The notes under the pieces were generated by a model. That model saw nothing but the letters and a program-made list of their open reading frames with translations, was not told where the DNA came from and made no database searches. A stretch of DNA of 64,000 nt from Macrolepiota albuminosa. Lineage: Eukaryota; Basidiomycota; Agaricomycetes; Agaricales; Agaricaceae. This document shows positions 1-64,000 of this stretch, one piece after another (position 1 is the first letter of the stretch; each line of letters starts with the position of its first letter). The position numbers were made by a program, and so were the translations under genes. Where the stretch lies: contig JAMWFC010000005.1 of the NCBI GenBank assembly GCA_027475525.1, positions 310,001-374,000 of the forward strand. The letters run 5' to 3'.

Positions 1-2913
1 TGGCGATCACCAATGGTGGCCTCGCGCCACCCATCCCACTGAGGGATGGACTGGGGTGTACCGTAGTGGTCGAGGCGTTGTAGCCTCTCGTCGTCGATAG
101 CAGCCGCCTCGTTGTAGAGCCAGCTGTTGCTGAAGAATAGATGGGCCAAGTAGGTGACCCCATAAGTGTATGCGTGGTCAGCCCAGCTGATCGGAATTTG
201 ATTGTGAAGAAGGACACATAACGCATCCGAAGTGGTGAACACGGAAGCTGACGCTTCCGGGATGTCCACAGCCTGAACCTCAAAGTTAGGGTTGTCGGCG
301 TGGAGGGGCACAAAGGCTTGCCCCGTAGCCGCCTCGTACTCAGCCACGGCCTCTTTGTAGAGGCCTGGCCTGGCGAAGACATAGGCCAGGTACTTGTGTA
401 CCGTGGCCTTGGAGGGGCAGCTGGCGCTGAGGGCGCGTACAAGCGCAAACCCAAAGAGGCTGCGCCAATGAATGCGCATGGCTCGGTCCATACGTTGGAC
501 GTCCCAGGACGTCCATAAAGGAGGGCGTATGAGCCCAGGTAGTCCAAAGCAAATGGTTGCTTTGGGTCAGGGGGGGTAAGGCCGATAAAGGCAATTTTCC
601 CTCCCTCTTTGCGGCGATAGAGCCGCGACGGCACAATCATTCGCGGGACGTTCTCCCGCTCCTCTGGACTCGCGAAGGGTACCGCGATAGTCCTATACTC
701 GACCTCGTTGAGTAGATGAGACATAGCTCTGTCTTGGGCCGTAGGGTGGCAGTTGAGCGCCACCCGCTTGAATTCGTTGAGCAAGAGGTAGCCCAACTGA
801 CGCTGACAAAGCGGCGTAAACTGGTTGTTAACCAGTGCATGAAGTCTGCGGACTTCTCAAGGACTGCGGGGAAACTCACGAGGTGCTACTTGGTACACCT
901 TACTGTTGTGGGGCATCACCGCGGCGTTGCCCTGTTTATCGTCCTCAAAGGACCTGGCTGCACGGGCTTCTTGCCCGACGAAGATGGTATTGGTCACTGG
1001 TGACCAATAGAATTGGGGAGCTAACCCCACGCCAAAGAATGAGTTTTGGCGCTCAATAGTGTGATCACGATAGATCACAACACCGAGTGCATCAGGGATG
1101 TGCCCGGTTTGGTCCTCAAGGAGGGCTGCTCCTCGCTTGGCGCTATCCTGCGCCCGACGTTCCATCTTGGCCCGTCGATTGCTGTTGCGCCGTTCACGTG
1201 CCATACGTTGTGCCGCCGTCTCGTGCGGCACAGGGGATTCTATACAAGCCTCTTCAGGCTCCTTGTACCAATCGTCGTCGGAGGGTGGGGAGGGCAGCCT
1301 CTCTGGCTCCGACTTCTCAGGTCGTGGGTCCATAGCCCACACACACCGCAGGAGTCGGGCTGGTGGGCCCTCTACCAGTATAGCAGGTAAAAAGGGGATG
1401 TTAGCCCCTGGGGCCCCTTTCAGGGCATCCTCGGGGAAGTGCACGTTGACGTATGTGTGCCCTTCCGGTTGCTTACTCCGACAATCCTTTCAGGGTTGTG
1501 AGGCCTTAGCCTCAGTGGGGCATGTGCTCACGCCCCTGGAACTCTGCTCCCCAGAGTGGGTGGTGGACACCACGGATACTGGTCGTGAAGACGCAACCTC
1601 AGACGCGCCACTGGCGAGGCACTGGATAAGCCGGGGGGCGGCTGGAGCAGGGACATCTTCATAGGGAAGAATGTCCCGTCCTAGGCCGGCCTCCCAGCCA
1701 GGGGCAGCAACGCTCGACTTAATCGAGCAGGAGGGCGCGTCCTCCACTCCTTGCCAACGCGCCCTTTTGCTGGAGTCGGTGTCCCAACTCAGGGGTGTAG
1801 TCTGCCACTTACGAGCGGCCGATAGGGCAAGAAGATCTGTTTTGCGCTGAGCGCGCATATGATCCATGTCGTCCATCATCTGGCAGATGAGGACGACTGC
1901 CTCCGCATCGCGGAGGAATGATGACTAGCGCGCATATGATCCATGTCGTCCATCATCTGGCAGATGAGGACGACTGCCTCCGCATCGCGGAGGAATGATG
2001 ACTCTGTGGGTACATCGTACCCGTTATCTCCTAGTCGTTGGAGAAGGGTAGCCAGGACTAAGTCCTGGTTGTGAGTGGGCTCAACAGCCCGTGCTTTTCC
2101 TTTGTCGCGTTGAGGACGCGACTCTTCTTCCGAGCTGGGCTCGGATTGGTGCGGCATTTCCAGCCGCTGTAGCAAGGAGAGCTTTGCCAAGCTCTCCGTC
2201 GGCGCATCAGCCGATGAACTGATGCTCCGTTCTGTATTGAGAGTTTCTGTACTCTCAATGGCCGCAGTGGCCTGCATGAGGGATGCTTTGCGTCCCTCTA
2301 GATTGTTATTTGGTGCTGTGGTCGACAGGGAAATCGACTGGCCTCCCTTGGCTTGCGACTCATGCGAGTCGCTGTACTGGGGCATTGCGCCCCAAGCCCC
2401 CATCCAAGCCGGGGGGTACGGCATCATTACGGGCACACCACCCATCCCAGGGTAGTGCACCGGGGCGGTAAACTGGGGAAAAGGATGTGTCCCCAGTTGC
2501 CCTGTTGCCGGTACGGGGGCAAGCTGCCTCCATGCTGACGCTGCTTGGGGGCTGACTAGCCCCCCATAGGCCTGTTGCTGGAATTGGCCCTCGGTGTGAT
2601 GTGGCGCATAAGCGCCCGGTGCTGGTTGTTGGGGCTGATAGCCGCCCACAGGTGCGTTCTGGGGCATGAAGTTGCCCTGCATGGTTTGAAGTGGCGGATA
2701 GCCACTGATCACCAGCTGCTGCGGCAGGTAGCCCGCCGCTGGTGGTTGCTGCTGCTGTGGGAAGCCCACAGCTGGTTGCGATTGTCCCCACTGGGGCGCA
2801 TTTTGGGTCAGCGGGGGAGCCATCTGCCCCTCCCCTTCAGCCGACGGTAAGACCGACGGTGTACTCTCAAACTGCTGCTGCTGGTCACTCAAGTCCACAG
2901 GCATGCTGTCCAT
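1..2913 (-). pseudogene. Element A extra ORF (ORF3) downstream of pol, unknown function
   Basis: The ORF starts at the ATG at 2913, about 100 bp after the pol stop, and runs off the left edge. The first ~300 residues are rich in Pro, Gln, Ser and Thr with polyQ near the start. The rest is more ordered, with an Arg/Glu-rich basic stretch around 1230-1150 and a globular-looking part from about 1130 to 1. One frame can be followed throughout except for the 77-bp duplication at 1850-2003, in-frame TGA codons at 1490 and 857, and a one-base shift near 485, after which it stays open to base 1. I see no signal peptide, membrane segment or known motif, so it is not an evident envelope protein despite its env-like position. 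It could be a captured host gene or a lineage-specific accessory protein. Confidence 0.55.
1850..2003. repeat. 77-bp tandem duplication, in A ORF3
   Basis: Two adjacent perfect 77-bp copies (second from 1927). Shifts the ORF3 frame. Confidence 0.97.
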
Positions 2914-5030
2914 GGTTGGGAAAAAAGCGAAAAAGAAATTTCGCCTTTTAAGATGTGTTTCAGCCACAGCTGCTGACCAACTCAGCCAAGCCGCAATCGG
3001 CACTGCCGATCAAATTAAGCGCCAGCACGCTTACTTAATTGATGTGGGCGCTTAACGCCCTTCAACTCCAAATAACGGTCAAGTGCTGCTAGCTTGGAGC
3101 AATGGGAGTGTGGCTCCCATATTGTGTCCCCCAGGGACCATCGTACTTCAAACTCGAGCATGTTATGCTCAGTCCACTGGTGCCCAATTATGCACTCGAC
3201 AAACCATTCATCATCGTCTCGAGCCCCAAAATCATAGGGGCCCAGGGTTGCCCTGTTAGGGAACAGTGCATCGTCAGATGCGCTGTAAGGTCGCAACAGC
3301 GACACATGAAACTTAGGAACAATGCGTCGTTCCTGTAATGCCAGAGGCAGCTCCAACACGTAGTTGGAGGTACTTGGCTCTGCGTCTAGGATGCGGTATG
3401 GGCCTACCCACTTCGGGCAGAGTTTACTCGCCCGTCCCTTTGGGAGCTTCAGATTACGCATTGATAGGTAGACCAACGCTCCTACTGCTATTGGCGGGTC
3501 CGCTCACCTACGGTGATTGGCATTTTTTGCCTGGAAGACTCGCGCCTCTATGATGGCGTCATGCGCTGCCGCGATGTTCTCCAGGGCCTGCCTGGCGAAC
3601 TCGACAACTCCACGGTGAGCCACTGTATCAGCATGAACTTCGTGCAGCATGGAGGGCAAGTACCCTCCGTTGAGTTCAAAGGGAGCATACCCTGTGGTAT
3701 CCGAGATACTCGCATTAATCGCAAACTCAGTGAGTGGACACCAGTCCACCCAGTCCCGTTGGTCAGGGCGAACAACTGCCCTCAAATCTGACCTATACTG
3801 CGGTTAGCCCGCTCTGTCTGCCCATCCGTTTGAGGATGGAAGGACGTCGACATGAGGAGTCGCGCTCCTAGCAGTTTGTGGAGTTCTCTCCACCATTGAG
3901 ACGTGAACTTCAAGTCACGATCGCTCACAATGGTGCTAGGCAGCCCATGCAGCCTAACAATCTCCCTCAGGTAGATCCACGACAGCTCCTTAGCCGTCAG
4001 CGTAGTTCGCACCGGTATGAGGTGCACCATGCTCGTCATGCGGCATATGACTACCCAGAGGTAATCGAACCCTCTGGACTTGGGAAAGGGACCTACAAAG
4101 TCCATTCCGATTGAGTCCCAGGGTTTCACCGGCACGGGTAGCTGGTGTAGCTTCCCGGGAGGGGATCCAGGGGGCAACTTTGCCCTCTGACATGCTGCGC
4201 ATGACGCGCAAAACTTAGTCACTTCTTGGGCCATACGTGGCCACCAATACCATCTCCAGATGTAGCCCAACGTCCGGGCGGCACCAAAGTGCCCCACCAG
4301 GGCATGGGCCTGGTCCAAGACCCGCATAACAATGGTACGCGTACGGGGGAGGCATACCACTGCCACCCCTTGACGGTTCTCCGTCGTGATGAGTCCACCA
4401 GGCTCATGCCTGAACCAAGGATGGTCGTCAGGATTGGCAATTATCTCGGCGAAGAGAGGATCATCGCCATAGTCCTGCACCACCTCCTGCCGGAAGTCGT
4501 CATTGACCAGGCTAGGAGGCTGGGATGAAGGCAATTCGCCTTCGAGCATCTCTGCAAGCGTAACGGGTACATCGTGGCGCTCATGCTCCCTAGTGGACAC
4601 TGGGTCCACGGCTTCATGCTCCTTGAGCAACTGGGCGGCTACGTCCTGTTCTTCACGCTGCTCTCTGAGGCGAGTGCTTCGCCTCCGTTCATCATCACGC
4701 ATAGCGCGTACTTCCAGGACATGCTTCCTGAGCTCCTGGTATCGGTGGAGAGGTAAATCCTCTCCATCAGGGTCTATGCAGCAGTCTGCCTGCACATACT
4801 CATGAGGCTCGTGAGCCTCCCCGACTACATCACTCTCAAAGTAGCGCGACAAGCAGTCTGCCACTTTGTTGAGTTCACCTTTAACATAGGTGATGTCAAA
4901 CTGGTATCTCGACATGTAGTCTATCCACCATTGCTGGTGCGGCGACAAGTTCACCTGAGTTTTAAAGAACTCAAGGGCCTTGTGGTCCGTTATGATGTGG
5001 ATGGGGTATCCCATCAGCTTATCCTCCCAC

Positions 5031-5184
5031 TTGAGGAGGGCCTCGAGTATGGCAAGAGTCTCCAGCTCGTGCACCGCATAGTTTTGCTGGGCCGTCGTGA
5101 ACTTCTTTTGAGGAGGGCCTCGAGTATGGCAAGAGTCTCCAGCTCGTGCACCGCATAGTTTTGCTGGGCCGTCGTGAACTTCTT
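5031..5184. repeat. 77-bp tandem duplication, in A RNase H
   Basis: Second copy from 5108. Breaks the RT-RNase H frame. Confidence 0.97.
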
Positions 5185-6204
5185 CAACATGAACCCTGCT
5201 GGGCGGCACGTCTGCCAGCTGCTTCCCTGGCCATACATGGCTCCGATGCCTGTCTTGGACGTGTCGCAAATGAGCCATATTGGCTCGTCCCATCTAGGGT
5301 CGATTGGTCAAATCACCGGAGTCTTCGTACAGATCTGTTTGGCCATCTCAAAGCACCGCTGGTGCAACGGCCTCCAATTGAACGGTGACCCATTCTGCGT
5401 CATGGCCATAAGTGGCCCAGTATAGGCTGTGACATCAGGCAAGAAGCTCGATATGTAGTTGACAAGGCCAACAAATCGTTGGATGTCATTGTAGTTTCGG
5501 GGCGTGCGCCACTCCCGAATACGATCGAGCTTGTCCTGATCAGGGTGGATACCCCGCTTGTCTATGACATGCCCTAGGCAGTCTATACTCTGAGCGTAGA
5601 GCTCACATTTTTTCCACTTCAAGTACAACTTGTACTTGCGCAGTCGTTCGAATACGACTCTGAGGTGCTGCTCATGCTCCTCCATGGTATCCGAGTAGAT
5701 GAATATGTCATCTAAGTAGACGTGCATGAAACGTCCTATTACGTCTCGGAAGATAGAGGTCATTAGCCTCTGGAAAGTTGCTGGAGCATTGCAGTCTCCA
5801 ATCTGCATTATATTGCTCGTGAATGTACCCATGATCGACGCAAATACGGTCTTGGGTACATCCTTGGTGCGAATGCGCACCTGCTTGTAAGCGTCAGTAA
5901 GGTCAATCTTCGAGCGATACTTCGCCCGAGCCACGTCTTCCCAGATCACCTCTTGATCTGGTAAAGGAGTTACATCCTTTATGGTATTGTCATTGCGCTG
6001 ACACGCATCAAGAGCTGTTCAAAGGGTTCCATCCTTCTTCGGGATGCACAATAACGGTGCAGCTTGAGCGGTGGTGCATGGGGACCACCATTGAGCATTC
6101 AAATAGCGATTAGTCTTATCGTGTAGTTGCTCCTGGAGGGCGCATGGACAGCGCGGCAAGTGGTACTTATACTGCTTGTTCTCGTCTATGAGATTAATCT
6201 CATG

Positions 6205-6358
6205 GTTCACCTCCCGCCATGGCGGGAGCTCCTCCTTGGTCCCATTGACCATGTCAGCAAATTCTTCTTGCCATTGCTGACGTTCACCTCCCGCCATGGC
6301 GGGAGCTCCTCCTTGGTCCCATTGACCATGTCAGCAAATTCTTCTTGCCATTGCTGAC
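6205..6358. repeat. 77-bp tandem duplication, at start of A RT
   Basis: Second copy from 6282. Repeats the LPPWREV segment. Confidence 0.97.
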
Positions 6359-6359
6359 G

Positions 6360-7921
6360 CAATCGAGGAATATCTTCCTCACGAAGGCTTGTCGCCTTCT
6401 GCTTCCCCTTCATGCGTACCGGGGGAAGTACTTCCACCGTCTCTGAGGGTGGCCAAGGCGGCGGTGCATACTGCTCGCGCATTGCGAGCACCCGATTGAC
6501 ACTGTCATCAGGTATATGTAGTCTCAGCGGGGCACCCGCTGCTGCTGCCTTATAAGCCACGAGGCTTCTTCCTTCACGTACAAGCGAGTACGCTACGGAT
6601 ACCTCGTCCGGGGCTGGCTGGCGATATGCTGGTTTGACGGTCATCTGTCTCTGGTGCGCATTTCGCGCACACGTGGCTGCCACCAGCTCGTTCCACTCTT
6701 GCAGCATTTGGGGGTCATATGCCCAGTCATACTCCGGTAGGGGAGCTGGTCGTTCCCATAGAGACCGTGTGTCCCCCTCTACTGAGGCTTCCGCCTCTCG
6801 GATGCTGTCTTTCAAGTCTTCCAACTTGACTCGTGAGGACGTAGGTGGACATACATCCACTGAGTCCTCCCGTTGTCTCGCCTTTCGGTGGCGTTTGTCC
6901 GGAGGCCTTGCGCCTCGAATCTCAGGAGCAATTATTCGCTCGTTGCTCCTCTTGGAGGCTTGATACTCCTCCTCGCTCATCATTACCACGTTGTGGTCTG
7001 CGCTCAGTCCAGGCATAGCCTGCACTTCCTCCTCCACATTCTCCATGGCCGGCACTCTGCGCTGGCCAAGTCATGGAGAGTCCTTGCGTTTCTCCGTAGT
7101 GCGATGATGTCGCAGACGATTATCAGTGTCATCTGCTGTTGCTCGTTCGGCTGGGATCACTTTCCCATTCACTAGTACCTGACATTGGTCAAAGTCTAGT
7201 ATGACTTTGTTACGCCGCATGAATGGTGTTCCCAGTCTTTCCCATTCACTAGTACCTGACATTGGTCAAAGTCTAGTATGACTTTGTTACGCCGCATGAA
7301 TGGTGTTCCCAGTATTATATCGTAGCGATCGAAGTTCGCTACATCCATGTATTCCCGGCTACGTGAGCCCAGCGTTTGGACATTCACATTTGTCCCATAC
7401 TGCACCATGGCTCGGCTCCCTACGGTGCCCAGCTGTAACGCCAATGGCGTATCCAACTCCTGCACGGATATTCCGTACACATGGGCGAACTGGGGCGTTA
7501 TGCCTGATGTGGTACTCCCAGAGTCCCATAGGGTCCATGCCTTGTGGCCGTCTACGTCCACATACGAGACCAGGCACTCCTTGTCTGCTCGTTTCAATGT
7601 AGGGCGCTGCAAAGTGCCCTCTGCACGACAAAGGGTCACCTTCTTCATCCAAACTACGTTATTCTGTTCGGGATCATTTGTGGACGGCCAATCCATCATC
7701 GCTGCTAGGCACTCAGAGTCGCTGTCGCGACTGTAATACTCATTGTCGTAGACGTCGTCATATACGTCGACTGTGACGTACTCCTCCCCCTCCACGACCA
7801 CACTCTTGGGCTCGGCGCCCGATGCCTCCTCTGGGGGCTCCTGGTTGTTTGTGGGGTGCTCCGCCTCAGACTCGGCAGATACGTCTCCATCACTCCCACT
7901 CGCGGCTGCAGTATGTGCAGC
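6360..7921 (-). pseudogene. Element A Pol: aspartic protease and linker to RT
   Basis: A retropepsin lies at about 7600-7200. Its active-site triad is DSG (WTLWDSGSTTSGI) and the C-terminal signature is DIILGTPFMRR. This enzyme would mature the Gag-Pol polyprotein inside virus-like particles. The frame is the same as gag: gag ends in a TGA at 7922 and the frame then stays open into the protease, so gag and pro were probably one ORF with CGA turned to TGA, or use stop readthrough. After the 77-bp duplication 7160-7313 an acidic and basic linker of about 280 residues leads to RT. Confidence 0.75.
7160..7313. repeat. 77-bp tandem duplication, in A protease
   Basis: Second copy from 7237. Repeats the GTPFMRR segment. 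Confidence 0.97.
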
Positions 7922-8542
7922 TCAAAGGTGGGCGCGGGGTGTATACCCCTTCCTCGGGGGTCCTGGCTTTGCAGGGCAGTTGGTAGCGTAGTGGCCTGGT
8001 TGGCCACACGTGAAACAAGTCCCCGACTGTCCCGGTGGGTTGGCCGGCTTGAAGTCCGGCCTTGGTTTAGGACGTTCTCCGTCCGGCGCCTGCTCTGGGC
8101 GTGGGTGGCTCCGCCCCCGGTTCGCAGCAGGGGTTCTGCGTACAACAAACCGCGTGTTGCAGTCACGGTCCAAATCGGTCTTTTTGGCCAGGAAGGTCCC
8201 CACATGCTGACCCTGTGAAGGTGTCCCACCAGGCGGTAGTCGCCTGGGTCCCCCTTTGTGTCCACTCTGATGTTTGTAGTGGTTAGCAGTCTTCAGAGAC
8301 TGCTCATACCGGATGGCATATGCCACAAATTCTTCCACATCGTTGACTTCTGGGGACAATCCATCCTCACGTATCAAATAGCGGCGCATATCCGCTGGAA
8401 TGCCATCCAAGAACGTTTCGAGCATTGTATACCTGTCCGGGTATACTGCCATGTTCTGGGCATGGTCATTAAGGGTATCATAGAACCCTTGTACTCCCAA
8501 CTTCTCGGTGTACTTGGCGGACTGGAAGTCCCGCCTTGCATC
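7922..8542 (-). pseudogene. Element A Gag, C-terminal part (zinc knuckle)
   Basis: This is the 3' half of the gag that starts at 20725. It holds a capsid-like helical stretch (YTMLETFLDGIPADMRRYLI) followed by a basic Gly/Pro-rich segment and a CCHC zinc knuckle, CFTCGQPGHYATNC (CX2CX4HX4C), which would bind the element's RNA. Element B is inserted immediately upstream at 8543, so the N-terminal part is 10 kb away at 18809. The ORF ends in TGA at 7922. Confidence 0.85.
8538..8542. repeat. Left target-site duplication of element B (gcatc)
   Basis: The five bases gcatc precede the first LTR of B and recur directly after its second LTR at 18804-18808. This proves insertion by integrase and gives the exact ends of B. 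Confidence 0.95.
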
Positions 8543-9341
8543 TGTCACGACCCCTCCCCCCCGGAACCTCCCCGGGACACCCCCGGAGTCCCATCCGGGA
8601 ACCTCTTTCGTCAATCCCACAGCGCACCCCGCCCCCGCCGCTGCCGACGCCGCCATCACACGCATCGAGGACCGCCATCAGCCATCAACGATCGCCATCA
8701 GCCAGCCCCCCGGGACCCCTGCATCACGGACCCCGGGATCACCCGCCATCAACGATCAGATCACGCGGCTCGCATCCGGCCATCACGCATCACGCCCCAC
8801 GCATCACAACCTCCCTCCGCACCAATTGATCGCGCGTCCCCACACGCGCGATCCCGGTATACAGTCCCCGGCCGCTACTCAATGGCCCCCGGAACTCATC
8901 CCAGACACCCCGGAATCCCGAGACACGATCCGTAGTACTTATAGTATAGCTCCCCGTTGTATTCGCTAGTCTTGATATTGCATAACTGTTACTTGGATAT
9001 TGCGTGCCCTCTGTTTGACTGGTACGCCTCGTTTGGTACGCTTCGACTGGCACGCCTCGGTATTCGCGTGCTATAAGTTTGGTACGCACTTCGCGACTCT
9101 TAAGTTACTAACTTGGTCTCGTCTTAGAACCTCCGGTTCACGACTCGACCCCCTCTAACTCTCAGCTACTCTCATCCAAAACCCCCGGACTCTAGTCCCC
9201 TCTCCCGGGATTACCCCTGTCCTCGTCTTGAACCCCGGAGTCCTAGCCCCGGAGTTCCAGACACCCGAGTATCCGTAGATCAAGTCCGCATCGTAAGGGC
9301 GTCGCTTTCCCGGAAAGCCCCTGATTCAGCGGAACCTGACA
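8543..9341 (+). repeat. Element B 5' LTR (799 bp)
   Basis: Starts TGTCACGACC and ends CCTGACA. It matches 18005-18803 almost perfectly. It contains the TATA-like box at 8939-8948 and the presumed transcript start near 8969. Confidence 0.97.
8939..8980 (+). promoter_or_regulatory. Probable core promoter and transcript start of element B
   Basis: A TATA-like run (ttatagtata) lies about 30 bp upstream of agtcttgatatt (8969-8980). That 12-mer is the exact complement of the PBS, and in self-priming elements the primer is the 5' end of the transcript. The spacing therefore supports a start at about 8969. Confidence 0.6.
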
Positions 9342-9342
9342 T

Positions 9343-9354
9343 AATATCAAGACT
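9343..9354 (+). promoter_or_regulatory. Self-complementary primer binding site of element B
   Basis: The sequence aatatcaagact begins two bases after the LTR. It is not tRNA-like (no TGG start) but is the reverse complement of LTR bases 8969-8980. This is the arrangement known from Tf1, where the first bases of the element RNA fold back to prime reverse transcription. Confidence 0.75.
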
Positions 9355-9551
9355 CCTTCCTTACACCGTTCTTGATGGCTACGTATACTCACACTTACTA
9401 CCCCACCGGGTACCAGACCGACCCTTACGGACGCCCGGTACCCGACCACTACTCCGCGCAGACCCCCCGCCCCGTCTACCCACCCCTCCCGTACGAACCT
9501 CCATATCTCCACCGCCACTGGGCCCCCGACCCGTCCCTCTACGACCTGGGG

Positions 9552-9705
9552 CCCTCAGCCAGCTGGGCCCCTCCGCCCAATTTAGCCATGGCGCGACCCG
9601 TGGAGGTCCCCTCGTACCGGAGCATCCCCCCTCAGCCAGCTGGGCCCCTCCGCCCAATTTAGCCATGGCGCGACCCGTGGAGGTCCCCTCGTACCGGAGC
9701 ATCCC
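9552..9705. repeat. 77-bp tandem duplication, in B gag
   Basis: Second copy from 9629. B2 has a single copy at the same place. Confidence 0.97.
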
Positions 9706-9857
9706 GGGGGCCTGCCGGAGACCCCACCTGTACCCAGTGGACCTCGCCCGATTCCCCCCAGCGAGGGCCCCTTTGCACCCACCCCCTACTACGGTTACCA
9801 GCGCCCCGTCCCCCAACCCCGAGAACCCCGAGGACCCCCCTACCCCGACTACCCCCC

Positions 9858-10011
9858 TCGTCATTACCCGGCCGCCGCCCCACCCGCTCGAACCCCTCCC
9901 TCGCCAATGGGACGACGACGCCTCGAGGAGTATGTCGTCATTACCCGGCCGCCGCCCCACCCGCTCGAACCCCTCCCTCGCCAATGGGACGACGACGCCT
10001 CGAGGAATATG
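9858..10011. repeat. 77-bp tandem duplication, in B gag
   Basis: Second copy from 9935. Single in B2. Confidence 0.95.
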
Positions 10012-10886
10012 AACGGCAACGGGACGAGATACTCCGCTCCCTCAGGCTCTCACCGGAGGACTTCGCGCAACGGACGAGGACGCTGCTCGTGGAATTCGGG
10101 CACGACGACTTCGAAGGCACCCCGGAGGAATGGGCTCACTGCCTGGTCGAATTCGGGGATCGCCTCACGCGAGGAGAACTCCCGGAGCCAGCCATGGTAA
10201 AGTATAGGCGCAATACGATCCTCCGGGAAGAATTACAGCAGCTGCTCGACGAAGTCCACGCGTCCCCCTCCCCTCGGCCCCTCAACGACCCCGCGGACCC
10301 AGGTCGCTCGATTCACATTCGACGGGAACCCCCGGAACCGGCCCCAGCAGTCCCGGCAACCCCCACGGTCCCCACTCCGGAGCAACGGCAACGGGAAGAA
10401 CGGCAGAACGCCTCAGCCATACTACGGTCCCTCAACCTGACAGGAGGCCTCTTCGATCAACCCGCTGCTCGCACGGTAGGCTTGTCAACTCGCCGCAGGG
10501 CTAACTCCGTTCCTAGTACCTTCAAGACCTGGGGACAGCCTCAAAGACCCCTGGAACCCCTCCCGCGAACAGACAACGCCCGACCCCTGGCCCCGACGAA
10601 CCCCGGTAGAGCCCGGGTGGACACCCCTAGTACGGACGACACGCTATGCTACATTGACGAGCTCACGCGCGACAACAACGAACAACGTCCCGCGCCCGCG
10701 CCCGCCCCGGCACCAGCACCGCCCGCCACGTCCGCCCCGGCCCCTCCGGAGCGCAACTTCCGCCGCGATCCGCCACCCCACTTCGACCTACGGAACCCCC
10801 CGCGACCCCCGATGCAAGCCCGACCCTCCCGGATTGAACGTCCCCCGCGCAACCCGGCACCCGACCCAGCACCTAACCCCCCTCCG

Positions 10887-11040
10887 CCCGACCCGACACC
10901 GCCGAACCCTCCCCGACCGCCTCCGCCACCCCCAGCTGAACCTCGAGGACGACCCCCAGGCCCCCCGACCCGACACCGCCGAACCCTCCCCGACCGCCTC
11001 CGCCACCCCCAGCTGAACCTCGAGGACGACCCCCAGGCCC
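10887..11040. repeat. 77-bp tandem duplication, in B gag poly-Pro tract
   Basis: Second copy from 10964. Single in B2. Confidence 0.95.
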
Positions 11041-11048
11041 CCACCTCC

Positions 11049-11202
11049 GCCACTCCCTGCGTGGAGACCCGGGCCCCCTCCTGGCAGGAACGAACCCCCT
11101 TGGGACAACGGACCTCCCGGGCGTGGCCACTCCCTGCGTGGAGACCCGGGCCCCCTCCTGGCAGGAACGAACCCCCTTGGGACAACGGACCTCCCGGGCG
11201 TG
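11049..11202. repeat. 77-bp tandem duplication, in B gag
   Basis: Second copy from 11126. Single in B2. Confidence 0.95.
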
Positions 11203-12126
11203 CCCCCAGGTGAGCCACCCGGAGGAGGACCTCCCGGCGGGTGGGGCCCCGCCCTTGGTGCTTTTCCTCCTCAAGGAGGGGGGGGTAATCATTACTACTA
11301 CTATTACAACGCTGGCCCCCCTCCCCGTAACGCTGCCGGACCGGACGACGCTCGCGACGCCCTCGCCCGCGAAGGACGTCTAGACATTCAGAAACCTGAT
11401 GCGTTCACGGGCCGGGACCCCCGGAAATGGCGTACCTTCCTCACTCAGTGTCTTAATACGTTTCAGGCAAAGCCGCTCACGTTTCAGGTTGACAGCTCCC
11501 GGGTGGCCTTTGCCGCGTCGTACCTCCAGGGGATCGCCTTCGATCACTACACGGCCCTCATCCAGTTCGACCCCAACAACCCGGCACTCGCTCGCTGGCA
11601 AGCCTTCGTCGACGAGTTCTCCGGGAAATTCGGGATATACGACACCGTGGCCGAGGCCGAGGACAACCTCTTCAACCTCCGGATGCGCTCTGAAGAACGT
11701 TTCACTACCTTCATCGTACGTTTTGAAAAGGAAGCTTACGAGACAGGTTGGAATTACAGCGCCCTCCGGTACGCCCTCCGCCGCGCCCTCCCACAACGTA
11801 TCAAGGACGTCCTCCGACTCGCCCCGAAACAACCCTCCTACGACGGATACAAGGCCCTCGTCATGCAGATCGACCAGCGCTACTGGGAAGACCGCAGCGA
11901 GTATTCGAACTCCCGACCCCCCTGGAACCCTAGAGGAGGACCCCCTTGGCCCTCCGGCGAAGCTCCCAACCCCCAAGGTCGAAACCCTGGTCCCCCCGCG
12001 TTCCCTGGCGGCCGACCCCCGGTGAGTCGCGGCCCGCCCAATGCTAACCCCGGCAGCGGCACCCGCCCCCAGGCACAGCTCAACGCCGCCGTGGCCGCCC
12101 AAGACCCGGGCGACGCGCCAAGCCCC

Positions 12127-12280
12127 GAGGAACCCCCGGGAGACCCCGAAGACTTCGACTTCGACGACGAACGGGACGAGGAGGCCCTCCGAGCCAACCG
12201 GCTGAGGAACCCCCAGGAGACCCCAAAGACTTCGACTTCGACGACGAACGGGACGAGGAGGCCCTCCGAGCCAACCGGCT
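12127..12280. repeat. 77-bp tandem duplication, in B gag (two mismatches)
   Basis: Second copy from 12204 differs by two g-to-a changes, the only pair found that is not exact. Single in B2. Confidence 0.9.
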
Positions 12281-12464
12281 CAAAAGAAGGGACGACCCTG
12301 GATCGAGGTCCCGACGGATGTGCAGGAACGACGGAGAAGGGAGGGCGTCTGCATACTCTGTGGTGAGAAAGATCATTTCATCTCCGAGTGCCCCAAACGA
12401 CAGGTCATGGGACGTGCCACCTGGACCTTCGAAGGGGAGGACGCCACCTACGAGTATTCGGAAA

Positions 12465-12618
12465 ACGACCCGGCGATTTAGACCCGGAAGACGCCCTAAA
12501 TCGCAGAATCGACCCCGACGTCTTCTCCGCCCCGGTCTCACACGACCCGGCGATTTAGACCCGGAAGACGCCCTAAATCGCAGAATCGACCCCGACGTCT
12601 TCTCCGCCCCGGTCTCAC
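12465..12618. repeat. 77-bp tandem duplication, at B gag-pol junction
   Basis: Second copy from 12542. Single in B2. Confidence 0.97.
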
Positions 12619-13640
12619 ACCTTCGCTCTACGACACTCATACAGGACACCCCACGGCTTACCTACCCTCCCACTCTTCGCACTCCCTCCTCCTCAAAACC
12701 CGCCTCACCCCCTCCGGAACTCCCCTCAACACCCTCGTCGACAGTGGCGCCACCGACAACTTCATCGATGAAGCATGGTCTACCTTCGCCCCGGAACCCG
12801 CCCAGCGACTCCCGGTCCCGGTACGACTCTGCCTCTTTGACGGAGACGCCTCTACGGCGGGGGACATCACCCACTTCGTGCGTATGCCCGTTACCTTCGC
12901 CAACGGACAGACTCACACCCTCCGGATGTTGGTGACCAAACTTCACCCTTCCGCACCCCTGGTCCTAGGGCTCCCGTGGCTCCGAGACACCAACCCCCGC
13001 ATCGATTGGCGACACCTCACCCTTCGCCTGACCCGGGACCCGACCCCTGACGACCAGCAACTCCCCTTCGACATCCCCCAGATTGGCGACACCTCACCCT
13101 TCGCCTGACCCGGGACCCGACCCCTGACGACCAGCAACTCCCCTTCGACATCCCCCACTCCCCAAAACTAACCCCGAAGGACCCCCGGACGAGCCCCCAC
13201 CACCCCCGGCCTCCAGTCCCGCTCGTCCCGATCCTTCGTCATCAACGCCAGGCTGGACGGCACCCCGGGACCGATATCGGCCCTTATCAACAGCGGAGCC
13301 ACCGGGGTTTTCATCAGCGACGCCCTCGACCTCCCCCACGACTCCCTCGACCAGCCCCTCCGCCTGCAACGCCTCGACGGCACCCCCTCCTCCTCCGGCC
13401 CCATCAAAAGGTCTCACTCGGGACGCGTGACCCTGGACAACAACTACGAGTTCACTTCCGACTTCCTGGTCACGCGACTTCACGACTCGACCCCGATGGT
13501 GCTGGGGCTGCCCTGGCTGCGCGACACGAACCCCGACATCGATTGGAGGACGCTCACCATGACCTTCCCGGGACCCGAAGACCACCCCTTGACCGCCGTG
13601 CACCTCCGAGCCCTAGGAGGCGACCCGACGCCCGACACCC
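12482..13640 (+). pseudogene. Element B tandem protease region (two retropepsin units)
   Basis: Two aspartic-protease-like units follow each other. Unit 1 (about 12700-13080) has VDSGATDNF and ends LVLGLPWLRDTNPRIDW. Unit 2 (about 13230-13570) has INSGATGVF and ends MVLGLPWLRDTNPDIDW. The near-identical C-terminal signatures show that the units are homologous. In unit 2 the catalytic Asp is Asn here (AAC), while B2 has Asp. The region is in the -1 frame relative to gag, broken by the duplications at 12465 and 13004 and apparently by a one-base deletion near 12650. A normal Ty3 Pol has a single unit. Confidence 0.75.
13004..13157. repeat. 77-bp tandem duplication, in B protease unit 1
   Basis: Second copy from 13081. 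Single in B2. Confidence 0.97.
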
Positions 13641-16600
13641 CCGGGACGACTGCCGCGCCCCCCGCGCATGCCTCACCCACGCCCGTCCGAGACCTCAAGG
13701 CCCCTGATCGACCCCCAAACATTCCTCGGAACAAGTACAAAGGGCCGAACTACCCCTGCCGGTCTCAGACACGCGTCACACCCGCTCCGGCCGATGCCTC
13801 CACGACCCCGACCGACCCGAGCGCACTCGACATCAAGATCATTGGGGCCGCCCCCTTCGCCCGCCTCATGAGGGATGGGACTCCCACGTTTCAGCTGCAC
13901 ACCTTGCCTTCTCTCCCGGAAGAACACCTACGAGGGGACGCCATTCCCCCGGAACAGAAAACCGAGGAGCAAATCCTCCGAGAAGTAGTTCCCCCGGAGT
14001 ATCACGAGTTCGCTGACGTATTCTCCGAAGGAGACGCCAAGGAGATCCCCCCTCACCGCCCCTATGATCACACCATCGACCTCGAGGAAGGAGCCACCCC
14101 CCCTTTCGGCAAGGTCTACAACATGTCGGAGGTCGAACTCCGGGCTCTCAAGGACTACCTCAACGAAATGCTCGGTAAGGGATTCATCCGACCCTCCGCC
14201 TCCGCCGCCGGAGCCCCGGTTCTATTCGCCAAGAAGAAGGACGGCTCGCTCCGACTCTGTGTCGACTACCGGGGACTCAACAAGATCACCAAGAAGAACC
14301 GCTACCTGCTCCCGCTCATCGGCGATCTGGTCGATCGACTCCGCAGTGCCAAGGTCTACACGAAGATCGACCTCCGCTCCGGTTACAACAACGTCCGCAT
14401 CGCCCCGGGACACGAGTGGAAAACCGCGTTCCGCACGCGGTATGGTCTGTTTGAGTACCTTGTAATGCCTTTCGGAATGACTAACTCCCCCGCCACGTTC
14501 CAATACTTCATGAACGACATCTTCCACGACATGAGCGACGTCTTCGTGATAGTCTACCTGGACGACATCCTCATCTATTCCGACTCGAAGGAGGATCACC
14601 AGAAGCACGTCCGGCAAATCCTCGAACGCCTCCGGGAGCACAATCTCCACGCCAAGCCCAAGAAGTGCTCCTTCCATACGAAAGAGGTTGAGTATCTTGG
14701 CGTCATAGTATCCCCGAACGGCATTCGCATGGACCCCCACAAGGTCGAGGCCATCGTCAACTGGCCGCAGCCCCGGAACGTCAAGGAAGTACAGTCCTTC
14801 CTGGGTTTCGCTAACTTCTACCGGAGGTTTATAGACAACTACTCCGGGATTACGAAACCCCTCAACCGGCTCACGCGCAAGGACATCGCCTGGAACTGGG
14901 ACAGTAAGTGCCAGAGCGTCTTTAACTTGCTCAAGGAGGCTTTCACAGTCGCCCCGGTACTCCGGCACTACGATCCGGCCCTCCCGATCATCCTGGAATG
15001 TGACGCGTCCGACTACGCCATCGCCGGGATCCTCTCACAGATGGAGCCTGACGGTGGGGAGCCCCGGCCAGTCGCTTTCTACACCCGGTCCATGATCAAC
15101 GCCGAGCTCAACTACGACATCTACGACAAGGAGCTCCTCGCCATCGTCGAAGCCTTCAAGCAGTGGCGAGCCTACCTCGAGGGAGCCCGACACCGGATTC
15201 AGGTCTACTCGGATCACAACAACCTGCAGTACTTCACCACGACCAAACAGCTTAGTCGACGACAGGCCCGATGGTCCGAGATCCTCTCGGAATACGACTT
15301 CACGATCCAGTACCGCCCGGGACGCCTTGGCGCCAAGCCCGATGCCCTCACCCGTCGACCGGACGTCTACCCCAAGAAGTCATTCGAGGCGGAGCGCAAT
15401 GCGTTCAATCATCGCGTGGTGATCCCTCCCGAACACCTGAATGCCGTACTGATCTTAAACGACAAAGGAACCCTGAACCAGATCCGCCGCGCTCCCCGGG
15501 ACAAGTACTTCACCGATCACGACCTCCGAAACCCTTCCGACGGAACTGACCGGGACCCCGCCTTCTCCTTGTCCCCCGACGAGAAACTCCTCCTCCGGGA
15601 CGGCCGCATCTACGTCCCGGATCACGCCCGACTTCGCTACGACGTCCTCCGTCAACACCACGACCACAAGCTCCGGGGACATCCTGGAATACGTAAGACC
15701 CTCCAGCTCATCTCCCGGACTTACTTTTGGCCAGGGTTGAAGAAGGACGTGACCCGTTACATTCGATCATGCGAGCCCTGCCTCCGGGCCAAGGTCCCCC
15801 GACACCGACCGTACGGACTCCTGAAACCCCTGCCGGTCGGACGACGCCCCTGGTCCTCAATATCTCTGGACCACATCGTCGAGCTCCCGGAATCTGAAGG
15901 GTTCGATGCTATTCTTGTCGTTGTGTACAGGCTGACCAAACAGGGCATCTTCCTACCCTGCCACACCACGGATACCGCCCCGGACTTCGCCCGGCTGTTC
16001 CTCGAGCACGTCTTCGCCAAACATGGACTCCCGGACGACATCGTCTCCGACCGTGGCCCTCTCTTCATGTCCAAGTTCTGGACTTCCCTGTGTAAGGCAC
16101 TTGAAGTAAAGACTAACCTCTCTACCGCCTACCACCCCGAAACCAACGGCCAAACCGAAAGGGTCAACCAGTCCCTCGAGCAGTACCTCCGACTGTACGT
16201 CAACTACTTGCAGGACGACTGGCGCGCTGAGCTCCCCCTGGCCGAGTTCACCTACAACAACACGCCGCACTCTGCCACCGGGGTATCCCCTTTCTTTGCC
16301 AACAAGGGATACCACCCTCGACTGACACTCTCGCTCCGGGACATCCCGTCACACGCCGCCCACGAGGTCGCCCGGGATCTCCAATCCCTTCACAAGTTTC
16401 TCCGGGAAGAGATCGACATCGCGAACCGGGCCTACGCGAAACACGCCGACCGGAAACGGGAAGACACCCCCGACTGGACCCCCGGGACAAAGGTATGGTT
16501 AGATTGACGCCACCTCCGCACCCGCCGGCCCTCCCCAAAACTCGATCACAAGCGTCTCGGCCCGTTCAAAATATTGAAGAAGGTCTCATCCCACGCCTAC

Positions 16601-16939
16601 AAGATCGAACTCCCCCCGGGGCTAAAAGGTCTGCACCCGGTATTCCACGTCCGCCTCCTGGAACGACACCCCCCGGATCCCTTCCCCGAACGACGCCCCG
16701 AGCCCCCTCCCCCGGTTGAGGTCGAGGACGAGTACCACTACGAGGTTGAAGACATCCTCGACTCCCGGAACATTCGCGGACGACCCCACTTCCTCGTACG
16801 GTGGAAGGGATACGGCCCGGAAGACGACACTTGGGAACCACGCCGAAACCTCGAAGGTGCCCTCGACAAACTCCGGGACTTCCAACAACGGCACCCGGGA
16901 AACGACCTCCCCGGGCGCAGGACTCACAGACGGCAGTAG
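13641..16939 (+). pseudogene. Element B Pol: RT, RNase H, integrase, GPY/F, chromodomain
   Basis: One frame is open from 13427 to 16507. [14 protein letters not shown] near 14255 and YLDD in [11 protein letters not shown] near 14555. RNase H: ECDASDYAIAG near 14995 and [10 protein letters not shown] near 15215. Integrase: zinc finger H...H...CEPC near 15655-15785, then [17 protein letters not shown] and [10 protein letters not shown] as DDE positions. The frame stops at TGA 16505 (B2 has CGA), after which it stays open through LGPFKILKK and a classical chromodomain (YEVEDILDS...[17 protein letters not shown], about 16738-16890) to TAG 16937. Activity would need readthrough of that TGA or an assembly correction. 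Confidence 0.9.
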
Positions 16940-17311
16940 TGGGTGTAACCCCCGCCTCTGGACTCATCAGGGATTCAACTCCCGCGTATGCTTTCTGTTT
17001 TTTCTTTCTAGACCTTACCCCCCTCTAGTATTCCCTTTTTACAGTAGCGCCCCGGATTATGGGCAAGGTCTCTTTCCAGCTTTCCCGCCTCACTACTCAC
17101 ACGAGTCCCTTCTTACTTACCTCCAGAGGACAAGTATATACATTTTGCTACAATTACATTATCTACAGTACAGTCACACGAGTCCCTTCTTACTTACCTC
17201 CAGAGGACAAGTATATACATTTTGCTACAATTACATTATCTACAGTACAGGACCTGGACAAGACGCGTAACGAACAAGAAAGAAAAGGGGAACGACAAGA
17301 AAACGAGGGCC
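16940..17311. other. Element B 3' non-coding spacer
   Basis: Between the Pol stop and the end of the antisense gene lies a pyrimidine-rich stretch, including a ctgttttttc run and the 77-bp duplication 17097-17250. I see no further ORF worth reporting. The equivalent place in the decayed B' copy has expanded to the poly-T at 52534. Confidence 0.6.
17097..17250. repeat. 77-bp tandem duplication, in B 3' spacer
   Basis: Second copy from 17174. Non-coding, yet the period is the same. Confidence 0.97.
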
Positions 17312-17877
17312 CCTAGACCCGGGGCCCCGGACTACTCTCACCCTCCTCCCCCCTCGGCCAACCCCGGAAGTCCTCCCCCACTCCCTCCGGACCGTGCTCC
17401 CGCAAGACCTCCTCCGCCACTCCTCCCCCCTCGGCCAACCCCGGAAGTCCTCCCCCACTCCCTCCGGACCGTGCTCCCGCAAGACCTCCTCCGCCAGCTG
17501 CTCCCAGGACGGGAGGGACTCACCCTCGTCCAGGACACGTTCAAACGGACGGGGGGGGCGGACAGTCATCCGCGCAAAGGCCGGCGCGGGACGACTCGGA
17601 CGAGACTCCGGGGGGACACTAGGACCGGCCTCGGGAGCAGGCTCCGGAAGTCGGCTAGGACCCGCCTCCGGGACGGAAATGTTACGTTGTTCTGAAAAAG
17701 GAAGGTTAGTGGGGGTAAGCGACCAACACGGGAGCACTCACGTTGTTCGAAAAGCGCCGCTACGCGCTCCCGGTCGAGACGAGCCCGGTAACGCGCGTCC
17801 CGGGCTCCCCACGCCATGAGGGGCGCGACCTCGTTCGTCTGCGGGGGCGTCGGGGAATGCGTCGGCGTTCGCGACAT
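17312..17877 (-). CDS. Element B antisense spliced accessory gene
   Basis: It runs opposite to gag-pol, between pol and the 3' LTR. Exon 1 is 17877-17742 (start MSRTPTHSPTPPQTNEVAPLMAW). A canonical 50-bp intron, 17741-17692 (gtgagt...ctaac...cag), follows. Exon 2 from 17691 is Pro/Arg/Glu-rich and carries FERVLDEGESLPSWEQLAEE, ending near FRGWP. The duplication 17343-17496 breaks the last part. The same start is kept in B' (from 50323) and B'' (54040, with exon 1 again exactly 136 nt), and the same C-terminal block is kept in B2 (62937-63941). I do not recognise the family; no enzyme motif is visible. Conservation across copies argues that it is translated. Confidence 0.65.
17343..17496. repeat. 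77-bp tandem duplication, in B antisense gene
   Basis: Second copy from 17420. Breaks the C-terminal LREHGP block. Confidence 0.95.
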
Positions 17878-17989
17878 AGTTGGGTTTGATGGTAAAATTT
17901 TTTTTCGTTACGTGGCAGGACAGGCGCCGGTTCCCACGCTCAAGCCCGGTCCGAACCTCCGGCTACGCGCGCCTCGGAGGGTCTCGGCG

Positions 17990-18004
17990 CTGAGGGGGGG
18001 GTGA
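17990..18004 (+). promoter_or_regulatory. Polypurine tract of element B
   Basis: The purine run ctgagggggggtga abuts the 3' LTR and would prime plus-strand DNA synthesis. Confidence 0.75.
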
Positions 18005-18803
18005 TGTCACGACCCCTCCCCCCCGGAACCTCCCCGGGACACCCCCGGAGTCCCATCCGGGAACCTCTTTCGTCAATCCCACAGCGCACCCCGCCCCCGC
18101 CGCTGCCGACGCCGCCATCACACGCATCGAGGACCGCCATCAGCCATCAACGATCGCCATCAGCCAGCCCCCCGGGACCCCTGCATCACGGACCCCGGGA
18201 TCACCCGCCATCAACGATCAGATCACGCGGCTCGCATCCGGCCATCACGCATCACGCCCCACGCATCACAACCTCCCTCCGCACCAATTGATCGCGCGTC
18301 CCCACACGCGCGATCCCGGTATACAGTCCCCGGCCGCTACTCAATGGCCCCCGGAACTCATCCCAGACACCCCGGAATCCCGAGACACGATCCGTAGTAC
18401 TTATAGTATAGCTCCCCGTTGTATTCGCTAGTCTTGATATTGCATAACTGTTACTTGGATATTGCGTGCCCTCTGTTTGACTGGTACGCCTCGTTTGGTA
18501 CGCTTCGACTGGCACGCCTCGGTATTCGCGTGCTATAAGTTTGGTACGCACTTCGCGACTCTTAAGTTACTAACTTGGTCTCGTCTTAGAACCTCCGGTT
18601 CACGACTCGACCCCCTCTAACTCTCAGCTACTCTCATCCAAAACCCCCGGACTCTAGTCCCCTCTCCCGGGATTACCCCTGTCCTCGTCTTGAACCCCGG
18701 AGTCCTAGCCCCGGAGTTCCAGACACCCGAGTATCCGTAGATCAAGTCCGCATCGTAAGGGCGTCGCTTTCCCGGAAAGCCCCCGATTCAGCGGAACCTG
18801 ACA
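18005..18803 (+). repeat. Element B 3' LTR (799 bp)
   Basis: Direct repeat of 8543-9341 with one difference seen. It is followed by the gcatc target duplication at 18804-18808. Confidence 0.97.
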
Positions 18804-18808
18804 GCATC
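18804..18808. repeat. Right target-site duplication of element B (gcatc)
   Basis: Second copy of gcatc. From here element A gag resumes on the minus strand. Confidence 0.95.
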
Positions 18809-20725
18809 CTGAAGCGTTGAGGGGTGTACGAATCGATCGTACAGTCCTGTAAGGACTCCTTTAAATGTCCAGTCATATTGGACATGGTTGACGTGCAGTA
18901 CTGCCCGTTGAAACCAACCCATGGCCTCTCCGGCCAAGAACTCAGGCAGAACGAAGATTTGTTCTCGTTCCATACGGTCACCTCCGTATAAGCACATGGC
19001 AAGATGGGTGCATACATCCATCGCCCAATCTTCCAGGTCGCTGAACTTGGACGCGCCTGTATAGGCGCAAATGTGCCTACTGTCTGCTTTACGCAGCTTC
19101 ACTCCGTCTGGTAACCATAAGGTTACGCCCAGGGCATCATCGACTATTCGATGCAGGCGATCGTGCATGGCTTCACAATGCATTCGAATGGCTTCCCGCT
19201 GACCCAGGAATCTAGTCGCCAAATCAGCGGCATGGGGAAGCGACTTCTCCCGTCCACCTTGCAGAGGACGTCTCGAGCCTCCTCGACTGTGGGCATAATT
19301 GCCCTTGTCTCGAGAGATCAACCTGGAACCGTCATTCTGGCTGTTACCAGGGACATCACGTCTCGTGGCGCCATCTTGATCGAGGAAGTCTCCTCGATCA
19401 TGATCGTTGCGCCGCCCTGGACCTGGAGAAGCTTGATTCTCCTGACCCTGCATGACGAATTGACAACGCATCTCGTCAATGGGCTTAGTGCCCTCGAATA
19501 CGATGCCCTGATCGTCGATAAGGGACTGTCCCTTAGTCCTGAGGTCGCCATTGCGCATACGTTGATATGCGACTCTGTCGCTCAACATTTCGGCCATGGG
19601 CACACGCAGCATCACGGATGCCTCACTTTCCACTTTGAGCACAGTGCTATTGTGCCTATCCGGACCTGACATATCTGTCCTATGGTCTTGGTTACGCATG
19701 TGCGGGGGCTCCTCACGCCACCCTTGTCCTGCTGGAGTATAAAAAGTACTCACCGGTCTTACTTCGGGCACTTCTTGCGCCCGTGCTAGTGCCTCCACTA
19801 GCTCGATTCCGACGTCTTGATTGCGTCGTGCCGAGCATTCCTCGGACGTGTGGCTCCAGGGGGTTGAGGCCCCCGATTGCCGTGTGGCCTTACACTGCAC
19901 ATACATTTGCAGCTCCATAGTGAGCACTCTCACCATCAAATCAGTATATTTTGTACTGAATACATTGGGCACTTCATGCCCTTGTTGCCTAAGTGCTACT
20001 ATATGGGCTGACGCGTAGCGCTCGAGTCGCGCTTGGGTGGTGTATTTCATCACCTCTGGGTGCAAGTCCCAGAACACCCGCAAGCGCACGGTGTACGTGG
20101 TTTTCAGCCGCTGTTCCTCTGCTCCGGCGTCGTCATCACTTGACGACTCCATCACCTCCTCTGGAAGCTCTACAACCTCCGGAGCTTCCTCCACTGCTGG
20201 GGTGCACAGGAATTGATCTTCCGCGCGGTATACTTCAGGCCTTGCAGCCTCCTCCGGTACCTCTTCTAAGCGGGCTTCCGCTACTTTAGAAGGCATTGGA
20301 CCTGCTGTGGACTGCCTGGTCCCACTGCTCCAGCTCGCGGGGAGGGCTCTCCCAGTCCGTACTGACAACTCGGCGTCTCCTGGGGCGCCATAGGTGCCGG
20401 TTGACTGTCGGCCGTCCTGTGGGGGTCCTTTGGAAGCCAATCGGCTAGACCGTCGCGGTCCTCCTGGCAGCTGCATAACTGGGGGCATTAATCCCCCGGG
20501 CATCTTGTCCTGGATGCGTTGCGGACCGTCCTGCTGTGAGCTTTCAGCTCTCCAGGCCTCGCTCTCATTCCTGGCCAGGTCAGTACTCTGACCTCGGTCT
20601 CGAGCCTTTGGTCTTACCTGACCCACATTGGACGCTGATGCGTCCTGGGTGTCTGCTGGGTCTCCCCGTAGGTCGTGGGCATTTCGCCCGCCGTCAGTGG
20701 GCACTGCAGGTATGGGATTACTCAT
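18809..20725 (-). pseudogene. Element A Gag, N-terminal part
   Basis: The start is the ATG at 20725 (MSNPIPAVPTDGG). The first 220 residues are low-complexity with an acidic run (EEVMESSSDDDAGAEEQ near 20140). Next comes a helical region (LRVFWDLHPEVMKYTTQARLE), a Ser/Gly-rich linker, and a capsid-like part near 19070-18810 (LEDWAMDVCTHLAMCLYGG; EAMGWFQRAVLHV). The ORF is open for about 640 codons and is cut at STLQDA by element B; the rest is at 8542-7922. The length is unusual for Ty3 Gag, which is often 250-400 residues. Confidence 0.8.
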
Positions 20726-21090
20726 CGATTCCCTGTTTGAAATTTGCACAGTGTGGCTGTGCAAGAAGCTTGAGAAGCTGATAGAGTTCTGTCAACGAAC
20801 TCAATGACTGATGTCAGATGCTAGGCAATAGATCCTAGCTGGCAGATTCAAAAAAATGTAACAAAGTTACAGGGATTGTGAGAGCTTAGGTTCACACTGC
20901 ACAGAATCAGACCAGTCCGGTCTATTGACTATGTAGTATAAACACAAAATAAGCTGCTTTGTAAGCAGCAGGTAAGACTAATTATATACTAATGTAAATA
21001 ATATTATATTATAATAAATATAATATAATATCTACTACTATACAGTAAGTAAAGCTATGTGGCGAGCGCCACATAGCGGACTACGCTACA
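20726..21090 (-). repeat. Element A 5' LTR and leader
   Basis: In element orientation it starts TGTAGCGTAGTCC at 21090, directly before a perfect 10-bp-stem hairpin (21054-21077), then an AT-rich tract and the leader to the gag ATG. The LTR start is confirmed by the homologous start of A' (35581, interrupted by C). The LTR/leader boundary cannot be fixed because the 3' LTR is outside the window. The five bases ttcag (21091-21095) on the outer side should be the TSD. Confidence 0.65.
21054..21077. repeat. LTR hairpin of element A
   Basis: GCTATGTGGC and GCCACATAGC pair perfectly around a GAGC loop, about 13 bases inside the LTR end. A' has the same stem with loop TAAC (21734-21757). Confidence 0.8.
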
Positions 21091-21759
21091 TTCAGGCACT
21101 TCCTGCACCCATGCTAGTGCCTCCACTAGCTTGAGTCCAACGTCTTGATTGCGGCATGCCAAGCATTCCTCGGAAGTGTGGCTCCAGGAGGTCGAGGCCC
21201 CCGATTGCCTTGTGGCCTTCTGCTGCACATACATTTGCAGCTCAATAGTGAGCACTCTCACCATCAAATCAGTATATTTTGTACTGAATACATTGGGCAC
21301 TTTGTGCTCTTGTCGCCTAAGTGCTACTATATGTGCTGATGCATAGCGCTCGAGTTATGCTTGGGTGGTATATTTCATCACTTCTGGGTGCAAATCCCAG
21401 AACACCTGCAATCACACAGTGTACGCAGTTTTTAGCCGCTGCTCATCTGCTCTGGCGTCGTCATCACTTGATGACTCAATTGCCTCCTCTGGAAGCTCTA
21501 CAGCCTCTGGAGCTTCCTCCACTGCTGGCATGCACGGAAATCAGTTTTCCATGCGGCCTACTTCAGGGCTTGCAGCCTCCTCTGGTACCTCTTCCATGCG
21601 GGCTTCCGCTATCTTAGAGGGCATTGAGCCTGCTGCAGGCTGCCTGGTCCCACTACTCTGGCTCGGAGGGATAGCTCTCCCAGCCTGTATGGCTGACTCG
21701 GTGTCTCCTGAGATGCTAGGCACAGTAAGTAAGGCTATGTGGCTAACGCCACATAGCGG
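21091..21759 (-). pseudogene. A' : deletion remnant of an A-family element (gag fragment)
   Basis: The minus strand encodes a diverged piece of A-type gag (VFSTKYTDLMVRVLT, SWSHTSEEC, PSKIAEARMEEVPEEAA). At its 5' side the LTR start and hairpin (21757-21734) run directly into leader bases (gcctagcatct) and then mid-gag, so most of the LTR and the first third of gag are deleted. At 21090 it is interrupted by the LTR of element A. The first 11 bases of its LTR lie at 35571-35581, on the far side of element C. Confidence 0.75.
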
Positions 21760-22829
21760 TGATAGGCTTCTACTCAGACTGAGCGCATCAAGGGACATTA
21801 TAGGCCAACCGACACTTGACGTATTCAGGACTCTAGCGACCAGTTGGGAATATAGAGCAGCTCTAGCTCTGGCAAATTACTACAGGATGTGGAAACTTAT
21901 CCTAACCCCTAGCTACCAGGCCTACAGCGCACTCCTTTCACCTAGCCCAAGGACGAAGGAGGCTCATAACGTATAGCGCTAACACAACGGCGGGAGAGGA
22001 CTATAACTAAACCCCGATCACTTCCAGAAGGAGCCAGCAGCAGGCGCTGCCATTGGACGAGGCACTTCAATCAGAAGTCTAAAGGGATCAATGACGGCGG
22101 CACTGGATATACTTAAATCCAACATCTGGACCTGACAGGAACTAATACAATGAGTAGCGCTGACATTAGCGCTCACGGCGTCTGTCGAGGATTTTCCGAC
22201 CATACCCCGGAACGGCCTGGCCAATCGGAGTTATAGAAAAGTGAGCAGACTCGTACAACTCTAAGTCAATATAGAGTCACCGCAGGTCGCCGTGGGTCAT
22301 AACGCCGTTGGTCGCCGTCAGCCATGTGCACAAGGTCGCCGTTGACAGGTCGCCGTTAGAGTAAACCATGAGGAGAGGCGCTAGGAGGTAGCGCCGCAGA
22401 TGGACTTGTATCTTGGCAAACACGGTAGCGCACTGTATATAAAATAGCTACTTTTCATGTATATAACAACGAATCGTAACCCCTCGAACTCACAGTTACA
22501 CTTAGCGTTCAACTCGCGCTAGCCTCCTCCGACTTTGTCACTAAGTCGGGCGCTAGCTCCGTCTATCTCGTCTTCATCGTTTACGGTGCCACTTACGGGC
22601 ACAATACGCTGCGCTACTCGTCTTTTCCCCAATATCTTTGCCTAAACCACGACACTAACCGTCTGCCAGGTAGCCCCCGAAGCGCTACAATCTAGCGCAT
22701 CATTTTACTACCTCCACTTGAGCGCACCGGGACCCTGTCAGGACTCCTCACAACTACGTACGCCAAGCGCTGGAGACGGCGTTGTACTGCGTATACGTCC
22801 AGCGCACCCAACCACAGTTGGCGTCATCA
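21760..22829 (+). repeat. Element C 5' LTR (1070 bp)
   Basis: Starts TGATAGGCTTC, ends GGCGTCATCA, and matches 34497-35566 base for base apart from one site. It contains a TATA-like box (tgtatataaaata) near 22434-22446 and several short repeats of the type gtcgccgt near 22270-22360. Confidence 0.95.
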
Positions 22830-22832
22830 TTT

Positions 22833-22849
22833 TGGAGCCCACCGCGAGG
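22833..22849 (+). promoter_or_regulatory. tRNA-type primer binding site of element C
   Basis: TGGAGCCCACCGCGAGG begins three bases after the LTR with the TGG expected to pair with a tRNA CCA end. I cannot name the tRNA without a tRNA set. Confidence 0.6.
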
Positions 22850-23035
22850 GGTTCTTCTGAGACAGAATTCCACCGGAAACTCAAGCCCAGCGACAGCGCC
22901 GCCTCCTGTTGGAGAGCGTGCTTGAACCAAGTACCACCGAATCACCACATTTACCAGGCGCGTTACCGAGACAGACTTTGGAACAGGAGCTTGAGGCCGC
23001 ACCAGACAGTCTAGCCGAGAGCTTTTTCCCATTTT

Positions 23036-23189
23036 CCCGACCATTTGAATACTTAGCAGGCGAAAACCATACGCCGCTTACGCCTCTAGAAGAGTTATCT
23101 AGGCTATTATCGCCCGACCATTTGAATACTTAGCAGGCGAAAACCATACGCCGCTTACGCCTCTAGAAGAGTTATCTAGGCTATTATCG
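23036..23189. repeat. 77-bp tandem duplication, 5' of C gag ATG
   Basis: Second copy from 23113. Confidence 0.97.
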
Positions 23190-23294
23190 CCAGAATCTAG
23201 CGACTCGGAGCTAACTGAGCCGGTACCTACGACATCGACGCTAAGTAACACGAGCACCACCACCCTTCCTACCTCGACAAATACACCTATCGGA

Positions 23295-25654
23295 ATGGAT
23301 CAGCCGAACAATCAGCGCATGCCACCCCGAAACCACTTCTTGTCGCCAAAATGGGACGAAACGAAGCCTCGCGAACTAACGCAGTACTTCAAAGAGTTGG
23401 AGTATCTGCTACGCGATTGCCGGGTGACCGACGATACACAAATGAAAGAATACGCCGCCAGATACGTCTCATACGACACAGCCGAATCATGGACAGGGCT
23501 GAAGGAGTTCCAAGGACTTACTAGTGACGCACCACCTAGGCCTTTTACCTATGATGAATGGAAAAAGGCTATCATTCATTTATATCCTGGCGCCGAAGAA
23601 GCTACGCGTTATACGGTAATGGAAATCCAGAAGCTAGTACAGGACACCTTTGCGGCTGGTATCTATACTTTAGGAGCGCTATCAACTTATTATCGTGATT
23701 TCCAGCGGATAGCAAGATGGCTGGTCCAAAATGGGAAGTTATATGGGAACGAGGAGCATCAACTTATTATCGTGATTTCCAGCGGATAGCAAGATGGCTG
23801 GTCCAAAATGGGAAGTTATATGGGAACGAGGAGCGCTGTTTGTTTCAACAAGGATTCCTGACTTTGTTATGGACTAAGATTGCGCGACGCTTGGAGATCA
23901 TTATGCATGACCATCACCCCGAGGAACCATACGACATAGAAAAGGTCTTTGAGGCAGGAAAGTGGGTATTAAAGGGCACGGATACGGGTATACCATTACA
24001 GCGACCTGGGGCGGACCATGGAGGAATGGCACCCAAGACAGAGTCGCCAGCACCTAGCGCCGCCAATGACCGTAATGGGTACGTCAAGAAGGAGGATTTG
24101 GAGAATGCCGTTAACAATGCAGTCGCTAACGTCATGAATAAACTGGAAACCTTGATCTCGACTAGTCTTTCGGCGCCTAGAAACAACGTACCAACGGGAC
24201 TTTGCCATTTTTGCGGCGAGGCAGGACATACCATGACCAGGGGTAGGTGCGCTATCCTTGAACAATATCTGCGACAAGGGAAGGCGCGCCGGGGAATGGA
24301 CGGGAAACTAGTCTTACCCTCGGGCGCTATCATTCCCCTATATCCCGAGCATAAGACGTTCCAGGGACGCATTGACGAGTGGCACCGTCGGAACCCCGGG
24401 AACTTAGCGACAGGCAACCTGAATAGCACGACGACAACAGAAGCGGAGGCGACTCCTCAACAAGCACTAATTCACGAGGTACTCCAGCTAAACGCTATCA
24501 GTGACCGACCCACGCTGTCCCGCGAGGAAAGGATTGAGACGCTAGAAAAGGAACTGAGGTCGCTAAAGAATCAGGTCTTCGATGGAGTGGAGATCAAAAA
24601 GGGCAAACAGCCTTTAAAGGATTACAGGCCGTCGGGCGCGACGACAGGCCCCGCCCCAACACCAGCCTCAACCTCTAGCACTAACGACGAAGTACCAGAA
24701 GCCACCAAGGCGCCGGCCGTTCCGGAACCACCGCTACATCCTTACGCTGGCCTAGGGGGCAACTACGCCCCGCCCCTAAATCGTAACTTCGGAGCGCCAG
24801 ATAAACCTATGGGGGGATATCGACCCACAGCGCCTATATATGATCTGGAGAAGTCGAAGTTAGTTTTTGATCGCATCATGCAAAGTCAGGTTACGCTATC
24901 GGTAGGAGAGTTATGCAGCGTGGCGCCAGATGTCAGAAACCAGATGCGTACCGCGGTTACCCCTCGACAAAACGTAGCTAACAATGTAGCGACGGTGGAC
25001 GAATGCAACGACGCGCTGCCTGGTTTCGCATATATAACCAAGACGGTAGCTCCTGAAACTAAGGAAGAGGTCGCACCACCTAAAGAAGCCACGTCTGTTG
25101 ACCTGGTCAAAACCTACCTCAAATTGCTAAGATCTAGCGACGATCCCGCCATCTTGACTGTAGCCCAAGACTCTCATGCGATTCGCTCAATTATGCTGAC
25201 AGTTGATGGGAAAAGCGAAATAGAGTCGATCGTGGATAGCGGATCCCAAATTATTTCAATGGCTGCCGACGTCGCTAACGAGCTGGGTATCATTTACGAT
25301 CCAACGATCATTCTTAACATGCAGAGCGCTAACGGCACGATTGATCGATCCTTGGGGATGGCTCGGAACGTGCCATGCGCTATAGGCGATCTAACGTTCT
25401 ATCTACAAATTCACATACTTAGATCGCCTGCCTACGATTTATTATTAGGAAGGCCCTTCGATGTGCTAGCGCGATCAGTAGTCAAAACAACGTCCGAGGA
25501 GGAAACGACGCTAACTATTAGCGACCCCAATTCTGGAGTCAGGAGAACGGTACCGACATTTCCCCGAGGGAGGTTCCAGAAGCCTGGACCAAGAAAGCGA
25601 CCTTACGTTAGCGACGAACCTTGCGAGTGTTTTCCGGCGCCATCGAGGAGATGA
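23295..25654 (+). CDS. Element C Gag-protease
   Basis: The first ATG in frame is 23295 (MDQPNNQRMPPRNH); the same frame is open upstream to about 22880 without an ATG, interrupted by the duplication 23036-23189. The capsid-like domain is near 23330-23960 (FKELEYLLRDCRVTDD; RIARWLVQNGKLYG), broken by duplication 23681-23834. The zinc knuckle is CHFCGEAGHTMTRGRC (near 24200, CX2CX4HX5C). The protease is near 25200-25480 with DSG (SIVDSGSQIIS) and LLLGRPFDVLA. The ORF ends at TGA 25652-25654, whose first bases are shared with the pol ATG (ATGA). Confidence 0.85.
23681..23834. repeat. 77-bp tandem duplication, in C gag
   Basis: Second copy from 23758. Splits the gag frame. Confidence 0.97.
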
Positions 25655-28600
25655 GTGATGAGGATCATGGAGATGAAGCGCTTGTTTTGGACTATAATCA
25701 TCGGACTGGGCAAGTAACCCTTATATCATATACCCCTTTAGCCCCTGAGATCTTGAACACTTCTACGTCGCTTACTAGCAAAGCTTTATCCTACTTATAC
25801 CTCACTGCATCCGATATTACTGAAAATCTTTCGACAGACACTTATTTCGTTTCTTCCCCTGATTCTAAAGAACCTTTGATATCCGGTTTTGCTAGAAACC
25901 AGAGTTCCATTTATAATACGTTTGCTAACAACAGTACCCCTAAGCGCAAAGGGGTTCAGGTTAAAAAGAAATACAAGCCAGTAGCGCTTAAAACGAAACC
26001 GGTAGCAAGCGGCGTACCCGAAGAATTTCGCATCGAAAGAAAGATCATTGGAGACCCGTTAGCGACCCTTCCCGAGCTTAATCCGAACCCGCCACCCTTT
26101 GAGCCTACTGGACGATTTACGGAAGAACGACGAGCGCTATTCCTTAGCACCCACGATACAGGCTTTCTATCGACGGCGGAACTAGATGTATTGACCGACA
26201 TTATGCGAAAACAAAACGAGGCATTTGCTTGGAAGGATTCCGAACGCGGTAAACTGAGAACTGACTTCTTTCCGCCAGTGGTTATACCAACGATACCTCA
26301 TGTACCTTGGACCGAGCATAACCAACCGATACCGCCGGGCATTGAAGCGGAGGTTTGCCAAATTATTCGTTTCAAAATAGCGGCGGGAGTTTACGAGCCT
26401 TCCAATTCGGCATACCGGTCGCGATGGTTTTGTGTACTAAAGAAAAATGGCAAGCTACGTATAGTTCACAGTCTGGAGCCGCTGAACAAAGTCACGATTC
26501 GTCATTCAGGGGTACCGCCCTTCCCCGATCACGTCGCTGAATCGTTCGCAGGAAGAATATGTGGCGCTACCCTGGATCTGTACGTTGGCTATGACGAGCG
26601 CTTGATTCACCCTTCCTCTCGCGACTTAACGACATTTCAAACGCCATTCGGAGCGCTACGACTGGTTACACTTCCCATGGGGTGGACGAATTCGGTACCC
26701 ATATTCCACAACGACATTACGTTTATTCTACAACCCGAAATACCCCACCATGTGCTTAGTTTTATCGACGATGTTGGCGTTAAGGGCCCAAAAGATTGGC
26801 GCCTTGTAGATGGCAAGCCCAAAGTGCACCTGGAAAATCCTAATATCCGCATGGCGCTATGGGACTTCTTCCAATTGGTCAACCGGGTGCTTCAGCACAT
26901 GAAATATTCTGGTGGAATGTTCTCAGGACACAAATTGGTTCTTTGCACGCCACAATTTAAAATTTTAGGGCACGTTTGCACGCCAGAAGGCAGGATCCCT
27001 GAGGAGAGCCGATTAGCGCTTCTAGAGAAGTGGGGAGTCTGCCATAACCTCTCGGAAGTTCGCGCGTTTCTAGGCACGGTAGGCGTGCTGCGCATGTTCA
27101 TACACCATTTTTCACATCGAGCGCACCCGCTAAATCGCTTAACTCGTTCAGGGGTCCCCTTCGAATTCGGACCCGACCAAATTAACGCCCAAAAAGACTT
27201 AGTGAAGGCACTGCAGGAAGCGAAGCCATTGGTACCCATCGATTATACTACATCCGATCCAGTTATACTTGCCGTCGACACCTCTTACATCGCGGTCGGC
27301 TTCTTTTTATGTCAATGTGATAGCGCGAATTGAAAAATCAGACGCTACCATCGCTTCGGATCAATTACCCTTAACGACAGAGAGTCGCGCTATAGCCAGC
27401 CCAAACTGGAATTATACGGATTGTTTCGAGCGTTTCAGGCGCTACGCATGTATCTTATTGGGGTTCGAAACCTGATCGTCGAAGTCGATGCACGCTACAT
27501 CAAAGGGATGCTTCAGAACCCAGACATTCAACCTTCGGCTAGCATGAATCGCTGGGTAGTAGCGATACTAATGTTCCACTTCGAGCTCGTGCATGTTAAG
27601 AGTGCGTTTCACAGACCTGATGGACTATCTAGGCGACCTAGGCAGCCGGAGGACGAAGCGCTAGACGAAAGCGATAACGACGTATTTGACGACTGGATTG
27701 ACCGGTTGCACGGTTTCATACATATTATTCAATTGCCTATTTCGGCCCTTCGCGAAGACCAACCTATCTCGACCTGGCTACACCCTATCATTCCATACCA
27801 ACCTAAACCGTATCAGGCTCCATCGACTTTTTACACGGCCAGTATCTATAACGTCGCTAAGCCGCATAATGATCTAAAGATAGTCGAGGAACCAAGACCC
27901 TTACGGGAAGATAGTCGCAACCTTCCATATTCGGCGGTACCTTGTAGCGCCAAGGCTAAGTCAGAAGACCAACGAGTTGATCAGGTTAGGAAATGGTTAC
28001 AGGATTTGCGCCGACCATCAGACCTTATGGACACGGAATACGCCACCTTCATTCGATATGCAACGACTTTCTTTATGGCTGAAAATCGGCTTTGGCGACG
28101 AAATAGGTCTGGCGCTCACAAATTAGTGATCAGGCCAGAGGGACGCGTTAGGATTTTGCGCGCTATGCATGATGACTTGGGATATCGAGGACTCTACGCA
28201 ACGCGGGCGAATTTGTTGGAACGTTTCTGGTGGCCTCAAGTTAGCGCTGATATAGCATGGTATATTCGTACTTGTCATCTCTGCCAAATCCAACAGACGC
28301 GCCAAGTCCTTATTCCCCCAACCGTAGCGACTCCAGCACCCTTGTTCGGAAAAATATATATCGACACTATGCACATGCCCAAGTCGGGGCGCTACAAGTA
28401 TATTATCCAGGGAAGGTGTTCCTTGGTGCATTGGCCAGAGTTCCGTATGCTCCAGCGGGAAAATACCGACGCAATAGCTAAGTGGCTCTTCGAAGATGTT
28501 ATTTGCAGATGGGGAGCCCTTCACGAGATTGTTACAGACAACGGAGCGCCAATAGTTAAGGCGCTTACCTACCTCGCTAAGAAATACAACATACAGCATA

Positions 28601-29331
28601 TTCGAGTCTCAGGATACAATAAACGCGCTAACGGTATAGTGGAAAGGCCACATTTTGACGTACGACAGGCGCTATTTAAGGCGGTAGACGGCGACGAAAG
28701 TCGCTGGAGCGAAGCGACTTATTCGGTCTTTTGGTCTGAACGGGTTACCGTACGGAAGAGGATGGGCTGCTCTCCCTACTACGCGGCGACTGGCACCCAT
28801 CCCCTGCTTCCAGCAGACGTTGTGGAGGCAACATACCTACAACCACCACCTAACTCAATCCTGTCCTCTACCGACCTTATTGCTAGGCGCGCTATTGACT
28901 TACAACGACGCATGGAGGATCTAGAGCGCCTACACGAGGTGGTATTTCAAGCTAGACGACAAGCCGCACTACAATTTGAAAGTGAGCATAGCGCTACTAT
29001 CCGGGACTACAATTTTACAGCTGGCGCCTTAGTGCTAATGCGCAACTCGAAAATCGAAGTAACCCATAACAAAAAGATGCGACCTCGATACCTAGGGCCC
29101 CTCATAGTCGTTTCCCGCAATAGGGGAGGAGCCTACGTACTCTGCGAGCTGGACAGCTCGGTTTTGCATCGACCGGTAGCAGCGTTTCGACTCATTCCCT
29201 ACTTAGCGCGTGAACACATTCCACTACCTTTGCCGGCACTAGACATTGACACGGCCAAACTGCGAGAGCTTGAAGAGACTGAGTTGGTGGACGATGACGA
29301 GATCACTCCTGATGACGAAGAGGAACAATGA
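25651..29331 (+). CDS. Element C Pol: RT, RNase H, integrase
   Basis: It starts at the ATG overlapping the gag-pro stop. RT lies at about 26280-27100 with an FIDD catalytic box (SFIDDVGVKGP, near 26760) instead of YLDD. RNase H is near 27240-27660, interrupted by one in-frame TGA at 27331, after which the frame stays open (LELYGLFRAF, VEVDARYIKGML). Integrase has MHDDLGYRG...CHLC (the second zinc His is Tyr), then YIDTMHMP, VTDNGAP and NGIVERPHFD as DDE positions. The C-terminus has a GPY-like motif (RYLGPLIVVSR) and an acidic tail; I see no chromodomain. Apart from the TGA it reads as an intact enzyme of about 1225 residues. Confidence 0.88.
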
Positions 29332-29640
29332 AAGACCACAGAAAACTTGAAGAGACTGAGTTGGTGGACGATGACGAGATCACTCCTGATGACGAAGAGG
29401 AACAATGAAAGACCACAGAAAACGAGGCGCTAGCGCTAACCGCTGGCGCCTCGTTTTCTGTGGTCTTTCATTGTTCCTCTTCGTCATCAGGAGTGATCTC
29501 GTCATCGTCCGGCCAAACTGCGAGAGCTTGAAGAGACTGAGTTGGTGGACGATGACGAGATCACTCCTGATGACGAAGAGGAACAATGAAAGACCACAGA
29601 AAACGAGGCGCCAGCGGTTAGCGCTAGCGCCCCCTGCTAC
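29269..29640. repeat. Inverted and tandem repeats at the end of element C pol
   Basis: The last coding bases of pol are present three times in direct orientation (from 29269, 29346 and about 29520) and once inverted (about 29425-29509). The second copy and the inverted one form a hairpin with a 65-bp stem around a 15-base loop. The first pair is a 77-bp tandem duplication. This may be a mis-resolved assembly path through a palindrome rather than real DNA. Confidence 0.75.
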
Positions 29641-29736
29641 GGACTTAAAACATGCGCTAGTAATCATGAAGAGGGTGCATAACTGGGCGATACTAATACA
29701 TGCGGCATTACCAAACTATACTGGACTACAAAAAGC

Positions 29737-31380
29737 TTAAGACAACGATGACAACCGCCGACGAGGACCCTTGACTCGCTCCTTGTGTCGCCTATAGGCG
29801 GGAGGAGCACCGGAAGGGGGACGAATGGCAGCGTTAGGCGGCGCGGGTGGAGTGACTGGAGAAGGAGGTATGGGAGCGACTGGAGAAGGAGGTACGGGAG
29901 CGCGAGGAGGAGGCACGGGAAGGGCGATTGTAGGTGGAGCGCGGGAAGGACCCGGGGGAGCAGCGGGACGAGCAGGGGACAAGTACCACCTGGCCTCGTC
30001 CAAGCGACGCTCTAAAGCTGTGAAAGGAACGATCACGCGGTCAAGCACGGCTCTACTAGCGTTAAGGTTGACAAGAACCGGAAGAGGGAGCCAGGAAAGG
30101 CTCTAGAAAAGGGGCAGGGAGTTAGCTAACCAAAGCTGGGCGAAAGAGGGATATAGGTACTAACCAAACCCCCGGTCTCGCGGAGAAGACTATGAAGGCT
30201 CAACGCGGTACCAGTAATGGTCTCCTCCTACGACGAGCATAAGTATTCCCTAAAGCATGCGCTAATAAAGGGGTTTACGGTGACTAGGGACGGGTCTGTA
30301 TCTATCTCCCATTCGGCGGAGGCCGCTAGCAGGATCCGGTATCGGCGCACAAGGGTCAATATGTTGCTGTTCTCTTGCGGAAAGCCGCCGTCAGGCATTA
30401 ACGCGAGGAAGCGCTCGAGGCGATCTAGGATGGGAGGCCGGTGAATGAGTACGGGGTCATCAAGAAGGAGGGAAGGTTCTGGCATGATATGATACTAACC
30501 GGGTTAACTGCGCCAGAATCCATAAAATACCTCTAGCTGGTTGCAGGGTCACGGATGCTTGGGAACTCTTACATGCGCAAACAATCATGAGGGGGGGGAA
30601 GACAATGATGCATTTCATATATCTACGACAAAAGAAATCAACTAGCCAAAATCTGTCAGCCCAGTGGCGCCACAAAAAAGAAGAAGCCGACTTACATAAA
30701 CGACATGGGAGATGGACGAGTATCAAGGACCGGGCAAAAGGAGAGGCCTGGAAGGCCGCCAGCCTTCAGCTGGACCGCGAAAAAGCCGACCACCAGTAGA
30801 CGAGCGGGGCGCCTAGCGGGGCAATGCGTTAGAGGGAAGAAAACAAGGTAATAAGGTAACGGACCAGGTAGTGACTCTCCTCAAGCAGCAACTCAAGACG
30901 CTCCTTCGTTTCCTTGGTCGCGATTTGCTTTATTGGGCGACTATCAGAAGAGAAGGAGGGCGAAAAAGGCAATAGCGCACCTGAAAAATCCGACTCCAGT
31001 TTTTCTCCATACCGAAACGGGTCAACGGCAGGTCATCGTTCCAGATCTCACAGGCCACACGAAGTAGCTGGCAGCGACGACCTAACTCAACGACTCCGTC
31101 GGTCAGCCCGGGCACGCCGACCGCTGGGTAGTGGTGGAAGAACGAGGTAGCGCGTTCCAGGAAAGTGGGGGGATCCATTACGATATGAGCACGATCACAA
31201 CGGGCAGTCCACACGATGCCGGTTGGGCTTTCCATCACAAAGACTGATGAGATGCTGTCGGGGCATGGGCAATTTATAGGACTCGGACGGTGTTTCAACT
31301 AGCGACAGCGTGGGAGGGCATTTCTCAAGGGGCTTGGACCCTGACGCAGACACGAACCAATAGGATGCGCTGGAGTCCAT
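29737..31380 (-). CDS. Element C antisense gene 2 (downstream), exons incomplete
   Basis: Minus-strand reading pieces lie in tandem: a start at 31380 (MDSSASYWFVSASGSKP) or 31235 (MESPTGIVWTARC), then DPPTFLERATSFFHHYPAVGVPGL to 30990; a helical piece at 30485-30300 (LIHRPPILDRLERFLALMPDGG); and a C-terminal Pro-rich piece at 30048-29737 (FTALERRLDEARWYLSP). Short gaps between them suit introns, but I could not fix every junction. No domain recognised. Function unknown; it lies just 3' of antisense gene 1 and on the same strand. Confidence 0.45.
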
Positions 31381-31393
31381 TTTAGGTCGCACA

Positions 31394-31839
31394 AAGAGGG
31401 TATTAACCTTCGAGATCTAGCGCTTATACCCACCATCACCGAATAACCACAAGCGATCAGTGGCACTCTATTTCTTATACATTAAAACTTCTTGCATGAA
31501 TCAACTTATTTTTCTACGAATAACCACAAGCGATCAGTGGCACTCTATTTCTTATACATTAAAACTTCTTGCATGAATCAACTTATTTTTCTACAGACGA
31601 TACCTATTTCTTCCTAGGCTGGCACGATATTGGCTATTGGGTCGCGCTGGTAATAGGGGTTTTTACGCCATGATGATTTACTGAGCGTTTCCCCTTTTTT
31701 CTTACTTTGTATTTTGATTACTTACAAACTGACGATTTCGAAACAAGGGGAGGGGAGCGTTTATTTTAGTATGGCTATCACAGACTACGTATCAAATTTT
31801 TCAAAGTCCACAAAAATTCGAAGCGCTACGGGCCGGCGA
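31394..31839. other. Spacer between the two antisense genes of element C
   Basis: AT-richer sequence with the 77-bp duplication 31440-31593. I see no convincing ORF. It would hold the promoter of antisense gene 2 and the terminator of antisense gene 1. Confidence 0.5.
31440..31593. repeat. 77-bp tandem duplication, in C spacer
   Basis: Second copy from 31517. Confidence 0.97.
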
Positions 31840-34350
31840 CTACGCATCAGACGCGGAGGGAGCGGGATCACCCAATGGAAGCAAGTCCCCGTCTTGAATG
31901 GCGTTACTCGCTTGCCACTCAAGCGCATCAGTGATGTCGTCATGGAGCTCAAGCAGGAGGAGCTCACGGCGCGCTAAGGTGGAAACACGAGGACGGAGGA
32001 GGGCGAGTTCGCTACCAACGACGTCGGTTGCGTCCTCGATCTGGCGAAGTTGTTGATGGAGATCGGCGGCAGGACGAAGGGGAGTGACAGGATAAGAGAA
32101 CTCATCCCCAAGCCAAGGATAGGCGTCGCCGGAAACGCGCATGGCGGGGGGAGGAGTCCAAAAAGGATCGAACTTAGCGAAGGTCAGCGGAGAGATGAAC
32201 CAACTAGGAAATGCAGACTTACTCGAACGGTTACGGGAGCACGGGGGGTCCATTCATGGCGCTCATCGCCTGGGGACATGGCCCTAGCGGAAGAAAGGCG
32301 GATGCCGTAGGAAGGCAAGTACCTCCAGCGGCGGCGGCGCTCGCCCTGAGCTACTAGGGTCCCTTCGGACTCAGGCGCGGTAGAGGACTCGTGAGTACTG
32401 GGGAAATAAGAGAGGCTACGAGGAGGGGTAAGAGATGGTGTAATAGGAAGGGCAACGGGGGAGGCGCTAGCCACGACAGGCTCGGGGGCAGGGGTAGCGC
32501 CGGCAACAGACATTACGACATCTTCGGCGGGAGGGATATTCACGACAACCAGAAGCGAAGGAGTAGGGGACCTAGCGACAAAGAAGTTAGCACCGCCTGG
32601 CAAGGAAAACCCGAAGACTACGCACCGATTACCGCTGGGGCCACTCTGATAAGGGTTAGCGGCGAAAGGGGGAGTAATGCGAAGCAGAAGAGCGCGTACC
32701 GCCAACAGCGCATTGGTGTCGACTACAGGCCCAGCCTCATCGTCATCCTCGCCCTCAGCATCCCTCTCGGTATCCTCGCCTTCATCAGTAGACGACTCGG
32801 TAGAAGACAAGACGACAGGAGTAGCAGGCGCTAGCTCCCGGCGCTTACCGGGACTCTTGCTAGGAGAGGCGACAATAGGCTTACGCTTCGAAGGGACGGG
32901 ACGACGGGGAGAACGGGCAAAGGGGGCGGTCACGGTAGTACCATCTTGGGTGATGGGAAGCGCTAGGCTTGCAGCGCTAATCACAGTGGGCTGACGAGTA
33001 GCGGCCAAATCGCGTTGCTGCAACACAAAGGCCCGGGCGTTACGAACTAAGACTGCGCGCTCGTAATTGCGCTGCATGATAGCGTCCCTACCACGTTCGC
33101 GAGTACGAATCCCATTGAAGGCACAGCCCCGTTTCAACGCATCGCAACGGTAGCAGGGAAGAGAGGCGGTAGGAAACCAGCAACCCTCAGGATCGTTTTC
33201 AGACCAGCATTTATCGCACTGGGAAAGAAGTTAGCGACGTCATCAAACTTTCAGGGACAAACATGCACTTACCGCACCAATCTTCGCCCTAAAGGCGCGG
33301 TGCTCCACGGGTGCCACCGTAACCTTCTTCTTAGCGCCGAGCACCTGGACACCAGCCGGGAGGCCGGTATCAATGACGGTAGTATCGCGACGAAGGCGCA
33401 GCAAATCACGAAGCTCCGCGTCGGTAAACATAGTTTGGTTGGGCACCTAAGGAGGGCTCGATCAGGCGCTAGAGACAAGCGATCTTAAAAGGAAACACTT
33501 ACAACATACAAAGGGGCAACACGAGCAGGGAGATTGACCTAAGAAGAAGAGTGAGTAGAAGAACTAGAGGCAAGAAGACAAGGACGCACGGTACGTTTAG
33601 GAGGACTAGCGAGAGTAGGGGGCGCGCGATTAATAACGACGGCGAAGTTACGGGGGGGAAGGCGAGAAATAGTATGGGTAGGTCCGGGCCGGGGCTCACT
33701 GGCGGTAACGGCAATCCGTTTGATGGCCGAGTGAGGAGGCGCAGTACGAGTGGGAGAAGCGACGATGGGTGCAGGGCGAGCGGGAGAAGCATCGCCACGA
33801 AAAGGACTACCAAGAACGGGAGGAGGCAGAACGGAAACAGGAGCAGCAGGAGCGGCCGGAACGGAAGGGACGGTAGAGGCCGACGGGGCGCTAGGAAGAC
33901 TTGCAACGGTGGGCGACGTAGCAACCGACTACTCAGGGTTAACACGGAAAATGTGAGGAAGAAAAGGAGGGAACTCACCTCGCCAACCTCGGTACTAGCC
34001 AGCAGGGCGTCGATCTCGTCGGATAGGGAAGGAGCCTAGCATGGGCGCTGAACCTTAGCGCCACGAACCTAAAATCAAACCTAAAAACTTACGAACAAGT
34101 CCGCGAACGGTAGCAACCAATCGGCACCCTCATATTCACGGTACCGAGCCATGCACCATTCACGAACCTCGACGCCCCACGCCCAGGAACTGTCAGAGCC
34201 GCGGACCACGAGCCAGCGCCGATAGAGTTGCATAATGCCAGGGACGGTTTGTGGCGCATCGGCGGGACCGACAGACTTAGCGCGATCGAATAAATAAGAG
34301 GCTTTAGCCAGGAAATTGCGAAGAGCAGAGGCATCGAAAGGAGTGGACAT
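31840..34350 (-). CDS. Element C antisense gene 1, seven exons, cysteine-cluster protein
   Basis: Exons read on the minus strand: 34350-34093, 34035-33979, 33928-33590, 33538-33503, 33446-33273, 33218-32223, 32172-31840. Every exon is a multiple of three, all introns are 50-57 bp, and most donors are gtaagt or gtgagt. The product would be about 730 residues. Exon 1 has LYRRWLVVRGSD...EVREWCMARY. Exon 5 has FTDAELRDLLRLRRDT. Exon 6 opens with a cysteine cluster, CX2CX8CX8CX2CX6C (33218-33123), followed by basic and acidic low-complexity segments. Exon 7 is helical with leucine heptads. The decayed relative at 45431-48515 keeps the same cysteine spacing. A zinc-binding, possibly nucleic-acid-binding role is inference only. 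Confidence 0.75.
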
Positions 34351-34484
34351 GTTGGAAAGATGGGAAGGAAAACACGAGAAGGTGAAGGGCTAAAAACGAT
34401 TTTTATAAGGCGCCGGCGGCAGCATACGGACCGTAGCGCAGTCAAATTAATGACGGCGTTTGACTGAGGACAGTCAATTTTTCA

Positions 34485-34496
34485 GTTGGGGGGAGA
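34485..34496 (+). promoter_or_regulatory. Polypurine tract of element C
   Basis: ttggggggaga directly precedes the 3' LTR. The same tract precedes the C' LTR at 48620-48631. Confidence 0.7.
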
Positions 34497-35566
34497 TGAT
34501 AGGCTTCTACTCAGACTGAGCGCATCAAGGGACATTATAGGCCAACCGACACTTGACGTATTCAGGACTCTAGCGACCAGTTGGGAATATAGAGCAGCTC
34601 TAGCTCTGGCAAATTACTACAGGATGTGGAAACTTATCCTAACCCCTAGCTACCAGGCCTACAGCGCACTCCTTTCACCTAGCCCAAGGACGAAGGAGGC
34701 TCATAACGTATAGCGCTAACACAACGGCGGGAGAGGACTATAACTAAACCCCGATCACTTCCAGAAGGAGCCAGCAGCAGGCGCTGCCATTGGACGAGGC
34801 ACTTCAATCAGAAGTCTAAAGGGATCAATGACGGCGGCACTGGATATACTTAAATCCAACATCTGGACCTGACAGGAACTAATACAATGAGTAGCGCTGA
34901 CATTAGCGCTCACGGCGTCTGTCGAGGATTTTCCGACCATACCCCGGAACGGCCTGGCCAATCGGAGTTATAGAAAAGTGAGCAGACTCGTACAACTCTA
35001 AGTCAATATAGAGTCACCGCAGGTCGCCGTGGGTCATAACGCCGTTGGTCGCCGTCAGCCATGTGCACAAGGTCGCCGTTGACAGGTCGCCGTTAGAGTA
35101 AACCATGAGGAGAGGCGCTAGGAGGTAGCGCCGCAGATGGACTTGTATCTTGGCAAACACGGTAGCGCACTGTATATAAAATAGCTACTTTTCATGTATA
35201 TAACAACGAATCGTAACCCCTCGAACTCACAGTTACACTTAGCGTTCAACTCGCGCTAGCCTCCTCCGACTTTGTCACTAAGTCGGGCGCTAGCTCCGTC
35301 TATCTCGTCTTCATCGTTTACGGTGCCACTTACGGGCACAATACGCTGCGCTACTCGTCTTTTCCCCAATATCTTTGCCTAAACCACGACACTAACCGTC
35401 TGCCAGGTAGCCCCCGAAGCGCTACAATCTAGCGCATCATTTTACTACCTCCACTTGAGCGCACCGGGACCCTGTCAGGACTCCTCACAACTACGTACGC
35501 CAAGCGCTGGAGACGGTGTTGTACTGCGTATACGTCCAGCGCACCCAACCACAGTTGGCGTCATCA
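34497..35566 (+). repeat. Element C 3' LTR (1070 bp)
   Basis: Direct repeat of 21760-22829. It is followed by the target duplication gcgg (35567-35570) and by the first 11 bases of the interrupted A' LTR. Confidence 0.95.
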
Positions 35567-35570
35567 GCGG

Positions 35571-35581
35571 ACTACGCTACA
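35571..35581 (-). repeat. Terminal 11 bases of the A' LTR, separated by element C
   Basis: actacgctaca completes the LTR start TGTAGCGTAGT seen intact for element A at 21090. It marks the outer edge of the A' insertion. Confidence 0.75.
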
Positions 35582-35929
35582 ATTGCTCAGACTTACAACA
35601 TCCAGATCAACAAGAGCAAGAAGATGAAAATGAGGCTGAAGAACCACAGAATGAGCTCTTAGAGAATTCATTTGAGGTTGAGGAAGCAGACTATGGATAT
35701 GAGGATCCCATGCTGAAGAACCACAGAATGAGCTCTTAGAGAATTCATTTGAGGTTGAGGAAGCAGACTATGGATATGAGGATCCCATGGATCAACAAGA
35801 GGAAGGGGATGTTTATATAGGAGAGGATGAAGAGTGGGAAAGTGAACCAGAGTTTGATGAATTGGGCCCTGAGGATGGAGATGAAGGTGCCAATAGTCTA
35901 GAAGAGATGCTAGGATATGCAGAATTATG
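35582..35929 (+). pseudogene. Truncated acidic ORF (3' end of an older gene)
   Basis: Directly outside A' an open frame gives NCSDLQHPDQQEQEDENEA and continues, after the 77-bp duplication 35635-35788 is discounted, to a very acidic end (LGPEDGDEGANSLEEMLGYAEL, stop at 35927-35929). The 5' part is missing, cut by the A' insertion. Acidic tails of this kind occur at the C-terminus of basidiomycete KDZ-type transposases, but I cannot show homology from this fragment. It could equally be a host protein end. Confidence 0.45.
35635..35788. repeat. 77-bp tandem duplication, in acidic ORF
   Basis: Second copy from 35712. Breaks the acidic frame. Confidence 0.97.
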
Positions 35930-36334
35930 AATAAAAATTGTGTGTCTGACTAAGTCTATGAGAGAGATCAAATGTAATCATCACTGTCTAGTTTGCACTC
36001 ACAGATAGTCAAGGTTTTTTGGCTGTTGATTTTGCTGGAAACAACAAGGTCTTCACATCTCATGCACATGACATCTCAGTCTGGCAACAAGTATATATTG
36101 ATGCCAGCATGCATGCTATATAAGTACATGCCAACTCTCTGGAAAGCCACAGGTATATATAGTTCAACTTGATAGGCACTCCAGTACATAGGAGATATCA
36201 TAATGGTGGCCACAATACATGTCTTGCACCTGAGTAGCACCACCATACCTGTTGCCTACCTGACTGGCAACTCAATATCTGCTCAGCACCTGTGGCAGTA
36301 TGTTCACCTAGCCATCTATAGAGCCATCATTTTT
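35930..36334. other. AT-rich intergenic stretch, nothing recognised
   Basis: A possible poly(A) signal (aataaa) sits just after the acidic ORF at about 35930. No ORF or repeat signature beyond that. Confidence 0.5.
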
Positions 36335-37325
36335 GTAGATGTGATGCAAAAGAGTCTACTGTCACACTGTTCATTGTCAATCAATGCCAGCGAAAAGGTG
36401 CTTGGGAAGATTCATACACACAGAAGGTTTCCATCACACCGAGGCTGCATGCCAAGATTCAAATCATCCTTCATCTGGCCGGAAAAGACAAGACCAACAG
36501 GCAGTTCATTCCAGTGGGTTGTAGTAAAGGAGCTGTCTCCAGTGCAAAACACTTTTGAAGCTTCTTGTGAACGGTAGATGGAGGACTGCTGGCGCTCATG
36601 CATGGCCTTATCCCACGGCACTCATCGAATTTTTCGTCCAAGTACTTGATTGTCAGCCTTCGAACGATTGGGTGGTTTCCCATGCTTTCTCTTGCAAGGT
36701 CCAAAGCAATGTCCGAAACACTCAGAATAAGAAGATTCTTCATCCTTGTGACATGCTTGGGTGATGCTATTAGTTTTGGAACCCAAGTGATATCAACCAA
36801 ACGAAATCTTTAAATGAAATCTATGAGCTCGCTAATGTGAAGATATGACCACATTTTATCGAGATTTCTCTTCAACTTTGGGAATAGATAGCTATCAATC
36901 CAGGATTTGACGGTAGGCAAGGAATTAATCTCCAGAGACTCAAAGAAGCCTGAGTCACTCAGTGCAGCTGCAGCATTCACAAATAATATAAAAGATACAG
37001 CTGTATCTTTCCGTGTGTTGAGTGCTAGCCCTTCCTTCAAGGTTTTGATAATACCCTTCAGAATCTGTTCGAGACCCACACTTGATATATTGATACCTTG
37101 CACTTTATGAAGTTTCAGAAATTGTTGACCTCATGCAGGGAACTTTATCTTCAGGTTTCAAATGTCTTTTTCCCTGCAGTAGGCTTCAACAACAGAGTCA
37201 AATGTTATGTCGTTGTTTGAATTCAAAGCAAGATCTCTGACTTTGTTGATGCAGCGTTGAACACCACACTTAACCAAAAATGGGACAAAAGCATCGAATG
37301 CTGTCAATCAGTCTTTGAAGTCACC
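36335..37325 (-). pseudogene. Deaminase pseudogene with an inverted catalytic segment
   Basis: The minus strand matches the intact deaminase at 43503-45029 over its middle and C-terminal parts (ISSVGLEQILKGIIKTLKEGLALNTRKDT; DITWVPKLIASPKHV). The stretch 36389-36620, which holds the catalytic motif, is in the opposite orientation; beyond it (36388 leftwards) the minus orientation resumes. In the inverted part HAE has become HAK near 36450 and a base is lost in the SKRSC motif. Stops and shifts occur throughout and the N-terminus is missing. It is a dead paralogue. Confidence 0.85.
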
Positions 37326-37454
37326 ATCATCCTTAGAGTTGGGTCACCAAATTGCCATGGTCACCTAGAAAGCCTACCTAGTCCATAGAAGATGCACTTA
37401 ATATGAACAAGCTCAAAGTAAAATATAAGAATAGCTACCACTCATTGGTTCATG

Positions 37455-40400
37455 CTAGCAGACACCAGCAGCATTACCATCTGCTGCTTTAAAATTGAAG
37501 AGAATATTTCGTTCTTGATGCAAGACATAAAACTACACATGAATGAGTTATTTCCAGACAAACCAGACACTTAGAATTGACTAACCCACACTAGAAAAAT
37601 GTGCTCCATCCACACCATTCCCTCTTTCTCACTGCATGAGAAGATGTGCACATAATCTGCAGTATTTTCAAAGAAAGAAAGCTTGTCAGTAGACTTGACA
37701 GCAAACGAGAAGGGCCGAGGAGCCTTGTGTAAACGAGTAATGAAGTATGCGTCGAAATTCGAGAGAGAACACAGAAGGACCTCGTCTCGTCCCTAGAGTT
37801 TCAATCTCGGGTTAGCGTTGACGAAATGATCACATTGGAATAACCAACGTTATCTCGTTTCGAGTGCCATAAGCAATGCTCGCGAAGTTGGAGCCAACGT
37901 TTGTTCCATTTTCCGCGTTTACTTTCCCATTCAACGTAACCGGAATATGTCGGCGAGGCACTCGGCATAGCCTATTATGCGTAGAGCTTTTGTCAGCAGC
38001 ATGGAAACATGTTTGAGTCATGGCACTGACAGAACGACTAAGGGGTATTGCTAATGGAGTCAACTTGATGACAAACGTGTTCATCAACTTGTCCTTATTC
38101 CAAGATGCTTGAACGTCGGACAAAAGCTCGAAACTCCTTATGGGACGTTCTGTCAAAACACGAGTAATTGTCAGTGGACGCTCCATTGCCAAAAAAAAGC
38201 CGCGGCTCACCCATGCCAAAGTCTTGGGCGACTTCCCACACCATCCAATCGCCACTACCTACCCATCCTTTGAGGGATCCCTGGGCTTCGATCATTTCAA
38301 TGACGTCACCGGCATTGGTTGAAGGTCCGATTTCAACCATGTTAAAGCGCTGCATGTCACCGATGAATACTCGTGGCTCAACCGACGAGGTCTCTCCATT
38401 TCCGATGAAGATCGCGCTGATCTTGACTCTGGGTTTTTCATGACTCTCCGAGGTTCCTCGCCTGACCTCCTCGGTAATAATGGTCTGAACGAGTTCTCTT
38501 CTTGTGTACGTGATGAGAATGACCGTGGACTCGTGCTCGTGCCGTCTTCTCTTCGAGTGAAGCTGCGCGCAAGTTTTCGCCCGGCGTCAATAGGTAGAGG
38601 CACTGTGTGTAGGTGATGTTCTTCGGACTTTCTGCTTTCATAACGATGGAATGAGCGTGACGGTCGCAACGTTGGACGATCAATTGGTGGTGCGATCGTT
38701 GACGATGCAAGCACAGGATATGCAGGCTCTTTCATACCATGGCCGGCACTTCTTGGCCGGCTTGCCTCTCTGCGACTTGATCTGGAAGATTGTGTTGTAT
38801 ATGACGGTGGATCTCTCATTTCCATGGTGTGAAGTCTTCTTGTAAGGTCTTCGGGTGAGAAAGGCTGCATTTCTGAGGTAGGGACTGTCTTGGGAGGCGC
38901 ACGACGTAGGGACCTCGACGCGTGTAAAGCTGCTTCCCGAGAACTTGACATTTGAGCTCTTGTTGAAGGCTCCCCCGCCCCAGGAGGATGGGTTGACGTC
39001 ACTTCAAGCGGAGCAGACGATAAGAGAGCTCGAGCTGCAGCGCGCGCGGCCCTCCTTTGTTCTCTTTCCTCCTGGACTTGCTGCCGGATCGTGTTCTGAG
39101 CTTTTAGAGCATTGGGAATACATCGCGCAAGCGGGACATCATCATCAGATGATGGGAGTGGAGCTTCTTTCGGTGCGGGTTCACCATAGTCATCAGTCGA
39201 GTCCTCGTCAGAGGCAGACGCCTCGGACTCCGAAGGAGTCGAAAAACTGGAATGGTTGATGCGCCTACGTTTGTCGTCCTCGTCCTCGTCGTCCCCACGT
39301 CCTCCGAATCGAGTGACGCCACTCTCATGAGCCCGCCTATTCCCGTCATTTCCACTCGCTTGTCTTACGTTCGATCCGCTCGAGTGTTCCCACCTTCCAC
39401 TCGATTGCCCATGTACATTTTCCCTTCCAGATCCGTCAACGAGCTCTCCAGCATCGTCAGCATCGTCAACCGGCATTTGAACCTGTTCCGGAGGAGACCT
39501 GTCTCGGAAGTCGGTGGATGCAGACTGTCGAATAGTCCCTGCAGATGTTCCAGGTCCATAGTTCATGTCCGATTTACTGAATAGTTCTGAGTATATGGCG
39601 CTAGCAGAGAGGTCACCGCTAGTGGAATCCAAGAGGTCGTCGGAGGACCAATAGGAGCTGATGATACTGTGGGAGTCGAAGTGAGAGTCTGGGAAAATGA
39701 AGCCGTCAGGTGAAGGTCTGAGAATATCGCTGTCTTCAGCAGATGAAACACTGTCGTTAGGGTTGTTGAAACTTGTCCACTGGTATTCCGGTGAACTGAT
39801 CGAAGAAGAAGATGTCGTAGACGTGGAACAGGACAGATACAACTCGAATGATGTGATGTAATCATCATCGTCTAGCGAATCTGAGGAATCCAGAGAAACT
39901 TCTGAATCAGCGCCGCAGGATGGCTCGTCTTGTCCAGCGAGGGATGTCTCAGGTTCCTTATTCACGAAGGTGGAAGGATCCTCGTCTCCGCAAGTCAGCG
40001 TGTTCTCATCCGAGTTGTATTTGGAAGGTTCCTGCGAGTCAACATCTGATGCACTATGGGTGGGCGTAATGTGCGACGAGTTCTGGACTAAGGCCTCTTG
40101 TGAGGTAGATGATTCCTCAGAGGATCGGCTGGCGTCGAGTTGATCCCATGGCTCAAAGGGCAGCCTTGCACCAACCCTACCTTTTCGAACCTGGACAAAT
40201 AAAGTTAGAACGACATAAACCCTGTATTACAATACACATGGCACACGCGCCTTTTTTGAAAGAACGACGTTCATACGGGCGAGAGTATCGAGGGAGGGTA
40301 ATGAAGGTCGAGGGGCAAACGCTGGTTTCGAGTACGCTGGACGCGCGCGTCCAGATAGCGTCCTGGATACACCAGGCGAGAACTGTCGACTAGTGGGGGG

Positions 40401-41161
40401 AGGAGATGAAAGGAAACTTGGTTTGGTATCGGAGGTATGGGGAGTCAAAGGGGATCGCGGTGTCTGTGGTGGAGATTGTGATTCAAGGGGTGTGATAGCT
40501 GTAGGTGAAGGTGAAGGAGTAGGTGAAGGAGTGACGAAGGCTGGTACCGTTGAGAGATTTGCAAAAGGGTCGTCATCGAGTAGGAAACCTGGTGGAGGGG
40601 AATCTAGAGCAGACGGTACTGGTGTAATATTCAGAGGCCAAGCGCTACTGGACACGGTTTGGTCATATGACTGGCTCGCCATGGACTGAGAACGGGCTCT
40701 CCCGGGATAGGCGCTGAACACGTCCGTAGTTGGTGATGGTGGTGCTGTAAGGAACGAAGGAATAAAGATAGACTGCAAGGAACGTCGTTTCTTCGCCATC
40801 CTGGCTCGACGGCGACGAGAGGATTTCTTAACAAAAGCGTGGTTTCCGCTTGGCGAAGCTATGTATATGGAGCTGCCCGGGGTATCGGTGACCAAATATC
40901 CTGGGAAACGGGTCTATGAGGGTATCAACAGTCAATCTAACGCGTCGAATGTTGACAGAGATGCGAGAGCACTCGTCGCGTGCTTACCAGGAGAAACGCT
41001 GAATCCTCGGCCGGTGCAGGAAGCTGATCGCGCGGTGGATCTTTGACGAGAACGCGAGGGTGATGCCGCAAGCTCTCCCGCGATTTCTCGTCTGTTTGGA
41101 TATTATAGACGTCCAGAACAGAAGCAACATTCTGCAATGCCTTTGAAGAACGGTCTGCCAT
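37455..41161 (-). CDS. Host RA-PH domain protein, seven exons
   Basis: Exons on the minus strand: 41161-40988 (start MADRSSKALQNVASVL), 40913-40245, 40190-38211, 38149-38031, 37971-37849, 37792-37586, 37532-37455 (ends KAADGNAAGVC). Introns are 53-74 bp. The first ~780 residues are Ser/Pro/Asp-rich and probably disordered. A Ras-association domain spans about 38545-38040 (STVILITYTRREL; DWMVWEVAQDFGM; FELLSDVQASW). A PH domain follows (GYVEWESKRGKWNKRWLQL... to the invariant-type Trp in EGMVWMEHIFLVW). RA-PH proteins bind Ras-like GTPases and phosphoinositides and act in polarity and signalling at the membrane. The frame of exon 3 changes near 38540; this needs an indel in the assembly, a real frameshift, or an intron I could not find. 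Confidence 0.75.
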
Positions 41162-42677
41162 ATGGGGTTCAGCAAAAAACCGGGGTGCTTCCTAGTGATC
41201 GAATGGTGATAAGAATATCCGGAGGTCGTGCCGCACGACTCCGCAAGAGTGCGTGTCGTTGCTGTGGGCGTCGAGCAGGACAGTGGTCGATGAAGAGAAA
41301 AGGCGACTTGAGGCTTCAGTGGACGCGCTAAGTAAGTAATAAATATTTGTGCCATGCGGTCCTGTATATCTCATTTGATGGTCGCCTGCTGTTCTTAGCG
41401 ACATCAGCTTTGCCCTCAGGATGAGGCATTGCTTCATGCCTTCATCACATACATACTAGACAGGCTATGCGCTAAATCGACAGCCGCCCACTGTCACCAG
41501 CGAGCCCGCTGTGTTCTATGCCATTACGGATGGTAGACTTCCGCACTGACCCACGGTAGAATTTCCGTTTCTGACCCACTCCGCCAAGGAACAATGCAAG
41601 GAACTCCTATTGGCGGCATCTATGTATGTGCAGGATTTGCACCCTCAAACCTCGTTCCGCAAATATTTGCCGGCTTTATCAAATGCGTTTGTTTGGAGAA
41701 ATAGGGGCTTCAAGTTCCTATTATCAAGAGGCCTACAACAAGGATTACACAGACGGTACTGATGTACGTGGTAGTAGCAGTAGTGGCAATGTCGTACAAT
41801 CACCAGCTTACCCGGGTCCGCATACCTGGATTGTGCCTATTGTCAAGTCATATTCTACTTGTGTCTTGGCAGCTTGGCGAGTGACGATCACCTAATTCCT
41901 CAGCCATTGGTGTCGGCCGTAGGAATTTTTTTGAATAATTTCGGGCGCAGGTGACATTTCTTTCCTGCTGAACTCAAGGAACCTTGGGCTTCGAAACTGC
42001 CCAGGCAGAAAGGTTATATGTGCGGTAAGGATATATAATACGTACTACATCCAGGAGCTGGGGCTTCATATCTTAGTCTTTACAAATACACTGACATGAG
42101 CGAACTTTGCCGTCCTTTACGAGAGCGTCAGAATTGGCTCTTGCTTTCATGTGCCCTCAACCCACACCTGCAATCTTGACCGGATTGATTGCCGCGCACA
42201 TTTCATTCTATCCGCTTCCTACCCTTTATGCCGACTGGATGTTGTATCCACGGTTTCCAATGCACGAAGGACGTAGCCCCAAGCGTTAGTTGTCATAAAG
42301 CACAAAAAATCATTTTCTTTTTACGGTAATATGTATATCGCCTTTTGTGTGTTCAACAAAAATAGCAAAAGTTAGGTTTCCAGGAACGGTTGTTAACGGA
42401 CTGCAGAACATGCATAATCAGGAATACGGTCCCAGATCAAGTGCCCGTTATAAATGCGCACCATACCATAACAGTCGTGTGCACATAATGTAACTGAGCG
42501 GAACCTTTTTCACGTATGGATGCCGCCGGGATGATATGACACATGTTCATATGGTATCGCCATGGAAAAAAGTGACAGATTGTTGATACCTAGTTCCGGA
42601 TTCCTGATTTTATTAGGTTGAGCTGGCCTTTGTCCAGCTCGCATAGGCTTCATTGAGACATTCCGCAGTATCCCAAA
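41162..42677. other. Intergenic region, no convincing gene
   Basis: Upstream of the RA-PH gene, so it should hold its promoter. Small ORFs (for example 41626-41895 and 42107-42289) show no recognisable features. Confidence 0.5.
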
Positions 42678-42821
42678 GACAATAATCCTTTCAGTCTGGA
42701 TGCAGAACAACAGGACAATAATCCTTTCAGTCTGGATGTGGTACAACAGGACAACAATCCTTTCAGTCTGAATACAAAACAACAGAACAACAATCCTTTC
42801 AGTCTGAATGCGGAACAACGG
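42678..42821 (+). repeat. Minisatellite, four 36-bp units
   Basis: Four units at 42678, 42714, 42750 and 42786. Read on the plus strand each gives a variant of DNNPFSLDAEQQ, followed by DNASHLAGTAPQ and a stop. Unit differences are substitutions only, with no length change, and the DNNPFSL core is unchanged apart from Asp/Asn. A TGA lies just upstream, so an exon or a dead gene end is possible. Confidence 0.8.
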
Positions 42822-42859
42822 GACAATGCAAGCCATTTGGCAGGAACTGCGCCACAATA

Positions 42860-43435
42860 GAATCAGCTCGTTTCAAGTTACTTATGAGATGGATGTCGAC
42901 ATATCTGAACGGCCAGACGAGAACCTGGATTATTCAGTTGATTGCTAACACCACTTGATGGTCGCAAGAAGGACGATAGGATGCTTGTGGGTTTACCGTC
43001 GGATACCGTCGGAGTTAGTGTGTCCCGTCAAAGCCGTTGTTTTTAGAGGATCTTGCAGAACAATGGTTCCCATGACAGTACTATTGAAGGGAAGAACCGA
43101 TGTGTTAGGTCGGCGTCGGCTACTATGTCTGGTCAAAAATCGCAATGTATGTCGTATTGGCTACAAATGTATACACCGATGTAGCCAGCCAGAGTCATGC
43201 TGAACAGACTGTTACCATGCTGCTTGAAGTTCATTACGGGTAGATGAAATGAGTAATTTTCGTCGAGGAGTGACTCAGTATGTACAACAGAAGTAACTCC
43301 GTCGAACCCCATATGATGTTGTGGGGCGACATATTGCTAGGGTACAACCAAAAAGTGGCGTGCAATTGTATGCCACCAGACGACAGTGTGGCGACGGAGA
43401 ATTAGATCTTGAAACCTTGTAAAGCGACGAATGCG
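42860..43435. other. Upstream region of the deaminase gene
   Basis: No ORF that I can support. Leads into a TATA box at 43436. Confidence 0.5.
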
Positions 43436-43443
43436 TATAAATA
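43436..43443 (+). promoter_or_regulatory. TATA box of the deaminase gene
   Basis: tataaata lies 60 bp upstream of the ATG at 43503, which itself sits in a good start context (accATGc). A transcript start about 30 bp downstream of the box would leave a short leader. Confidence 0.6.
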
Positions 43444-43502
43444 CATCGACCCACTGTTAATGCTCGTACCCAATTAACGTGAACATCTTCATTGTACCTA
43501 CC

Positions 43503-45029
43503 ATGCCTCCTGCAGCAAAGGACATATTGAAACGACAAAAGGAACTCTCCGGCTACATGCGGGTTTTAGCGGCCCTCAATTTCGAGAGTCCGTCAAGCAA
43601 AATCAGCCATACCACGGGTCGCAGCAAGGAGTTCAGGGAGGACTTGCATCACCTCGAAACCATCGCTGCATGTCTGGTGACCGGAAAGAAGGGGGACGTG
43701 GTGGCGTCAGCGTTTTCGAGAAAACAGGATGGTCAATCGCTTACTATCTTTCTTGCCCGAAACGATTCCGCTAGCAGGAAGGACGAAGCAGATGCGGAGG
43801 AATTCTTGAGAATGCTGAAGAAAGATGGTCAACAGCAGCTCGATGCTTTTGTCCCATTTTTGGTTAAGCGCGGAAAGGACAGTGTTCAGCGCCGCGTCGA
43901 CAAAGTCAGAGACCTCACTGGGATATCAGATGGCAAGATAACCTTCGACTCTGCTATTGAAACCTACTGCAGGGAAAAAGGCATTTTTGACCTTAAGTCA
44001 GAATTCCCTGTACGAGGTCAACAGTTTCTGAACCTTCGTAAAGTGAAAGAAATCAATATATCAAGTGCGGAGCTCCAACAGATTCTGAAGGGTATCATCG
44101 AAATGTTGAAGAACGGGCTAGCACTCGACACACGGAAAGATACAGTTGTATCTTTTATATTATTTGCGAATGCTGCAGCTGCACTGAGTGACTCATCCTT
44201 CTTTGCGTCTCTGAAGACTAATTCCCTGCCTACCGTCAAATCCTGGATTGGTAGCTATCTATTCCCAAAGTTCAAGAGAAATCTCGATAAAATGCGGTCA
44301 TATCTTCGCATTCCCGAGCTCATAGATTTCATTCGAGGATTTCGTTCGGTTGATATCACTTGGGTTCCGAAACTAATAGCATCACCCAAGCATGTCGCGA
44401 GGATGAAGGATATTGTTATTCCGAGTGTTTCGGAGATTGCTTTGGAACTTGCAAGAGAAAACATGGGAAACCACCCAATCGTTCAAAGTCTGACAATCAA
44501 GGACTTGGACGAAAAGTTCAGTAAGCAGCAAAAGGGTCTTTGGCAAAAAGGTCTTTGGGAAGGTTCATACACACGGGAGGTTTCCATCACGCCGAGGCTA
44601 CACGCCGAGATTCAAATCGTCCTTCATCTGGCCGGAAAAGACGAGACCAACAGGCAGTTTATTCCGGTGGGTTGCAGCAAAAGGAGCTGTCTCCAGTGCG
44701 ATTTACTTATGGAGCGTCTCGCGGACGGTAGATGGAGGACTGCTGGCGCTCATGCCTGGCCTTATCACACGGCGGCATTGATTGACAATGAACAGTGTGA
44801 CGATAGAGTCTTTCGCATTATCAAAGGTTATGCAATCGACGAAGTACAACAGCTCCTTCGTATAAAGCCTGCACGTCCGACTCATGCCTACAAGAACTCT
44901 GAAGAATATGTCACGGCTTCCAGTGGCTCGGAAGATGAGTTGAAACCTGTTGTCGGCAAAGAATCACTCAAACTGCAGGGTATTGTTAAGGATAGGGACT
45001 CGAAAGTTGACCGTAGAGGACGAAAATAG
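43503..45029 (+). CDS. OTT_1508-like nucleic acid/nucleotide deaminase family protein
   Basis: Intronless ORF of 508 residues, start MPPAAKDILKRQKELSG. The N-terminal 360 residues are helical and unassigned. The deaminase-fold signature lies near the C-terminus: HAE (RLHAEIQIVL, 44601-44609) and GCSKRSCLQC (about 44670-44699), which supply the zinc ligands and the catalytic Glu. This HAE...CSK.SC..C pattern fits the fungal OTT_1508-like deaminases (Pfam OTT_1508_deam), whose substrates are mostly unknown. It has a TATA box, a good start context and no frame breaks, unlike the paralogue at 36335-37325. It may be a functional host gene or part of a duplicating gene family. Confidence 0.85.
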   Translation: MPPAAKDILKRQKELSGYMRVLAALNFESPSSKISHTTGRSKEFREDLHHLETIAACLVTGKKGDVVASAFSRKQDGQSLTIFLARNDSASRKDEADAEEFLRMLKKDGQQQLDAFVPFLVKRGKDSVQRRVDKVRDLTGISDGKITFDSAIETYCREKGIFDLKSEFPVRGQQFLNLRKVKEINISSAELQQILKGIIEMLKNGLALDTRKDTVVSFILFANAAAALSDSSFFASLKTNSLPTVKSWIGSYLFPKFKRNLDKMRSYLRIPELIDFIRGFRSVDITWVPKLIASPKHVARMKDIVIPSVSEIALELARENMGNHPIVQSLTIKDLDEKFSKQQKGLWQKGLWEGSYTREVSITPRLHAEIQIVLHLAGKDETNRQFIPVGCSKRSCLQCDLLMERLADGRWRTAGAHAWPYHTAALIDNEQCDDRVFRIIKGYAIDEVQQLLRIKPARPTHAYKNSEEYVTASSGSEDELKPVVGKESLKLQGIVKDRDSKVDRRGRK

Positions 45030-45430
45030 AGAGCCGTGGACACGGGAACGCTGACCGATAGAAAACGAACGCGACGAAAAGACTGGAATTTAGCCGACGA
45101 CAGTACGATGTAGTTTACGTAATTACGTAATGTAAACTATGCACCTCTTGCCGCACCAACCTTTGACAGGTATGGGTTCTCTCAAATGAATTGTTCCTCC
45201 TGAAACCGTATAATGATCAGTTTGTTTGTCATTTAATATCCGCTACAACAGAATAAATTGAGCAGTTCATCCCCACCTTCCGTTCTGCAAATGACTGCAA
45301 GCTCGATCTTGAGTAGGTTCATCCTTGTATTCAGACCGCGACCAAAAGGGGTTGTGGCATCGGCGAATAGGGGACCCGCCGATGACACGACGTGAGGATA
45401 TCTTGACTGATGAAATGTGTGACAAGATTG
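45030..45430. other. 3' flank of the deaminase gene, nothing recognised
   Basis: A palindromic tttacgtaattacgtaatgtaaa motif lies near 45112-45134. No ORF. Confidence 0.5.
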
Positions 45431-48400
45431 TCAAAGTGAGTAAGGTGTGATATTTCTATGTAGGTGTGGGTGGGTGGGTAAAGATTTTCGAATAAGATGA
45501 AGAGAGTGTATGAAATAAGTGGGTCCACAAGGGGTTGACCCTTGCCGTGATTTGTTGCTGGGCTCATCCAACACCTCCCTCATCCAAGGGGAAGTGGGGC
45601 CATAGGGCAGCAGCCACTGCCAGTTGGGTTCCTCCCTCAATGGTTCCTCTCCCTCGCCCTCTGCCACTGGAGGTTCTGCTACTGCTTCTCCTGCCCCCAG
45701 GTCTTCCTCCCCAACTGTGTCCTCATTATTGGCAGCTGCTGCCGCTTTTCCTGTGTTTCTCTCTCCCTCTCCTACCATTGCTGTGAGTGTACTCCCTGCT
45801 TCCTCTCTACTCTCCTCTACTACTAGGGGTGCCATTGCCATATCCCCCTCATTGTCAACTGCTGGCAAAGAGGCCCTCCTCAGATGAACAGGAGACAGTA
45901 GGCAACTAGGACCAGCTTCTTTACTGATGACAGGGAGACGGCTGGTGGCACGCATGGCTTCCAATTCTTTCATCTCCATGTTTTCAGGGGTGGAGGGAGG
46001 CAACACCATGTGAGCATGTTTTGCTCTGCCCCTTGGCGGAGGAAGGGACTTCACATTTTGAGGGGACTATTGTTTCTTGGCAATCCCTGGCACCTCGCTT
46101 GCTGACAGATTCAGACTCATCCCCTTGACATGTCAGCAGTGCCAAGGAGGCCTTGTTAACCTTTGCCATCTTACCAGCAGCAATGTCTTTCCACTGTCTC
46201 TTCACAAACTTCCTTGCCCTCTTAACCAGCACAGCCCAAGAAAAAGTCCTTTTCATGAGAGCATCTGGCACGCTGTCATGCTCACAACTCTTAGCACCAT
46301 CAATGGTGCAGGCACATTTGAGTGTGCCACACTGGTAGCAGGGCTGGGTGCCAGTTGGGAATCAGCAGCTTTCTGGGTCATTGTTGGCCCAGCACTTATT
46401 GCAGCTTACTGCCTCTTGTAATTCTTTAAATGCTTGGTGCATTGCTAATGACACCATGCATTTGTTCTTCATCTTGGGCATCTCAACCCCCTCCTTGAAC
46501 CCTCATCCAACGCTACCTCCTCCCAACATGGCAGCAGCAGCCCCTCCAACTCCTTGTCCTCAAACAAAACCTGACTGGGAAGCTGAGGCTAGGTCAGGAA
46601 CCAGTCTGAGATCACTAAGAGCTACTCACTGTGTATTGAGGGGCTGCTACTCTGTGAGACTAATAGAGGGTATTAGCAACCAATGATAGGACCACACACA
46701 GGTTAGGCGCATCAACAGCAGGCTCGGCATTGGCTCTGGAAACCTTGCTGCACTCGTTCCGAACTTGGCGCACGTGTTTTATCCATTTTAAGCCATTTCC
46801 GACAGCCACACATGACAAGAGACGTACCCAATCAGTGATAGTGCTGATGGCAGCAGGAATGACAAGTGACAGCGGGCAACATGCCATCGGCAAGTGTTGA
46901 CAGATGGCATCACTCAGGCAGCATGTGGTCTCACTAGCCAGCGGCAGCGCTTACAAGTTAGAATGATGGTATTTCCCTGTGATTGACAGCTTGGCATTTC
47001 ACCTTGGTGCCTGGCATCGCCTAGCACTTTCTTGTTATTTGGACAGACAGTATTTTTGTTAACCTCTCAATATTTAGTTTAATGCATGGTGACTACTTGC
47101 ACTCTTTTCAGTTCACTGCTCCTTGGCAACGCTTAGTCGTTTAATGACGGTGAACTCATCTTCACTATAAATATCTACCATTGTAGTCAGTTAGAAACAG
47201 AACAGAGTGCCCCACTTTACACCCCTCAGTTCACCCTACGGTTCAGGTTTCTTTTGAGCTGACTAAGTTCATAGTCGCCAACTGTCTGGACACTCTTGGC
47301 CTGCTTGCCGCAGTTACGCTTATGGAACCTATGTGCCTAGCACTTACGGCAGGCATCATGCAGCTTAGTCGTTGCTAAGCCTCTAGTTTCCTTCCCGTGT
47401 CCCCTTGCCACATTTAATCGTGTTCATCCTCCTACCCTTTTAGGCACACTTCGTCATTGGCGCAACTTCCTTACTGCCTTTCCTTGCTGACTATCGTTAC
47501 TGACTTACACCCAACCTTGCTGTTTAACTTTTTTTCAGACTTGTTTCCTGGGAACTGCCCAGGACTCCCTCAAACTTAGTGTGCCCAACGCATTATTACC
47601 CAGGTCAGTAGCCATAAACCATATCTGCTACTGATCTACTTTTGGGCATCATCACCAATAACAACTCTAAAATGTTGAAGACTCACCTTCTTCTTGGAAG
47701 CTGAGACCAGCTTCCTTGGCAAACCCAATCAACTTGCCAGCAGCACCAGGCTCTGAGCACTGCCACCATCTCTCACCATCAGAGTCTCCCTCCCAGCTAC
47801 AGGCATATCCTCCTTGGCAATCCTTTCCTCCTTGACCCCCGCTTGCCTGCAATCCTCCAACACACATTCCTGTTCAGCCAATAGTTGTTCTCACTTCTTG
47901 AGGGCTCTGGTGATTTCCCATGAATCATGGGAAACCTCCTCCTGGAGGGCTGCCATCTCCTCATTGACTTGTAGATGCACCAGGGGTGCCAGCACCTCCT
48001 GCTTACTATGAAGAGACAAGTCAGACCAGAACTAAGTCAGCAACCAGTTAGAAATACTCATCTTGGCACAGCACCACTTACCATCATGGGGAGTGCACCA
48101 GAAAGGATGTCCTCCAGCTTGTCCTCAATAGTGGGAACAGCAGGAGGCACCTAGGGTCTAGATTAGTTAGCAGACCCACAAAACAAGGAAATGGCTCTAG
48201 CCACTCAGCACCATGGTGCTTCACATAGTGGGCATGACACCACTCCCGCACCTTGATCTCACAGTCCCAGCCAACCCCAAGAACGTGAACCTCTAACCAC
48301 TGTTCATATAGGCACATCACACCAACAATCAGGTTAGTAGGCATCTTGGCACCCACATTTTCAATATGCTGAGGAACTTGTTGGCCTTTGCAATGTAGGC

Positions 48401-48631
48401 ATAGACAGCATCTTGTGCCTCCTGGGTTGGCACAATAGGTGGAGTTGGAAATCAGAAAGACATAGTTGCAGAATAGAGTGCCAGAAATTTTCAAGGAAAA
48501 GAGATGGAGTTCCAATTCACATGCTAGGACTATAAGGAGATTTCAGGGGATGCATGGGCCACCAGTCATAAAACAGTAATGGTAGCTATTTTTGGTGACT
48601 GGGGACAGTCAGTTTTTCAGTTGGGGAGAGA
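45431..48631 (-). pseudogene. C' : CpG-depleted remnant of a C-like element, antisense gene 1
   Basis: The minus strand keeps pieces of the C antisense gene 1. Near 48330-48180 it reads YEQWLEVHVLGVGWD...VREWCHAHY (exon 1). The cysteine cluster at 46403-46308 has the same CX2CX8CX8CX2CX6C spacing. The segment after it is at 46271-46140 (DALMKRTFSWAVLVKRARKFV). Pol is absent. CpG is almost missing, and one cluster Trp codon has become a stop. A solo LTR (46684-47654) is inserted in it, and a polypurine tract (48620-48631) leads into a C-type LTR. Confidence 0.75.
46684..47654 (+). repeat. Solo LTR of the C' family (971 bp)
   Basis: Starts TGATAGGACC and ends GGCATCATCA, like the C LTR. It is flanked by ccaa on both sides (46680-46683, 47655-47658), a 4-bp TSD. 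It lies within the antisense gene of C'. It arose by recombination between two LTRs. Confidence 0.85.
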
Positions 48632-49424
48632 TGATAGGACTACACACAGGCTAAACGCATCAACGGCAGGTTCTGCATCAGTTCCAGACATCTTCTGTGT
48701 GTGTGCCAAACTTGGTGCACATGATTTATCCATTTTAGGCCTTACTCAATGGCCATGCATGGCAAGTAATAGATTCAATCAGTGATAGCACTGGCAGCAG
48801 CTGGAATGACAGCTGGCATCATGCTGCTGGCAAGCATTGACAGGTAGCATCAATCAATTAGCATGTGGTGCAGCTAGCTGATGACAGTGCTTATGAATTA
48901 GAAATAATGTCATTTACTTGTGATGGGCAGCCTGACATTTACCCTGGCATCTGATGCCTCTTGGCACCCCTCCTTCAGTCAGACAGACAGCTTTCTTGCT
49001 TCATTTCTCAACATTTAGTTTAATGCATGATGTTTAATTATATTACTTACAGTTCACTGCCCTTTGGTGACCCTTAGCTACTTGGCAATGGGGAACTTGT
49101 TTCTCACTATAAATACTTACCATTGTTACTAGTTACTAGAGAACAGAGTACTCCAGTTTACACCCCTCTCACCTCATGGTTCAGATTTCTTTTGAGCTGA
49201 CTAAGTTTCTAGTCGCTAACTGTCTGGACACCCTTAGCCTGCTTGCTGCAGTTATGCTTACAGAATCTATGCACCTTGCACCTATGGCAGGCTTCACACA
49301 GCTTAGTCATTGCTAAGTCTCTAGTTTTCTTACCACGTCCTCTTGCTGCACTTACTCATATTTACCTCCCCACCTCCTTTAGGTGCACCTTGTCTTTAGT
49401 GCACCTTCCTTACTGCACACCCTT
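48632..49424 (+). repeat. C'-type 3' LTR, truncated
   Basis: Starts TGATAGGACTACACAC after a polypurine tract and resembles the solo LTR at 46684 throughout. It is cut at 49425 by a minus-strand B-type LTR. Confidence 0.75.
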
Positions 49425-50191
49425 TGTCAGGTTTTGCTGAGTCAGGAGCTTTCCAGGAAAGCAATGCCCTTATAAGGCAGACTTGATCTACATGTACCTG
49501 GGTGTCTGAAACTCCAGACTGTGCTCCAGGGTTCAAGACATGAACAAGGGATTCCTGGGGTAAGGGACTTAGTCTGGGATCAGGTGAAGTCCAAAGAGAT
49601 GAGGGGTTAGGGTCAAGTCAAGAACTGGGGGTTCTAAGATGAGACTGAGTCAGTAAAACTTAAGTTGCAAAGTGCATACCAATCTTAAGAGCACACAAAC
49701 AAGTTGAGTGTGCTAGTCAAAGCATGCCAGTCAGTGCATACTGGTCAATCAAAAGGGCATGCAAACAATCAATGTAATATCAAGACTAAAGTACAACAAG
49801 GGGGCAGCTACTCTTTAAGTACTGGTGGGGGCTACTCCAGGTTCCTGAGAGGTTCCAGGATGTTTGGCGTGGTTCCAGGAGTTAATGGGCAGCAACAATG
49901 GAGGGGGGATTGTATACCAGGGATTATGCATGTAGGGTGTGCAATTAATTGGTGCAGAGGGGTGGCCCTGATGCATGATGCGTGATAGCCGGAGTGACTG
50001 ATGTGATTTGATGATCAGCAGATGTGCCAGCAGACCATTCTGAGGTACTTGATGCAGGGTTGTCAAGGGGTGCAGCATGATGGCAGTGTTGGCAGTTGTG
50101 ATGGCAGAAGTTGTGTCATGGGGTTGGGAGGAGTCCTGGATGGGGTTCTGGGTGTGTTCTGGGGTAGTCCCAGGTGAGAGGGGTCATGACA
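49425..50191 (-). repeat. B' LTR, CpG-depleted
   Basis: In element orientation it starts TGTCATGACC and ends CCTGACA, matching the B LTR along its length with C-to-T and G-to-A changes at former CpG sites. It is the 3' LTR of a minus-strand B-like element; its internal 3' end follows to the right. Confidence 0.8.
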
Positions 50192-50450
50192 TCACCCCCC
50201 TCTCAGCACTGAAACCCTCTGAGGCACATGTTATTGGTGGTTTGGGCCAGGAGTCCAAGCATGGGAGCCAGGGTCCTATCTTTTGACATGTAGTGAAAAA
50301 AAAATTGCTATAAAACTCAACTATGTTGCATACACCAATACATTTGCCAATGCCCCTGCCTACCAATGAAGTCGCCTCTCTGGTCACATGGGAGGCCCAG
50401 GATGCAAGATACCAGTGCTGGCTTGACTGTGAGCACATGGCAGTGCTCAT
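50192..50450 (+). pseudogene. B' antisense gene, exon 1 remnant
   Basis: The plus strand here (antisense to B') keeps the start of the B-family accessory gene: TPIHLPMPLPTNEVASLVTWEA.DARY pattern from about 50323. The GTGAGT donor region is lost at a junction at 50450, where plus-strand pol begins. Confidence 0.65.
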
Positions 50451-52500
50451 TCAAAGTCTTTCCTGGGTTTCACTAACTTCTACCGGAGGTTCATAGACAA
50501 CTACTCCAGTATCACAAAACTCCTCAACCAGCTCATGTGCAAGGACATCACATGAAACTGAAACAGTAAGTGCCAGAGCATCTTTAATTTGCTCAAGGAG
50601 GCTTTCATAGTCACCTCTATACTCTGGCACTACAATCCCACCCTCTCAATTATCCTGGAATGTGATGCCTCCAACTATGCCATTGCCAGGATCCTCTTGC
50701 AGATGGGACCTGACAGTAGGGAACTCCAGCCAGTTGCCTTCTACACTCAGTCCATGATTGATGCCAAGCTCAATTACAATATCTACAACAAGGAGCTCCT
50801 TGCTATTATTGAAGACTTCAAGCAGTGACACACCTATCTCAAAGGAGCCCAACACCAGATTCAGGTCTAATCAGATCACAACAACCTTCAGTACTTCACC
50901 ACAACCAAGCAGCTCAGCCGGCGCCAGGCCCAGTGGTCCAAAATCCTCTTGGAATACAACTTCATGATCTAGTACTGCCTGGGACAACTTGAAGCTAAGC
51001 CTGAGATGCTCATCTGGCAACCCAACATCTATCCCAAGAAGTTATTTGAGGCAGAATGCAATGTGTTCAATCATCATGTGGTGATCTCTCCCAAACATCT
51101 GAATGCCATACTAATCCTAAACAATGAAGAAACCCTAAGCCAGATCTGCCATGCCTCTCAAGACAAGTACTTCACCAATCACAACCCCCGCAACCCCCTC
51201 AATGGTATTGACCTGGACCCCACCTTCTCTCTATCCCTCAACAAAAAGCTCCTCCTCTGAAATGGCCACATCTATGTTCTGGATCATGCCTGACTTCGAT
51301 ACAATGTCCTTTGCCAGCACCATGACCACAAGCTCTGCAAACATCCTGGGATATGTAAGACCCTTCAGCTTGTCTCCTGAACTTACTTCTGGCCCAGATT
51401 GAAGAAGGATGTGACCTGCTACATTTGATCATGTGAACCCTGCCTCTGGGCCAAGGTCCTCTGACATTGGTCTTATAGATTGCTGAAACTCTTGCTGGTT
51501 GGATGATGCCCCTGGTCCTCCATATCCATGGATCATATTGTTGAGCTCCTGAAATTGGAAGGGTTCCATGCCATTCTTGTTATTGTGTGTAGGCTAACCA
51601 AGCAGGGCATTGTCCTACCCTGTCACACCATGGACACCACCCCAGACTTCACCTGGCTATTTCTTGAGCACATCTTTGCCAGGCATGGACTCCTGGATGA
51701 CATAGTCTCTAACCATGGCCCACTTTTTGTATCTAAGTTTTGGACCTCCCTGTGTAAGGCCCTTGAAGTAAAGACTAACCTCTCTACCACCTACCACCTG
51801 GAGACTGACAGCCAAACCAAGAGGGTTAACCAGTCCATCAAGCAGTACCTCCAGCTATATGTCAACTATCTACAGGACAACTGGCATGCCAAGCTCCCCC
51901 TGGCCAAGTTTACCTACAACAACATGCTGCACTCTGCCACTGGGGTATCACCCTTCTTTGCCAACAAGGGGTACCACCCTCAACTGACCCTCTCACTCCA
52001 GGACATCCTGTTGCATGCTGCCCATAAAGTCACCCAGGATCTCTGGTCCCTTCACAAGTTCCTCCAGGAAGAGATTAATGTTGTGAACCAGGCCTATGTG
52101 AAATACACTGACCAAAAACAGGAAGACACCCCTGACTGGGCCCCCAGGACCAAGGGATAGTTAGATTGACACTACCTCTGTACCTGTCAACTCTTCCCAA
52201 AACTCAATCACAAACACCTCAGCCTGTTCAAGATTCTGAAGAAAGTCTTGTCCTGCACCTACAAGATCAAATTCCCCTCAGGACTCAAAGGTCTGCATCC
52301 GGTCTTCCATGTCCATCTCCTGGAGCAACACCCCCCAGACCTCTTTCCTGAATGATGCCCCAAACCCCCTCCCCCGGTCAAGGTCAAGGACAAATACCAC
52401 TACAAGGTTGAGGACATTCTTGACTCCTGGGACATCCATGGACAATCCCACTTCCTCATATGATGGAAGGGATATGGCCCATACCCCATGCCTCTGGACT
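50451..52500 (+). pseudogene. B' pol remnant (RT end, RNase H, integrase, chromodomain)
   Basis: Collinear with B 14790-16860: [24 protein letters not shown], then [12 protein letters not shown] RNase H, integrase ([33 protein letters not shown]) and a worn chromodomain near 52390-52480. Nearly every CpG of B is TpG or CpA here (for example gacgcgtcc becomes gatgcctcc), with many stops (such as TGA at 50826). Orientation is opposite to the B' LTR on its left. Confidence 0.85.
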
Positions 52501-52532
52501 TCATAGAGATTCAACTCCCATGTATATTTCAT

Positions 52533-52533
<1 letters not shown>

Positions 52534-52571
<38 letters not shown>
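52534..52571 (+). repeat. Poly-T tract (38 T)
   Basis: Lies where element B has ctgttttttc (about 16988), 3' of the chromodomain. It looks like slippage expansion, not a LINE or SINE tail, as no such element is next to it. Confidence 0.7.
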
Positions 52572-52678
52572 CCATTTTTCCTACTTTACTCTTTCTGATA
52601 CTTCAAAAGCCCAGGAATTGTCCCCTCCATGACAGAACCCAAAGAAGTCTCTTAGTTTACAGTTTGTTTTCTTTACAC

Positions 52679-53345
52679 TGATAGGCTTCTACTCGGACTG
52701 AGCACATCAAGGGACATTATAAGTCGACCAACACTTGACATACTGGAGACTCTAGCAACCAGTTTGGGTACAGAGCAGCCCTAGCTCTGTCGCTCTATTT
52801 GCAGGACTTATCCATTTATCCTAATCACCAGTTATCAGTCCTTCAGTGCACTCCATTCATCTACTTCAAGGATTGAGGAGGCTCAGAACTTATAGCGCTA
52901 GCACAATGGCAGAGAGTTGACTCTGACCATACCCCAATCAATACCGGAAGGGGTTAGCAGTTGGCACTGTCAATCACCGAGGCACCTCAATCAGAAGTTT
53001 AAAGGAATCAATGATGATGAGACAGGATACACGCAGACCCAACATTCAAATCTATCAAAAGATGGTACAATGTTTAGCACCGGGATTAGCGCTCATGGCG
53101 TCTGTTGAGGATTTTACAACCATACCCTGGAATGGCCTGACCAATTAAATTACATCAAAAAGTGAGCAGACTTGTACAATTTCTAAGTAGTTTTAGAGTT
53201 GCCATTGGTTGGCCTGACCAATTAAATTACATCAAAAAGTGAGCAGACTTGTACAATTTCTAAGTAGTTTTAGAGTTGCCATTGGTCACCATCATCCATG
53301 TGCTGCAGGTTGCCATTGACAGGTGGCCATTAGCTACAACCACGA
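52679..53345 (+). repeat. C-type LTR fragment
   Basis: Starts TGATAGGCTTCTACTCGG and follows the element C LTR for about 590 bp, with one 77-bp duplication (53133-53286). It is cut at 53346 by the B'' LTR. Confidence 0.8.
53133..53286. repeat. 77-bp tandem duplication, in C-type LTR fragment
   Basis: Second copy from 53210. Confidence 0.97.
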
Positions 53346-54039
53346 TGTCAGGTTCCGCTGAGTCGGGGGCTTTCTGGGAAAGCAACGCCCTTACAATGCG
53401 GACTTGATCTACAGATACTTGGGTGTCTGGAACTCCGGGGTTCAAGACGCAGACAGGGGTAATCCCGGGAGAGGGGACTCGGTCTGGGGGTTTTGAGTTG
53501 TGAGTAGCTGGGGGATGGGGTGGGGGTCGAGTCGTGAACCAGAGGTTCTAAGACGAGACCAAGTTAGCAAGTTAAAGTCACAAAGTGCGTACCAATCTTA
53601 GAGCACGCAATTATTCAAGCATGCCAGTCAAAGCGTGCCAGTCAGTGCGTACCAGTCAAGCAGAGGGCACACAACAATTCAAGTAATCCAAGTTAAGGTA
53701 ATATCAAGACTAGCGAATACAACGGGGAACTATGCTATAAGTACTACGGGACCAGGTCTTGGGGTTCCGGGGTGTCTGGGATGGGTTCCGGGGGTTATTG
53801 AGTAGTGGGTAGGGACTGTATACTTGGATTGCACGTGTGGGGCGTGCGATCAATTGGCGCAGAGGGAGCTGTGATGCGTGATGCATGATGGCCAGAAGCG
53901 AGTCACATGATCTGATCGTTGGCCGGGGCTGATGGTGGCTGATGGTGGCCCTTGATGCACATGATGGCGGTGTTGGTAGTTGTGATGGCGGGGCGTGTCC
54001 TGTGGGGTCGGAAGGAAAAATTTTACCATCAACTCAACC

Positions 54040-54604
54040 ATGTCGCGTACGCCAATGCATTCCCTGATGCCCCCACACACTAACAAGGTCGCGCCCCTCA
54101 TGGCCTGGGAAGCCCAGGATGCACGATACCAAGCTCGCCTTGACTGGGAGCACGTGGCAGAGCTCGTCTGGCAACGTGAGTGCTTCCTGCATCGTCTGCC
54201 TGTCTCAACTGACCTTCCTATTCCAGAACAACTCAATAATCCTGTTCTGGAAGCAGGTCCCAGTCGCATCGTCTGCCTGTCTCAACTGACCTTCCTATTC
54301 CAGAACAACTCAATAATCCTGTTCTGGAAGCAGGTCCCAGTCGGCACCTGGAGCCTGCTCCCGATGCGGGCCCTAATGCTCTCCCGGAGTCCTGCCCAAG
54401 TCATTCCATGCCTACCTTTGCGCAGATGACTGTCTGCCCTCCCCGTCCTCAACTCCCATCCTCAACCCCCTCCCCGCCCTAGGCTGCCCGCCCCCATTTT
54501 CGTCATTCCGGGATGGCAATAGGGGCCGTCTCTGAAGTCCCGGAGGGTCAACGTGTTGCGTGGGTGGACACGATGCAGGAGTTGTTTGGGGAGGCCCTGG
54601 AGAG
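54040..54604 (+). pseudogene. B'' antisense accessory gene, exon 1 and part of exon 2
   Basis: The start is the ATG at 54040 (MSRTPMHSLMPPHTNKVAPLMAW). Exon 1 is 54040-54175, 136 nt, the same length and phase as in element B, followed by gtgagt and an acceptor at 54226 (51-bp intron). Exon 2 begins NNSIILFWKQ/PEQLNNPVLEAG according to frame and is scrambled by the 77-bp duplication 54189-54342. It is ended by the B2 LTR. Confidence 0.65.
54189..54342. repeat. 77-bp tandem duplication, in B'' antisense gene
   Basis: Second copy from 54266. It spans the intron acceptor, so the acceptor appears twice. Confidence 0.97.
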
Positions 54605-55332
54605 TGTCACGACCCCTCCCCTCCGGGCCCACCCCGGGACACTCCCGGAACACCCTCCGGGACCCTCCCTCCGACCCCACAGGACACGCCCCGCCATCAC
54701 GAACGCCGACACCGCCATCACGCGCATCAAGGACCGCCATCAGCCGCCACCAGCCCCGATCAACGATCCCATCACGCATCACGCATCACGGCTCCACCCG
54801 CGCCAATTGATCGCGCGGCCCACACGCGCGATCCCGGTATACAGTCCCTGCCCGCTACTCAATGGCCCCCGGAACTCATCCTAGACACCCCGGAACCCCG
54901 AGACACGTTCCCGTAGTACTTATAGCATAGTTCCCTGTTGTATTCGGTAGTCTTGATATTACATACTTTGCATAACTGTTACATTGGTTATTGCGTGCCC
55001 TCTTGTTTGACTGGTACGCCTCGTTTGGTACGCTTCGACTGGCACGCCTTGGTATTCGCGTGCTATAAGTTTGGTACGCACTTCGCGACTCTTAAGTTAC
55101 TAACTTGGTCTCGTCTTAGAACCTCCGGTTCACGACTCGACCCCCTCTAACTCCCAGCCACTTTCATCCAAAACCCCCGGACTCTAGTCCCCTTTCCCGG
55201 GATTACCCTGTCCTCGTCTTGAACCCCGGAGTCCTAGCCCCGGAGTTCCAGACCCCCGAGTATCCGTAGATCAAGTCCGCATCGTAAGGGCGTCGCTTTC
55301 CCGGAAAGCCCCCGATTCAGCGGAACCTGACA
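54605..55332 (+). repeat. Element B2 5' LTR (728 bp)
   Basis: TGTCACGACC to CCTGACA, collinear with the B LTR but shorter by internal deletions. Contains agtcttgatatta at 54949-54961. Confidence 0.9.
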
Positions 55333-55345
55333 TAATATCAAGACT
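55333..55345 (+). promoter_or_regulatory. Self-complementary PBS of element B2
   Basis: taatatcaagact is the exact 13-base reverse complement of LTR bases 54949-54961. A TATA-like tatagcata lies about 25-30 bp before that site. It repeats the arrangement seen in B. Confidence 0.75.
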
Positions 55346-55365
55346 CTTTCCTTACACCGTTCTTG

Positions 55366-58092
55366 ATGGCTACGTATACTCACACCTACTACCCCACGGG
55401 GTACCAGACCGACCCTTACGGACGCCCGGTACCCGACCACTACTCCGCGCAGACCCCCCGCCCTGTCTACCCACCCCTCCCATACGAACCTCAGTACCTC
55501 CACCGCCACTGGGCCCCCGACCCATCCTTCTATGATCTGGGGCCCTCAGCCAGTTGGGCCCCTCCGCCCAACCTAGCCATGGCACGACCCGTGGAGGTCC
55601 CCTCGTACCGGAGCATTCCCGGGGGCCTGCCGGAGACCCCTCCTGCACCCAGTGGGCCTCGCCCGATTCCCCCCAGCGAGGGCCCCTTTGCACCCACCCC
55701 CTACTACGGTTACCAGCGCCCCGTCCCCCAACCCCGAGAAGCCCGAGGACCCCCCTACCCCGACTACCCCCCTCGTCATTACCCGGCCGCCGCTCCACCC
55801 GCTCGGACCCCTCCCTCGCCAACGGGACGACGACGCCTCGAGGAGTATGAACGGCAACGGGACGAGATACTCCGCTCTCTCAGGATCTCACCGGAGGACT
55901 TCGCGCAACGGACAAGGACGCTGCTTGTGGAGTTCGGGCACGACGACTTCGAAGGCACTCCGGAGGAATGGGCTCACTGCCTGGTCGAATTCGGGGATCG
56001 CCTCACGCGAGGAGACCTCCCGGAGCAAACCATGGTAAGGTATAGGCGCAATACGATCCTCCGGGAGGAATTACAGCAGCTGCTCGACGAAGTCCACGCG
56101 TCCCCCTCCCCTCGGCCCCTCAACGACCCCGCGGACCCAGGTCGCTCGATTCACATTCGACGGGAACCCCCGGAACCGGCCCCAGCAGTCCCGGCAGCCC
56201 CCACGGTCCCCACTCCGGAGCAACGGCAACGGGAAGAACGGCAGAACGCCTCAGCCATACTACGGTCCCTCAACCCGACGGGAGGCCTCTTCGATCAACC
56301 CGCTGCTCGCACGGTAGGCTTGTCAACTCGCCGCAGGGCTAACTCCGTTCCTAGTACCTTCGAGACCTGGGGACAGCCTCAAAGACCCCTGGAACCCCTC
56401 CCGCGAACAGACAACGCCCGACCCCCGGCCCCGACGAACCCCGGTACAGCCCGGGTGGACACCCCTAGTACGGACGACACGTTATGCTACATTGACGAGC
56501 TCACGCGCGATAACAACGAACAACGTCCCGCGCCCGCGCCCGCCCTGGCACCAGCACCGCCCGCCACGTCCGCCCCGGCCCCTCCGGAACGCAACTTCCG
56601 CCGCGATCCGCCACCCCACTTCGACCTACGGAACCCCCCGCGACCCCCGATGCAAGCCCGACCCTCCCGGAATGAACGTCCCCCGCGCAACCCGGCACCC
56701 GACCCAGCACCTAACCCCCCTCCGCCCGACCCGACACCGCCGAACCCTCCCCGACCGCCTCCGCCACCCCCAGCTGAACCTCGAGGACGGCCCCCAGGCC
56801 CTCCACCTCCGCCACTCCCGGCGTGGAGACCCGGCCCCCCTCCTGGCAGGAACGAACCCCCTTGGGACAACGGGCCTCCCGGGCGTGGTCCCCCAGGTGA
56901 GCCGCCCGGAGGAGGACCTCCCGGCGGGTGGGGCCCCGCCCTTGGTGCTTTTCCTCCTCAAGGAGGGGGGGGTAATCATTACTACTACTATTACAACGCT
57001 GGCCCCCCTCCCCGTAACGCTGCCGGACCGGACGACGCTCGCGACGCCCTCGCCCGCGAAGGACGCCTAGACATTCAGAAACCTGATGCGTTCACGGGCC
57101 GGGACCCCCGGAAATGGCGTACCTTCCTCACTCAGTGTCTTAATACGTTTCAGGCAAAGCCGCTCACGTTTCAGGTTGACAGCTCCCGGGTGGCCTTTGC
57201 CGCGTCGTACCTCCAGGGGATCGCCTTCGATCACTACACGGCCCTCATCCAGTTCGACCCCAACAACCCGGCACTCGCTCGCTGGCAAGCCTTCGTCGAC
57301 GAGTTCTCCGGGAAATTCGGGATATACGACACCGTGGCCGAGGCCGAGGACAACCTCTTCAACCTCCGGATGCGCTCTGAAGAACGTTTCACTACCTTCA
57401 TCGTACGTTTTGAAAAGGAAGCTTACGAGACAGGTTGGAATTACAGCGCCCTCCGGTACGCCCTCCGCCGCGCCCTCCCACAACGTATCAAGGACGTCCT
57501 CCGACTCGCCCCGAAACAACCCTCCTACGACGGATACAAGGCCCTCGTCATGCAGATCGACCAGCGCTACTGGGAAGACCGCAGCGAGTATTCGAACTCC
57601 CGACCCCCCTGGAACCCCAGAGGAGGACCCCCTTGGCCCTCCGGCGAAGCTCCCAACCCTCAAGGTCGAAACCCCGGTCCCCCCGCGTTCCCTGGCGGCC
57701 GACCCCCGGTGAGTCGCGGCCCGCCCAATGCTAACCCCGGCAGCGGCACCCGCCCCCAGGCCCAGCTCAACGCCGCCGTGGCCACCCAAGACCCGGGCGA
57801 CGCGCCAAGCCCCGAGGAACCCCCGGGAGACCCCGAAGACTTCGACTTCGACGACGAACGGGACAAGGAGGCCCTCCGAGCCAACCGGCTTCAAAAGAAG
57901 GGACGACCCTGGATCGAGGTCCCGACGGATGTGCAGGAACGACGGAGAAGGGAGGGCGTCTGCATACTCTGTGGTGAGAAAGATCATTTCATCTCCGAGT
58001 GCCCCAAACGACAGGTCATGGGACGTGCCACCTGGACCTTCGAAGGGGAGGACGCTACCTACGAGTATTCGGAAAACGACCCGGCGATTTAG
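55366..58092 (+). CDS. Element B2 Gag, intact, 908 residues
   Basis: Open from ATG 55366 to TAG 58090. About 550 residues of extension precede the capsid: Tyr/Pro-rich start, RRRLEEYERQRDEILRSL helix, Ala/Pro and poly-Pro tracts, then GGGGNHYYYYYN. The Ty3-type capsid domain (Retrotrans_gag-like) covers about residues 570-750 (FTGRDPRKWRTFL; QVDSSRVAFAASYLQG). A zinc knuckle CILCGEKDHFISEC (CX2CX4HX4C) lies near residue 865. It assembles the particle and packages RNA. Ty3 Gag is normally near 290 residues, so the extension is exceptional. The stop overlaps the -1 frame of pol. Confidence 0.9.
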   Translation: MATYTHTYYPTGYQTDPYGRPVPDHYSAQTPRPVYPPLPYEPQYLHRHWAPDPSFYDLGPSASWAPPPNLAMARPVEVPSYRSIPGGLPETPPAPSGPRPIPPSEGPFAPTPYYGYQRPVPQPREARGPPYPDYPPRHYPAAAPPARTPPSPTGRRRLEEYERQRDEILRSLRISPEDFAQRTRTLLVEFGHDDFEGTPEEWAHCLVEFGDRLTRGDLPEQTMVRYRRNTILREELQQLLDEVHASPSPRPLNDPADPGRSIHIRREPPEPAPAVPAAPTVPTPEQRQREERQNASAILRSLNPTGGLFDQPAARTVGLSTRRRANSVPSTFETWGQPQRPLEPLPRTDNARPPAPTNPGTARVDTPSTDDTLCYIDELTRDNNEQRPAPAPALAPAPPATSAPAPPERNFRRDPPPHFDLRNPPRPPMQARPSRNERPPRNPAPDPAPNPPPPDPTPPNPPRPPPPPPAEPRGRPPGPPPPPLPAWRPGPPPGRNEPPWDNGPPGRGPPGEPPGGGPPGGWGPALGAFPPQGGGGNHYYYYYNAGPPPRNAAGPDDARDALAREGRLDIQKPDAFTGRDPRKWRTFLTQCLNTFQAKPLTFQVDSSRVAFAASYLQGIAFDHYTALIQFDPNNPALARWQAFVDEFSGKFGIYDTVAEAEDNLFNLRMRSEERFTTFIVRFEKEAYETGWNYSALRYALRRALPQRIKDVLRLAPKQPSYDGYKALVMQIDQRYWEDRSEYSNSRPPWNPRGGPPWPSGEAPNPQGRNPGPPAFPGGRPPVSRGPPNANPGSGTRPQAQLNAAVATQDPGDAPSPEEPPGDPEDFDFDDERDKEALRANRLQKKGRPWIEVPTDVQERRRREGVCILCGEKDHFISECPKRQVMGRATWTFEGEDATYEYSENDPAI

Positions 58093-59190
58093 ACCCGGAA
58101 GACGCCCTAAATCGCGGAATCGACCCCGACGTCTTCTCCGCCCCGGTTTCCCACCTTCGCTCCACGACACTCGTACAGGACACCCTCACGGCTTACCTAC
58201 CCTCCCACTCCTCGCACTCCCTCCTCCTCAACACCCGCCTCACCCCCTCCGACAGGACACCCTCACGGCTTACCTACCCTCCCACTCCTCGCACTCCCTC
58301 CTCCTCAACACCCGCCTCACCCCCTCCGGAACCCCCTCAACACCCTCGTCGACAGTGGCGCCACCGACAACTTCATCGACGAAGCATTGTCTGCCTTGGC
58401 CCCGGAACCCGCTCAACGACTCCCGGTCCCGGTACGACTCTGCCTCTTTGACGGAGACGCCTCCACGGCGGGGGACATCACCCATTTCGTGCGTATGCCC
58501 GTTACTTTCGCCAACGGACAGACTCACACCCTGCGGATGTTGATGACCAAACTTCACCCCTCCACACCCCTCGTCTTAGGGCTCCCATGGCTCCGGGACA
58601 CCAACCCCCGCATCGATTGGCGACACCTCACCCTTCGCCTGACCCGGGACCCGACGCCCGACGACCAACAACTTCCCTTCGACATCCCCCACCCCCCAAG
58701 ACCAACCCCGAAGGACTGCCCGGACGAACCCCCACCACCCCCGGGACTCCAGTCTCGCTCGTCCCGGTCCTTCGTCATCAATGCCAGGCTGGACGGCACC
58801 CCCGGGCCGATATCGGCCCTCATCGACAGCGGAGCCACCGGGGTTTTCATCAGCGACACCCTCGACCTCCCTCACGACCCCCTCGACCAGCCCCTTCGCC
58901 TGCAGCGCCTCGACGGCACTCCCTCCGCCTCCGGCCCCATCAAGAGGTCTCATTCAGGACGCGTGACCCTGGACAACGGCTACGAGTTCACCTCCGACTT
59001 CCTGGTCACGCGACTTCACGAATCGACCCCGATGGTGCTGGGACTACCCTGGCTGCGCGACACAAACCCCGACATCGATTGGAGGACGCTCACCATGACC
59101 TTCCCGGGACCCGAAGACCACCCCACGACCGCCGTGCACCTCCGGGCCCTCGGAAGCGACCCGATACCCGACACCCCCGGGACGACCGCC
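58093..59190 (+). CDS. Element B2 tandem protease region
   Basis: Unit 1 has VDSGATDNFIDEA near 58350 and LVLGLPWLRDTNPRIDW; unit 2 has IDSGATGVFISDT near 58825 and MVLGLPWLRDTNPDIDW near 59040. Both catalytic Asp residues are present, unlike in B. The linker between them is Pro-rich. The 77-bp duplication 58175-58328 and a one-base shift near 58333 break the frame ahead of unit 1; from 58387 it is open. Confidence 0.78.
58175..58328. repeat. 77-bp tandem duplication, before B2 protease unit 1
   Basis: Second copy from 58252. Single in B. Confidence 0.97.
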
Positions 59191-62100
59191 GCGCCCTCTC
59201 CATCTACACCACCCACGTCCTCGCCCACTCCCGGCCGAGCCCGAAATGTCCCAGATCGGCCCCCAAACATTCCTCGGAACAAGTACAAAGGGCCGAACTA
59301 CCCGGGCCGATCCCAGACACGGGTCAAACCCGCTCCAGCCGACACTCCCGCGACCCCGATCGACCCGGACACACTCGACATCAGGATCATTGGAGCCGCC
59401 CCCTTCGCCCGCCTCATGAAGGATGGAACTCCCACGTTCCAGCTACACACCTCGCCATCTCTCCTGGAAGAGCACCTACGAGGAGACGCTGTTCCCCCGG
59501 AGAAGAAAACCGAGGAGCAGATCCTCCGAGAAGTAGTTCCCCCGGAGTACCATGAGTTCGCTGACGTATTCTCCGAAGGAGACGCCAAGGAGATTCCCCC
59601 TCATCGACCCTACGACCACACGATCGATCTCGAGGAAGGAGTCGCCCCCCCTTTCGGCAAGGTGTACAACATGTCGGAAGTCGAGCTTCGGGCCCTCAAG
59701 GACTACCTCGACGAAATGCTCGGTAAGGGATTCATCCGACCCTCCGCCTCCTCCGCCGGAGCCCCGGTTCTATTCGCCAAGAAGAAGGACGGCTCGCTCC
59801 GACTCTGCGTCGACTACCGGGGACTCAACAAGATCACCAAGAAGAACCGCTACCCGCTCCCGCTCATCGGCGATCTGGTCGATCGACTTCGCAGTGCCAA
59901 GGTCTACACGAAAATTGACCTCCGCTCCGGTTACAACAACGTCCGCATCGCCCCGGGACACGAGTGGAAAACCGCGTTCCGCACGCGGTATGGTCTGTTT
60001 GAGTATCTTGTGATGCCTTTCGGAATGACTAACTCCCCCGCCACGTTCCAATACTTCATGAACGACATCTTCCACGACATGAGCGACGTCTTCGTGATCG
60101 TCTACCTGGACGACATCCTCATTTATTCCGACTCACCGGAGGATCACCAGAAGCATGTCCGGCAGGTCCTCGAACGCCTCCGGGAGCACAATCTCCACGC
60201 CAAGCCCGAGAAGTGTTCATTCCATACGGAAGAGGTCGAGTATCTTGGCGTCATAGTATCCCCGAATGGCGTTCGCATGGACCCCCACAAGGTCGAGGCC
60301 ATCGTCAACTGGCCGCAGCCCCGGAACGTCAAGGAAGTACAGTCCTTCCTGGGTTTCGCTAACTTCTACCGGAGGTTTATAGACAACTACTCCGGGATCA
60401 CGAAACCCCTCAACCGGCTCACGCGCAAGGACATCGCCTGGAACTGGGACAGTAAGTGCCAGAGCGTCTTTAACTCACGAAACCCCTCAACCGGCTCACG
60501 CGCAAGGACATCGCCTGGAACTGGGACAGTAAGTGCCAGAGCGTCTTTAACTGCTCAAGGAGGCTTTCACAGTCGCCCCGGTACTCCGGCACTACGACCC
60601 GGCCCTCCCGATCATCCTGGAATGTGACGCCTCCAACTACGCCATCGCCGGGATCCTCTCGCAGGTGGAACCTGACGGCGGGGAGCCCCGGCCAGTCGCC
60701 TTCTACACCCGGTCCATGATCGACGCCGAACTCAACTACGACATCTACGACAAGGAGCTTCTCGCCATCGTCGAAGCCTTCAAGCAGTGGCGAGCCTACC
60801 TCGAGGGAGCCCGGCACCGGATCCAGGTCTATTCGGATCATAACAACCTGCAGTACTTCACCACGACCAAGCAACTCAGTCGACGACAGGCCCGATGGTC
60901 CGAGATCCTCTCAGAATACGACTTCACGATCCAGTACCGCCCGGGACGACTTGGCGCCAAACCCGATGCCCTCACCCGTCGACCGGACGTCTACCCTAAG
61001 AAGTCATTCGAGGCGGAACGTAATGCGTTCAATCATCGCGTGGTGATCCCTCCCGAACATTTGAATGCCTTACTGATCTTAAACGAGGAAGGGACCCTGA
61101 GTCAGATTCGCCGCGCCCCCCGAGACAAGTACTTCACCGATCACGACCCCCGCAACCCCCCTGATGGAACCGACCGGGACCCCGCCTTCTCCCTGTCCCC
61201 CGACAAAAAACTCCTCCTCCGGGACGGCCGCATCTACGTCCCGGATCACGCCCGACTTCGCTACGACGTCCTCCGTCAACACCACGACCACAAGCTCCGG
61301 GGACACCCTGGAATACGTAAGACCCTCCAGCTCATCTCCCGGACTTACTTTTGGCCAGGGTTGAAGAAGGACGTGACCCGTTACATTCGATCATGCGAGC
61401 CCTGCCTCCGGGCCAAGGTCCCCCGACACCGACCGTACGGACTCCTGAAACCCCTGCCGGTCGGACGACGCCCCTGGTCCTCAATATCTCTGGACCACAT
61501 CGTCGAGCTCCCGGAATCTGAAGGGTTCGATGCCATTCTCGTCGTTGTGTGCAGGCTAACCAAACAGGGCATCTTCCTACCCTGCCACACCACGGATACC
61601 GCCCCGGACTTCGCCCGGCTGTTCCTCGAGCACGTCTTCGCCAAGCATGGTCTCCCGGACGACATCGTCTCCGACCGGGGCCCTCTCTTCGTGTCCAAGT
61701 TTTGGACTTCCCTGTGTAAGGCACTTGAAGTAAAGACTAACCTCTCTACCGCCTACCACCCCGAAACCGACGGCCAAACCGAAAGGGTCAACCAGTCCCT
61801 CGAGCAGTACCTCCGGCTGTACGTCAACTACTTGCAGGACGACTGGCGCGCCGAGCTCCCCCTGGCCGAGTTCACCTACAACAACACGCCGCACTCTGCC
61901 ACCGGGGTATCACCCTTCTTTGCCAACAAGGGATACCACCCTCGACTGACGCTCTCGCTCCGGGACATCCCGTCGCACGCCGCCCACGAGGTCGCCCGGG
62001 ACCTCCAATCCCTTCACGAGTTTCTCCGAGAAGAGATCGACATCGCGAACCGGGCCTACGTGAAACACGCCGACCGGAAACGGGAAGACACCCCCGACTG

Positions 62101-62639
62101 GGCCCCCGGGACAAAGGTATGGTTAGACCGACGACACCTCCGCACCCGCCGGCCCTCTCCAAAACTCGATCACAAGCGTCTCGGCCCGTTCAAAATATTG
62201 AAGAAGGTCTCATCCCACGCCTACAAGATCGAGCTCCCCCACTCGATCACAAGCGTCTCGGCCCGTTCAAAATATTGAAGAAGGTCTCATCCCACGCCTA
62301 CAAGATCGAGCTCCCCCGGGACTAAAAGGTCTGCACCCGGTATTCCACGTCCGCCTCCTGGAACGACACCCCCCGGATCCCTTCCCTGAACGACGCCCCG
62401 AGCCCCCTCCCCCGGTCGAGGTCGAGGACGAGTACCACTACGAAGTCGAAGACATCCTCGACTCCCGGAACATTCGTGGACGACCCCACTTCCTCGTACG
62501 GTGGAAGGGATACGGCCCGGAAGACGACACTTGGGAGCCGCGCCGAAACCTCGATGGCGCCCCCGACAAACTCCGGGACTACCAACAGCGGCACCCGGGG
62601 AACGACCTTCCCGGGCGCAGGACTCACAGACGGCAGTAG
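59191..62639 (+). CDS. Element B2 Pol: RT, RNase H, integrase, chromodomain
   Basis: RT ([23 protein letters not shown] near 60100), RNase H ([10 protein letters not shown] near 60835), integrase zinc finger (HPGIRK...CEPC) and DDE ([27 protein letters not shown]), then [10 protein letters not shown] with CGA where B has TGA, a GPF motif, and a chromodomain near 62430-62590 ([17 protein letters not shown]). It ends at TAG 62637. The only frame breaks are the 77-bp duplications at 60398 and 62164, both probable assembly joins. I expect the real element to be coding-competent. Confidence 0.88.
60398..60551. repeat. 77-bp tandem duplication, in B2 RT-RNase H
   Basis: Second copy from 60475. Single in B, where the frame is intact. 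Confidence 0.97.
62164..62317. repeat. 77-bp tandem duplication, before B2 chromodomain
   Basis: Second copy from 62241. Single in B. Confidence 0.97.
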
Positions 62640-62707
62640 TGGGCGTAACCCCCGCCTCTGGGATCAGTAGGGATTCAACTCCCATGTATATTTTCTGCTT
62701 TCCCTTT

Positions 62708-62861
62708 CTAGATCTTACTCTCTTTTAGTACTTTCTTCACAGTAACGCCCCGGATTCTGGGCAAGGTACACTTCCTCGTTTTTCCTAGATCTTACTCTCT
62801 TTTAGTACTTTCTTCACAGTAACGCCCCGGATTCTGGGCAAGGTACACTTCCTCGTTTTTC
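62708..62861. repeat. 77-bp tandem duplication, in B2 3' spacer
   Basis: Second copy from 62785. Confidence 0.97.
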
Positions 62862-62936
62862 CTGCCACTTTACTTACACCATTTCGATATAGGGACAGAA
62901 CAAGAAAAACGACACGACAAGAAAAAAGGGAACCCC

Positions 62937-64000
62937 CTAACGCTGGGGCCCCGGAACCTCCTCGCTCCCTTCTCCCTCCCCAGGCCACCCCCGGAACCCC
63001 TCCTCCCTCCCACCCGGGCCATGCTCCCGCAACGTCTCCTCCGCCAGTTGCTCCCAGGACGGCAGGGGCTCCCCCTCGTCCAAGACCCTCTCGAACCAAG
63101 AGCCCGGGGCCGGCACGTTTCTCCGCCGGTGGGCCGACACCACCCGCGCCAGCAAGCCGAGGCCCCGCTCCACCCCAGGGGTCGTCACCTCCGGGCGCTG
63201 GCCCTCCTGTAGCGAGGCCAGCGCCGCGGCAGCCCCATCCAGGAGCAGGCGGTGCTCCCGGGCCCAGCCTGGAGACGTTAGCAGACGAAGCAATTCGGGG
63301 ACATGGGACTCACTGAGAGATGCCATGCGCGCGACCACCACGTCACGGCGCAGAGCCTCCACCACCTCCTGTCCCGAGGGGGCCCTCTCCGGGATCCCCA
63401 CTCCCTGCTCCAACCTCACCCGCAGCGCATCCCGCTCCGCCTCCGCCTCCCCCCGGGCGGTTCGGGCCTCCTCCAGCTGTCGACGCGCCTCCCGGCCCAC
63501 CTCCAGCTCCCTCCGCACGTCGGCCTCCTCGGACTCCCCCGGGCGCTCCAGCAGGACCCCCACGCCCGCCCCCAGGGGCCGCCCCGACAGAGGCGAAAAT
63601 ACCGCCGGGGACAAACGGGGCGGGGAAGCCGGGGGCGGGGTCTCTGAGGGCAGACGCGCCCTCTTCGATGGCCCCGGGGAGGGACTGGGCGACGCCCGCC
63701 GCTTCCCCTTGTCTGGCCGCCCCCCAGCCTGCCCCTGGAGACCGGACCGGGTGACCCGGCGCGTGATCAGCACCACGGGCCGGCCCCGGCCCCCTACCCG
63801 GACGACTCCCCTCCCTGCCCCTCCCGAACTACCCGCGGTCGCCCCCCCCGAACCCCCAGCTGGCACTTCCTCCGGGACCCCCTCCGGCTCCGCTACCCAG
63901 GTCCTCTCCTCCACCCCCATCCTCCGGGTCACTCCCTCCAACGGCCACCCCTGCTCCCGCGACGTACCGTACGCCCTCCACAGCGCCGAGACGGAACACC
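62937..64000 (-). CDS. Element B2 antisense accessory gene, C-terminal part
   Basis: Open on the minus strand from at least 63941 to a stop at 62937 (ends EEVPGPQR). The order is Gly/Val-rich start, a basic nuclear-signal-like patch (KGKRRASPSPSP...SKRARLP), a charged coiled-coil-like helix (EARTARGEAEAERDALRVRLEQ, with heptads), leucine-rich helices (VPELLRLLTSPGWAREHRLLLDG), then FERVLDEGEPLPSWEQLAEE. The last block matches element B at 17312-17691. B lacks the long central part, so the two differ by a large indel. Function unknown. Exon 1 should lie to the right of the window. Confidence 0.65.
   Translation of the reverse strand, partial: CSVSALWRAYGTSREQGWPLEGVTRRMGVEERTWVAEPEGVPEEVPAGGSGGATAGSSGGAGRGVVRVGGRGRPVVLITRRVTRSGLQGQAGGRPDKGKRRASPSPSPGPSKRARLPSETPPPASPPRLSPAVFSPLSGRPLGAGVGVLLERPGESEEADVRRELEVGREARRQLEEARTARGEAEAERDALRVRLEQGVGIPERAPSGQEVVEALRRDVVVARMASLSESHVPELLRLLTSPGWAREHRLLLDGAAAALASLQEGQRPEVTTPGVERGLGLLARVVSAHRRRNVPAPGSWFERVLDEGEPLPSWEQLAEETLREHGPGGREEGFRGWPGEGEGSEEVPGPQR

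What the first reader, a model, noticed from the sequence alone, without database searches (positions are those of the whole stretch)
31840..34350. Intact seven-exon antisense gene inside a young Ty3 element (C)
On the strand opposite gag-pol, seven exons of 258, 57, 339, 36, 174, 996 and 333 nt join in one frame with no stop through six introns of 50-57 bp with mostly gtaagt/gtgagt donors. Seven multiples of three in a row are unlikely by chance. The product has a CX2CX8CX8CX2CX6C cluster that begins exactly at an exon start. A retroelement cannot carry introns on its own genomic strand without losing them, but antisense introns survive the RNA stage, so antisense placement explains how a spliced gene can ride in it. 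I know of no described function for this gene.
Basis: partly seen in the sequence, partly recalled or inferred. Interest (0 to 1): 0.88.

Follow-up and report, generated by a model that had tools for sequence, protein, structure and literature searches.

The report
Spliced antisense gene in fungal retrotransposon
A fungal jumping element carries, on the strand opposite its own copying genes, a conserved gene split into eight pieces that looks like a DNA-binding regulator, showing how a retrotransposon can keep an intron-rich gene of its own.

Summary
Confirmed with one correction. A gene lies antisense between pol and the 3' LTR of a Ty3-type element (21760-35566). The gene is under selection. 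Between two element lineages (78-79% DNA identity) dN/dS is 0.10 (0.08-0.14), and 0.05 in the exon with the Cys cluster. Introns have fallen to 67% identity but keep GT/AG, and in the second lineage intron 6 holds an in-frame stop. A third lineage has the gene in the same place at about 40-55% aa identity, with introns 1-5 at the same positions. Two smaller spliced antisense genes (B, C) follow it in one copy read of each of the first two lineages. All 21 homologues found are Termitomyces proteins. Best explanation: a self-encoded nuclear regulator (zinc-cluster-like domain, C-terminal coiled coil) with its own promoter beside the polypurine tract, acting on the element's own expression. That function is inferred; no RNA data could be reached. 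Antisense extra genes in this position are known in plants (Grande, Retand) and a fungus (Boty brtn), and HTLV-1 has HBZ. Seven introns, three antisense genes and an unmatched protein family make it a new variant.

The parts
21760..22829 (+). 5' LTR (TGAT...ATCA), preceded by GCGG 21756-21759
   Evidence: direct repeat; 1 difference in 1070 bp to the 3' LTR
23295..25654 (+). gag and aspartic protease, frame broken in this assembly by a 77-bp exact duplication at 23681
   Evidence: ORFs; PF13650 and PF13975 over cut-off; duplication
25621..29331 (+). pol: RT, RNase H, integrase; interrupted by a stop at 27331-27333 in this copy
   Evidence: ORFs; Integrase_H2C2 over cut-off, RVT_1 and RT_RNaseH_2 below cut-off; one open frame in another copy
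34093..34350 (-). gene A exon 1 (ATG at 34350): helical N-terminal domain
   Evidence: dN/dS 0.12; homologues; helices in the model of P0001
33979..34035 (-). gene A exon 2
33590..33928 (-). gene A exon 3, Pro/Ser-rich, fastest evolving
   Evidence: dN/dS 0.27
33503..33538 (-). gene A exon 4 (12 codons)
33273..33446 (-). gene A exon 5 (FTDAELRDLL motif)
   Evidence: dN/dS 0.07
32626..33218 (-). gene A exon 6; Cys cluster at its start (33218-33123), then basic and acidic stretches
   Evidence: dN/dS 0.05
32223..32571 (-). gene A exon 7
   Evidence: dN/dS 0.11
31840..32172 (-). gene A exon 8, coiled-coil-like C-terminus, stop at 31840-31842
   Evidence: dN/dS 0.08; long helix at the matching place in the model of P0001
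34397..34408 (-). TATA-like box (TTATAAAAATCG) upstream of gene A ATG
   Evidence: sequence; function inferred
34460..34477 (.). palindrome TTGACTG-N4-CAGTCAA, candidate binding site
   Evidence: exact in 30 of 40 loci; TGACTG-N4-CAGTCA in the two third-lineage loci
34486..34496 (+). polypurine tract TTGGGGGGAGA
   Evidence: sequence; lies in a 43-bp block (34461-34503) identical to both third-lineage loci
34497..35566 (+). 3' LTR, followed by GCGG 35567-35570
30723..31235 (-). gene B, antisense: exons 31235-30981, 30927-30865, 30812-30723 (last exon and its weak donor GTCCGT less certain)
   Evidence: dN/dS 0.18 (exon 1), 0.10 (exon 2); 150 scored copies of exon 1; splice sites; last exon's end read from the frames
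29737..30485 (-). gene C, antisense: exons 30485-30279, 30227-30165, 30102-29737 (donors GTAAAC and GTTAGT are weak)
   Evidence: dN/dS 0.10 for exon 1 with saturated dS; splice sites; related to B by hhalign

Best explanation
Gene A is an accessory gene of this Ty3 lineage, transcribed antisense from a promoter of its own in the 147 bp between its ATG and the 3' LTR, spliced of seven introns, and translated to a 712-residue protein. Shown: the gene, its exon-intron structure by comparison, its purifying selection, and its place in three element lineages. Inferred: the protein enters the nucleus, dimerises through its C-terminal coiled coil, uses the Cys cluster to contact DNA of the element itself (candidate site: the palindrome next to the polypurine tract) and regulates the element's own transcription, perhaps against CpG-directed silencing. 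The sense genomic RNA carries the introns as reverse complements that cannot be spliced, so the gene survives reverse transcription whole.
For: Eight-exon model open in two lineages, dN/dS 0.104 (0.08-0.14). Third lineage: same place and strand, four exons matched at about 40-55% identity, ORFs of 717 and 662 aa, introns 1-5 at the same positions. Of 67 gene matches with an RT on the expected side, 66 are on the opposite strand, and 66 of the 67 distances are 4.9-6.9 kb. The block upstream of the ATG, 34351-34500, is 138-139 of 150 identical between lineages 1 and 2, against 67% in introns. Regulator-like layout: Cys-cluster exon at dN/dS 0.05, basic then acidic stretches (sequence), helical N-terminus and long C-terminal helix in the model of P0001. 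Palindrome exact in 30 of 40 loci. Four decayed copies (L037-L040) have lost 43-55% of the window copy's CpG sites against 5-13% of other C, as expected if copies are methylated. Antisense genes of plant Retand are proposed to be DNA-binding regulators (PMC11963269, passages); HTLV-1 HBZ is a spliced antisense product that inhibits transcriptional activation (PMC1459196, abstract).
Against: No RNA or protein data. No Pfam family matches the product, so not the zinc-cluster family PF00172 either. The first half of the Cys cluster lacks the basic residues that contact DNA in Gal4-type proteins (recalled). AlphaFold gave the Cys region block means of pLDDT 31-40, and no solved structure is similar under E 0.001. 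In the third lineage the TATA-like stretch lies directly before the ATG, too close for a normal start. The palindrome lies beside the polypurine tract and may be kept for plus-strand priming or as an RNA hairpin; it also occurs in altered form in 5 of 40 loci. Binding to it is untested.
Confidence: 0.55

Rival explanations
1. The protein is an accessory factor in particles or integration (nucleic-acid chaperone, nuclear import or integration tether), not a transcription regulator.
For: Cys cluster and basic stretch could bind RNA or DNA generally; the pol pieces show no chromodomain hit in Pfam at E up to 1; long helices in the model.
Against: Antisense placement gives expression separate from gag-pol, which suits a regulator better than a particle part (inference); gag already has its own zinc-knuckle-like motif CHFCGEAGHTMTRGRC.
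Confidence: 0.2
2. A sequence-specific anti-silencing factor, like VANC of Arabidopsis VANDAL elements: binds element DNA and removes or blocks CpG methylation.
For: Strong CpG decay in decayed copies; gene under selection in the lineages compared; VANC precedent (PMC5735166, PMC10398659; search listing with starts of abstracts only).
Against: No sequence or fold link to VANC was tested; CpG decay alone fits ordinary methylation, and within the second lineage it is weaker (18-32% against 10-12% of other C). It is a special case of the best explanation.
Confidence: 0.2
3. Only the antisense RNA matters (dsRNA, self-limitation); the protein is incidental.
For: A regulatory role of antisense RNA is discussed for plant elements (PMC7264820, passages).
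Against: Third-position pattern and dN/dS 0.10 show selection on the protein; introns in the same region have diverged further.
Confidence: 0.03
4. A captured host gene carried as passenger, without use to the element.
For: Introns resemble ordinary short fungal introns; no relatives outside Termitomyces were found in three capped protein searches.
Against: Purifying selection and fixed position across three element lineages with conserved intron sites. A host copy outside elements was not specifically sought.
Confidence: 0.04

Closest known systems
Antisense additional ORFs between pol and 3' LTR of plant LTR retrotransposons (aORF-3R: maize Grande gene23, rice RIRE2, Silene Retand with TRP28, PvRetro13)
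   Same: Same position and orientation, reported in most copies of a family and conserved like other element proteins; the Grande product is nuclear and has its own promoter; Retand products are predicted to bind DNA (PMC7264820, section 5 and passages; PMC11963269, passages)
   Different: No TRP28 match; seven introns and three antisense genes here; the word intron does not occur in the main text of either paper
Boty brtn (Botrytis cinerea)
   Same: Antisense additional gene between pol and 3' LTR of a fungal element (PMC7264820, section 5; PMC8365987, passages; Zhao 2011 itself not read)
   Different: Ascomycete; sequence not compared here; its intron content is unknown to me
HTLV-1 HBZ
   Same: Spliced antisense gene starting at the 3' LTR of a retroelement; its product inhibits transcriptional activation (PMC1459196, abstract) and is nuclear (PMC11963269, passage)
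   Different: bZIP factor with promoter inside the LTR; here no Pfam match at all and a likely promoter outside the LTR
Fungal Zn2Cys6 binuclear cluster (PF00172, Gal4 type)
   Same: Six cysteines, second half P-C-X2-C-X6-C, then a helix and a coiled coil (family layout recalled)
   Different: First half CX2CX8C instead of CX2CX6C and without its basic residues (recalled); no Pfam match

Membership tests
Ty3 LTR retrotransposon | LTRs, gag, then protease-RT-RNase H-integrase in this order, polypurine tract | tested here: met
   RT and RNase H hits of the window copy lie below the Pfam cut-offs
aORF-3R class (antisense extra ORF between pol and 3' LTR) | antisense, between pol and 3' LTR | tested here: met
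aORF-3R class (antisense extra ORF between pol and 3' LTR) | conserved like gag-pol | tested here: met
   dN/dS 0.10 against 0.03-0.06 for gag-pol pieces
aORF-3R class (antisense extra ORF between pol and 3' LTR) | present in most copies of the family | tested here: inconclusive
   123 exon matches from 121 scored candidates; 56 of 122 RT matches have no exon match in the list, but both lists were capped
aORF-3R class (antisense extra ORF between pol and 3' LTR) | own antisense promoter, nuclear protein (shown for Grande) | not testable with these tools
   only a TATA-like box and a conserved upstream block
TRP28 (PF04195) | Pfam model match | tested here: not met
   not among the matches
Zn2Cys6 cluster (PF00172) | Pfam match and CX2CX6CX5-12CX2CX6-8C spacing (spacing recalled) | tested here: not met
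   no match at E up to 5 for the Cys piece and at E up to 1 for the whole protein; spacing X8 in the first half
DUF3716 (PF12511) | Pfam match over cut-off | tested here: not met
   3 of 25 members, best E 0.12; of 10 scanned alone only P0018, 11.9 bits against 22, profile 29-56 of 59
HBZ-like bZIP regulators | bZIP domain | tested here: not met
   no Pfam match
Boty brtn | sequence similarity to brtn | not tested
   sequence not held

The most novel reading that the evidence does not exclude
A fungal Ty3 lineage carries an antisense regulatory module of up to three intron-rich genes, led by a zinc-cluster-like protein that recognises a palindrome beside the element's polypurine tract and counteracts CpG silencing: a sequence-specific anti-silencing system in a retrotransposon. 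Its introns differ between lineages, so some could have been removed by reverse transcription of the spliced antisense mRNA, which would make the element a natural recorder of its own antisense splicing.
Probability: 0.15. Interest if true: 0.88.

Novelty: new variant of a known kind. Interest (0 to 1): 0.7.

Why it matters
Antisense extra genes of LTR retrotransposons have been described since the 1990s and their function is still given as unknown (PMC7264820, section 5). Here is a family with strong, measurable selection, many copies, three lineages and a clear gene model, in fungi where expression, methylation and gene removal could be tested. It is also a clean case of an element keeping seven introns by holding them on the strand opposite to its genomic RNA.

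Tried and rejected
Rejected: chance ORF chain (codon-position pattern and dN/dS). The shared TAA of the second lineage looked at first like a dead gene; it lies in intron 6 (shown for L031 and L032 only; the other copies that one search lists with one TAA were not read for its place). Idea that genes A, B and C share an N-terminal domain: rejected for A (hhalign probability below 1), kept for B and C (80.6, E 1.3e-5, two sequences each). Solved structures by sequence: one match at E 0.15; fold search: 29 matches, best E 0.51. Paper searches listed no paper that, by title and start of abstract, describes this family; only listings were seen and the library is partial, so this is no proof of absence. 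Genes B and C were sought in the third lineage with their first exons only (tblastn): no B hit, one C hit at E 0.98. The dN/dS of gag (dS 1.5) includes a stretch disturbed by the 77-bp duplication and is rough.

Full report
What was checked. The minus strand from 34350 to 31840 was read by script. The seven exons of the finding are there with the stated lengths, GT..AG introns of 50-57 nt and one open frame. The element around it runs from 21760 to 35566: two 1070-bp LTRs with one difference, GCGG on both sides, a polypurine tract directly before the 3' LTR, and gag-pol on the plus strand. The antisense gene does not overlap gag-pol; it lies in the interval between pol and the 3' LTR.

A missed intron. 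I read 40 loci: the 30 best-scoring and 10 chosen lower down the list. In 13 of the first 30 the seven-exon chain is free of stops; of these, L006 and L008 have AT for GT at intron 4, L029 at intron 3, and L003 has a 322-nt intron 2. Many of the other 17 carry a 77-bp insert (below), stops, shifts or truncation. Six of the ten lower loci (L031-L036) form a second lineage; its copies L031 and L032 are 78-79% identical to the window over the locus, and both have a TAA in the middle of exon 6. At that place the window has GTGCGT...GCTAAC...CTAG, 54 nt, a multiple of three. It is 29 of 54 identical between the lineages where the flanking exons are 80-85%. Removing it gives 712 aa, open in both lineages. 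The gene therefore has eight exons and seven introns.

Selection. Between the window copy and L032 (711 codons, Nei-Gojobori) dS is 0.67, dN 0.070 and dN/dS 0.104 (95% bootstrap 0.08-0.14). By exon: 0.12, 0.04, 0.27, not computed, 0.07, 0.05, 0.11, 0.08 (exon 4 has 12 codons). gag-protease gives 0.056 (rough), the RT part 0.046, the integrase part 0.030. So gene A is under somewhat weaker constraint than pol as a whole, and under equal constraint in exon 6. Introns are 67% identical, yet GT is kept in 34-40 and AG in 37-40 of 40 loci at each of the seven introns. The loci were picked by exon 6, so the 40 of 40 at introns 5-7 is partly due to that choice. Five of seven introns differ in length between the lineages by amounts that are not multiples of three (introns 4 and 6 do not differ), so reading through would break the frame.

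A third lineage. RT copies 86% identical to the window's (seven in the list) led to L043 and L044; two were fetched. Both have the gene antisense between pol and the 3' LTR. Exons 1, 5, 6 and 8 match at about 40-55% identity. Guided by homology and GT/AG, each reads as six exons, all in phase, with ORFs of 717 and 662 aa; introns 1-5 sit at the same places and the Cys cluster again starts an exon. Intron 7 is absent there; intron 6 also seems absent, but that region is too variable to be sure. L043 against L044 gives dN/dS 0.185, with dS 1.6 and so only rough. A decayed relative of this lineage lies in the window itself at about 46.07-48.8 kb.

Linkage. The 123 exon matches and 122 RT matches were compared by coordinates. 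67 exon matches have an RT 2-12 kb away on the expected side; 66 are on the opposite strand and one is not; 66 of the distances are 4.9-6.9 kb and one is 10.6 kb. Counting every pair within 12 kb, 66 have the expected arrangement and 6 another. 56 exon matches have no RT in the list, and 56 RT matches have no exon. Both lists were capped by the tool, so these misses do not show absence.

Other species. Three protein searches found 21 distinct homologues (P0001-P0021), every one named as a hypothetical protein of Termitomyces (five strains). Two of the searches scored only the candidates sharing most words. The longest, P0001, matches exon 1, the FTDAELRDLL motif, the Cys cluster and the C-terminal region, a gene prediction made elsewhere that agrees with this exon model. 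Whether those genes lie in retroelements could not be checked.

The protein. No Pfam family matches; DUF3716 is a weak lead below cut-off. AlphaFold on P0001 with 25 sequences gives mean pLDDT 60.8: helices at residues 13-112 and 125-196, one after the Cys cluster (362-387) and a long C-terminal one (542-603), most with block means of 68-95; the cluster itself is not resolved. Nothing in the PDB is similar under E 0.001. The order Cys cluster, basic stretch, acidic stretch, coiled coil is what one expects of a transcription regulator, but that is inference.

Cis sequences. The 150 bp 34351-34500 are 138-139 of 150 identical between lineages 1 and 2. A 43-bp block over the polypurine tract is identical between the window and both third-lineage loci. 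It holds TTGACTG-N4-CAGTCAA, exact in 30 of 40 loci, with one change in five; in the last five the region is missing or unrelated. A TATA-like box lies upstream of the ATG at 34397-34408; in the third lineage the TATA-like stretch is right before the ATG, which weakens the promoter reading there.

Two more antisense genes. Gene B (31235-30723) and gene C (30485-29737) read as three exons each, with dN/dS 0.18 and 0.10 in their first exons between the window and the C62 copy; dS of C is saturated, some donors are weak, and the last exon of B is less certain. B exon 1 has 150 scored copies of 321 candidates. B and C are related to each other but not detectably to A.

Reading. Shown: a conserved, selected antisense gene with the structure of a spliced gene, belonging to the element. 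Not shown: transcription, splicing in RNA, location, DNA binding. Likeliest function: a self-encoded nuclear regulator of the element, perhaps against CpG silencing: L037-L040 have lost 43-55% of the window copy's CpG sites against 5-13% of other C; in the second lineage the contrast is weaker (18-32% against 10-12%). Known relatives in kind are the antisense ORFs of plant elements and Boty brtn (PMC7264820, section 5 and passages; PMC11963269, passages; PMC8365987, passages) and HBZ (PMC1459196, abstract).

Noticed in passing
window 1850, 5031, 6205, 7160, 9552, 10887, 11049, 12465, 13004, 17097, 17343, 23036, 23681, 29269, 31440, 35635, 53133, 54189, 58175, 60398, 62164, 62708: All 22 exact tandem duplications found (lag 30-299) are exactly 77 bp, as are all 29 found in the 170 kb of loci then held (lag 30-199). 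This looks like k-mer joints left in by the assembly; it causes false frameshifts, here in gag.
   Followed up: yes
29264-29631: Nested direct and perfect inverted repeats of the pol end, absent from the related copy aligned; probably an assembly artefact of the same kind.
   Followed up: partly
31235-30723 and 30485-29737 (minus strand): Two further small antisense genes, B and C, with signs of purifying selection and related to each other; first exons not found in the third lineage.
   Followed up: partly
about 46073-48815: A decayed relative of the third lineage with remains of the same antisense gene, the palindrome at 48596, an LTR from about 48629 and a second LTR-like match at about 46683.
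   Followed up: partly
27331-27333: pol of the window copy is interrupted by one in-frame stop; copies with open gag and pol frames exist in the genome.
   Followed up: no
L037-L040 against the window copy: Decayed copies have lost 43-55% of CpG sites to TG/CA against 5-13% of other C to T, a sign of methylation.
   Followed up: partly
L043 2480-3760 (minus): Intron 7, and probably 6, of gene A are absent in the third lineage; gain or loss undecided.
   Followed up: no
14171-15040, 59719-60435, 5227-6102: Three other RT regions in the window, 22-24% identical to this one; the intervals behind them were not examined for antisense genes.
   Followed up: no
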